NCBI GenBank assembly: GCA_003339415.1
Contig: PDHQ01000184.1
Span: forward strand, 1 to 64,000
DNA length: 64,000 bases
Reading direction: 5' to 3'
DNA from: Ophiocordyceps camponoti-saundersi (nom. inval.)
Lineage: Eukaryota > Ascomycota > Sordariomycetes > Hypocreales > Ophiocordycipitaceae
Each line of letters begins with the position of its first letter. Within the stretch, counting starts at the first letter, position 1. Of the stretch, positions 1-64,000 are shown one piece after another. Position numbers and translations under genes: made by a program. The notes under the pieces were generated by a model that made no database searches, was not told where the DNA came from, and saw nothing but the letters and a program-made list of their open reading frames with translations.

Positions 1-215
1 TATTATATTATTATATTATTATATTATTATATTATTATATTATTATATTATTATATTATTATATTATTATATTATTATATTATTATATTATTATATTATT
101 ATATTATTATATTATTATATTATTATAATTTATATTATTATATTATTATATTATTATAATTTATAATATTATATTATTATATTATTATAATTTATATTAT
201 TATATTATTATTTAT
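1..215. repeat. TATTATAT octamer microsatellite
   Basis: A perfect tandem array of the 8-bp unit TATTATAT runs from position 1 to about 126 and continues off the left edge. It then decays through variants with inserted AATTTATA up to about 215. The next 70 bases are T-rich sequence without visible structure. It lies just outside the tail end of the X4 element. Confidence 0.9.
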
Positions 216-353
216 TAATTTTTCTTATTATATTTTCTTTTTTAAATTTTTTTATTTTTTATAAGTATATTTTCTATATAAAAACCTTTTTATATATTAT
301 TTATATATTGAAGGCCTTAATAATATTTAAAGCTTTTATAATATATTAAGTAA

Positions 354-384
354 GAAAAATCCCCTAAAATAAAATAAAACCCCC
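354..384 (-). other. Shared tail module of X4 (GGGGTTTT-N16-TTTTT)
   Basis: On the minus strand this reads GGGGTTTT, a 16-nt spacer, then TTTTTC, with the terminal AT tract about 60 nt further on. The same module at the same spacing occurs in A1-A4, X2, X5, D6, D7, D9 and the SINE, with 17 nt in D8 and roughly so in A5. In family X the spacer can form a small hairpin (CCCT/AGGG arms around a T-rich loop) in less mutated copies. Confidence 0.75.
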
Positions 385-489
385 TAACTATATAAGAAAA
401 AAGCTACTATACGCTTATATAAAAATATAGTAATAGCTAGCGGTAATATAATATAATAAGCTTATAGCTTAAAAGTAATCTTAGATAAT

Positions 490-660
490 ATAAAAAAATA
501 AGATAAAGAAAGGAACGCGGAGAAAGGAAAGTTTATAAGGCGTAGGGCGGAGGGAAATAGTAAAGCGGTATAATATAAAGTAATATAAGGTAATATAAGG
601 CGGCGTAAAGCGGTATAATATAAGGCGGTATAACGTAAAGCGGAGGAGGGAAAATTTAAG
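490..660 (+). repeat. Low-complexity GCGG/TAA leader of X4
   Basis: This is a purine-rich stretch of short imperfect repeats built on GGCGG, AAAGCGG and TATAATATAAGG. It corresponds in reverse to 46130-46280 of X2, where the less mutated form shows a tandem CCGCCCCGTA decamer. It lies between the tail module and the first recoverable reading frame, in leader position for that frame. It may be promoter or leader sequence; nothing proves a function. Confidence 0.55.
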
Positions 661-1499
661 GAAATAAGGCGGAAAAGTAAAATAGCTATTTTATTACTTA
701 TTAATAATTAGGGGGGGGGTATATTTTTTTCTTTTCTACTTCTTTTTTTTTTAATTATTTTTAGAAGAAAGTATATTTTTAACCCCCTCCCTTAACTTTT
801 CCTTTTTTTTTAATTTTTATAATAAAAAGATAATAATAATAATTATATAGCTATATATTAATAAAATAATAATATTATAATATTTAAAATTATTTATAAA
901 AAGCTTTATAATTTTTTTTATATTATATATATTACTTATTTAGCTAAATATAAAGTTTTATATTAAAAATAATAAAGTAAATAATATTATATTATATAAT
1001 TATATATACAGTTAATAAAGTATATAAGCTTTTAATTAGCTAATTATTATAATTATATAAAAGCTTAATATAAATATTAAAAAGTAAGCGGAGCTAAAAG
1101 TAAAGTTAAAAGTAAGGTTAAAGCTTAAATATTAATTAAATTATAAATTTCTTCGGATAAATTATATATAATAATTATAAAAATAGCTAAATATATTAAT
1201 AAAAAAGGATAACTAAGTAGCTTATAAGTAAATATAAAATAAAATAAAGTAAAATAAAGTTTAAAGCTAGCTAATAATAAATAATAAAAGTAACTTTAAG
1301 CTAATTTACGCTATACTTAAAAGCGGAATTAAGCGTTAAAGCTTTAACTTATTATAATAATAATATTAACTAAAGCTAACGCTTTAATAAAAGTAGCCGC
1401 TCTAATAGCTATTTTATTTACCTTTTTTATAGCTATAACTATTAATCTTTTTTAGGAGTTATATATATTAGTCTCGCTATATTTTAGAATACTTACCGT

Positions 1500-1801
1500 A
1501 AGTAAGGAGAATATTATTAAAATAAGTAAAATAAAGGGCGGAGCGGTAAAAAAGTAGCGGTAAAGATAGCGGCGATAATAGTAATAATAGCGATAATAAA
1601 AATAAATACTTTTACTAAAGCGGAAGTAAAAATAATAATAATAGCGGAATTAAAGCTAAAAAAAGCGGCGGAGGTAAAGTTAAGGGTAATAAAAATAAGA
1701 GAGTTTATAATAATAATAATAATAATAAAGGAGTCCGTAATAATAATAATAATAATAATAAAGAAGTCCGTAATAATAATAATAATAATAATAAAGGAGT
1801 T

Positions 1802-1859
<58 letters not shown>

Positions 1860-2540
1860 GTAGCGGTAATAAAAGCTATAATAATTATTAAGCTAATAAT
1901 TACTTAGCTATATAAAATTATATTATTAAAATTTATAATAAAAATCTACTTTTATTTTAATAATATTATAATACTTAAGCTATAATATTATATAGTATTT
2001 ATAAAATAAAATATAATATTAAATAATAAATTATAAATAATATTAAAATAAATTAATTAGAATATATATTAAATAATATATTTAAGCTTAATTATACGCT
2101 TAACTTAAATTTAGTAAAGTTATTATTAAAAATAAAGCTAAAAGTAAATAAAGGAGTAATAGCTTTATCGCTTATTTTTATTATATTAATATTAAGAAGT
2201 AAGTTAAAATAAATAATATTTAAGGGGGATAAAAAGGTAAGCGAAGCGGAGGAGGAAATAAATAAAGCGAAGATAGCTAGCGGGGTAAAAAAAGCTAAAA
2301 GCGCGGAGATAGTTAAAAATATAGTAAGGGAAATAAAAGCGGGGGCAAAAAAAGAGTTAGTAAAAGTAAAAATAATAAGGGCTATAAAAAAACTAAAGTA
2401 AAAGCTAGACCTTATTTAAATACCCGAATCCCCTTCTATAAAGTTTATATTAGCGGTATTAAAGCGCGTAGCGGAGAGTAATAATAATAGCTTAAAAGAT
2501 AAGCTTATAAAAATTAAAAGCGTAATCGGGCGTAAAGGAT
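1500..2540 (+). pseudogene. Gag-like, Asn/Gly/Ser-rich ORF remnant of family X
   Basis: A plus-strand frame encodes a low-complexity protein rich in Asn, Ser, Gly and Lys. It runs through SGGGKVKGNKNK-like sequence, then long Asn tracts, then a Lys/Glu-rich part before LTR-1 cuts it at 2556. The same protein is readable on the minus strand of X2 at 45207-44990 (Gly/Ser-rich) and 44885-44380 (Glu/Lys-rich). Stops are TAA or TAG where Gln or Trp codons would have stood, and start codons are lost because ATG becomes ATA under RIP. The composition and the position nearest the element's leader resemble ORF1/Gag proteins of retroelements. I see no zinc knuckle, but Cys and His codons are prime RIP targets, so their absence proves little. 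Small frame slips are likely. Confidence 0.55.
1700..1862 (+). repeat. In-frame Asn-tract minisatellite in the X4 ORF
   Basis: Three imperfect units of about 33-36 bp, each (AAT)6-8 followed by AAA-GGA-GTC-CGT or a variant, are followed by a long pure AAT run. In the Gag-like frame they read as poly-Asn separated by Lys-Gly-Val-Arg, Lys-Glu-Val-Arg and Lys-Gly-Val-Tyr. X2 has only a short TAA/TAG-interrupted tract at the matching place (about 45030-45060), so the array expanded in this copy or contracted in the other. Confidence 0.75.
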
Positions 2541-2555
2541 AAAATAAAAAGTAAG

Positions 2556-3062
2556 TATTAGAATATATATATTACTAGCTACTTAGGAATATAATACGCG
2601 TTAAATACGCGTAGCATACGTTGCAGAGATAACTATCTTTATATAAATAAAGTAGGAGGTTAGGGATATATATAAAAAGGAGTCGAACTTAAGATAATAT
2701 TAATTTAAGACTAATATAATATTAATATAATATATAAAGTTAATATAAGAGGAGGATAAGAAGGTAGTTAGTAGAAGGAGGAACGTATATATAATATACT
2801 TACTTTTTTATATTTTTAAAAAAAAGATAAGTTATAAATAAAATTATTATTTAATTTTTTATAACTTTATTAGCTAAAATATATTATATAATAGATATAA
2901 TATTCTTATATATTATATAATTTAAATAAGTTACTTAAACTTTATTATCTAAGTTAATATAATATATATATTTTAAGTTTAATCTATTAATATTTTTATT
3001 ATAAAAAGTTTATAATATAACTTTAGCTACTTATTTAGCTTAGGAAGGATACCTAACTAATA
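2556..3062 (+). repeat. Left LTR of LTR-1
   Basis: Direct repeat partner of 5642-6149, starting TATTAGAATAT and ending CTAACTAATA. Differences from the right LTR are frequent and almost all C/T or G/A, so RIP acted after insertion. LTR age cannot be taken from ordinary divergence here. Confidence 0.88.
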
Positions 3063-4541
3063 CTAATTAGTAATAAAGCTAAGTTATATTACGGACTTAA
3101 TTACCTTTTATTACTTTAAACTTAGTTAACTAATATAAGCTAAAATGCTAGCTTTATTATTATTTAACCTTAGTTTAAATTAGAAATAGAAAAGTAATTT
3201 AGATAATAAATATTTATTAAAATACTAACTCCTAGGAAACTATAATTATTATTTTAATAATATATAAATATATTTTAACTAATATTTAGTTAGTAACTTA
3301 ATAATTTAAATATTTTAATATTTAGCGATAACTTACTATAAGTTAATATTATCTATTTTTTCTTCTCTTTACTTTTAGTTTAGGATTTTTAAAAATTTAC
3401 TTCGATTTTAACCTAAAGTCTTATTAACCTTAAATTAGTTTTAATAGTTACTCCGTAACTATTATTTATTAAGCTTTTATAAGTTTAGCACTAAAAGTCT
3501 CTTATAATTAAGTTAATTTAATAATATATAAAAAATAAAAATAATAAAAGATAAAAATAATAGGAAAAGAAAAAGTAAAATCTTTAAAATTAAAGTCCTT
3601 TACCTCTACTCCTAACGTAGATATTTAGGAGGGCGCGACGCGTAACGATCGCGTAAGGCTAGCCGCGTAATATTACTATATTAGTAATATTAGTTAAATA
3701 TCGACTTAAATATAAATAGGGATTAGATTATTATTAGATTTATTTTAATATATTAATTTTTATATAAAAGCGTATTATCGCTTATAAATATAGTAAAAGC
3801 TTACGTAAAAGTAATAATAGCTAGGATAGTTTATTAAGTTAGTATTAGTTTATATAAAGTTAAGTTTTAATAAGCTATATATATATTATTATATTAAATA
3901 CTCTTTTTAGCGTACTAATAGTAAGCGGTTATTAGCTAAAATACTTATTCCTAATAAGTGTTAATAGCTAGCTCCTACTTACTTATATAGCTAATATAAT
4001 TTTAGTATAGGGGTACTTTTTTAATATCGCTATATTTAATATTATTACGCTACGCTTAAGATAATAGCGTAAGCGGCGGCGGGAACGTAAAAAAATTACG
4101 CTTAGTAAGTTATACTTAATAAAATATAATAAGTATTACTATTAATATAGGTAATAATATTCGCGGACGCGGATAAAAAGTAATTATAGATATTATAAAA
4201 AGAGCTTATAAGGGGCGTATAAAGGAGATAAGAATAGGACGCGCGTAATATATATTTAAAGCTAAGTTTAGAGTATATTAGAAACCGGGTTAATCTTAAC
4301 TTATAGCTAATATAAATTAGAGCTAGAATTAATATACTTTTACGCCGCTAGCGAATTAAAGTTTTAAAAATATTATTATTATTAATATTATTCTTAAACT
4401 TAGGACTTAAAATAATAATCTAATAACCGCGTAGAGCGGTAAGTATATAAGGGGGCGGTCCTAATATATAATAAATCTTAAGTTAAGGTTAGTAAAAGCT
4501 TACTACGATATTAACTTAAGATTAACTTAAACTTACTTTCT

Positions 4542-4595
<54 letters not shown>

Positions 4596-5641
4596 TAAAA
4601 AAAAAAGAAAAGGAATAAGAAGCTTAAGTGCGGGGTAATTTATAAGTAAGATACTAAGTTACTAATTTACCCTATTAAATAAAGTATATACTTACCCCTC
4701 TTATAAGTAGTATATCGGTATATATTAACTTTTTTTATAAATATAAAAGGTACGTACCTCTTAAGTATAAATACCCCCCCCCCCTCTCTAAAAATTTTTT
4801 TTTCCTTTCTTTTTTTATAATTACCTTAGTCTTTCTTATCTATTTTTCGTAAATAACTTAGTAAAAATTTACTAAGTATTACGTTCTTTATTTAGTATAT
4901 TATATTATATTTATTCTTTATTTCTCTAATCCTTAGACTAAAAAAAGAATATTATTAAAAGATTACGGTACTCTTAAGGTTAAGAATTACGCTACCTTAG
5001 GGGTATTATAATATAAAAACTATAATAACTTAGCGGAATTACGAATATTATAATATAAAAACGCTTAGTATTATAAGAAGGAGATAACCCTTACTAACTA
5101 TAAAAGTTTACTAATTAATAAGGGAGATTCTCCCTTACGTAGCTAGTATTTACCGAAGATCTCTAAAATAAAATACCTTAATAATATCCCTATAGCTAGC
5201 TTATATTATATTTAAGGGAGTTACTTACTAATCTCTTAGTTTAGAAGCTACTAAGCTAAGAGACTAGCTTATAGCGGTAGCCGATAATATATAGCGTTAA
5301 GCTTTATATTAGCGATAATATATAGCGTTAAGTTTATTACTTAGATTTTATTTATTATTTATAAAATATAGATAATAGGGAGATATAATATATAGCTTAA
5401 TATATATTATTTTAGGAAATTATATTAGAATTATTAAGAAATATATTAAATATTAGTATAATATTAACTTAAGTTTATTTATAAATTAGTAAGGTAAGAG
5501 TATCTACTAGTTTTAAACTATATAAGTCCTTAGAGGTAGAGAAATAATTTAATTTACGAGAGCTATTAAAAGAACCTAGTTATACCTAAACTACCTACTC
5601 GATAAATATATATTCCTAACTATAAAAAGAAAAGCTACTAA
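3063..5641 (+). other. Interior of LTR-1, no recognised pol
   Basis: AT-rich sequence with scattered less mutated patches (about 3600-3700, 4060-4260, 4420-4520) that keep CpG and CCC/GGG runs. No reading frame stands out in any patch, and I found no recognisable polyprotein motif. A TAA microsatellite lies inside at 4546-4591. It could be a LARD-like non-coding element or a deleted autonomous one. Confidence 0.5.
4546..4591. repeat. (TAA)n microsatellite
   Basis: About 15 uninterrupted TAA units followed by an A-rich stretch, inside the interior of LTR-1. It lacks the shared tail module of families A, X and D, so it is not taken as a retroposon tail. Confidence 0.85.
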
Positions 5642-6149
5642 TATTAGAATATATATATTGCTAGCTATTTAGGAATATAATACGCGTTAAATACGTATAG
5701 TATATATTATAAAGATAACTATTTTTATATAAATAAAGTAAAAGGTTAGGGATATATATAAAGAGGAGTTAAATTTAAAATAATACTAATCCGAGACTAA
5801 TATAATATTAATATAATATACGAAGTTAATATAGGAGGAGGATAGGGAGGTAGTTAGTAGAAAGAAGAACGTATATATAATATACTTACTTTTTTATACT
5901 TTTTAAGAGAGAGATAAGTTATAAATAAAGTTATTATTTAATCTTTTATAACTCTATTAGCCGGAGTATATTATATAGTAAATATAATATTCCTATACGC
6001 TATATAATTTAGATAAGTTACCCGAACCCTATTATCTAAGTTAATATAATATATATATTTTAGGTTTAATTTATTAGTATCTCTATTACGAAAAGTTTAT
6101 AATATAACTCTAGCTACTTATTCAGCTTAGGAAGGATACTTAACTAATA
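5642..6149 (+). repeat. Right LTR of LTR-1
   Basis: Partner of 2556-3062. It keeps more C and G than the left LTR, for example CCGGAG and CCCGAACCC where the left copy has T and A, showing uneven RIP between the two repeats. It is followed directly by the GTAAG duplication. Confidence 0.88.
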
Positions 6150-6154
6150 GTAAG

Positions 6155-7887
6155 GGTAGAAAAAAAGTAAATAAGCTAAGTAAAGCTAAGTAAATTAAAG
6201 AAAAAGTTAAAAATAAAATATAAGGTAAATAAATAGTAATAATTATATAATAAAAATATTAAAAACTATTTTTTACGCTTAAACTTTATATTTAAATATT
6301 TTAATATATTTAAATATTATAAAATAATAAAAAACTTTAAATTAATAAAAGCGTTATAAGTAAATAAATTATAAAATAAAAAGGCTTATAATAGCTTTAT
6401 AGCTAAGAGCTTTATTATAGTTTTTATTATTTTAAATTAAACTACTAAAAAATATAAGTAAAAGCGTCCTTTTATAAATAATTAATTTATAATATAAAAT
6501 AAAATAAGCTACTATTTTATTTTCCCTATTATTATAAAAGTAATAAGGGGTTATAATTATAAAAATATTATAAGTATAAAGAAACTTATTAAAGCTAATT
6601 TTACTATTATAAAGCTAAGTTAAAGTATTATTTAAGAATTTTAGAAAACTTTAATAAATTTATAAAATATTATTAGGTTTTAGTTAAGGTAGTTTATTAG
6701 TAAAATATCTAAAAAACTAGCTATATTTTTAAAGCTTTTTTTTTCTAAAGTTTTAGCGGAGCTATTATCTTTTATAAAGATAAGCTTTTAGAATTTTAAA
6801 AGATTAAAAGAAAATATTTAAAATCCGCACTTAAGTAGTAAAAAAAATTAAAGGGATTTAAGGAAAATAAATATAAGGTAAGGCTAACTTTTATATTATT
6901 AGCGGAGATATATAGTAATTTTCTTAAAAGTAAAGTAAATATAAGCTATAAGTTTTTATTATAAAGGAGTTAATAATTATAAGTAGCGCGGTAAGATATA
7001 TAAATATTAATAAAAGGGATAAAGGTTTTAAACTTAATATAATAGGAAAAAATTACTTAGTATACTTTAAAAATAATATAAAAGTATTAAAACTAAGTTA
7101 TAGCTAGCTATTAAAAAATAAAGCCTTAAAGTTCCTTACTTAGTAAGGTTAAAGCGGAGTAAATTATAACGCTAAAAGTAATTATAAACTTAATATTTTT
7201 AGTATAAATCTCCCTTACTTAAAAAAGTAAAAAGCTTAAAGTATATAAGGTAAGCTTAGTTAAGGCTAGCTTTTAATAAGCAAGCTTTTTTATAAAATAA
7301 TTAATATAAAGCTTTAATTAAAGTTTACGGTAAATCTAAACTTTAAATATATATACCTTTTATATAAATTAAATAATATTCTTATTAAGAATTAATAAAG
7401 TTATATTAAAAAAGTAAGCTTTTATAAAATAAAGAAGCTTATTTTTAAATAGCTAAAAGGTTATTTTATACTTTATTATTTAGTTATAATAAATATTTTA
7501 AGCTTATTTAAGCTAATAGTAAACTTAAGTAAAAGTACGCTTAGTATTAAAAATATTAATATTATCTATAAATCTAATAGTAAATATATTAATTATTTAT
7601 TCTAAGCGTTTATAAAAAAATAAAATATATAAAATAAATAATATTAAAAAAAGTAAGAAGCTTTAAAAAACTCTAATAAGAATAAGGAAAAGGTTTAATA
7701 ATTTATTATTAACTTTTAAGCGGGAGGTATAATTAGAAAAGTAAAAGTAAAGGAAAGCTATAATTTATTTAAAAAAGCTAAAAAAGTTAAGGATTCTTAT
7801 TAGCTTAGAGTATAAAATATAATTAAAAGCGCTTATTATATTTAATATTAAAAAAGAAGCGAAGCTTTAAAAACTTTAAATAATATA
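6155..7887 (+). pseudogene. Heavily mutated X4 body between LTR-1 and A1
   Basis: This is the continuation of X4 and matches X2 from about 44400 down to about 42650 in reverse. Almost every C and G outside CpG/GpC contexts has been lost, and stops are too dense to read a protein with confidence. It holds no insertion of its own that I can see. Confidence 0.6.
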
Positions 7888-7968
7888 AATAAACTTTATT
7901 ATTATTATTATTATAGTACTTTAGAGGCTATAGAAGTAGCTACTAGAACCTCGGCAGTAAGTTAAGTA

Positions 7969-7999
7969 GGAAAAACCCTCTTAAAAAAGGTAAAACCCC
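7969..7999 (-). other. Shared tail module of A1
   Basis: On the minus strand: GGGGTTTT, a 16-nt spacer, then TTTTTCC, about 60 nt from the (TAA)n tail. In better preserved copies (A3, A4) the spacer folds as CCTC-TTTTAG-GAGG. Confidence 0.8.
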
Positions 8000-8269
8000 C
8001 CGCTATATAATAAAACCGCGTCTAGCTTAGGGCCGGGCTAGGCGCTCTACGTATATAAAGAAAGTAACCGTTAATTACGGTAATATTATATAATATAAGA
8101 AAAGATAAGAAAAGATAGATAAGATAAGGAAAAGATAATAATAGTAGCGGTACGTATTACTTATACGTGCTAATATATACCTCCCTAGCTTCTAAGTATA
8201 TATTACTTAACTTTTAAATATATAGCTATATACCTTCTTTATATATAGTATATATTTAGGTATATACCC

Positions 8270-8375
8270 TTTTTTTAAGCTTTCTTAATTAAGAAGCTTT
8301 TCTAATCGGAAAGTTAGTTTTTATAATTTAGTAACTTAAAGCCTAAAAATATATAAAGGAGGGGGGGGGTCGCTT
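8270..8375 (+). promoter_or_regulatory. Palindrome pair, TATA-like box and G-run in A1
   Basis: Two adjacent palindromes derived from TTCCTAATTAGGAA lie near 8280-8318. They are followed by ATATATAAAGGA at about 8349-8360 and a run of nine or more G at 8361-8369. The same order recurs in A2, A3 and A4. Position and layout (TATA-like box about 550 bp before the first frame) suggest the transcription control region of the plus-strand frames. Function is inferred only. Confidence 0.4.
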
Positions 8376-8910
8376 TTACTAATATAAGCGGGCTATTATT
8401 ATCTCGTTATTTTTTAGTAATTTTAATTATATAAGTAATCCTTAGTACGCGTAATTAGTTTATAGCTAAGTTATATTAAAGTAAAATACCTACTAAACTT
8501 AATTTTCTTTAAGCGGTATCTTATATAAGGTATATTAGTACGCTTATTAGCTTTAAAGACCTTTATTAAGTATAAAAAAGTAAATACTTAGCCTTAGCGT
8601 ACGTTTATATTTACTAATAACCGGGGTAAACTATCTAAGTATAGCTTATATTAAATATATAAATAATTATACTAGGTATTAGCTAATTAATAATCCTACT
8701 ATAGCTAAAGCTATTTGCGCTATAATTAAAATTACTTACTAGCTAAGCTTTAATTATAATACTTAAATAGTAAGTAATATTAAAGTTATATTAAGTTTAC
8801 GGTAAATTTTATATTAATAAGCGTAATAAAAAAATATAATTTAGCGCGTTAAAGAGATATACGCTATTATATATTATAATAATATTTACGCTAATTAAGT
8901 TATATAAGCG

Positions 8911-9590
8911 GCCGCTAGCTACGTATTATTTTAAAGCTTATAGCTTTTTATTATTAAGGAGAATTTTATTATTAAAATAACTAAAAATTTAACTAGCGTT
9001 AATTAACTTATTATTATTATATTAGCTTAAGTATAAAAATAGCGTATTTTTTATATATAAGTAATTAACTTTTTTAAGTAATTAACTAAAAAGTTATATT
9101 ATATTTATTATACTATTAAGAATAACGCGCGCTTATAAGGAAGCCCCTCTCTTACTAATTATCCTCCTATCTTTTATACTCCGCCTCCTATTCCTAATTC
9201 CGCTTCCGCCTTAGTACCTATTAAGTCTAAGTCTAAGTTAGAAGCTAATAAGCTTAGTAAGCCCGAAACTACTCTTACCTTAAGCGTTAAGGTTACCTTT
9301 ACCGCTAGGGAGGATATTACTAGCGCTTATATTATAATTACGCCGCCTCCTTATAAGGAGATTTTTAATTTTATTTAAGATAGTCTAATTAATAATATAT
9401 TTAATAACGAAAACTTTATAATACTAATTAATAACTATATTATATTTAATAAAAAGGAGAAGCTATTAGTAAAAAAAAAGTAAGTAGCTTTAGTTTACGC
9501 TTATAGTTATAATTAAAGTTAAGGCTATAGCTAAAGCTACGGCTATAATAAGCGCGGTTAATTTTATATTTTATATAATTAAGTTAATAT
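8911..9590 (+). pseudogene. Family A first ORF, Gag-like
   Basis: A continuous plus-strand frame of about 225 codons whose stops are all TAA or TAG at expected Gln positions. The best preserved version is on the minus strand of A3 (34760-34177). It shows an N-terminal helical part (motifs like LTSANQLITT and QVINFFKQLT), then a Pro/Ser/Lys-rich linker (LYTPPPI, APVPIKSKSESE), then an acidic Glu-rich stretch before a Tyr/Ser/Gly-rich tail. The layout resembles ORF1/Gag proteins of retroelements, but I cannot name a family. The next frame is offset by one nucleotide. Confidence 0.6.
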
Positions 9591-9664
9591 TTTATATATA
9601 GTTAAAATAATTTAGCTTTAAAGCTAAGTAAGTAGCTAGTAAAATAAATAATAAGGTTATCGCT

Positions 9665-12120
9665 ATAAAGCGGTTTTTATATATTTATTATAAAGCTAAA
9701 AGCTTTATCTCCTTTATCTATTTTACCTTCGTAAAGTAATATTATAAAGTTAAATTAGCGTAATTATTTAAGTAAAAGAAACTAATATATAAGTTTAGCT
9801 ATAAATTAAAAGTTATTAAGTACTTTAGTAAAATTATATTAGTTTTATATTAGTTACTAGTTAGCGTTAAAAAGTAGCTTATTTTTATAAGTAAAAGTAT
9901 AGTTAAGAAAAATATATAGTATTATTTTATCGCTATTATTATAAAAGTAGCGTTTTAAAATTACCTTAGGGACTTTATAAGCTTAGAGAAAAAAATTAAA
10001 TTTAATATATTTAATTTAAAATTATATAAATATTATACTAATAAACTTAGGAAGTTTTTCGTAAATATATAAGGTAGTTTTAGCTTTAAGCTATAATAGT
10101 TTATTAATAAGGTAGCTATAAAATTACCTATATTTTTTAAGCTTACTTTCTTAAGAATATTATTAGAGGAGCTACTTTTCTTAAAGTTTAATATTAAAAT
10201 TACGTTACGTATATCTAGCCTTTAGTTTAAGTTTAATCTATATTTTATAAAATTCCTCTAAGTTTTATAATATTTAATATCTCTATTAATAAGGGCGCCT
10301 CTTATACTTATATCTAACTTACTTAGTAGCTTTCTTTATTATAGTATAGATAAGGTTTACTATATTTATATATTAAAAGCGGTAATAAATATAAGCTATC
10401 TAGTAAATAAGGTATAAGTTAAGGGGGGGGATAAAAGCCTTTACTTCGATATAATAAAAAGAGGTAGCCTTATAAGCTTTAATAATAACTTTTAAGTATT
10501 TAAACTATTTTATAGCTAGCGCTTTTATAATAAAGCTATATAGTTTCCCCCCTAATTATATAAGCGGGGCGAACTAAAATATACTAAATATAATTACTAA
10601 TCTAATAGCCTTAATATATACCTTTTTTATTTTTAATAAAATATAACCTTATATTAATATAGTAATCTTAGTAAAGGCTAGGTATTAGTATTTAAGTTTA
10701 GTAATAAGTTTTAAAAAATAAGATTTTTATTAAAGTTTATAATATAGCTAGACCCCTAAGAGTCTCGCTTTTTATATAAGCTATATTATCTTTATACTAA
10801 GCTAAAGCTAAGTTATATTTACTTTTTTAGCTTTCGTAAAATATATTAACTTACTTTTAGCTAGCTAAAAAGTTATTTTATACTTAAAAGCTTATTATTT
10901 ATAAATTCGCTATACCCGCTTAAGTTAAAGGAGTACCTAAGCTTTATTATATTTAATACTAAATATATCAGTATTATTAGTAAAATTTATTATAAATAGT
11001 TTAGTTACTAAGTTTAAATATTAGTATAGTAAAGATATATATAATAGGAAAAGGACTAATAATATAGGGGATTTTTAAAAAACCTTTTACTAAATTAGGA
11101 AAGCGTTACTAAGCTTATAGTTAAACTTAAGTTATAAGGTTTTAGTAATAAGATAAGAATAAATAAACGCTATAACTTATTCGGGAAAGCTTAAATAGTT
11201 AAGAATAACTATTAGCTTATTATAAAAAATATAATTAAAAGCTTTAATAAAGTTTAGGAGGAGAAATAAGGCGGTGCCGCCTTAGTTTTAAATAATCTTA
11301 ATAATTTTAGTAAATATAAAAATTATAGTATCGGTAAAGCGTTATAGCTTATTACTTATTTAGCTATTTAAGAGGATATTAGCTATTTCCGCTATAAATA
11401 CTATTTACCTAGTAATAATTATTTTTAAAACTTTCCTTATTATATTAAAAAGCGAAATTAGCCTATACTTACTTAGGGTATAATATATAGCTAGTAATTT
11501 ATTTATTTTATAGATAATTATAATATTAAAAGCTTTAAATTATAATAAGAAATAGCCGCTATTAATATAGCTTTAGAAGATTTTTTAAAAAACTTAGATA
11601 AAAGGGGGTTTATATCTTTTTAGGAACCTAACTAAGATCTTATTAAGGCCGGCAGATTTCTATAAGGCGATTAAGAAAAAGGTAAAATAAATATTATTAG
11701 TAGTAATTAAGCGTTTAATATAGAAAGGAGGGAAAAGTTTATTTAAAGTAAGAGGAGGGGCTAAGGCGGTAAGAGTAGGGAAAAATTATTAGCTAAGTAA
11801 GATCGCTTTATCCGAAAAAGTAAATATTAAGTTTAAGTTAGGGCTTTTCTATAATATTAGTATATATATAAGCTCCGGTAAGGCCTAGCTTTAAAGCTAA
11901 GCTTAATATTTTATTATTTAAAATATTATTAAGTTTATTAAAATACTATTAAGGAAATTACGCTAAGCGCTATAATAGGCCGCGCTAATTATAGATTTCT
12001 ATACTTTTATTACTTTCTAATAATCTTATTAGTAAAAGTTAATAAAGTTAGCTTTTTAATATTTTTAAGCCCGCTTAGTAGCCGCTATAATAGCTACTAT
12101 TACTTAATTTTATTAATTTT
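9665..12120 (+). pseudogene. Family A second ORF, long unidentified protein
   Basis: From about 9665 to at least 11854 one plus-strand frame (in phase with 9788) stays readable, with only TAA/TAG interruptions and no net frameshift, for about 730 codons; it can be followed more weakly to about 12120. Recognisable stretches include LPSNNYFQNFPYYIKKRN, a QEIAAINIALEDFLKNLDK helix and KAGRFLQGD. The matching frame in A2 (56570-58640) differs mainly by conservative or RIP-type changes and one net 1-nt indel. I do not recognise a reverse transcriptase, endonuclease, RNase H or transposase signature. Loss of Cys, His, Trp and Met codons by RIP hides catalytic motifs, so absence is weak evidence. 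Confidence 0.5.
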
Positions 12121-14405
12121 ATATTATAAGGTATATATAAATATATAATAATATTATAATTTTTACTATTATTTCTAGCTATTTATATAATAAGGTAACT
12201 ACTCCTTTTAAGTTTTTAAGTATAAAAATATAATATAGTTTAAGCTTAAGTTAGTTTTATACCTTAGCTATAAGTATATTTAGGTAAAAAGAGCGCTAAA
12301 TCTTAATTAATATAATATTAGGGCGGAGGTTAATATTTATATAGATAACTTATAAAATATAGTCGGAGCTAATAAAGTTAAGGTTATTTTCTTAATATAT
12401 CGCTTAGTAATTTAGCGTAGCTTAGGCTAAGTTAATAATATTAGTTTATTTATTATATATTTCTTAGGTAACTTCGCTTAGAAGCGTAATAAATCTAAAA
12501 TAGAGGCTAGTTATAAGATTAAGGAAGTTAGCTATTTTAAGGGAGGACCTTTTATAGTAATCTTATAAGGGGTAATAAAGGTTAAAGTTACTATATAAAA
12601 AGGTAGCTATTAAGGTTAAGTTAAGGTAAAGAAAGTTACGCTATAAGAGAGGGCTAGATTAAATTACTAATAAGAGTAAGTAAATAAATATAATTTATAA
12701 TAAAAGTATAATATAGAAAAAAATAGAAATTATATTAAGTATAATAAAAAATATTTAAAAGGAGGGGTTTAGTTATTTATAAATATAAAAAATCGCTTAG
12801 TTATTAAAATTTATAAGTTTATATAATAAAATATTAAGAAATAAAAAGCGTTTAAATTAGTTACGTTATAATTCCTATAAATAAATAAGATTATAGCTAA
12901 TAAAGCTACGAAGCGCGGTATAAATAAAATAGTTATACTTTTATATATTTTAAAAAAAAGTTTTAATCTTTATTAGGAGTAAAAGAGGTAAAAATTTACG
13001 ATTATATTAAGGTAAAGGAGGGGGCGGAAAAAGGGGCGGGGGAGGGGGCGGAGGAGGGTATAATAAAAGGGGAAAGGGTAAGGGGGGGAGGATAGGTTCC
13101 CTAAGCTTTACCGCTACCCTATCCGCTATAAGGTTTAGAGGTAGCGCCGCTCCCGCCTTAGCCCTTCTTTAATATTAAGGCGAGCTTATTATTTATATTA
13201 AAGTAAAATATAGCTTATAACTATATAAGGGCTATATATAACCGCTTCTAAGATTAAACTTTAATAAAGCTATTATTAGTTTAAGATTAAGTTAGCTAAA
13301 AATAATTTTAAAACTTATAAGGTTAGTATATATAATTATTATATATTTAATTTTAGTATATTTTTACGGTAAAGTAGTTTCGGGATTATAAGATATAGTT
13401 TCTTTTATATAAAATATAGTTTTTAGTATTAATTTTAGTAAAAGCTAGATATATACTCTCCTTTTCTAAATATATTATAGCTATATATATTTTATAATAT
13501 AGCTACTTTTAGTAATATTTTGCTATATATTTATATTAGTAATATTAATAATATTATTAAAGTTATATTATATTATTATAAACTTTTATATAAGAGATTT
13601 TTATATTTATAATTAAGCTATTTTATATAAGTTTATTAGCGTTTATTATATTAATAATTTTTAAGATAATATAAGTATATATAGCTTCCTCGCTATAAGG
13701 CTAGAGCGCTTAAATTTAGGTAATATTAACTTTATTATACTTCTTAATTTATTATAAGAGTATATTTTAGTTACTATAAGTAGCCCCTACTTATACTCCC
13801 TTCGCTATAATAGAGAAGGTTTTCTAGCTATAAACTGCCCTCTTACTAAAAATAATAAAAATCTACTTAACTAAGCTTACTTATCTCTTATATTCTAAAT
13901 AGAATATAACTATTATATTTTTATTAAGAAGTTATTTCGTAGCTAATATAGCCTCGCACTTTAGTGCTATATTCGCGGCCTGTTAGGTAAAAGTTAGGTA
14001 ACGTTCTAGTCCGGGGGGGTTACGAATTTCTTACGGAGTTTAGCTCTAAAAGCTATTATAATATTCTAAGCGTCGGAGAACGCTATAATAAGCACTACCG
14101 CGGCTAGTTTATTATAAGCTTCCTTTATATCGCTATTATAAAGGTCCTATATTTACTCCGCTTCTCCTCCTATTCTAACGCTACTATTATATTATCTTTA
14201 GCTAGATTAGGGGTATTATAGGGATTATCTTAGTCCCCGCGTACCCTTATCTATAACTATAAGCGCGTCGCCTACCTCTTAGGCCCCGGCCGAAGCTGCC
14301 GCGGGCGCTATTAACTCCTTCTCGGTAATAAATATATAATAAAGAGCGAAAGATTAAGTAACGGGTCCTATCTTATTTTCGTAAAAGGTTATATATAGAG
14401 GTTTA
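12121..14405 (+). pseudogene. Distal part of A1
   Basis: Less clearly readable continuation. A purine-rich patch at about 13008-13095 encodes a Gly/Glu/Arg-rich linker in plus frames, followed by a Pro/Leu-rich stretch to about 13160. The A2 counterpart (59800-59960) agrees. Near 13860-13970 a frame with AYLSLIFQIEYNYYIFIKK-like sequence is seen in both copies. A1 has an internal deletion of about 226 bp near 13981 relative to A2. Confidence 0.4.
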
Positions 14406-14420
14406 AAATAGACTTTATTA

Positions 14421-17400
14421 AAAGGAGTAAAGCGTTATTAATAAACTAATTAAGCTAGTTACTTATCTAACTTTATAATAAGATTCCCGCGGACTTTATT
14501 ATATAAGATATTTTCTTTACTATTATAATTTTAAAAATCTTACTTATAGTATTAAGAAGGGAGATAAGATAGTAGCCGCTTAAAGTTTAATAAACCTCTT
14601 AGCTTTTTCTTACTTTCTAAAAAATTATAATATTAAAAGTTTAATATTAAGTAAGGAAATATCTATAAATAATATATTTTTAAAAAAGCTTAGTTAAGAT
14701 TACTATAAAAGGTTATTTATAATTTTTTAGGAAGCTAATAAAGATATTATTAAGCTTAGCGGATTTTTATAATATAATATTAAAAATAATAAAATAAACT
14801 TTATTTTTAATAACTTAAGAGAGAATATTTATTAGGGGGAAAAAGTTAAATATAGGAAAATATAAAGTATTTTCTAAAAGATAAGGAAAGAACTTATAAG
14901 CTAGGAGCTTTAATTTTTTAAAGGAAAATAATTAAAAAGTAAAGTTTATATTTTATTAAAAAAAGGAGTATATATAAGCTTTAGAAAAGCTTAGCTATAA
15001 AGTTTTACTTACTAAGTTATAAATTATATAATATTAAAATCGCTATATATAAAAGTAAAAAATCGCCTTTAATTATTTTTTTTCTTTCCTAATAAATAAT
15101 CTTTATTATATTATAGTATTTTAATATATTTATTAATTATTAAAGTTTAGCTATATTTATTAATATTACTTAGTATATTTTATATTTAAAATTATAAAAA
15201 TAACTTTTAAAATTTATTATAAATATAAATAAAAACTATATTATTAAAGTAATTTTAAAATTATTAAGCTAGCTATAATATTTAATTATTTATATAGCTA
15301 TATTATTAGCTTTTTAATATTTATTATAAACTCCGCTTTAATAATAAAAAGTAATAGGCGGTTTTTTATTTTTATTTATAAGATATTAAAATTAAAATAT
15401 TTTTAATATAATATTAAAGTTAAATTTAAAAAAAAAGGGAATAAATAATATAAACTAAAAAATATAGTTAAAGCTAAGAAAATTAAAATTTAAGCTAAAA
15501 TATAAAAAAATAATAATTAAGCGTATTTTAAATTAAGTTAATAATATTAGCCCTTTATTTATATACTTTTTAAATAATCTTATAAGAAAAAGTAAAAAGT
15601 TTAAAGCGGAGTTAATAAAAAGCGGAGAGAAGCTTTATAAAGTAAAAGGAGGTATATTTATAAAAGTCTTAAAAGGGGTAATAAGCGTGAAAATCGCTAA
15701 AAATAACTAGCAGAGTAGAGGTAAAAGTAAAATATAAAAAGAGAGGAGAAAGTAATAAATATAAGAAAAATCTAATATATATTTTAAATAGCGGGGAGTA
15801 AATAATAAATATTTAAAGCTTATTATAAAAAGAAATTTTAATAAAGTTAGGCTTTATAATAAGGTTTTAATAATTAATTTTATATTATTTATATATATAA
15901 AAAAGAGCTTTATTTTTACTTTAAATAAGGTAATAAAAAGTAAATTTAGAAAATAATAGGCGATTATATATATTAAGCTAAAGTTCTTATATAGCGATAA
16001 TATTATAGCTTTCTTTATTAAATAAAATAAGCTAAATAAAGCGGTTAATTTTTTATATATTTTATAATAAAATTATAATTTTTATAAAAATTAAATATTA
16101 CGAATAATTATTTATAATTACTTTAATAATATAAAATTTATTAATATAAACTTTATTTAAAATTATTATAAAGCTAGTTATAAGTTATAAAGTTTATTAT
16201 ATAGCTTATAGCTTTTATAAATATTATTAAATTAGGAGCTTTTTAAGAAGCTTAAGTAAGTAATATATTATAAAAAGATTACTAAAGCGTATTTTTAAAA
16301 AATTTAAAATATACTTTCTTTTTTAAAAAAAACTATAATAAAGCTTTTACTATTTTTATAAAATTACCGCTAAGTAAAAGCTAAAAATTAAGTAAATTAT
16401 AATAATTAGAAAAGGCGAGGTTTATTAAGGAAGCTAAACTTAATATAGCTTTATTATTTTAAAACTCTAAGTAATCTTTTACTTATATAAAGTATATACC
16501 TTTATATAAAATATAATAATAAAGTCTTTTTTCTTTTTATATAAGGTAGTTTTCTTTTCTATTATTATATAAAGTAGCTATATAATATTTATATTAAAGG
16601 AGCTTTTAGTAATACTTAGTAATATACTTAAATTAAAAATATTTATAATATTATTTAAAATATATAAAGTTTTTATAAAATTTATAATAAATTATTTTTA
16701 TATTTATAATTACTTTATTTAAGTAAAGCTTATTTATATCTTTTATATTACTTAAGCTTATTATAAAATAAGTTTATAAAGCTTCTCTATTAGTAGTATA
16801 TTAAAATTAAAATATTTCTACTTAGATTATATTAACTTTATTTACTTTCCTAATAATACTAAATAGCGCGTTATAATCGTAATTAGCTACTAAAGTTTAA
16901 ATACTTTAAATAATAATAATATAAATTTAGTATATATACTTAGCTTTTATTTTAAAAGCTTAAGCTATTTATTTATCCTTAAAAATAAAATCCTTATACT
17001 TTAAGTAAAATATAATAATAAGATTACCGCTAAAAAGTTAGCGCGCGGTAACTATTATAAAATAGCTTATAGCCTTATTAACTTTCCGGAAAATATTTTA
17101 AGAAATAAGCGTTAAAATTTTATTAATTACTAAGATATTTTTTACTAATATAAATACCTCCCTTTTTATTTTTACTAAAATTAGCTATATAAAGGGCGCT
17201 ATAAGGGAGGCGGAGTTTAGGGTAAAGTTTATAATTATATTAGCTTAAATTAAAAGTTTAAAAGCGGAGTCTAACTCCTTACTTATTATTTTATAAAAAG
17301 TAACTTTAACTAATTTCTAAATAGCGCAGGAGATAATAATAAATAAGCTAGATAAGTTCTTAGAGGCTTATTAATATTATTAAAGCTTAGTAAACGCTAT

Positions 17401-17790
17401 ATTAAAGATACCTTATATAAGGCGAAAATCTTACGCGGAGACTACTTTAATAAGTTTTTTTTATATAAACTTTAAAATAAGATTTATTAAGGTTTAAAAA
17501 ATATCGATAAATAAGTTATTAAAGTTAGTAATAATATTATATTAACTTTTACTTATATATAAATATTATCGGAATTAGTTAAGCTTTTAAGTTTTATTAT
17601 TAAATATTATTAGTATTAATAGTAAACTAAAAAGCGAACCGCTTTATAACTTTATATTTAAGGTTATTCTCTTAGTAAAGTTAGACTTTAAAAAATAAAA
17701 AATATTAAATTTTTATAATATTATAGCGTTAAGTATAAATAAGGACTTTAATTATTTAAAATTATAAAAAAGTTATTATACTTAATTAAA
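14421..17790 (+). pseudogene. X4 body, distal half
   Basis: Resumes X exactly after A1. It matches X2 from about 42630 down to 39330 in reverse. It includes the conserved end string ATTCTTATAATATTATAGCG (about 17711-17730), which is also at the free end of X1, X2 and X3. No protein could be read with confidence. Confidence 0.65.
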
Positions 17791-17997
17791 TAAACTTTTT
17801 TATATAACTTACTTTTTTTTTATTTTAAATATAAAATAATTATATTTTTTAAAAATAATTATAAGAATTATAAACTTATAATTTAAGTTATTTTTAAATA
17901 AATCACTTATAAGTAATTCTTACACGCTAATAATTTAAATTATAAAAAATTATATTACTTATAAGTAATTTTTTAAACTTATAATTTTTTTTAAACT
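17791..17997. other. Short AT-rich spacer with repeated palindromes
   Basis: Lies between X4 and D5 and does not match the recognised families. It contains the 10-bp palindrome ACTTATAAGT twice (about 17906 and 17955) within related contexts, and several ATAATTATAAGAATTATAA-like inverted repeats. No gene is visible. Confidence 0.5.
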
Positions 17998-19624
17998 TTA
18001 ATAATTAATAATTAAAAAGCTAATATTTCCCTTAAAGTAAACTTTATAATAATAAAAGTATATATAAACTAAGTTTAATATAAAGTTTATATAGCTTACT
18101 TATCTTTTTAGCTATTATTATTATTATAAACTAAATTTTAATAATTAATTAAAATAGCCTTAATAATTTAATTAATTAAAGCTTTATTAATATAGCTAAG
18201 AAATATATAAAAGTTTTATTATCTTATAATAAACTTTATAATAGCTAATTTTAAAAAATAGCTAAATTATTATAGTAAAATTATAAGTAAGTTTAAAGAA
18301 AGAGTTAAGAGAGGTATTATTATATTCGCTTTTTAGCGTTTCTGCTCTTATTATTACTAAACTCCGGTTAATATTAAAAAGGGAGAAAGGGCGGTATATA
18401 TAAAGTTTTAGTTTATAAACCTCTAAGGTTAAGAGATATATATATTTTTGCCTAATCTTATATTATTTTTATTTTAATATAAAGTTAACTTTACTTAAGG
18501 TAAGATTTTTAATAAAAAAGGTAATAATATAATCTTTTCCTATAAGCTATAAAGTAAGTAAACTTCCTTTTTATATATAAAGTAATAAAATATTTATTAT
18601 ATTATAATTTTATTATATAATATTTAATAGTATATTAAAATTAATAATATTTAAAATAATATTAAAGTTAAACTTTTAATATATATAATTTAATATTAAA
18701 AATCTTTATTTATATTATTATATTTTTATTATAAATTTAATATATATTTATTATATTATTAATAATTATTATTAAAAAGCTTAATTATATCTATAAATAA
18801 TATTTTTTATATATAATTTTATTAATAAAATTTTATTTAAAAATTTAATTTTTTTTTAAAAGCTTTTTTATTATTTTATTATAAAGCTTATATTATTATT
18901 TTTTTATAATAAAAATATAATCTTTATTAATTAAGTATATTTTTCTTAAAAATAATATAATACTATTTTAGATTAAACTAAAGCTTATAAATAATATTTT
19001 AAAATATTATTATAATATTAATATTAAGTAATTTCTTTATTATATAAGCTTAGCTTTGTTTATAAAGCTTATAATTAATATTTATTATAATTATTTTAAA
19101 GCTTTAAATTTTAAATATAATAATAATAAAATTAAAATAAATTATAAGCTATTATTTAGCGCTCTAGCTATAATTATAGCTTATATTAAAAGAGTTCCGC
19201 TCCCTTAAAAGCTATAAAAAAAAGAGGAAATTATAGCTATAATAGCTAAAAAGATATTATTAACTAATAGAGTTAGAGTAAAAAGGGCGCCTCTTTAGAC
19301 TTTTTTAAACTTTACTATTTACTTAATAATTATTTATAAAAAAATAAAAGTATTTTTAAAAATAATTTTATTAATATTTACCTTAGCTTCTAATAAAATA
19401 ATAAATATAATAAATTTTTAAATTTAAAATTATTATAATTTAGAGTAAAGCTATATTTTATATAAAAAATTTTTATAATTATAATTAATTTATATAGCGT
19501 TACCCTCCCCCTTAAAGTTACTTTAAGTATAGCTTATTATTATTATAAAATAATAAAGAAAGCGGAGTTTACTTATAATATAAAAATAAAAAGTTTATAT
19601 TTATATTATTAAAAGCGTAGAGTT

Positions 19625-19810
19625 TATAAGAGTTTAGCCTCTAAGCTATCTACGAGGAGGTAACTCTATTATTTAAAATAACTATAAAGAGCTATATAAA
19701 AGGGGTTATAACGCCTAATAGGGGTAGGCGATCTGCGCGCGCGTTGCGCGCGAATATAACTAATTACCTTATATAACTTAGTTATTTAGGTATAGCCCGA
19801 ATCCCTTATA
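19625..19810 (+). repeat. Left LTR of LTR-2
   Basis: Partner of 26477-26662, with the same length and only transition-type differences seen. It contains a GCGCGCG inverted repeat near 19734-19753 whose left arm has a RIP-type mismatch. Confidence 0.9.
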
Positions 19811-20107
19811 TACCCCGCCGCCCTAGGAAAAAAGTATATCTATCTTTAGCGGGGGTATAAGTTAAAATAAAATAAAAATTCCCTTACGCATTTCTTTTCT
19901 TTTCTTTTCTTCTTTTATATATTATTTATTTTAAAAATATTAATCTTATTATCTTTACGCTATTACTACGCTATTACTTTACGTTATTTTTTTTATTAGT
20001 ATATTACTCTTTTATATTATTATATTAATATATTAGCTGCTTTATTTACTTTAATTTACGCTATAAGGGAGTATATTATATAAGGAGATAGCGATAATAA
20101 AAATACC

Positions 20108-20580
20108 GCACTATTAATAAAAGTATTATATATATATATACTTTATTTAAATAATTTAATAAATAATAAAATAGCTAATTATATTTATAGCTAGGCGGCG
20201 GCCTACTAAGTATACTATTCCTAATATTATAAATACTTATAAGAAAAGTACTTTTTTGCTAAGAATATACGCTTTTAGCAGGCCGCTTATAACTTATAGA
20301 ATATAGCTACTAATAATAAAGCTATTTAAATACCTACTTATACTTATAACGGTATTATTTTTAGCTAACGCGCTATCTTAACGCTTACTTTTTAAGCTTA
20401 CGCTAACCGCTTAAAGATATAGCTTAATATTATATAATTTACCCCCCGCCTTATAACTAATATCTTCTTATCCTTATTACTTAAATTATCTAGCTTTAAT
20501 ACTCTTATCTTTTTTAGCGGTAATATTATTCCCGCGCTTATATTATTAATATATTATTATAAAATAAGTAACGCTATATA
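20108..20580 (+). pseudogene. Possible ORF remnant in LTR-2 (part 1)
   Basis: A plus-strand frame with stops at plausible Gln positions gives an Ala/Tyr/Asn-rich sequence (motifs like EKYFFAKNIRF, FTPRLITNIFL). A second readable stretch with NQLLQLPLLIAKSYNYLYNK-like sequence and a Gln/Lys-rich end lies at about 21400-21660, beyond the A4 insertion. The place just inside the left LTR would suit Gag. Identity unproven. Confidence 0.3.
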
Positions 20581-20633
20581 TTAATATTAGTAATATTAAG
20601 CTTAGTAATAAGGGTAAATTATTTTTAGCTTTA

Positions 20634-21116
20634 TTATTATTATTATAATACTCTAAAAGCTATAGAAATAGCTGCTAGAACCTTGGCGGTAAGTTAAGTA
20701 GGAAAAACCCTCCTAAAAGAGGTAAAACCCCCCGCTATATAGTAGGACCGCGTCCGGCTCGGGGCCGGGCTAGGCGCTCTACGCGTATAAAGAAAGTAAC
20801 CGTTAGTTATAATAATACTATATAACGTAAGGAAAGATAAGAAAAGATAGATAAGATAAGGAAAAGATAATAATAGTAGCGGTGCGTACTGCTTATATAT
20901 GCCGGTACGTACCTCCCCGGCCTCCGGGTATATATTACTCGACCCTTAAGTACGTAGCTACGTACCTTCTCTACGCACGGTATATACCTAGGTACGTACC
21001 CCTTTTTTAAGCTTTCCTAATCGGGAAGCCTTCCTAATTAGGAAGTTAGTCTTTATAAATTAGTAACTTAAGGCCTAAGGGTATATAAAGGAGGGGGGGG
21101 TCGCTCCTACTAGTAT
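20634..21116 (+). mobile_element. Truncated family A copy A4 (483 bp)
   Basis: Matches the first 480 bp of A1/A2: (TTA)n, the tail module in reverse (20701-20731), the GTAC-rich repeats, the palindrome pair (21011-21045), the TATA-like box (21081-21090) and the G-run. It is flanked by the 13-bp duplication ATTTTTAGCTTTA (20621-20633 and 21117-21129). Only the TTA end is kept; everything distal to the G-run is missing. It is less mutated than A1. Confidence 0.9.
21011..21045. repeat. Tandem palindromes TTCCTAATTAGGAA
   Basis: Two adjacent 14-bp palindromes, one with a mutated centre (TTCCTAATCGGGAA). In A3 (37230-37271) both are perfect. They precede the TATA-like box in every A copy long enough to include it, so they may be protein-binding or RNA hairpin sites. 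Confidence 0.7.
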
Positions 21117-24100
21117 ATTTTTAGCTTTAATATATTCGCCTCCTATTATAAAGAATTTTTATAATAATAAAAGTAAATATAATAAGATATTCTTACCTTA
21201 TAATAAAAAAAAAGCGGCTACTAAAGCTAAGGATTATTAATAATAGCTTAAGGCTAATTATAATATTTATATAGCTTTTACTAATCTTACCGCCCTCTTA
21301 TTATTAACTTACGCCCCCCGCCCCTTTAACTACGCGTTTTTTACGCTATTTAATACCTAAATATATTAAGCTAAGCTTTAAGGCTAAATTTATCGCGCCT
21401 TAGCTAAGCTAAATTAGCTTTTATAGTTACCCTTACTTATAGCTAAAAGTTATAATTATTTATATAATAAGTTATTATCTAAGCTTAATATACTCTCTTA
21501 TAATTATAGCGGTTTAAGCTAAGTATAGGCGGTTAATAATATTAAGGAGGATAGTTAGGAGAATACGCTAAACGCGCTATAATAATAATAGAAAAGATAA
21601 GGATAGAAAAAGGGCGGGGTATAATAGGCTAAAAAGAATTTACTAAAAAGGGGGAGGAATTTACTTAATTAAGTTTAAATAGAAAAATATATCTAAAATT
21701 ATTATATATACGAATATCTTCTTAATAGAATTTATAATAATTTAAAGTTATATAATATTATAAGCTATCTAATAGCTTCTAAGTTAGTATAATATATTTT
21801 TTCTATTTTATTAACGCTTAATAATAAGGAGGTTAGCTTTATAAGCGCTACTTATAAGTATTTTTTATAATAAGGATTTCTTTAATCTTATATTTATTAA
21901 ATAATAAGTTATTATTTAAAAATTATAAAGAAAGTTTAAGCTAGCTATTAGTAAGGTCTTATAATAAGAGTATATTATATATAGCATGCTTAAGTAAATT
22001 AATATAAAATATAAAATATATATTTTTTAGAATATTAAGCGTAATAGTTAAAAAAGATAGGATAATAACGATTTTATACTTAGCTTTAAAATAATTAAGT
22101 TTTTTAAAAAGGCGGTTAGAATAAATATATTATAAATTTAACTATATAAAGTTACTAATTTAAAATTATTCCGCGGGGCGATAAGCACTATTAGAGATAT
22201 CTTATTATTTTTACTAAGCTTATATAATTAATACTTATATAAGTTAAATACTTTCTTATAAATATTAGGCGAAGGTAATAGTATACCTTTTTAAGGAAGT
22301 AATTAGCGTAAAATATATAATTAGTTATTATATAAGATTAAAGTTATATTTATATAATAAGTAGTTTAAACTAACGCTTATTATTAATAATTTTTTATTA
22401 TTTAAGGTAAGCTAGTAAGTAAATAAGTAAAAAGGTTAGTTAAGCTAAGAGAATAATATTATATAATAAAAGATAGCTTATATTTTTTAGTTTATTCGCT
22501 TTATATTACTATTAGTTTATAAGTAATAAGCTATAAATATAAGTTATTTAATATTTACTAGGTAGTAAAGAGTTAACTAAAAATAACTTATTTAGTTCGA
22601 ACCGCGGTTAAATATAATCTCCGTAAGGAAATTATAGAAACGCTACTAAATATAAATAAAATATCTAATATAATACTCGGCCTCTATCGATATTATTACC
22701 TTAAGCTATACGTATTTAAATAGCTAATTAGTAATAATTATAAGGAAGCAGGGCTAAGAAAAATTAGTAATAAGTAAGTTTATTATAAAGTTTACTAAGA
22801 TAATTATTTAATACTTTTCTAGTAGCGGTAACGGTTATAATAAGCCTTAGCGATAATAGCGTTAAAAGTAATTCTTATAATAATAATAATTTTATATAAA
22901 CCGCGCTATATTAGCTAATATACTATCTTAGTAATAATAATAATAAAGTAATATAAATATAATATTCTTTCTAAGATACCTTATAAGTAGCGAATTATAA
23001 GTTTTTTAGATTAAGGTAATTATTAAAAATTCCCAGTTAAGTATTTAAAGTTAGCCCTAGAATTATAGCTAGCTATTAGCGGAAAGGGAATAGTCCGCAA
23101 TTTACTCTTTTATACCCGCCTTAAGAGGGAACTTCTAAGCGCCCTCTTATAAAGCGGTACGTTATATTATATAAAGCGGGTTAGATTATAATACTATAAG
23201 CTATAATTCCTATAAATATATATTTATAAAAGGGGTTAAAGCTATAAGGGTAATACTCTAACTTTAAACTAGTTATAATTTAAAGGAATAAATAAATAAA
23301 GGCTATATAATATAGCTAAAATATAAGGTAATATATTATCGCTTTTAATTATAGCGGGATAATATATTAAGATAAGTTACGTATTTACTTAAGCGGTATT
23401 ATAAATAGAAGTTAAAAAAAGTAAGCGTTTTAGCCTATTAAGCTTAATATTCTAATATAGCTTTTAAAATAGTAAAATACTCTAAGGCTTTATAATTTAT
23501 AAGTATAGTAAATAAGGAGGAAATACTATAAAGTTTAGCTAACTACGCTTTAAGGTAGTAAATAATAATAAGAAATTCCTTATTATAAATAATATAATTT
23601 CGCTCCGTAAGCTAAAGCTTCTAAGAGAAATATATTATAAGCTATAAAACTTAGTCTTAGCTACGCTAAGAAAAGTATCCGCTTATTACCTTACTTAAAT
23701 AATCCGCCTCTATAACGGTATTAAAATCCGGGTTCTACTACGCTAAAGCGGGAGAGGAGATAAACGCTACCTTAAGCTAGTTAAAAGTATTCTAATAAGC
23801 TAAAGTCTAATTAAAGGGAGCGTTATATTTTATAAAGGCTATAAATAAGGCTATAAGGGAAAAAAACCGTAGGATAAAATTATAATAAAAGTTTATAAAG
23901 CTAATAAAGCTACGTATACCTTTTATATAAGTTAGTACCTCCTAATCCTAAATCGCCGAAACTTTAGCTAAGTCTAAGTATACCTTTTATCTTATATAAA
24001 TAATAAATTTTAAATATTTAACTTTATAAGTTATAAATATATATTTATTAAGGTTTAAATATAGCTTAGCTTATTATAATTTTATAAGAATAATATATAC

Positions 24101-26476
24101 CTTTTTTTAATAATTTAAAAATAAGCTACTTAAGTAAATAAGAATATTATTAAAGTAGGTAATTATAAAATCCTTAAGGAAGTCGCTTAAAAATATATTA
24201 ATATACCGCTAGAATAAAGTAAGGGCGCTAGCTAGATTAAAAAGATAAATAAGGTATTTAAATAGCTTAAAATATATATAGAAAGTAGTTAAATATTCCT
24301 TACCTTTTACGATATATATTTTATAAAAGGCGGCATATATATTAAGCTTAGTAAATTATTAGGCGCTAGAAAGATTATATAGAGTTTCCTTTATAAGGGG
24401 TAAGAGGTAGCGGTCTTACTTAGTAAGTTTATTTAAGGTATAGTAATTAATATAAAACTACTAGCCGCCTTTAAGCTTCTTAGTAAAAAGGACTAAGGTA
24501 GCTATAAATAATAAGCTAGTATAAATCTAACTTTTATTTATTAAGTTAGTAATTTATTTTTATATTTTAAGGAGATATTTACGCGGTATATTATATAGCG
24601 GGCCTTATAATAATAATAAGAGGGATCTATTAAGCTATTATTATAAATAGATATAGTAATCGTATATATTATAATAAGGGGGAAATATATTAGCTTTCTT
24701 TTTATCGAAAAAGTTATAAAAGTTAAGTACCTTAGAAAGTAAAGAAACTAGGGAGGTAAAGGGAGCTAGTATATTAACTTATAAAACGCGTAAAATATCT
24801 TATAAGCTTATAATAAGGAAGTAGTAACTTATTTATTAATAAGATTTATATTTTATTAACGCGGTAAAGGTTAAGCTAAATATAATAACTATATAATATT
24901 TTAAAGTTTACGTTTTATTATATAAAATAATAAGGTTATTTACGAAATAAATTATAAAATATTACTATTTCGTATAAAGAGATATATTATACCGCGCTAT
25001 CTATAATAAGCTAAGAATTATATCTTAAGTTAAGCTAGGGATTATATATATAACTATAAATATCTACTAGCTATCGATATTAGCGATAAACTAAATAAGA
25101 TAACGGATTAGGGAGGATTCCTTAAAATAAACTTATTTCTAATAGCGAGTATAAATTATAATACGGATTATATATAAGGTAGGAAAAAGGATATATTAAA
25201 GATAGTAATATTATACCTAAGACTCGCTTATAATAGCGTAGTAATTATAGCTACTATTTACTTACGCGTTAATAAAAATAATAAAATTTATAAGAATAAG
25301 GATAAGGAGAGGACTAGCGTTTATATTTCTTATAATATCTATAAATTAGTTTTTTAAATTATTATCTATTAAATTAACGCAATTACTTTCCCCTTATAAA
25401 AAACTTAATATAGGGGGGATTTTTTTCCCTAATTTAAATAAATATTTTAGTTAGCTTTTTTAGTTTTTATAAAATATATAGAAAAAGATAAGGGTAATAA
25501 TAAGTATATTAAGTAATCCCTTATAAAATAGCTTACTTAGCTATAATGTAAATAATAACTATTAACTTATTATTTACTATATTCTTTTATAAAAATATAA
25601 AAAGCGGAGTAGCGGAGTCCTAAGCGTTATTTTTTATATTTACCGCGCTTTTAACTACTAAAAGAGCGCGCTAAAATTATATTAGTTTAGCGGATATCTA
25701 TTATAAGTATATTAATATCTTAAGCTACTTAAGGGGAAATAAGAGAAAAAGGTATTTAATCTTTATTTTTAATTTAAAATAATTTAATATTAATAATAAT
25801 AAAATAAATATAAGCTATAGCTAAAATATAATTATTAAAAGGGATATCGCGTCCGAGATAATAATATTATAACTTAGGGGTAAATATATAATATAAATAT
25901 ATAACTTTAATTTTATCCGCTTACGTAATACCCCTTAAAAGCGAAAATTTTACCTTAAAATAAATAAGGAAATTAGAGAATAACTTAAAAGTACCTTAAA
26001 AGAGTTTTTCTAACTTTATTATAGCTATTTAATAGCGGTAAAGATTAATAAATATAATATTAAAATATTTAAAAAAAAATTTAACTTTATATTAATATTC
26101 CTTATTACGCTTAAAAAATAAAGCTACTTTAAACTAAATAGTAAATAATAAATATTAATAAAGGAAAACTTATTAGTTATAATTATTATTAATAAAAGCG
26201 TAATTTGCTAATAGCTTATATAATATTAAGGCCCGCTAAGCTAGAAAAAATATCTTATTATTATTAAAAAAAAAGCTAGAAAGGAGAGGCTTCCTTTATA
26301 ATAGCTATAGCGAAAAATCTAGCTAAGGCTACTAATATTACGTTAAGGAGTAAATTATATTACGTTATACTTATAAAACCTCTTATAGCTTAGAAATTAT
26401 TACTTACTATTATTAAAGCTAAGTAATAATTACCTTTTAAGAGATAAGGTTATCTATTATAATAATAGTTATTTTA
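21117..26476 (+). pseudogene. LTR-2 interior, unidentified coding remnant
   Basis: The stretch 22040-25400 holds less mutated CpG-keeping patches and looks coding. One plus frame can be followed through it, but at roughly one stop in eight codons this is not clearly better than chance in such TA-rich sequence. Individual patches read as basic, helical protein (for example near 23040-23140 and 25060-25120). I recognise no YVDD/YLDD-type polymerase motif, integrase or RNase H signature. Confidence 0.35.
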
Positions 26477-26662
26477 TATAAAAGTTCGGCCTCTAGGCTA
26501 TTTGTAAGGAGGTAACTCTATTATTTAGAATAACTATAAAGAGCTATATAAAAGAGGTTATAACGCCTAATAGGGGTAGGCAATCCGCGCGCGCATCGCG
26601 CGCGGATATAACTAATTACCTTATATAACTTAGTTATTCGGGCATAGCTTAAGTCCCTTATA
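26477..26662 (+). repeat. Right LTR of LTR-2
   Basis: Partner of the left LTR. It contains a perfect hairpin with 11-bp GC-rich arms (ATCCGCGCGCG and its complement, 26583-26607, loop CAT). Confidence 0.9.
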
Positions 26663-26940
26663 AAGTTTATAAAATATATAAAAGTTAGTTATAATTAATT
26701 ATATTAAAATTACTAATTTAATAATAGCTTACTTATATTAATAAAAGTAACTTTTTTTTATATACTTTTAAGCTTTAAGTTACTAATTTATAAAAATAAC
26801 TTCTTAATTAAAAAGGTATCTTAATTAGGAAAGCTTAATAAGAAAATATATACTTAAGTATATATTATATATATAAGGGGTATATAGCTATATATTAAGA
26901 GGTTAAAAAGTATATATTAAGGCTTTAAATAAGTATATAC

Positions 26941-27150
26941 TATTAAGGAGTAACTAGAAGCTAAAAGGGAATACCCGCCTATTCCTTAGTAAGTTATAGC
27001 CTAAACCCCTTTACTATATATAAAGGTATAAGCAAAAAAGTATATAATATATAAGTCCCTCGTTCTTTATATATCGGGTATTATATAAGCTATCGTAATT
27101 AAATTACGATATATAAGTAATTATAACTAAGCGTAGCTTAGTCCTTTATA
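26941..27150 (+). repeat. Left LTR of the TRIM
   Basis: Partner of 27321-27530. Same length, with a few C/T and G/A differences. Confidence 0.88.
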
Positions 27151-27320
27151 TACCCTCAGGCCTTAAGCTACCCCGTAGTAGCGACCCCTAGCAACCCCTA
27201 GCTTATATTACGCACCCCCTAGGACCTTATACGTAACCCTTACTACCTTAGCCTTATTAGCCTAAGTAACCGCTACCTAGTAACTTAAACTTATAACCTT
27301 AAGAGTATAACTTATATATA
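27151..27320 (+). other. TRIM interior
   Basis: A 170-bp non-coding interior with repeated CCCCTAG/ACCCCTAGC-like strings and several surviving CpA sites. Both it and the LTR-2 interior begin with TACCC right after the left LTR. Confidence 0.6.
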
Positions 27321-27530
27321 TATTAAGGAGCGACTAGAAGCTAAAAGGGAATACTAGCTTATTCCTTAGTAGGTTATAGCCTAAACCCCTTTACTATATA
27401 TAAAGGTATAGGCAAAAAAGTACGTAATATATAAGTCCCTCGTTCCTTATATATCGGGTATTATATAAGCTATCGTAGTTAAACTGCGATATATAAGTAA
27501 CTATAACTAGGCGTAGCCTAGTCCTTTATA
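27321..27530 (+). repeat. Right LTR of the TRIM
   Basis: Partner of 26941-27150, immediately followed by the TATAC duplication. It retains one TpG (CTGCGA) where the left LTR has TTACGA. Confidence 0.88.
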
Positions 27531-29411
27531 TATACTAGTATATATAAGTAATATATATTACTACTCTCTTTATCTTTCCTTATCTTATCCTTCTTTCCTT
27601 ATTATTCCTTATATTATATAATATTATATAATATTATTATAGCTAATAGCTACTTCTCTTATATATATTATATATTTTACGTAGCTTTAAGCTAGCTACG
27701 GTTTTACTACGCTATAAAGGGTTTTACCTTTTATAAAAGGGCTTTTTTTACTTAACTTATTATTAAAGTTTTAGTAGCTTTTATAGCTATTAACGTAATA
27801 ATATAATAATAATATTACTAAGAGTTAGGAATTAATAACTTTTTACTTAAGTAAAAAGTTTAAAGCTACTCTTTTTAATAAGTTTATATTAAAGTAATTA
27901 TAAGCTTTAATAAATATTTTTATAAGTTTAATAAAAGTTAAGTTAATAACTTACGCTATAATAAACTTAGCGTTTTTTTAATTAACCTTTTTTTTAGTTT
28001 TATATTGAGGAAATTATATAAATTAAGCTAAACCTTATTATTAACTTTAAAGTATTTAGCTACTTATTAAGTCTTATTAGCTTAAAACTTTAAAGTTTAT
28101 AAAGATAAAATATTAATAGCTTAGTAAAAGTTTAAAAACTTATTATAATTATTTTATAAAATCCTTAGCTTAACTTTTAAGATTCCTTATTAACGCTTAT
28201 AAAATATTAAAGTTTAATAATATTATTATTAAAGCTTAAAACTTATAAATAGTAAAAAATAATATTATCCTTAAAGCTAAATAAACTTTATTATTTAGTA
28301 TAAGCTAAGCTATAAAAAGCTATAGATCTTAATTATTTTAATTATAAAAAACTATTACTTAAAAGTAAGCTTATATCTTTTTAACTCTTTTATACCTTTT
28401 ATTAATTTATAGATAATAAGTTATATTAAGTATTTAATTAATTTTATAAAGTTAATAAAAATAGTTTTAAAACTTACTAATTTAATTTATTCCTTTCTTA
28501 CTTATAATAATACTTTGCTATTAGTAAAACTATATAAAATACTAAAAAATCGCTTTATATAAAATAAAGCGTTTATTAAAATTATTAGCTTAAGTAAATT
28601 TCTTTACTTTATTAGTTTTTTATTACTTATAAGTGCTTATTTCTATATTTTATAAAAAGGAAATTTATTATAAAGTTTATTTATATATATTAATAAAACT
28701 AATTTAAAGTAAATAATAACTTAAGAAAAGTAGTTTTAAAGCTTTAATCTTATTATAAGTATTATAATTCCTAAAAAATTAATAAATATATTATTATTAA
28801 AATAGCTAAAAAAAATTTTAAATTATAAAAGCTATTATATTTTCCTTTTTAAAATAGCTAACTAAAGCTTAGTTATAAATTATTTAAATTATATAATTTT
28901 ATAATATATTAAGTAAAAAAGCTAGCGTTTTTTTAAAGTTTTTTATTATAATAATTAAAGCTTTTAAGACTTAAAGCTTATTATAAAAATATAATTTTTC
29001 TTTTATATTAATAAAATAATTTATAATTTAAACTTTATAGTTTTTTTATATTATAGCTTAGTAAGCTTTTAAAAAATAAGGTTTTATAATATTATTCTAT
29101 TTTTTAGTTTTTATAATTTCTTATTAAAGAAAACTTAAATTTTTAGTAAAATATTATCTTATAAAGTTTTTAGCGTTTTTTATAGCTAAGCTTTTATTTT
29201 ATTATTTATCTTTTTTTTCTTTTTTTAAAATATTTATAAAGTCTTTTAAAATATTAATTATTATTATTTAAAGGTAAAATTAAAAAGCTTTTTTAAAACT
29301 TATCTATATAAAGTAAGCGTTTTCTTTTCCGTAATTAAAAGTTTATTCTAATTCTTATAAGAAAAAGTATTTAAAACTATAGCTTATTTAAAAAGTTAAT
29401 AATAAATCTTA

Positions 29412-31275
29412 ATAACTTTTATATATTTTATAAACTCCGCGCTTATAATAATATAGATATAAACTCCTTATTCTTATATTATAAGTAAACTCTACTCCCT
29501 TTATTACCTTATAATAATAGCTAGCCGCGCTTAAAGCGACTTTAAGGGGGAAAATAATACTATATAAGTTAATTATAATTACGAAAATTTTTCACTTAAA
29601 ATATAGCTTTACTTTAAATTATAATAATCTTAAACTTAAGGGTTTATTATACTTATTACCTTATTAGAAGCTAAGGTAAATATTAGTAAAATTATTTCGG
29701 GAGATATTTTTATTTTTATATAAATAATTATCGAATAATTAATAAAGTTTAGAAAGGTTTAAGGAGGCGCCCCCTTTACTCCGATTTTATTAATAAGTAA
29801 TATCTCTTTAGCTATTATAGTTATAATTTCCTCTTTTTTTATAATTTTAGGGGGAGCGGAACTCCTTTAATATAGGCTATAATTATAGCTAAAGCGCTAA
29901 AAAAGATTATCGAAAAGTAAATTCTTAAGTAATATAAATAATAGCTTATAATTTACTTTAACTTTATAGCTATTTTACTCTAAGTTTAAAGCCTTAAGGT
30001 AATAATAATAAATATTAATTATAAACTTTATAAATAAAGCTAAGCTTTTATAATAAGAATATTACTTAATAATAATATTATAATAATATTTTAAGGTATT
30101 ATTTCTAAGCTTTAGTTTAATTTAAAATAGCTTTATATTATTTTTTAAGAAAAAATATATTTAATTAATAAAGGTTATATTTTTATTATAAAAAAGGTAT
30201 TAGTATAAGCTTTATAATAAGCGGTAAGAAAGCTTTTTAAAAGAAGATTAAATTATTAAATAAAGTTTTAATAATATAACTATATATAAAAAGATATTAT
30301 TCTAAAACTTAATAAAATTTCCTAGTAATTATTATTAATAATATAGCAGATATAAACTAAATTTATAATAAAGATATAATAATATAAGTAAAGCTTTTTA
30401 ACGCTAAACTATATATATTAAAAGTCTAACCTTAATAATATTTTAAATATTATTAATTTAAATATATTATTAAATATTATATAATAAAATTATAATATAA
30501 TAAATATTTTATTACTTTATATATAAAAAAGAAGTTTACTTACTTTATAGCTTATAGGAAAAGATTATACTATTACCTTTTTTATTAAAAATCTTACCTT
30601 AAGTAAAGTTAACTTTACTTTAAAATAAAAGTAATATAGGATTAGGTAAAAAATATATATATTATTTAACTTTAGAGGTTTATAAACTAAAATTTTATAT
30701 ATATCGCCCCTCCTCCCCTTTTAGCGCTAACTAAAAACTAATAATAGCTAGGGTAAAAACGCTAAAAAGTAAATATAATAATACCCCCTCCTCTAACTCT
30801 AATTTTATACTTATTTATAATTTTACTATAATAGCTTAGCTATTTTTTAAAATTAGCTATTATAAAGTTTATTATAAAATAATAAAATTTTTATATATAT
30901 TTATACTATATTAATAAAGTTTTAATTAATTATATTATTAAGGCCGCTTTAATTAAATATAAAGATTAAGTTTATAATAATAATAATAGCTAAGAGAATA
31001 AGTAAGCTATATAAACTTTATATTAAACTTAATTTATATATATTTTTATTATAGTAAAGTTTATTTTAAGGGAAATATTAGCTTTTTAAATTATTAGTTA
31101 ATACTTAACTTATTAAATATATAAAATACTAGGTATAAGCGGGGTTTAACTTTAAGCTAAGGTAACGCTTAAGGGGAAGGTTTTACTTTAAGTTTTTTAG
31201 TTTTTCCCCCTTTTAGAATATATATAAAAAAGTTTTAAGCTAGATAAGGTATATTAGTATATAAATATTATTATT
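29412..31275 (-). mobile_element. Family D full-length copy D6 (1.86 kb)
   Basis: Flanked by the 13-bp duplication ATAATAAATCTTA (29399-29411 and 31276-31288). Its length matches D8 (1,862 bp), so about 1.86 kb is the full element. In this orientation the tail is on the right: the module reads on the plus strand at 31179-31207 (GGTTTT, 16 nt, TTTTTCC) and the AT tail follows near 31260-31275. The recoverable ORF is on the minus strand. Confidence 0.85.
31179..31207 (+). other. Shared tail module of D6
   Basis: GGTTTT, a 16-nt spacer, then TTTTTCC, about 60-70 nt before the AT-rich tail end. It matches the spacing in families A, X and the SINE, although the spacer sequence differs. Confidence 0.75.
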
Positions 31276-31984
31276 ATAATAAATCTTAAAATTAAATTAT
31301 AATAAGTATTTAGCTTAATATATTTATTTTTTTAGAAAATATTAATAAATTATAAAATACTTAAAGTTTTTATAATTAATAATAATAATTAAGCTATTAT
31401 AATTATATACCTTAATATATTATTATATTAATATTTAATAATTATTTATATTTTTTATTATATATAAGATAAATATATTTAGCTATATTTATTTTATAGA
31501 AAAAAACGCTATTAGCTATTTTTACTTATTTTATTTTTAGTAAAAATAACCTTTTATAGCGTATATACTAATATCCGCTTTTAAAATATAAAGTTTTTAA
31601 AGTTTTATTTTATTAATAAAAAGGCTTTTATAAATAAATTCTTAACTTTTTAAAAAGCTTACTTTAAGCTTAAACTTTAAATAAACTTAACTTTTTTCTT
31701 TATAAAGTTTATTAATAGTTTTATTATTTTAGTAAAATTTATAATAAAAAATTAATAAAAGTTAATAAGTTTTAAAAATTTATAAAAGCTTTTAAAGGAA
31801 ATTAGCGCTACTTAGTTAATAATTATCTTAATCTTTTCTTAGTTTACTTTAAGCTTAATTTTTACTAATATTATAAAACTTAAATATTTTATATTTTTAA
31901 ACTATAAATTTATACTTATTTAAGTTTATATAAAGCTTATATTCTTAAAGTTTATAAAAAACTAAGTAAACTTTATAAAAATAA

Positions 31985-33876
31985 TCTTTCTTAATATTAT
32001 AATAATAATATTTATATATTAGTATACTTTATATAGCTTAGAACTATCTTATATATATTTTAAAAAGGGGAAAAACTAAAAAGCTTAGAGTAAAACCCTC
32101 CTCTTAAGCGTTACCTTAACTTTATATTAAACCCCGCTTATATCTAATACTTTATATATTTAATAAGTTAAATATTAACTAATAATTTAAAAGCTAATAT
32201 TTCCCCTAAAGCGAACTTTATAATAATAAAAATATATATAAACTAAGTTTAATATAAAATTTATATAGCTTACTTATTCTCTTAGCTATTATTATTACTA
32301 TAAACTAGATTCTTATATTTAATTAAAATAGCTTAATTAATTTAATTAATTAAAGCCTTATTAATATAGCTTAAAAATATATAAAAATTTTACTATCTTA
32401 TAATAAACTTTATAATAGCTAATTGAAAAAATAGCTAGATAAAAATAAAGAAAATAATATAAGAAAAAGTTATAAAATATAAAAAAATAAAAAACACGCT
32501 TTTTATCTATAACTAGAAAAAATAAAAGTTTAAAAATATAATAAAAAACGTAATTTTAAAATAATAAATTTAACTTAAAACTTTTATATATTTTCTAAAC
32601 TTTACGCTTATAATAATATAAATATAAACTTCTTATTTTAATATTATAAGTAGACTCTACTCCTTTTATTACCTTATAGCGATAGTAAGCTATATTTAAA
32701 ATAACTCTAAAAAGGGAGGGCGACGCTATATAAGTTAACTATAACTATAAAAATTTTTTACTTAAAATATAGCTTTACTTTAAATTATAATAGCTTTTAA
32801 TTTAAAAGTTTATTATACTTATTATTTTATTAAAAGCTAAGGTAAATATTAATAAGATTATTTTAAAAAATATTATAGTTTTTATAAAAGTAATTATTAA
32901 ATAAGTAGTAAAGTTTAAAAAGGTTTAAAAAGGCGCTTTCTTTCTTATAACTTTATTAATAAGTAATAATATAATTTTATTATTATTTTACTTTAAGTTT
33001 AAAGCTTTAAAATAATTATAATAAATATTAATTATAAACTTTATAAGTAACGCTAAGCTTTTATAATAAGGAAACTATTTAATAATAATATTATAATAAT
33101 ATTTTAAGATATTATTTATAAGCTTTAGTTTAATATAAAATAGCTAAATATTATTTTTAAAGAAAAAGTATACTTTATTAATAAAAGTTATATTTTAATT
33201 ATAAAAGAAGTATTATTATAAGCTTTATAATAAAGTAATAAAAAAGCTTTTTAGAAAAAAAATTAAGTTTTTAAATAAGGTTTTAATATAATTATATATA
33301 AAAAGATATTATTTAAAAACTTAGTAAAATATTTTAATAATTATTATTAGTAATATAGTAAATATAAATTAAATTTATAATAAAAGTATAAAAATATAAA
33401 TAAAGATTTTTAATATTAAACTTTATATATTAAAAGTTTAAGTTTAATAATATTTTAATTATTATTAACTTAAATATATTATTAAATATTATATAGTAAA
33501 GTTATAATATAATAAATACTTTACTACTTTATTTATAAAAAATAAACTACTTATTTTAAAGCTTATAAGAAAAAATTATATTATTACTCTTTTTATTAAA
33601 AATCTTACTTTAAGTAAAGTTAACTTTATTTTAAAATAAAAATAGTATAAGATTAAGTAAAAAATATATATATTTCCTAATTTTAGAGATTTATAAACTA
33701 AAATATTATATATATTACCCCTTTTCCCTTTTTAGTATTAACTAAAGTTTAATAATAGCTAAGGCGGAAACGCTAAAAAGTAAATATAATAATACTTTCT
33801 TTATTTTTTTTAAAAACTTATTTATAACTTAATTATAATAAGGTAACTATATTTTAAAATTAGCTATTATAAAATA
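31985..33876. mobile_element. Family D copy D7 with internal inversion
   Basis: The left part (about 31985-32444) is the tail-end 440 bp of D in D8 orientation, with the module in reverse at 32071-32099. The right part (about 32581-33876) is the rest of D in the opposite orientation, running from the tail-distal end back to the same internal breakpoint. The two parts overlap by about 25 bp of D sequence around TATAATAGCTAATT. Between them lie about 136 bp of A-rich sequence not found in D. I found no clear TSD. Confidence 0.7.
32445..32580. other. A-rich filler at the D7 inversion joint
   Basis: About 136 bp dominated by A runs, with one retained ACACGC. No match to D or to other families here was noticed. 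It could be captured RNA-derived sequence, non-templated filler or target DNA. Confidence 0.45.
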
Positions 33877-34176
33877 TATAACTTTTATAATTATAAATAA
33901 GTAAGGTCCTTATTTATACTTAACGCTATAATATTATAAGAATTTAATACTTTATACTTTTTAAAGTTAAACTCCGCTAAAAGAATAGCTTTAAATATAT
34001 AGTTATAAGGCGGTCCGCCTCTTAGTCCGCTATTAATATTAATAATATTTAATAGTAAAACTTAAAAGCTTAACTAATCTTAATAATATTTATATATAAG
34101 TAAAAGTTAATATAATATAGCTATTAACTTTAATAACTTATTTATTAATATTTTTTAAATTTTAATAAATTTTATT

Positions 34177-34760
34177 CTAAAGCTGCCTACTCCTCCTCTA
34201 CCGCTAGCTCCTCCTCCTTACCGGACGCGGCATAGTCGCTAACCGGCGTTATAAAGTTTTCGTTACTAGATATATTATTAACTAGACTATCTTAAATAGG
34301 ACTAGAGATCTCCTTATAAGGAGGCGGCGCGGTCTTAGCACGGGTATTAGTAATATCCTCCCCGGCGGCAGGGGTAACCTTAACGCTTAGGGTAGGAGTA
34401 GTCTCGGGCTTACTAAGCTTATTAGCCTTAAACTCGGACTCGGACTTAGACTTAATAGGTACCGGGGCGGAAGCGGAACTAATAATAGGAGGCGGAGTAT
34501 AGAGGATAGGAGGACGATTAGTAAGAAACGGGCTCCCTTATAAGCGCGCTTTATTCTTAGTAGCGCGGCGGATATAGCATAGCTCCTCGGTTAACTATTT
34601 AAAAAAGTTAATTACTTATATATAGAAAATACGCTATTTTTATATCTAAGCTAATATAGTAATAATAAGTTAGTTAGCGCTAGTTAAATTTTCGGTTACT
34701 TCGATAATAAGGTCCTCCTTAATAATAGGAGGCTATAAGCTTTAAAATAGTACGCGGCTA
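34177..34760 (-). pseudogene. Best preserved copy of the family A Gag-like ORF
   Basis: The minus strand reads about 195 codons with only TAA/TAG at Gln positions. In order it shows a helical part (TENLTSANQLITT, VFYIQVINFFKQLTEE), a basic stretch (RRATKNKARLQG), a Pro/Ser/Lys linker (PPILYTPPPI, VPIKSKSESE, SKPETTPTLSVKV), then an acidic end (GKEEELAVEEE). Cys and Arg codons that became Tyr or Lys in A1 and A2 are still present here. The truncation point at 34177 falls right after the acidic stretch. No named family recognised. Confidence 0.6.
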
Positions 34761-34802
34761 GCGGCCGCCTATATAACTTAATTAACGTAAGTATTATTAT
34801 AA

Positions 34803-36664
34803 TAATATTATTACGCTAGTATACTTTATATAGTTTAGAACTATCCTATATATATTTTAAGAGGGGGAAAAACCGGAGAATTTTAAGGTAAAACCCTCCC
34901 CTTAAGTGTTACCTTAGCTTTAGGTTAGACTACGCCTATACCTAGCACTCTATACTTTTTATAAGTTAGGTAATAATTAGTAATTAAGGAAGCTAATATA
35001 TCCCCCGGAATAGAGCTCGCGGTAATAAGTATATACGTAGTCTAGGTTTAGTACGGAGTCCGTATAGCTTACTTATCTTCCTAGCTATTATTATCGCTAT
35101 AAACTAAGTCCTTATATTCGATTAGGGTAGCCTTAATAATCTAGTTAATTAAGGCCTAATTAATATAGCTAAGGAATATATAAAGGTTTTATTAGCTTAT
35201 AATAAACCTTATAATAGCTAGTTCCGAAAGGCGGCCTAATTATTATAGCGGAGCTGCGGATAAGTTCGGAGAGGGGGTTAGAGGCGGAGCTACTATATTC
35301 GCTTTTTAGTATTTCCGCCCCGGCTATTACTAGACTCCGGTTAGCGCTAGAGGGGGAGGAGGGGCGGTATATATAAAGTTCTAATTTATAAATCTCTAGG
35401 GTTAGGAAATATAAATATCTTTTACCTAATCTTACGCCGCTCTTATTTTAAGGTAAAGTTAACTTTACCTAAAGTAAGTCCCCTAATAAAAAAGGTAATA
35501 GTGCGGTTTTTTTCTATAAGCTATAAGATAAGCTAACTCGCCCTCTATATATAAAAAGGCGGAGTATTAGCTATATTATAGCTTTACTATATAGTATTTA
35601 GTAATATATTTAAGCTAATAATATTTAAAATATTATTAGGGTTAGATTTTTAATATATAAGGTTCCGCGTTAAAAATCTCTACTTATATTATTATACCTT
35701 TATTATAAATCTAGTTTATATTTATTACGCTATTAATAGTAATTATAAGGGAACTCTGCTAAATCTTTAAATAATATTTTTTTATATATAGTTATATTAC
35801 TAAAACCTTATTTAAAAACTTAATCTTTTTCTAAAAAGCTTCCTTACCGCCCTACTATAAGGCCCGCGCTAATACCCCTTTTATAATAAGAGTATAATCT
35901 CCGCTAGTTAAGCGTGCCTTTTCTCTAAAAATAGCGTAAAGTTACCTTAAATTAGATTAGAGCTTATAAATAATATCTTAGAAAACTACTATAATATTAC
36001 CGCTAAGTAGTTTCCTTATTATAAAAACTTAGCTTTACTTATAAAGTCCGCGGTTAATATTTATTATAGTTACTTTAAAGCCTTAGACTTAAAATAGTAT
36101 AATAATAAAGTTAAAATAAATTATAAGCTAATATTTATATTATTTAGGAACTTATTTCTTAATAATTTTCTCTAGCGTTTTAGCTATAACCGTAGCTTAT
36201 ATTAAAGGAGTTCCGCTCTCTTCGAAGCTATAGAAAAAAAAGGAAACCGTAGCTATAATAGCTAAGGAGATATTACTAATTAATAAAGTTAGAGTAAGGG
36301 GGGCGCCTCCCCGGACCCTCTTAGACTCCGCTACTTATTCGATAATTACCTATATAAAAATTAAAATATCCCCCGAAATAATCTTACTAATACTCGCCTT
36401 AGCTTCTAATAAGGTAAAAGGTACGGTAAACTTTTAAGTTTAAGTTTATTATAATTTAGAGTAAAGCTATATTCTAAGTAAAAAATTTTCGCGGTTACGA
36501 TTAACTTATATAATATCGCCCTCCCCCCCGGAGTTACTCTAAGCGCGGCTTAAGGCTATCGCTATAAGGTAACGGAAAGAGTAGAGTTTACTTATAATAT
36601 AAGAATAAGGGGTTTATATCCGCATCGCTATAAGCGTAAAGTTTATAGAATATATATAATAGTG
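34803..36664 (+). mobile_element. Family D full-length copy D8 (1.86 kb) inside A3
   Basis: Inserted in A3 with a duplication of up to 17 bp (CGTAAGTATTATTATAA at 34786-34802; CGCGAGTATTATTATAA at 36665-36681). The tail end (TAATATTATT) is on the left and the module lies in reverse at 34868-34896, with a 17-nt spacer in this copy. It is the least mutated D copy and keeps several CCCC and GGGG runs. Confidence 0.88.
35426..36257 (+). pseudogene. Family D ORF remnant, unidentified
   Basis: A plus-strand frame of about 275 codons with stops nearly all TAA/TAG (about 8 percent). Stretches include YFKVKLTLPKVSP, SFLTALLQGPRQ and NLALLIKSAVNI. After about 36250 the reading seems to move to another frame with KGNRSYNSQGDITN and a C-terminal YNIRIRGLYPHRYKRK-like basic region ending near 36650, which may reflect a frameshift or an intron. 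The minus strand is also open locally near 35220-35340, so the assignment is moderate. No known domain recognised. Confidence 0.4.
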
Positions 36665-37229
36665 CGCGAGTATTATTATAACGCGCGATAGCACGTATCT
36701 TTTTAATATACTAAATTATATTTTTCTATTATACTTATTAATATAAAACTTACTATAAACTTAATATACTTTTAATATTACTTATTATTTAAGCGTTACG
36801 ATTAAAGCTTAGCTAGTAAGCGACCTTAACTATAGCGCGAATAGCTTTAGCTATAGTAAGATCGTTAATTAGCTAGCACTTAGTGCGATTATTCGCGTAT
36901 TTAATATAGGCCGCGCTTAGATAATTTACCCCGGTTATTAGCAGATACGGATGTACGCTAAGGCTAAGTACTTATTTCTTTATACTTAATAAAGGTTCTT
37001 AAAGCTAATAAGCGTACTAATATACTCTATATAAGATACCGCTTAAAGAAAGTTAAGTTTAGCGGGTATTTTACTCCGGTATAGGTTAGCTACGAACTAG
37101 TTACGCGCGCTAAAGATTACTTATATAGTTAAAATTATTAAAAAAATAATAAAATAATAATAGCCCGCTTATACTAGTAAGAGTAACCCCCCCCTCTTTT
37201 ATATACTTTTAGGCCTTAAGTTACTAATT

Positions 37230-37271
37230 TATAAAAATTAACTTCCTAATTAGGAAAGCTTCCTAATTAGG
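37230..37271. repeat. Perfect double palindrome in A3
   Basis: Two exact copies of TTCCTAATTAGGAA separated by two or three bases, followed by AAGCTT. This is the best preserved form of the motif seen in A1, A2 and A4. A TATATAC string and a C-run (the reverse of the TATA-like box and G-run) lie on its left at about 37186-37212. Confidence 0.8.
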
Positions 37272-37554
37272 AAAGCTTAAAAAAGGGGTATATACTTAGG
37301 TATATACTATATATAAAGAAGGTATATAGCTATATACCTAAGAGTTAAGTAATATATACCTAAAGGCCGGGGAGGTATATATTAGTATATATAGGCAGTA
37401 CGTACCGCCGCTACTATTATCTTTCCTTATCTTATCTATCTTTCCTTATCTTTCCTTACGTTATATAGTATTACTATAACCGACGGTTACTTTCTTTATA
37501 CGCGTAAAGCGCCTAGCCTAGCCCCGAGCTAGACGCGGTCTTACTATATAGCGG

Positions 37555-37585
37555 GGGGTTTTACCTCTTTTAGGAGGGTTTTTCC
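37555..37585 (+). other. Shared tail module of A3
   Basis: GGGGTTTT (37555-37562), 16-nt spacer able to fold as CCTC-TTTTAG-GAGG, then TTTTTCC (37579-37585). The TAA tail begins about 55 nt later. Confidence 0.85.
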
Positions 37586-37937
37586 TACTCGACTTATTAC
37601 TAAGGTTTTAGCAGCTATTTCTATAGCCTCTAAGGTATTATAATAATAATAATAATAAAAAATAAATTTTATTTTTTTTAAAGTTTATATATAAAAAACT
37701 TACTAAGGTAATCTCTGCGTAAAATTTTTACCTTATATAAAGTATTTTTAATATAATATTTACTAAGCTTTAATAACGCTAATAAGCTTTTAAAAACTTA
37801 TTTAACTTACTTATTATTATTTTTTATATTATTTAAAAGTTAGTTAAAGCTATTTTTTATAAAATAATAAGTAAAAAGTTAAACTGCGCCCTTAAAGCTT
37901 TAACTTAAGCTAGTATAATTATAAACTCCGCCCTAAA

Positions 37938-38104
37938 TATTATACCGCCGCTAGCTACTATTATGCCCTTATATAAGTATATAGTAAGCTTTTCCTTTTA
38001 TAATTAAGGGGTTTTACCTTACTTTAGGGGATTTTTCCTACTTAATATATTATAAAAGCTTTAAATACTATAAAGGCTCTTAGCGTATAAATAAATAAAA
38101 GAAA
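37938..38104 (-). mobile_element. 167-bp family X tail fragment X5
   Basis: Contains only the last 167 bp of the X tail end, including the module (GGGGTTTT 38008-38015, 16 nt, TTTTTCC 38032-38038) and an ATAAATAAATAAAA tail. It is flanked by a 17-bp duplication, ATAAACTCCGCCCTAAA (37921-37937) and ATAAACTCCGCCTTAAA (38105-38121). It is the smallest copy in the window and retains the module and tail and almost nothing else. Confidence 0.88.
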
Positions 38105-41100
38105 ATAAACTCCGCCTTAAACTTTACCCCTTTTTATAGCGCCCCTTATACGCTTAATTCCGGCGAAAATAAAAAGGGAGGTATTTTTATTAATAAAGGA
38201 TATCTTAGTAATTAATAAAGTTTTAACGCTTACTTTTTAAAAAGTTATTCGGGAAGTTAATAAAGCTATAAGCTACCTTATAATAGTTACTATATATTAA
38301 CTTTTTAGTAAAGATTTTATTATTATATTTAACTTAAAATATAAAGATTTTACTTTAAAAAATAAATAAATAGCTTAAGCTTTTAAAGCGGAGGCTAAGT
38401 ATATATATTAAACTTATACTATTATTACTAAGGGTATTTAAACTTTAATAGCTAATAATAATTATAACGCGCTATTTAGTATTATTAAAAAGGTAAATAA
38501 AGTTATTATAATTTAAGTAAAAGTATTTTAGCTTTAATATATTATTAGTAAAGAAGCTTTATAAACTTATCTTATTATAAGCTTAAGTAATATAAAGGAT
38601 ATAAATAAGCTTTACTTAAATAAAGTAATTATAAATATAAAAATAATTTATTATAAATTTTATAAGGATTTTATACGCTTTAAGTAATATTATAAATATT
38701 TTTAATTTAAATATATTACTAAGTATTATTAGAAGCTTTTTTAATATAAATATTATATAATTATTTTATATAATAGTAAAGAAAAAAACTACTTTATATA
38801 AAAGGGAGAAAAACCTTATTATTATATCTTATATAAGAGTATATATTTTATATAGTTAAAAGACTACTTAAAGTTTTAAAAATAATAAAGCTATACTAAG
38901 TTTAGCTTTTCTAATAAGCCTCGCCTTTTATAATTATTATAGTTTACTTAACTTTTAGCTTTTACTTAGCGGTAATTTTATAAAAATAATAAAAGCTTTA
39001 TTATAATTTTTTTAAAAAAGCGAGTATATTATAAATCCTTAAAAATATATTTTAGCGCTTTTCTTATAATATACTATTTACTTAAGTCTTTTTAAAAAGC
39101 TCCGAACTTAGTAATACTTATAAAAGCTATAAGCTATATAATAAACTTTATAATTTATAATTAACTTTATAATAATTTTAAATAAAGTTTATATTAATAA
39201 ACTATATATAGTAAAAATAATTATAAATAATTATTTTTAATACTTAGTTTTTATAAAAATTATAACTTTATTATAAAATATATAAAAAATTAACTACTTT
39301 ATTTAGCTTACTAACTTTTTACGACTTTAGACGATCGGGGTCCCTATTTGTTCTTAACGCTATAATATTATAAGAATTTAGTGCTTTCTGCCTTTTAGAG
39401 TCCGACTTCGCTAAGGGAATAGCCCTAAACGCGGGGTCGCGGGGCGGCCCGCCTCCCGGTCCGCTATCGGTACCGATAATACTTAATAGCGGAACCTAAG
39501 AGCTTAACTAATCCTAATAATATCTATATATAAGTAAAAGTTAATATAATATAGCTACTAACTCTAATAACTTATTTATCGATACTTTTTAAACTTTAAT
39601 AAATCTTATCTTAAAATTTATATATAAAAAACTTACTAAGGTAATCTCCGCGTAAGATTTTCGCCCTATATAAGGTATTTTTAATATAGCGTTTACTAAG
39701 CTTTAATAGCGCTAATAAGCTTCCGAGGACTTATTTAGCTTACTTATTACTATCTCCCGCGCTATCTAAAAGTTAGTCGAAGCTACCTTTTATAAAATAA
39801 TAGGTAAGGGGTCGGACTCCGCCCTTAGAGTTCCGACCTAGGCTAAACTCCGCCCCCCCCGCGGCGCCCCTTATACGCCTAGTTCTAGCGAGAATAGAGA
39901 AGGAGGTACTTATATTAGTAAAAGATATCTCGGTAGTTAAGGGAATTCTAATACCTACTCCCTAAAAAGTTATTTAGAAAGTTAATAAAGCTATAAGTTA
40001 CTTTATAATAATTATTATATATTAACTTCCTAGCGGAGACCTTATAATTACTTTTAATTTAGAGTATAAGGACCTCGCTTTAAGGGATAAGTAAATAGCT
40101 TAAGCTTTCGGAGCGGAGGCTAAGCGTATATATTAGACTTATATTATTATTACTAAGGGTATTCGGACCTTAGTAGCTAACCGCGACCGCGACGCGCTAC
40201 TTAATAGTATTAAGAAGGTAAATAAAGTTAACGTAATCTAGGCGAAAGTATTCTAACTCTAATATACCTTTAGTAAAGATACCTTACGAACTTATTTTAT
40301 TATAAGCTTAAGTAATATAGAAAACGTAAATAAGCTTTACTTAAATAGAATAATTATAAATATAAAGATAATTTACTATAAACTTTATAAGAACTCCGCA
40401 CGCCTTAAGTAATATTATAGATATTTCTAATTTAAATATATTACTAAGTATTATTAGGAGCCTCTTTAATATAGATATTACGCGGCTATTTTATATAATA
40501 ATAGAGAAGAGAACTGCCTTATATAGAAAGGAGAGAGACCCCGCTATTATATTTTATATAAAGGTATATACTTTATATAGTCGAAAAACTACTCGGAGTC
40601 CTAGAAATAATAAAGCCGCGCTAAGTCTAGCTTCCCTAATAAACTTTACTTTTTCTAATTATTATAGTTTACTTAATTTCTAGCCTTTACTTAGCGGTAA
40701 CTTTATAAAGATAGCGAAAACTTCGTTACTATCTCTTTAAGAAAGCGAGCGTATTACGGATCTCCTAAAAATATACCTTAGCGCCTTTCTTATAGCACGC
40801 TACTTACTTAAATCTCCCTAAAAAGCTTTTAACTTAATAGTACTTATAGTAGCTATAAATTACGTAATAAACTCTATAACTTATAATTAGCTTTATAATA
40901 ATTCTAAGCGGAGTTTATATTTATAAACTTTACGCTATTAAAGTAATCGTAAATAATTATTTTTAATATTTAATCTTTATAAAGATTATAACCTTATTAT
41001 AAAATATATAAAAGATTAACTATTTTATTTAGCTTACCTTATTTAGTAAGGAAAGTTACGATATTATCGCTATATAAGAATTCTAGCCCGATATATATAA

Positions 41101-44100
41101 TCGCTTTTTACTTCTAAAACTCGCTTCTTACCGCCTTATTTAAAATAAAAGTAAAGCTCTCCTTTATATATATAAATAATATAAAATCTATAATTAAAAC
41201 CTTATAATAAGGCCTAACCTCGCTAGAGTATCTTTCTATAATAAACTTTAAGTATTTACGGTCTACTCCCCGCCGCTTAAAATATATATTAAACTTCTCC
41301 TACGCTTATTACCCCCTCCTTTCTCCTTATACTCCGCCTTTAATTCTACTCCGCTAGTTATCCTTAGCGATTTTAACGCTTATTATCCCTCCTAGGACTT
41401 TTACGATTATACCTCCCTTTACTCCGCGGAGCTTCTTTTCGCTTTTTACTAACTTTACTTTAAACTCCTTACCCCTCCCTATAAGATTACCTAAAAAGTA
41501 TATAAGCGGAGGATTAATATTATTAACTTAATTTAAAGCACGCCCGATTATTTCCTTATATATTTTAGCCTAGATTTTAATCTTTTTAGCTTTAATTATA
41601 TCTCTTAGTCCGCGTTTTTTATAACCTCTCCCTTTTTAAACTTTATACTAATACCGCGCTAAAAATATTTTAATTTTAATATCTTATAAGTAAAAGTAAA
41701 AAATTAACTTTTATTTTCTATTATTTAAGCGGAATTTATAGCGGATATTAAGAAGTTAGTAATATAGCTATATAAATAACTAAATATTATAGCTAGCTTA
41801 ATAGTTTTAAAATTACCTTAGTAATATAGTTTTTATTTATATTTATAGTAAACTTTAAAAGTTACTTTTATAATTTTAAATATAAAGTATATTAGGCGAT
41901 ATTAGTAAGCGTAGCTAAACTCCGATTATTAGTAAGTATATTAAGATACTATAATATAATAGAAATTATTTATTAGAAAAGCGAAGAGAGATAACTAAAG
42001 ATAATTTCTCGCCTTTATAAGCGGTAACCTTAATACTATATAATTTATAGCTTAGTAAATAAGACTCTATAGCTAGGCTTCTCCGAAGCTTATATATACT
42101 CCTCCTTTTTAATAAGATATAGACTCCGCTTTCTAATTATTTTTCTCTAAAAAGTTAAAGCTCCTAGCTTATAAGTTCTTTCCTTATCCCTTGGAGAATA
42201 CCCCGTACCTCCTTATTCCTAACCCCTTCCCCTTAATAAATATTCCCTTTTAAGTTACCGAAAATAAAGTCCGCTCCGCTTTTTTTAATATTATATTATA
42301 GAAATCCGCTAAGCTTAATAATATTCTTATTAGCTTCCTAAAAAGTTATAGTTAACTTTTTATAATAGTTTTAATAAAGCTTTTTTAAGGATATATTACT
42401 TATAAATATTTCCTTATTTAGTATTAAACCTTTAATATTACGGTTCTCCGGAAAGCGGGTAAAAGCTTAAAAGTTTATTAAACTCTAGGCGGCTATTATT
42501 TTATCTTTTTTCTTAATATTATAAGTAAAATCTTTAAGATTATAATTATAAAAAAAATATTTTATATAGCGGAGTTTACGGGAGTCTTATTATAAGGTTA
42601 AATAAGTAACTATCCTAATTAATTTACTAATAGCGCCTTACTCCTCCTAATAGAGTCTATCCGCACTATTTAAAGCTTTTAAAGCTCCGCTTCCCTCCTA
42701 ATATTAAATATAATAAGCGCTTTTAACTATATTTCGCACTCTAAGCTAATAGAAATCCTTAACTCCCTTAGCTTCCTTAAATAGATTATAGCTTTCCTTT
42801 ACTTTTACTTTTTTAACTATACCTCCCGCTTAAAAGTTAATAGTAAACTATTAAACTTTTTCCTTATCTTTACTAGAGTCTTTTAAAGCTTCCCGCTCTC
42901 TCCGGTATTATTTATCTTATATATTTTATTTTTTTATAAATACTTAGAATAAGCGACTAATATACTCGCTATTAGATTTATAAACGATATTAATATTTTT
43001 AATATTAAGCGTACCTCTACTTAAGTCCGCTATTAGCTTAAATAAGCTTAAGGTATTTACTAAGATTAAGTAGCGGAGTATAAAATAACCTTCTAGCTAC
43101 TTAAGAGTAAGCTTTTTTATTTTACGAAAGCTTACTTTACTAATATAACTCCGCTAGTTTTTAATAAGATTATTATTTAATTTATATAAAAGGTATATAT
43201 ACTTAGGGTTTAGATTTACTATAAGCTTTAATAAAAACCTTACCTTTGCTATTTTATAAAAAAGCTTAATTACTAATAGCTAGCCTTAACTAAACTTATA
43301 TTATTTACTTAGGGCTTTTTACTTTTCTAAGTAAAGGAAATTTATATTAAAGTTATTAGGTCTATTATCGCTTTTAGCGCTATAATTTACTCTACTCTAA
43401 CCCCGCTAGGCGGTAAACTTAAAAGCTTTATCTTTCGATAGCTAGCTATAACTTAGTTTAAATACTTCTATATTATTTTCGGGGCGTACTAAGCTACCCC
43501 TTCTTACTATATCGAGTCTAAGTTTTTCGTCCTTTTTATTAATATTTACCTATTTTACCGCGCTGCCCGCGGCTACTAACTCCTTTATACTAAAAAACCC
43601 GTAGCTTATATCCGCTCTACTTTAGAGAGAATCTCTATATACCTTCGCTAATAATATAAAAGTTAGCCTTACTTTACTTACGTCCCTCTTAAATCCCTCC
43701 GATCCTCTTTTATTACTTAGGTACGGACTTTAGATATCTCCTCCTAGTTCCTTAAAACTCTAAAAGCTTACTTTTACGAAAAGTAGTAGCTTCGCTAGAA
43801 CTTTAAAAAGGGAAAGCTCCGAAAATATAGCTAGTCCTCCGGATACCTTATTAATAAACCGCCCTAATTAAAACTTAGTAACGCCTTATAAATTTATTAA
43901 GGTTTTCCGAAATTCCTTAGTAATACCCTAACTTAGCTCCGTAATAATAAAATTAGCCTTAATAAGTTTCTTTATACTTATAATATTCTTATAGTTTTAA
44001 CCCCTTATTACCCTTATAATAGCGAGGAAGATAAGATAGTAGCTTACTTTACTTTATAATATAAGCTTACTGCTTATAAAAGAACGCTTTTACTTATATT

Positions 44101-44379
44101 TCCTATAAGTCTAATCCGAGACTATAAGGATTTTAATAAAGTTTTTAGTTATAAGGCTATTATAAGCCCTCTTACTTTATAATTTATCCGCTTATAACGC
44201 CTCCGCTAATTTAACCTTTTTTTATTATTTTATAATACTTAAGTATATTAAAATACTTAAGCGTAAGGTTTAAGCGTAAGGGATAATTTTTAGTATTTTT
44301 ACTATATAATTATTATTATCTATCTACCCCGTACCTTACTCTTACCTCCGCCCCCTATTTTACTTAGCTTTACTTAGCT

Positions 44380-45207
44380 TACTTAGCCCTTTTACCCCTT
44401 TTCCTACCTTACTTTTTACCTTATCTTTTACGCCTAATAATACCTCTAACGCCCGTAAGCTTATTCTTTAAGTTACTATTATCGCTCTCCGCTACGCGCT
44501 TTAATATTACTAACGCGGACTTTATAAGAGAAAGCTTTAATACTTAAATAAGGTCCGGCTTAGGCTCCGGCTTCGTTACTCCCTTACCTTTCTCCTCTAT
44601 ACCTCTTATTACCTCCGCTCCGCTTACCTCCTCCTCCGCTTTACCCGCCCCCTTAACTCTATCCGCCCCTTTTTTATTATTTTTAACTATTACCTAATTT
44701 AACTTACTTTTTAATATTAATACGATAATAATTAATATCTAAGCTACTACCTTATTCTCCTCCGCCTCCGACTCCTTTTTCGGTACTAGCTCTTACTCCG
44801 CTTTTAGGCGATTTAAGTTAAGAGTACGCTAAAGCTTAAAAATATTCTCCGGAATATATCTAAATTAGTTAATTTTAATATAATCCGCTACCGCCTAATT
44901 AAGGTTATTTTAAACTTAATTAATATTATATATTATATTATATATAAAAAATTAGAGGTTTTATATTTTTACTTATATTTTTAATTAAAATTTTTATAAA
45001 AACTTTATAATATAGTCTTTCTAAGTAGTAATAATAATAATAGTAATAGTAATTATTATTATAAGTACCGCCTCCCCTATTTCCGCTATAATTTCTATTA
45101 TTATCGCTATAATTATTATTAACTAAGCTAGCGCCTCCGCTACCGCGCCCTCCGCTACTACCTTCGCTTCCTCCTCCGCGTCCGCTATTACCGCTTACTT
45201 CGCTTAT
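44380..45207 (-). pseudogene. Family X Gag-like ORF remnant in X2
   Basis: Minus strand. From 45207 to about 44990 one frame reads a Gly/Ser/Asn-rich stretch (SGRGGGSEGSSGGRGSGG, then NNNYSDNNRNYSGN). From 44885 to 44380 another frame reads a Glu/Lys-rich stretch (LVPKKESEAEENKVVAQ, KGAGKAEEEVSGAEV, VTKPEPKPDLI) and a very basic end (RRKRQGKKQGRKRGKRAK). A frame change near the (TAA) tract at 45030 separates them. It corresponds to 1500-2540 in X4. Charge pattern and position fit a Gag/ORF1-type nucleic-acid-binding protein; no named domain. Confidence 0.55.
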
Positions 45208-46129
45208 AGTCTAACTATTATATTTATTACCGCCGCTATTATTATTATCGCTCCGCCCCCCTCTCCGCCTCCCGCTCCGCTTATACTTAGTATTCTAAAG
45301 TAAACTAATATTAATATATAAGACTCCTAGGGAGAAGTATTAATAATTATTATAGTAAGAGTAATATTAAAAGCGGCCGCTAGAGTAGCTAACTTTACTA
45401 AGGCGCTTACTTATATTATTATTATTATTATATTAAGTTAGAGCTTTAACGCTTTATTCCGCTTTTACGTATTATATAAGTTAACTTAAATTCTCTCTTA
45501 TTACTTATTATTAGCCGTATCCGAAACTTTACTTTACTCCGCTCCGCTTTGCTCTATATTTACTAATAAGCTACTTAGCTATCCTCCTCTGCTAATATAT
45601 TATACTACTTTTATTATAGCGGTACGTAACTTCTCCGAATATATTTATAACTTAGTTAATACTTTAAGCTTTAACTTTAGCTTAACCTCTAATATTACTT
45701 ACCTCTCGATATTTATACCGGGCCTTAGTATAATTATAATAATTAGCTAATTATAAGCTTATACGCTTTATTAGCTTTATATATAGCTAGTATTATATAA
45801 TATTACTTACTTTATTATTTTTAATATAGGACCCCGCGGTTAGCTAATTAGGCTATATATATAATATAAAAAAGGTTATAAAGCTTACTACGGATAATCT
45901 TAAGTATATTCGTTACTATTACTTTATTAGTATAGCTACGTAACTTTTTTACCTTTCCTTTATTATAAAAGTTAAAAGGAAAGGTTAAGGGAGGGGGTTA
46001 GAAATATACCTTTTTCTAAAAATAATAAAAAGAAGAAAAAGAGGAAAAGAAAAAGGAGGTAAAAAAGAAAAAGATATAGCCCCCCCCCCCTTTAATTACT
46101 AATATATAATAAAGCGGCTACCCCGCTAT

Positions 46130-46280
46130 TTTACCTTACCCCCTCTTAGACTTTCCTTCCTCCGCCCCGCCCCGCACCGCCTTACCTTATACCGCCCCGT
46201 ACCGCCCCGTACCGCCCCGTGCTACGCTACTATACTATACCGCCCCGCTTTTTCCGCCCCGTACTTTACGGACTTTCCTT
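46130..46280. repeat. C-rich leader with tandem CCGCCCCGTA
   Basis: Three to four tandem CCGCCCCGTA-type decamers amid GCCCCGCC strings, between the tail module and the Gag-like frame of X2. X4 has the mutated counterpart at 490-660. Confidence 0.7.
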
Positions 46281-46419
46281 TCTCCGCCCTCCCCTCCTTA
46301 CCTTATTTTCTTATATTATTTAAGATTACCCCCGGGTAATAAGCTTATTATACTATACCGCCGCTAACTACCGCTATATTTTTATATAAGCGTATAGTAT
46401 ACCTTTCCTTTATAGTTAA

Positions 46420-46450
46420 GGGGTTTTGCCCTATTTTAGGGGATTTTTCT
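46420..46450 (+). other. Shared tail module of X2
   Basis: GGGGTTTT (46420-46427), a 16-nt spacer with CCCT/AGGG arms around a T-rich loop, then TTTTTCT (46444-46450). The TAA tail starts about 55 nt further on. Confidence 0.85.
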
Positions 46451-46530
46451 TACTTAATATATTATAGAAGCTTTAGATATTATAAAGGCCCTTAGTATAT
46501 AAATAATAATAATAATAATATTTAGCTTAC

Positions 46531-49500
46531 TTTATTTAATAAAGAAAGCTATAATATTATTATTATATAAGAATTTTAGCTTAATATATATAATTACTTT
46601 CTACTTTTAAAATTTATTTTTTATTACTTTATTTAAAGCGAAAATAAAGCTTTCCTTTATATATATAAATAATAAAAATTTAATAATTAAAACTTTATTA
46701 TAAAGCCTAACCTTATTAAAATATCTTTTTATAATAAAACCTAAATACTTATTATTTACTCCTTATTACTTAAAATATATATTAAACTTTTTTTATACTT
46801 ATTACCTCCTCCTCCTTTTTTATACTTTACCTCCGCCTCCGCTTTACTAATTATTCTTAGTAATTTAAACGCTTATTACCTTTTTTAAAACCTTTATAAA
46901 TATACTTTCCTTTACTTCGTAAAGCTTCTTTTTACTTTTTATTAACTTTACTTTAAATTTCTTACCTTTTTTTATAAAATTACTTAAAAAGTATATAAGT
47001 AAAAAATTAATATTATTAACTTAATTTAAAATATATTTATATATATCCTTATATATTTTAGCTTAGATTTTAATTTCTTTAGCTTTAATTATATTTTTTA
47101 ATTTATATTTTTTATTATTTTTTCTTTCTTAAACTTTACTTTAATATTATAATAAAAATATTTTAATTTTAGTATTTTATATATAAAAATAAAAAACCGC
47201 CTTTTACTTTTTATTATTTAAATAAAGTTTATAATAAATATTAAAAAGTTAAGAATATAATTATATAAATAATTAAATATTATAACTAACTTAATATTTT
47301 TAAAATTACCTTACTAATATAATTTTTATTTATACTTATAATAAATTTTAAAAATTATTTTTATAATTTTAAATATAAGATATATTAAATAATATTAATA
47401 AGTATAGCTAAACTTTAATTATTAATAAGTATATTAAAATATTATAAAATAATAAAAAAATTTTATTAGTAAAATAAAAAAAATAATTAAAAGCGATTTT
47501 TTACTTTTATAAATAATAACTTTTATATTATATAATTTATAGCTTAGTAAGTAAAACTTTATAGCTAAGTTTCTCTAAAGCTTATATATACTTCTTTTTT
47601 TAATAAAATATAAACTTTACTTTCTAATTCTTTTTTTCCGAAAAGTTAAAGCTTTTAGCTTATAAGTTTTTTCCCTATTTTATAGAAAATATTTTATACT
47701 TTTTTATTTTTTACTTTTTCCCCCTAATAAATATTCCTTTTTAAGTTACTAAAAATAAAATCTACTCCGCCCTTTTTAGTATTATATTATAAAAATCTAC
47801 TAAGCTTAAGAATACCCTTATTAGCTTCCTAAAAAGTTATAAATAACCTCTTATAATAGTTTTAATTAAGCTTTTTTAAGGATATATTACTTATAAGTAT
47901 TTCCTTACTTAATATTAAACTTTTAATATTATAATTTTTTAAAAAGCGGGTAAAAGCTTAAAAGTTTATTAAACTTTAAATAGCTATTATCTTATCTCCC
48001 TCCTTAATATTATAAATAAAATCTTTAAAAGTATAATTATAAAGAAAATATTATATATAGCGGAGTTTATAAAAATCTTATTATAAAGTTAAATAAGGAA
48101 CTAGCTTAATAAGTTTATTAATAATATTTTACTTTTTTTAATAAAATTTATTTATATTATTTAAAGCTTTTAAAGCTCCGCTTTCTTTTTAATACTTAAT
48201 ATAATAAGCGCTTTTAATTATATCTTATACTCTAAGCTAATAAAAATCCTTAACTTTTTTAGCTTTTTTAAATAAATTATAGCTTTCCTTTACTTTTACT
48301 TTTTAAACTATACCTCTTACTTAAAAATTAATAGTAAACTATTAAACCTTTTCTTTATTTTTATTAAAATCACTTAAAGCTCCCTGCTCTCTTTAATATT
48401 ATTTATCTTATATATATTATTATTTATAAGCGCTTAAAATAAGTAACTAATATACTTACTTTTAAGTTTACTAATAATATTAATATCCTTAATATAAAGC
48501 GTACCTTTACTTAAGTCCGCTATTACTTTAAATAAGCTTAAAGTATTTACTATAATTAGGTAATAGAGTATAAAATAACTTTTTAGCTATTTAAAAATAA
48601 GCTTTTTTACTTTATAAAAGCTTACTTTATTAATATAATATTACTAATCCTTAATAAGAATAATATTTAATTAATATAAAAGGTATATATATTTAAAGTT
48701 TAGATTTATTATAAACTTTAATAAAAGCTTTACTTTTATTACTTTTTAAAAAAGCTTAATTACTAATAGCTAGCTTTAATTAAGCTTATATTATTTATCT
48801 AAGGCCTTTTATTTTTTTAAGTAAGGGAAATTTATACTAAAGTTATTAAGTTTATAATTACTTTTAGCGTTATAATTTACTCCGCTTTAACTTTACTTAG
48901 TAAGGAACCTAAAAGCTTTATTTTCTAATAGCTAGCTATAACTTAGTTTAAATACCTTTATATTATCTTTAAAGTATACTAAGCTATTTTTTCCTATTAT
49001 ATTAAGTCCGAAACCTTTATCCCTTTTATTAATATTTACTTATCTTATTATATAACTTATAGCTACTAACTCTTTTTTATTAAAAAGCTTATAGCTTATA
49101 TTTACTCCTTTTTTAAGAGAATTACTATATATCTCTACTAATAATTTAAAGGTTAGCTTTAATTTATTTATATTCTTTTTAAATCTCTCTAATTTTCTTT
49201 TATTACTTAAGTATAGATTTTAAATATCTCCTCTTAGTTTTTTAAAACTCTAAAAGCTTAACTTTATAAAAAATAATAGCTTTATTAAAACTTTAAAAAA
49301 GAAAAGCTTTAAAAGTATAGCTAGTTTTTTAAATACCTTATTAATAAATTACCTTAACTAAAACTTAATATCGCTTTATAAATTTATTAAAGCTTTTTAA
49401 AGTTTTTTAATAATTCTTTAATTTAGCTATATAAGAATAAAATTAGCCTTAATAAGTTTCTTTATACTTATAATATTCTTTTAATTATAACTTTTTATTA

Positions 49501-50555
49501 CCCTTATAATAATAAAGAAGATAAGATAGTAGCTTACTTTACTTTATATTATAAATTAACTACTTATAAAAAAACGCTTTTATTTATATTTCTTATAAGT
49601 TTAATTTAAAATTATAAAAACTTTAATAAAGCTTTTAATTATAAAGCTATTATTAAGTTTCTTACCTTATAGTTTATTTACTTATAACGCCTCCGCTAAT
49701 TTAACTTTTTTATATTATTTTATAATATTTATATATATAAAAATATTTAAATATAAAGTTTTAATATAAGGGATAATCTTTAGTATTTTCGCTATATAAT
49801 TATTATTATTTATTTACCTTATACCTTATTTTTAACTCTATTCCTCGCTTTACTTAGCTTTTGCTTATTTTACTTTTTTACTCTTTTTCTCGCCTTACTT
49901 TTTACCTTATCTTTTACACTTAATAATACCTTTAATTCTTATAAGCTTATCTTTTAAGCTATTATTATTACTCTTTATTATACGCTTTAATACCGCTAAT
50001 ATAGACTTTATAAAAGAAAATTTTAATATTTAAATAAGGTCTAGCTTAAGCTTTAGCTTTTTTTTTACTATTTTCTTTACTTTTATCTCTCCTGCTATTT
50101 TTTTATCTTTCTTTATATTACTTACCTTCTTTACTCCGCTTACCCCCTTAACTTTATTCGCCCCCTTTTTATCTTTTTTAATTATTAGCTATTTTAATTT
50201 ACTTTCTAATATTAATATAATAAGAATAAGTATTTAAGCTATTATTTTATTTTCTATATTAAGCTTTATTTTTAGCTTTAGTTTCTGCTTAAGCGGATTT
50301 AACTTAAAAATATATTAAAGCTTAAAAATACTTTTAAAAATATATTTAAATTAGTTAATTTTAATATAATCCGCTATTTTTTAATTAATATTATTTTATA
50401 TTTAGTTAATATTATATATTATATTATATATAAAAAATTAAAAGTTTTATATTTTTAAGTATATTTTTAAATAAAACTTTTATAAAAACTTTATAATAAG
50501 ATTTTTCTAAATAATAATAATAATAATAATTATTATTATTATTATAAATACTAAT
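46531..50555 (-). pseudogene. X1 body distal to X2
   Basis: The continuation of X1 after X2, matching X2 from about 41040 to 45060. It is more mutated than X2; only patches such as 50140-50170 and 46840-46870 keep C-rich codons. It ends in a TAATAATAATTATTATTAT tract that in X2 is a short interrupted tract. Confidence 0.65.
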
Positions 50556-50845
50556 TAACTAATATTTATATACTAATATGCCTTATATAGCTTAAAACTA
50601 TCTTATATATATTCTAAAAGAGGGAAAAACTAAAAAGCTTAAAGTAAAACCCTTTCTTTAAGCGTTATTTTAGCTTTAAGTTAAACCTTACCTATACCTA
50701 GTATTTTTTATATCTAATAGTTTAGGTATCTACTAGTAATTTAAAAGCTAATATTTCTCCTAAAATAAACTTTATAATAATAAAAATACGCGTAAACTAA
50801 GTTTAATATAAAGTTTATATAGCTTACTTTAACTTTTTATTTATT
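50556..50845 (+). mobile_element. Family D copy D9, left 280 bp, cut by X3
   Basis: Tail-end sequence of D (ATTTATATACTAATATGCC, then the module in reverse near 50622-50650) up to the D position TTATATAGCTTACTT, where X3 begins. The rest of D9 is not in the window and is expected beyond X3 on the right. Confidence 0.7.
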
Positions 50846-51521
50846 AAATATATAACTTTAGATAATCGGGGTCCTTATTTATACTTAACGCTATAATATT
50901 ATAAGAATTTAGTGCTTTCTGCCTTTTAAAGTTTATCTCTACTAAAAAAATAACTTTAAATATAAGGTTATAAAGTAGTCCGCCTCCTAGTTTACTATTA
51001 ATATTAATAATACTTAATAGCGGGACTTAGAGGCTTAACTAGTTCCGATAATACTTATATATAAGTAAAAGTTAATTTAATACCGCTACTAACTCTAATA
51101 ACTTATTTATCGATATTTTTTAAACCTTAATAAATCTTATCTTAAAATCTATATATAAAAAACTTACTAAGGTAATTTTTATATAAGATTTTCGCCTTAT
51201 ATAAAGTATCCTTAATATAGCGTTTACTAAGCTTTAATAGCGCTAATAAGCTTTTAAAAACTTATTTAGCTTTCCTATTATTATCTCTTATATTATTTAA
51301 AAATTAGTTAAGGCTGCCTTTTATAAAATAATAAGTAAGGAGTTAGACTTTACTCTTAGAGCTTTAACTTAAGCTAGCGTAATTATAAACTCCGCTCTAA
51401 ACTCCGCCCCCCTTATAGTACTTTTTATATAGCTAATTTTAGCGAAAATAGAAAAAAAGGTACTTATATTAGTAAAAGATATTCTAATAGTTAATAAAGT
51501 TCTAGCGCTTATTTCCTAAAA

Positions 51522-51590
51522 AGTTATCTAAAAAGTTATCTAAAAAGTTATCTAAAAAGTTATCTAAAAAGTTATCTAAAAAGTTAATAA
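51522..51590. repeat. 12-bp tandem repeat in X3
   Basis: About five units of AAAAAGTTATCT in tandem, ending in AAAAAGTTAATAAAGC. X2 and X1 have a single unit at the matching place, so the array expanded in X3 by multiples of 12 bp. Confidence 0.85.
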
Positions 51591-54500
51591 AGCTATAAGC
51601 TATTTTATAATAATTACCGCGCGCTAATTTCCTAGCGGTAATCTTATTATTATTTTTAACTTTAAATATAAAGATTTTATTTTTAAAGATAAATAAGTAG
51701 CTTAAGCTTTTAAAGCGGAGGCTAAGTATATATACTAAACTTATATTATTATTACTAAGGGTATTCGGACCTTAGTAGCTAACTACGATTATAACGCGCT
51801 ATTTAATATTATTAAGGAGGTAAATAAAGTTAATATAGTCTAATTAAAGGCGCTTTAACCTTAGTATACTACTAATAAAAAAACCTTATAAACTTATCTT
51901 ATTATAAGCTTTAGTAAGATAAAGGATATAAATAAGCTTTACTTAAATAAAATAATTATAAATATAAAAATAATTTATTATAAATTTTATAAAAACTTTA
52001 TATACTTTAAGTAATATTATAAATATTTTTAATTTAAGTATATTACTAAGTATTATTAGGAGCCCCCTTATTATAAATATTATATAGCTATTTTATATAA
52101 TAGTAAAGAAAAAAATTACTTTATATAAAAGGGAGAAAGACCCCGCTATTATATTTTATATAAAAGTATATACTTTATATAGTTAAAAGATTACCCGGAG
52201 TTTTAGAAATAATAAAGCTATACTAAGTTTAGCTTCCTTAATAAACCTTACCTTTTCTAATTATTATAAGCTACTTAACTTTTAGCCTCTACTTAATAAT
52301 AACTTTATAAAGATAGTAAAAGCTTTATTATAATTTCTTTAAAAAAGTAAGTATATTATAAATCCCTTAAAAATACGCCTTAGCGATCCTTTTATAATAT
52401 ATTACTTACTTAAGTCTCCTTAAAAAGCTCCTAACTTAGTAATACCTATAAAGGCTATAAGCTATATAATAAACTTTATAACTTATAACTAGCCTTATAA
52501 TTCTAAGTAGAGTTTATATTAATAAACCTTATATAATTAAAATAATTATAAATAACTATTCCTAATATTTAATTTTTATAAAAATTATAACCTTATTATA
52601 AAATATTTAAAAAATTAACTATTTTATTTAGCTTACTTTATTTAATAAGGAGAGTTATAATATTATTATTATATAAGAATTTTAGCCTAATATATATAAT
52701 CGCTTTTTATTTCCTAAACTTACTTTTTATTATTTTATTTAAAATAAAAATAAGGCTTTTTTTATATATATAAATAATATAAAGTTAATAATTAAAACCT
52801 TATTATAAGGCTTAATTTTACTAGAGTTTCTTTTTATAATAAGCTTTAAGTACTTATTATTTACTCCTTACTATTTAAAATATATACTAAACTTTTTTTA
52901 CGCTTATTACCTCCTTCTCCCTCCTTATATTCCGCCTCCGCCTCCGCTCCGCTAATTATCCTTAGTAACTTTAATACTTATTACCCCTTTTAAAACCTTA
53001 ATAAATATACCTCCCTTTATTTTACGGAGCTTCTCTCCGCTTTTTACTAACTTTACCTTAAATTTCTTACCCTTTTTTATAAGATTATTTAGGAGGTATA
53101 TAAGTAAAGGGCTAATATTATTAACTTAATTTAAAATATATTTAATTATTTCTTTATATACCTTAGCCTAAACCTTAATTTCCTTAGCTTTAATTATATT
53201 TTTTAATTTATATTATTTATTACCTTTTCTTTTTTAAACTTTACTTTAATATTATATTAGAAATATTTTAATTTTAATATTTTATAAATAAAAATAAAAA
53301 ACCGCTTTTTATTTTCTATTATTTAAGCAGAGTTTATAATAAATATTAAAAAGTTAATAATATAGCTATATAATTAATTAAATATTATATCTAATTTAAT
53401 AATTTTAAAATTATCTTAATAATATAATTCTAATTTATATTTATAATAAACTTTAAAAGTTATTTTTATAATCTTAAATATAAAATATATTAAGTAGTAT
53501 TAATAAATATAGCTAAACTTTAATTATTAATAAGTATATTAAAACGCTATAATATAATAAAAATTATTTATTAAGAAAATAAAAAAAGATAACTAAAAGT
53601 AATTTCCTACTTTTATAAGCGGTAACTTTAATATTATATAGTTTATAGCTTAGTAAATAAGACTTTATAGCTAGGCTTCTCCGAAGCTTATATATACTCC
53701 TCCTTTTTAATAAAATATAAACTTTACTTTTTAATTATTTTTTTTAAAAAATTAAAGCTCCTAGCTTATAAGTTTTTTCCTTATTTTTTAGAAAATATTT
53801 TATATTTTCCTATCTCTAACCTTTTCCCCTTAATAAATATTCCCTTTTAAGTTATTAAAAATAAAATTTAATTTATTATTTTTAATATTATATTATAGAA
53901 ATCTACTAAGCTTAATAATATCCTTATTAGCTTTCTAAAAAGTTATAAATAACCCCTTATAATAATCTTAACTAAGCTTTTTTAGGAATATCTTATTTAT
54001 AGATATTTCCTTACTTAATATTAAACTTTTAATATTATAATTCTCCGGAAAGCGGGAAAAAGCTTAGAGGTTTATTAGACTCTAAGTAGCTATTACCTTA
54101 TCTCCCTTTTTAATTTTATAAGTAAGATTTTTAAAATTATAATAGCGAAGAAAATATCCCGCGTAGCGGAGTCCGCGGGAATCCTATTATAAAGTTAGAT
54201 AAGTAACTAGCTTAACTAGTTTACTAATAGCGTTTTATTTCTTTTAATAAAGTTTATCTATATTACTTAAAGCTTTTAAAGCTTTACCTCTTTTTTAATA
54301 TTAAATATAATAAGTATTTTTAATTATATCTTATACTTTAAGCTAATAAAAATTCTTAATTTTCTTAGCTTTCTTAGATAAATTATAACTTTTTTTTACT
54401 TTTACCTTTTTAATTATACCTCTTATTTAAAAGTTAATAGTAAATTATTAAACCTTTTTTTTATTTTTACTAAAGTCCCTTAAAGCTCCTTACTTTTTTT

Positions 54501-55692
54501 AATACTTTTTATCTTATATATTTTATTTTTTTATAATTACTTAGAATAAGTAATTAATATATTTATTATTAAATTTATAAATAATATTAATATTCTTAAT
54601 ATTAGTTATATTTTTACTTAAATTTATTATTAGCTTAAATAAGCTTAAAATATTTATTATAATTAAGTAATAAAGTATTATTATTATTATTATTATAGTA
54701 CTCTAAAGGCTATAGAAGTAGCTGCTAGAACCTTAGTAGTAAGTTAAGTAGGAAAAACCCTCTTAAAAGAGGTAAAACCCCCCGCTATATAGTAGGACCG
54801 TATCTAGCTTAGGGCCGGGCTAGGCGCTTTACGCGTATAAAGAAAGTAACCGTCGGTTACGGTAATACTATATAACGTAAGGAAAAATAAGGAAAGATAG
54901 ATAAGATAAGGAAAAGATAATAATAGCGGCGGTACGTATTACCTATATATACCGGTATATACCTCCCTAGCCTTTAGGTATATATTATTTAACCCTTAGG
55001 TATATAGCTACGTACCTCCTTTATATATAATATATACTTAAGTACGTATTTTTTTTTTAAGCTTTCCTAATCGGGAAGCTTTTTTAATTAGAAAGTTAGT
55101 CTTTATAAATTAGTAACTTAAGGCTTAAGGGTATATAAAGGAGGGGGGGGTCGCTCCTACTAATATAAGCGGGCTATTATTATCTTATTATTTTTTTAGT
55201 AATTTTAACTATATAAGTAATCTTTAGCGCGCGTAACTAGTTTATAGCTAACCTATACTAGAGTAGAATATTTACTAAACTTAACTTTCCTTAAGCAGTA
55301 TCTTATATAAGGTATATTAATACGCTTATTAGCTTTAGAGACCTTTATTAAGTATAAAGAAATAAGTACTTAGCCTTAATATATATTTATATTTACTAAT
55401 AATTAGGGTATATTATCTAAGCGCGGCCTATATTAAATATATAAATAATTATACTAAGTATTAGCTAATTAATAATCCCGCTATAGCTAAAGCTATCCGC
55501 GTTATAATTAAAGTTACTTACTAGCTAAGCTTTAATTATAACGCTTAAATAGTAAATAATATTAAAATTATATTAAGTTTATAGTAAATTTTATACTAAT
55601 AAGTATAGTAGAAAAATATAATTTAGCGTATTAAAAAGATATATATTATTACGCGTTATAATAATACTTACGCTAATTAAGTTATATAGGCG

Positions 55693-56372
55693 GCCGCTAG
55701 CTATATACTATTTTAAAGCTTATAACCTCCCGCTATTAGAAAAGACTTTATTATTAATATAACTAAGAGTTTAACTAGCGCTAATTAACTTATTACTATT
55801 ATATTAGCTTAAATATAAAAATAGCGTATTTTCTATACGTAAATAATTAACTTTTTTAAATAATTAACTAAGAAGCTACGCTATATCCGCTATACCGCTA
55901 AGAATAAAGCGCGCTTATAAGGGAGCTTATCTCCTACTAATTATCCTCCTATCTTTTATACTCCGCCTCCTATTATTAATTCCGCTTCCGCTTTAATACT
56001 TATTAAGTTTAAGTTTAAGTTAAAGGCTAATAAGCTTAGTAAGCTTAAGACTATTTTTACCCTAAGCGTTAAGGTTACCTTTACCGCTAGGAAAGATATT
56101 ATTAGCGCTTATACCGTAACCGCGCCGCTTTCTTATAAGGAGATCTCTAATTTTATTTAAGATAGTTTAATTAATAATATATTTAGTAATAAAAACTTTA
56201 TAATATTAGTTAGTAATTATATTATATTTAGTAAGGAGAAGGAGCTAATAATAAAAAAGAAATAAGTAGCTTTAATTTATATTTATAATTATAGTTAAAA
56301 TTAAAGCTATAGCTAAGGCCGCGGCTATAATAAGCGTAGTTAGTTTTATATTTCGCGTAGTTAAATTAATAC
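55693..56372 (+). pseudogene. Family A Gag-like ORF remnant in A2
   Basis: The counterpart of 8911-9590 and of the minus strand of A3. Same order of helical, Pro/Ser/Lys-rich and charged parts, with more Lys and Tyr from RIP. Stops are TAA/TAG. Confidence 0.55.
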
Positions 56373-56569
56373 CTTATATATAATTAAAATAGTTTAGCTT
56401 TAAAGCTAGGTAAGTAGCTAGTAAGATAAATAATAAAATTATTATTATAAAGCGGCCTTTATATATTTATTATAAGGCTAAAGGCCTTATCTCCCTTATC
56501 TATTTTGCTTTTATAAAGTAATATTATAAGGTTAAATTAGCGTAATTATTTAAGCGAAAAAAACTAATA

Positions 56570-58640
56570 TATAAGTTTAGCTATAAATTAAGAGTTATTA
56601 AGCGCTTTAATAAGGTTACGCTAGTCTTATATCGGTCGCTTATTAATATTAAAAAGTAGCTTATTTTTATAAGTAAAGGTATAGTTAAGAAAAATATATA
56701 ATATAATCTTATCGCCCCTATTATAAGGGTAGCGTCTCGAAACTACCCTGGGGACCTTACGAGCTTAGAGAAAGGAATTAAGCTTAATATATCTAATCCG
56801 AAGTTATATAAGTATTATACTAATAAACTTAGGAAGTTTTTTATAAATACGTAAAGTAGTCCTAGCTTTAAGCTATAGCGGTTTATTAATAAGGTAGCTA
56901 TAAGATTACCTATATTTCTTAAGCTTACCTTTTTAGGAATATTATTAAAGGAGCTACTTTTCTTAAAATCTAATATTAAAATTATATTATATATATCTAG
57001 CCTCTAGTTCGGGTCCGGTTTATATCTTATAGAATTCCTCTAAGTCTTATAATACTTAATATTACTATTAATAGGGGCGCCTCCTATACTTATATTTAAC
57101 TTACTTAGTAGCTTTCTTTACCGTAGTACGGATAAGGTTTACTATATTTATATATTAAAAGCGTTAGTAAATATAAGCTATCCGGTAAGTAAAATATAAG
57201 TTAACGGGGATAATAAAAGCTTTTATTTTAATATAATAAAGAGGGGTAGCCTTATAAGCTCTAGTAATAATTTTTAGGTATTTAGACTATTCCGTAGCTA
57301 GCGCTTTTAAAATAAAGCTATATAGTTTCCCCCTTAATTACGTAAGCGGGGCGAATTAGGATATACCGAATATAATCGCTAATCTAATAGCTTTAATATA
57401 AACCTCCTTTATTTTTAATAAGGTATAACCTTACGTTAATATAATAATTTTAGTAAAAGCTAAGTATTAGCGCTTAAGTTTAATAATAAGTTTTAAAAAG
57501 TAAGATTTTTATTAAAGTTTATAATATAGCTAAACCCTTAAAAATCTTACTTTTTATATAAGCTAAACTATCTTTATATTAAGCTAAAGCTAAGTTATAT
57601 CTATTTTCCTAGCTTTTATAAAATATATTAACTTACTTTTAGCTAGCTAAAAAGTTATTTTATATTTAAGAGCTTATTATTCGTAAATTCGCTATACTTA
57701 CTTAAGTTAGAAAAGTACTTAAGCCTTATCGCGTCCGATATTAAGTATATTAGTATTATTAGCAAAGCTTACCGTAAATAATCTAGTTATTAAGTTTAAA
57801 TATTAATATAATAATAATATATATAATAAGAAAAGGATTAATAATATAAGAGACTTTTAGGGGACCTTTTACTAAATTAGGAAAATATTACTAAGCTTAT
57901 AGTTTAAACTTAAATTATAAGGTTTTAGTAATAAGATAAGAATAAATAAACGCTATAACTTATTCGGGAAAGCTTAAGTAGTTAAGAATAATTATTAGCT
58001 TATTATAAGAAATATAATTAAAAGCTCCGGTAAGGTTTAATAAGAGGAGTAAAGCGGTGCCGCCTTAGTTTTAGATAATCTTAATAGTTTTAGTAAATAT
58101 AAAGATTATAATATTAGTAAAGTATTATAGCTTATTACCTATTTAGCTATTTAAGAAGATATTAGCCGCTTTTACTATAAATATTATTTTCCTAGTAATA
58201 ATTATTTTTAAAATTTTCCTTATTATATTAAAAAGCGAAATCGGCCTATACTTACTTAAGGTATACTATATAGCTAATAGTTTACTTACCTTATAGATAA
58301 TTATAATATTAAAAGCTTTAAATCGTAATAGGAAGTAGCTATTATTAATATAGCTTTAAAAGATTTTTTAAAAAACTTAGATAAGGGGGAGTTTATATTT
58401 TTTTAGGAACCTAACTAAGATCCTATTAAGGCTAGCGGACTTCTATAAGGCGATTAAGAAAAAAGTAAAGTAAATATTATCGGTAATAATTAAATATTTA
58501 ATATAGAAAAAAGGGAAAAGTTTATTTAAAATAAAAGGAGGGGCTAAGGCGGTAAGAGTAGGGAAAAATTACTAGCTAAGTAAAATTACTTTATTTAAGA
58601 AAGTAGATATTAAGTTTAAGTTAGGGCTTTTCTATAGCGT
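56570..58640 (+). pseudogene. Family A second ORF remnant in A2
   Basis: The counterpart of 9788-11854. Shared stretches such as NYFQNFPYYIKKRNRPILTQ, ALKDFLKNLDKGEF and LLQGDQEK survive, and many differences from A1 are conservative. One net 1-nt indel exists between the copies. It continues less clearly to about 61040, where both copies end in a Leu/Asn-rich frame. Not identified. Confidence 0.5.
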
Positions 58641-61343
58641 TAATATATATATAAGCTTTAATAAAGCTTAGCTCTAAAGCTAAGCTTAATATTTTATTAT
58701 TTAAAATATTACTAAGTTTATTAAGATATTATTAAGGAAATTACGCTAGGCGCTATAATAAGCTACGCTAATTACGGATTTTTACGCTTTTATTACTTCT
58801 TAATAATCTTATTAATAAAAGTTAGTAAAGTTAGCTTTTTAATATTTTCGGGCCCGCTTAGCGGCCGTTATAATAGCCGCTATTACCTAATTTTACTAAT
58901 TTTATATTATAAAGTATATATAGATACGTAATAGTATTATAATCTTTATTATTATTTCTAGCTATTTATATAATAAAGTAACTACTCTTTTTAAGTTTTC
59001 GGGTATAGAGGTATAATATAGTTTAAGCTTAAGTTAGTTCCGTACCTTAGCTATAAGTATATCTAAGTAAAAAAAGCGCTAAATCTTAGTTAATATAATA
59101 TTAAGGCGGAGGTTAATATTTATATAAATAACTTACGGAATATAATCGGAGCCGATAAAGTTAAGATTATTTCCTTAGTATATTACGCGGTAATCTAGCG
59201 TAGCTTAAGCTAGGTTAATAATACTAGTTCGTTTATTATATATTTCCTAAGTAACTTCGCTTATAAATATAATAAGTTTAAAATAAAAGCTAGTTATAAG
59301 ATTAAGAAAATTAGCTATTTTAAGGGAGGACTTTTCGTAATAATTTTATAAGGGGTAATAAAAGTTAAAATCGCTATATAAAAAGGTAGCTATAAAGGTT
59401 AAGTTAAGGTAAAGAAAATTACGCTATAAAAAGGGGCTAAACTAGATTATTAATAAAAATAAGTAAATAGATATAATTTATAATAAGGGTATAATATAGA
59501 AAAAGATAGAAGCTATATTAAGTATAATAAAAAATATCTAAAAGGAGAGGTTTAGTTATTTATAAATATAGAAAATTACTTAGTTATTAAAATTTATAAG
59601 TTTATATAATAAGATATTAGGAAGCGGAGAGCGTTTAAATTAATTATATTATAATTTTTATAAATAAATAAGATTATAGCCGATAAGGCTATAAAGCGTA
59701 ATATAAATAAGATAATTACGCTTTTATATATTCTAAAAAAAGGTTTTAATTTTTATTAGGAGTAAGAGAGGTAAAAGTTTACGATTATATTAAGGTAAAG
59801 GAGGGGGCGGAAAAAGGGGCGGAGGAGGGGGCAGAGGAGAGTATAATAAAAAGGGAAAGGGTAAGAGGGGGAGGATAAGTTCCCTAAGCTTTACCGCTAC
59901 CCTATCCGCTATAAGGTCCGGGGGTAGCGCTACTCCCGCCTTAGCCTCTCTTCAGTGCTAGGGCGGGCTTATTATTTATATTAAAATAAAGTATAGCTTA
60001 TAACTATATAGGGGCCGCGCGTAACCGCTTCTAAAACTAAATTTTAATAAAGCTATTATTAGTTTAAAATTAAGTTAGCTAAGAGTAATCTTAAAACTTA
60101 TAAAATCGGTATATATAGTTATTATATATTTAGTTTTAATATATTTTCGTAATAAGGTAGTTTTAAGATTATAAAGCGTAGTTCCCTTTATATAAGATAT
60201 AGTTTTTAATATTAGTTTTAGTAAAAGCTAAATATACGCTCTCCTTTTTTAAGTATATTATAGCTATATATATTTTATAATATAGCTATTTTCGGTAATA
60301 TTTCGCTATATACTTATATTAGTAATATTAGTAGTATTATTAGGGTTATATTACGTTATTATAAATTTCTATATAGGAGATTATTATATTTATAATTAAG
60401 CTATTTTATATAAGTTTATTAGTATTCGTTATATTAGTAATTTTTAGGATAATATAAGTATATATAGCTCCCTTACTATAAGGCTAAAGCGCTAAAACTT
60501 AGGCGATATTAACCTTATTATATTTTTTAATCTATTATAAAAGTATATTTTAGTTATTATAAGCGGCCCTTACTTATACTTCCTTTATTATAATAAAGAA
60601 GGTTTTTTAGCTATAACCCGCCCTTTTATTAAAAATAATAAAGATTTACTTAACTAAGCTTACTTATCTTTTATATTTTAGATAAAATATAACTATTATA
60701 TCTCTATTAGGGAGTTATCTTATAACTAATATAGCCTTATATTTTAAAGCTATATTCGTAGCCTATACGATCTTTTATAAAGTTAGCTATAAGGTATCTA
60801 CGTTAATTATAATATTTTTTATAAATATAGTAATTTCTTTATTAAAGCGATTAAGGATAAGTTTAATTATTATATTACTAATAATAATTATAGAAGCTTA
60901 TAATAGCTAAGTTAAACTAATATTAAAGCTAATAGTTTATAGAAATACTTTTTATATAGCTTAAGTAACTATTTTCTTAATTAACTTAATAATCTTAGGT
61001 AAAAGTTAGGTAATATTCTAATCTAAGGAGGTTACGAATTTTTTATAGAGTTTAGCTTTAAAAGCTACTACGATATTTTAAGTATTAGAGAACGCCGCGG
61101 TAAGTACTACCGCGGCTAATTTATTATAAGCTTCCTTTATATTACTATTATAAAGGTCCTATACTTACTCTACTTCTCCTCCTATTCTAACGCTATTATT
61201 ATATTATCTTTAGCTAGATTAGGGGTACTATAAGGACTATCCTAGTCCCTATATACCCTTATCTATAACTATAGGCGCGTTGCCTGCCCCTTAGGCCCCG
61301 GCTAAAGCCGCCGCGGGCGCTATTAACTCCTTCTCGGTAATAA

Positions 61344-61358
61344 ATATATAGTAAAGAG
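61344..61358 (+). repeat. Left target duplication of the SINE
   Basis: ATATATAGTAAAGAG, repeated exactly at 61953-61967. The uninterrupted A1 copy has a single ATATATAATAAAGAG at about 14332-14348, followed by CGAAAGATTAAG as on the right side here. Confidence 0.92.
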
Positions 61359-61439
61359 CCCTCCTAGCGTAGTAGTTAAGCGTTTAGAGATATTAGTCTC
61401 CTATAAGAGAGGCAGTTAGTTCGAATCCGGCGGAGGGCA
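61358..61439 (+). tRNA. tRNA-like head of the SINE (pseudo-tRNA)
   Basis: An 82-nt cloverleaf-like sequence. The 7-bp acceptor stem GCCCTCC/GGAGGGC is perfect, with A as discriminator base. An A-box-like TAGCGTAGTAGTT (61365-61377) and a B box AGTTCGAATCC (61418-61428) are present, and the T loop is TTCGAAT. A reading with loop CTCCTAT gives anticodon CCT (Arg), but it leaves nine extra bases in the D-arm region and a poorly paired anticodon stem; a long variable arm is an alternative. RIP explains weak pairs in the T stem. Probably a promoter-bearing tRNA relic, not a working tRNA. Confidence 0.65.
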
Positions 61440-61443
61440 CGGG

Positions 61444-61450
61444 TATTTTT
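61444..61450 (+). terminator. T-run just after the tRNA-like head
   Basis: TATTTTTC lies five bases after the discriminator. A run of five T would normally stop RNA polymerase III. In an active SINE it would cut the transcript short, so one or more T here may be RIP products of C; otherwise the source was a genuine tRNA gene with its terminator. Confidence 0.4.
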
Positions 61451-61860
61451 CACCCTAACTATATAGCCGGGGTACGGTCCGACCCCGGCATAACCCCGGC
61501 AGGAGTAGTAACTTTACCGGGCTCCTTCCCTCTCTTAGTAGGAGTAGTAACCTAGCCGAGGCTTAGGTAAGGTAAGGCGCGGGGTAAGGGTATAGTTAGA
61601 TAACGTAGGTTATTAAAAAAATAGGTTCCTTTTAATAGTAACTATAATTTAATAATAAAGTATAATTACGAAATAATATATCTTCGCTATAATATTTATT
61701 AATATATATACTAGAATTACTTAGAATTTAGATAAGATATACGATAAGAAATATAGGTATTTCTCGCTTAAGACCGGCGTAACTTCGGATATTTCCTATA
61801 ATAATTAAGCTTTCCGATACGACGTAATTAGCTTATAAGCTAGCCGAATATATTAAGTAA

Positions 61861-61891
61861 GGGGTTTTCCCCCGGGCACTCTAGTTTTTCC
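61861..61891 (+). other. Shared tail module of the SINE
   Basis: GGGGTTTT (61861-61868), 16-nt spacer, TTTTTCC (61885-61891), then about 55-60 nt of AT-rich tail to the insertion end. Here the module is unambiguously at the 3' end, because the tRNA head fixes the 5' end. The spacer is C/G-rich and unlike those of A, X or D; only the two T-rich boxes and their distance are kept. Confidence 0.85.
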
Positions 61892-62024
61892 TCTCTATTA
61901 AACGATTATATACTTAGATACCTATATAGGTTATTAGAGTAATATAATATATATATATAGTAAAGAGCGAAAGATTAAGTAATAGGTCCTATCCCGTTAT
62001 CGTGAAAAGTTAAGTAATAAAGTA

Positions 62025-64000
62025 TAAAATAACTTTCTAGCTATTTAAAAGTAAGCTTTTTTATTTTATAAAAGCTTATTTTATTAATATAACTCTGCTA
62101 GTCTTTAATAGGAATATTATTTAACTTATATAAAAAATATATATATTTAAGGTTTAGATTTATTATAAATTTTAATAAAAGCTATATTTTTATTATTTTA
62201 TAAAAAAGCTTACTTATTAATAGCTAACTCTAACTAAGCTTATTTTATTTACTTAAAGCTTTTTACTTTTCTAAGTAAGGGAAATTTATACTAAGGTTAT
62301 TAAATTTATAATCGCTTTTAGCGCTATAATTTACTCTACTTTAACTTTACTAAGTAAGGAACTTAAAAGCTTTATCTTTTAATAGCTAGCTATAACTTAG
62401 TTTAAATATTTTTATATTATCTCTAAAATATATTAAGTAACCTTTTCTTATTATATTAAGTTCGAAACTTTTATCCCTTTTATTAATATTTACTTATTTT
62501 ACTACGCTACTTATAGCTATTAACTTCTTTATAATAAAAAGCTTATAACTTATATCCGCTCCGCTTTTAAAAGAATTATTATATATTTTTACTAATATTA
62601 TAAAAGTTAGCCCCGCTTTACTTATATCCCCCTTAAATCCCTCTAATCTTTTTTTACTACTTAAGTATAAACTTTAGATATTACCTTTTAATCTCCTAAA
62701 ACTTTAAAAGCTTATCTTTATAAAAAATAATAACTCCGCTAGAATTTTAAGAAAAGAAGGCTTTAAAAATATAGCTAGTTTTTTAAATATTTTATTAATA
62801 AATTACCTTAACTAAAACTTAATAATATTTTATAAATTTATTAAAGCTTTCTAATATTCCTAAATAACGCTTTAACTTAGCTTTATAATAAAAAAATTAG
62901 CTTTAATAAGTTTCTTTATATTTATAATATTCTTATAATTATAACTTTTTATTACCCTTATAATAATAAGAAAGATAAAATAATAGCTTACTTTACTTTA
63001 TATTATAAACTAATTATTTATAAAAAAACGCTCTTATTAATATTTTTTATAAATTTAATTTAAAACTATAAGGATTTTAATAAGGCTTTTAGCTTTAAGG
63101 CTATTATAAGCTTTTTTACTATATAATTTATCTACTAATAATATTTTTATTAATTTAACCTTTTTTTATTATTTTATAATATTTAAATATATTAAAATAT
63201 TTAAATATAAAGTTTAAATATAAAGGTTAGTTTTTAATATTTTTACTATATAATTATTATTATTTATTTATTTTATACCTTACTTTTAACTTTACTTTTT
63301 ACTCCGCTTAGCTTTATTTAGCCCGCTTAGCTTTTTTACCCTTTTTCCCGCCCCGCCCTTTACTTTATTTTCTACGCTTAATAATACCTCTAACTTTTAT
63401 AAGCTTATCTTTTAAGCTATTATTATCGCTTTTTACTATATATTTTAACGCTATTAACGCGGATTTTATAGGAAATAATTTTAATATTTAGATAAAGTTT
63501 AGAATAGGCTTTAACTTTTTCTTTACCGCCTCCTTAGCCTCTATCTCTCTTATTTCTTATTTCGTTTTACCCTCCTCTATATTACTTACTTTTTTCGCTC
63601 CGCTTACCTTTTTAATTTTATTCGCCCTCTCCTTATTTTCTCTAACTATTATCTAATTTAATTTACTTTTTAATATTAATATTATAAAAACTAGCGTTTA
63701 AGCTATTATTTTATTTTCCGCTTTTAGCTTTATTTTTAGCTTTAGCTTTAGCTTTAGTAAATTTAAGTTAAGAATATATTAAATTTTAATAATATTCTCT
63801 AAAATATATTTAAATTAGTTAACTTTAATATAATTTATTACTTTTTAATTAATATTATTTTATATTTAATTAAGATTATATTCTATATTATATATAATAA
63901 ATTAAAAATTTTATTTTTTTAAATATATTTTTAATTAAAATTTTTATAAAAATAATATAATAAAGTTTTTTAAGCTAATAATAATAATAATAATAATTAT
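62025..64000 (-). pseudogene. X3 body to the right of A2
   Basis: Matches X2 from about 43080 to 45060 and resumes exactly after the A2 duplication. It ends at the window edge in a TAATAATAAT tract equivalent to 45030-45060 of X2. Only fragments of the Lys/Glu-rich ORF on the minus strand can be read. Confidence 0.65.

Follow-up and report, generated by a model that had tools for sequence, protein, structure and literature searches.

The question raised by this locus is why repeats of several families should end in one and the same short module. Here, we analysed positions 1 to 64,000 of contig PDHQ01000184.1 of Ophiocordyceps camponoti-saundersi (64 kb, referred to as the window), where GGTTTT, a spacer and TTTTTC recur near the ends of a SINE and of families A, X and D. 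The original prediction saw here a SINE and three otherwise unrelated families, all copied by the enzyme of a LINE with the same tail. The module places on which it relied all exist: GGTTTT-N15-17-TTTTTC matched the window 12 times, where 0.11 matches were expected (mean of 100 dinucleotide shuffles), the degraded A5 lies at 27720 (+), and D8 at 34867 (-) has the 17-nt spacer ascribed to it. The genome-wide count proposed as a check gave 417 matches to GGGGTTTT-N15-17-TTTTTC in the 45.7-Mb genome (214 on the plus and 203 on the minus strand), against 6 (3 and 3) for the reversed pattern. The X-type and D-type patterns matched 124 and 401 times, respectively, and never when reversed; the two differ in looseness, and 401 against 124 is to be read accordingly. 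Thus, the notion that AT-rich DNA with many T runs yields such strings by chance or composition is refuted by the window and genome counts, and also by the position of the modules at element ends, at a fixed distance from the reverse transcriptase (RT). We give it practically no weight, even though 3 of 19 matches with longer spacers were of low complexity, as many as in the reversed control.

The spacers sort the copies into families. Among the 100 genome matches listed, 37 were of A type, 30 of X, 28 of SINE and 4 of D type, while one (C44:131762, L078) was unrelated, as judged by reading its sequence. Widening the spacer to N6-30 gave 337 genome matches against 5 for the reversed pattern; 91 of the 100 listed had spacers of 16 or 17 nt, and the other nine had 11, 14, 14, 18 and, in five cases, 23 nt. 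Spacers of 18-30 nt accounted for 19 matches against 3 reversed. Sorted by eye, these comprised 11 of a further family, E (23 nt), 4 of a variant SINE with 18-19 nt (among them L087, whose fetched DNA shows a SINE-like tail), 1 of A with its T run lengthened, and 3 apparently due to chance. Hence, the spacer of exactly 16 nt is a family-bound property, since spacers of 14, 17, 18 and 23 nt also occur; its sequence does differ between families, as had been claimed, but its length is not kept. The distance between TTTTTC and the simple repeat, given originally as 55-60 nt, was 51-56 nt by manual count in the least mutated copies of A, X, D and SINE S and 84 nt in E. Where the simple repeat begins, the tails of A, X, D, S and E have a second block in common, CTAG-N-GTA, with C replaced by T in some copies; the original prediction overlooked both this block and the hairpin nature of the spacer (see below). 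No earlier report of the module was seen among the open-licence papers listed by literature searches.

What can be read from such conservation depends on the mutational history of the DNA. The window has observed/expected ratios of 0.02 for CpA and 0.03 for TpG, and such a loss of both dinucleotides is what repeat-induced point mutation (RIP) leaves behind. The window is extremely mutated by RIP, which points to a filamentous ascomycete. Since RIP never changes T and A, conservation of T runs within a single family proves little, and only comparison between families counts. Similarly, a C-G pair may become U-A, with both partners changed, through RIP and nothing else, and therefore we do not rest the case on covariation.

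A and X are the 3' ends of two LINE families with related RTs, and the former description of A, X and D as unrelated does not hold. In a genome search with the RVT_1 profile 150 matches were scored, and those spanning at least 624 bp were taken, by our own criterion, as LINE-type. All nine of these long loci (8 X-type, 1 A-type) have the module downstream on the same strand, as found in fetched downstream DNA for four, by pattern coordinates for three and in DNA fetched at the predicted place for two; LINEs that end in the module do exist. The distance from the RT start is 3.5-4.0 kb in eight of the nine (3.5-3.9 kb in the first four fetched, three X-type and one A-type) and 2.4 kb at C185; at C132 the module has T in place of the last C. 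The LINE A RT, used as a protein query, gave 634 candidates, of which 57 copies were scored. Of these 57, 13 lie on contigs reached among the module matches listed, and in 12 of them an A-type module stands 3467-3484 nt from the RT start, the remaining one (C68:60308) having no module at the expected place. The RTs of LINE A and LINE X are identical at 48% of 584 aligned positions. An endonuclease domain (EN, PF14529) was found upstream of one LINE A RT (C325) as the only match in the genome, which gives LINE A EN and RT (RVT_1) domains; in LINE X RVT_1 alone was found. RNase H (PF00075) matched the genome only twice (C110 and C443), on contigs without listed LINE RTs. The RNase H of these LINEs may be hidden by RIP, and some outside RT relatives (P0013-P0016) have one. 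Among the 7985 candidates scored, the best outside relatives were RT and EN-RT proteins, the best organism-named one being a reverse transcriptase of Colletotrichum incanum that carries RNase H (P0016). As no RNase H was found on them, we call both LINEs Tad1-like only, and not Tad1.

Several LINEs ending in the module lie in the window itself (Table 1), and the core of the original prediction, a tail shared with the LINE whose enzyme does the copying, is well supported. The RVT_1 match in the window's LINE X copy that extends from the RT core lies in one frame and scores 22.2 bits, below the Pfam cut-off of 29.6. A further LINE copy, with about 73% nucleotide likeness to LINE X, was noticed at 47966-50545 (+). 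No autonomous LINE with a D- or S-type spacer was present among the nine long RT loci, 100 of the 401 D matches having been listed.

Table 1. Elements, modules and other features located in the 64-kb window (positions are those of the window).
Feature	Position	Strand	Basis
Module of LINE X copy, X4	354..383	-	pattern
LINE A copy, RT core to 3' end	7871..11468	-	RT and module places
LINE A module, A1	7970..7997	-	pattern
Module of LINE A copy ceasing to match at about -470, A4	20702..20729	-	pattern
Degraded module, LINE A subfamily, A5	27720..27748	+	sequence
D module, D6	31179..31206	+	pattern
D module, D7	32070..32097	-	pattern
LINE A copy split by opposite-strand D element (nested insertion)	34177..37687	+	alignment
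D element of full length (about 1.9 kb, with approximate ends), ORF1-like, inside LINE A copy	34771..36663	-	
Module of D element 34771..36663, 17-nt spacer, D8	34867..34895	-	pattern
LINE A module, A3	37557..37584	+	pattern
Module of 5'-truncated LINE X copy, X5	38008..38037 (pattern match 38010)	+	pattern
ORF1-like region upstream of LINE X, resembles D (approximate)	38168..39395	+	protein comparison
LINE X copy, RT core to 3' end	42475..46567	+	81% to L059
LINE X module, X2	46420..46449 (pattern match 46422)	+	pattern
Module of 5'-truncated D copy, taken to be D9	50624..50651	-	pattern
LINE A copy, RT core to 3' end	54575..58251	-	74% to L062
LINE A module, A2	54752..54779	-	pattern
ORF1-like region of LINE A, resembles D (approximate)	60075..60969	-	protein comparison
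SINE S copy, 602 bp, tRNA-like head to (AT)n tail	61358..61959	+	sequence; 17-copy alignment
SINE module GGGGTTTT-N16-TTTTTCC	61861..61891 (pattern match 61863)	+	sequence, pattern
SINE tail downstream of the module, with a possible hairpin, the TTAGAGTA box and (AT)n	61907..61959	+	

The D element, of about 1.9 kb, is probably an ORF1-only derivative of a LINE of the A/X kind. Comparison by blastp of three D copies, one frame each, with the stretch upstream of EN-RT in the two LINEs gave 28-37% over 178-436 aa and E values down to 3e-27, to be set against the 7e-18 reached by wrong-frame hits on such AT-rich DNA. No Pfam domain was detected at E 0.1 in three frames of one copy, and a database search with one D copy returned no ORF1 homologue among the scored candidates. 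Several copies of the family are 5'-truncated. The excess of D-pattern over X-pattern matches, read with the unequal patterns in mind, suggests an abundant ORF1-only parasite in a fungus. A comparable element of mammals is HAL1 (half-L1), which is ORF1-only, has a LINE 3' end and occurs 5'-truncated. D, if ORF1-only, resembles it in these three respects but belongs to another LINE group, and its ORF1 is RIP-damaged and no more than distantly similar.

SINE S is a tRNA-type SINE with a tRNA-like head and target-site duplications. The window copy is flanked by the duplication GTAAAGA, of at least 7 bp (61351-61357 and 61960-61966). Flank duplications were evaluated in 16 of 22 copies, the six without a recognised 5' end being omitted, and averaged 8.25 nt, whereas the average for flanks paired wrongly was 4.58 nt and came as high in none of 300 mispairings. 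In 12 of these copies the duplication ends at the 5' boundary, in three it lies off it, and copy L049 has none. ARAGORN recognised a cloverleaf with no amino acid assigned in copy L040 and in a typed composite head, and no tRNA in the window copy nor in two copies in L045. In a hand count on the least mutated forms, the SINE S spacer agreed with that of D at 11 of 16 bases, with that of A at 6 and with that of X at 5. A run of T5-T7 in a small hairpin follows the tRNA-like head at 61441-61455 and at the same site in other SINE copies; this run and the T runs of the module resemble Pol III terminators and are ill-suited to a full-length Pol III transcript.

Family E is represented by an unmutated copy on C11 (L088, L085; C11:331090-332200), with a CpA observed/expected ratio of 1.07 and 59% GC. 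This copy has the module, CTAGCGTA, a (CAAT)n tail and a perfect 14-bp target duplication, TCATCATCAGCATC. Acceptor and B-box-like parts were recognised by eye in its head (this one copy only); this head shares 36-37 nt at 83-89% with SINE S heads, and ARAGORN calls no tRNA in it. Both GAGGTTCTAG and CTAGCGTA are common to E and LINE A. Since it is unmutated, the C11 copy displays one tail as it was before RIP, with the box CTAGCGTA and a repeat which is not poly(A); the (TAA)n of other tails may be former (CAA)n. About 215 nt between the body and the module of this copy are absent from the C99 copy (L086). The tail is thus present on both LINEs, D, SINE S and E, with target duplications for S and the one examined E copy, and with 5' truncation of X and D.

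Rather than being arbitrary sequence, the spacer is a predicted hairpin. The predicted forms are CCUCU-UUUA-GGAGG in A, CCCC-ACUUUA-GGGG in X, CCGG-GCACU-CCGG in S and CUAAGC-CUA-GCUUAG in the 18-nt S form, that of E being longer. When each of A, X, D, S and E contributed a single form, comparison with shuffled spacers gave a combined Fisher P of 1.3e-4. A, X and the 18-nt SINE form each reached significance on their own, whereas D (p 0.32), S16 (0.10), S17 (0.18) and unmutated E (0.10) did not; two mutated E forms gave p 0.03-0.04. When spacer halves were swapped between families, 4 of 720 permutations were as good, and the 14-nt form, assigned to A by spacer likeness only, keeps the hairpin minus one base pair. 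Next to the U runs, GGG and CC(U) pair in nearly every aligned row, with the basal G-C pair adjoining the U loop in 58 of the 58 rows with letters there. Predicted outer-stem pairing beyond GGG/CC(U) is weakly supported (113 of 720 permutations with swapped arms were as good; combined P 0.029), and in E a longer downstream hairpin may compete with it.

Folding predictions agree in part. The lowest-energy fold is a stem, a UUUU/UUUUU loop and a second stem in the least mutated A1, X and S, and nearly so in D. RNAalifold, run on 61 rows, favours GGGG paired to the spacer's 5' part (its first half); twin hairpins built on this pairing tie with the lowest-energy form in A2 and are less stable by about 2-5 kcal/mol in A1, X, D and S, and so stay a possible alternative. 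For the mutated SINE module of the window itself, a different fold is predicted. In six pieces, the folding energy of the module region was not significantly below that of dinucleotide shuffles (z from +0.98 to -1.49; the A1 piece was off-register, cut without its 5' arm). Two alignments were prepared, one with 61 of the 62 listed copies with 16-nt spacers (L052 was dropped, and the 17-nt SINEs, D at 34867, A5 and L076, all with other spacer lengths, were left out), and the other with 19 hand-picked A and X rows. Covariation scores exceeded those of shuffles (0.342 vs 0.270, 0/500; 0.303 vs 0.240, 1/500) and also those of slid versions, but pairs changed on both sides did not (125/500 and 170/500 as high). 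We also considered a hairpin before the terminal repeat, whose combined P of 0.02 was judged not convincing.

Between families, the sequence neighbouring the module differs, yet the U frame, GG/CC and the hairpin persist, and spacers of other lengths, the 14-nt form included, are again predicted hairpins. This argues against plain inheritance from one ancestral LINE 3' UTR, in which the module would be without function and the CTAG-N-GTA box and the repeat would do the work. Descent of all families from one LINE group is possible, RIP spares T runs for free, and AfuSINE2-1a of Aspergillus fumigatus, as its end is printed, has TCAGCGTA 4 nt before the repeat and no module (PMC5063351); even so, we hold such inheritance to be quite improbable.

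We consider it probable that the module is a conserved part of a stringent-type LINE 3' recognition tail in a RIP-practising fungus. Such a tail would be composed of GGG, UUUU, a family-specific hairpin, UUUUU and CC(U), then 50-85 nt ending in the CTAG-N-GTA box, and a simple repeat. The RTs of LINE A and LINE X most likely recognised the module-bearing tail in their own RNA, with target-primed reverse transcription probably beginning at the terminal repeat. The families for which no RT was found (D, S and E) carry a tail of the same type and would have been copied by the LINE A/X enzymes. Both the binding of the tail by the RT and a division of work between the module and the terminal box are what we infer from this arrangement.

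The same predicted shape can be read in another way. In ENEs, a U-rich internal loop lies between two stems (PMC12501189, PMC11411715), and their function needs flanking G-C pairs (PMC12501189); like the tails predicted here, the ENEs of KSHV PAN, MALAT1 and plant and fungal transposons place a stem, a U-rich loop and a stem near the RNA 3' end. The module might then be an ENE-like RNA stability element, its U4/U5 loop clasping an A tract as a triple helix and so protecting the RNA; the families would then have it in common since it aids the survival of any retroposon RNA, and not since an RT reads it. The predicted stem-loop-stem of A1, X and S fits this, as do the basal G-C pair beside the loop and the U runs, invariant between families in the aligned copies (themselves found by these runs) next to an apical hairpin which varies in sequence and length. 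ENEs, moreover, are reported mostly from plants and fungi, boost RNA stability and mobility of the plant element Evade (PMC12501189), and are stated to occur in fungal transposons (PMC12501189, PMC12846552). However, ENEs pair with an A tract or poly(A), and the tails here have none, the genomic ends being (TAA)n, (AT)n and, when unmutated, (CAAT)n. Further, the apical side of the U loop begins with a purine mismatch in A and X, the outer stem is weak, and the window contains no Rfam match at gathering score (four tail loci gave two weak, unrelated hits only). We find this explanation unlikely, although its lack of an A tract would cease to be an objection if transcripts with poly(A) were found. 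Slightly less likely again is that U4-hairpin-U5 is an ENE-type triple-helix element which also serves as the RT signal or stands beside it. If that were true, LINEs, an ORF1-only element and two tRNA-type SINEs would share one tail protecting the RNA and recruiting the enzyme, which would place ENEs on LINE- and SINE-like elements.

As to the recognition tail, shared LINE/SINE tails of the fungal Tad1 clade are already in print (PMC3747384, PMC4176376, PMC5063351), so that calling the present case an undescribed retroposon system was too strong. A published table pairs Mg-SINE with MgL/MGR583 and SINE2-1_BG with Tad1-24_BG (PMC3747384), and AfuSINE2-1a, its end printed as ...TCAGCGTATGAG(TAC)n, is paired with I-1_AF/I-4_AO (PMC5063351). 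As in these pairs, a tRNA-headed SINE carries a LINE 3' tail here, and AfuSINE2-1a as printed also resembles our elements in its terminal simple repeat, in AGCGTA placed 4 nt ahead of that repeat and in its target duplication. It differs from them, read by eye, in having no U module, whereas U4-hairpin-U5 is present here; this one sequence hints that the box near the repeat was the earlier signal, to which this lineage added the module. Unlike the Tad1-clade pairs, with AfuSINE2-1a as the sole sequence compared, one module here extends over two LINE families, two SINE-type families and an ORF1-like one. In the L2 clade, UnaL2 and ZfL2 likewise have a short stem-loop before the terminal repeat, and SINE partners. 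In zebrafish L2 elements, a stringent-type LINE protein binds the 3' stem-loop of the tail, and in UnaL2/ZfL2 the loop is read by the cognate ORF2 (PMC4176376); in the present tails, by contrast, the hairpin differs from family to family between unchanging U runs. The best reading is that a known arrangement, the tail shared by LINE and SINE, appears here in a variation, with an unusual tail shape and an ORF1-only partner.

One genome thus offers a natural series of two families with RT and three without a found RT, which have one kind of tail and five spacers set in the same U frame. With this series, what a LINE enzyme reads in its template becomes testable by swapping hairpins and U runs. 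The E copy on C11 is an unmutated copy of SINE type, although RIP is extreme in the window and has destroyed the other repeats examined. Two RVT_1 matches without internal stops, C5:39929-40375 and C222:360438-360692, lie in open frames of 2170 and 291 aa and are apparently undamaged reverse transcriptases, as far as their reading frames indicate.
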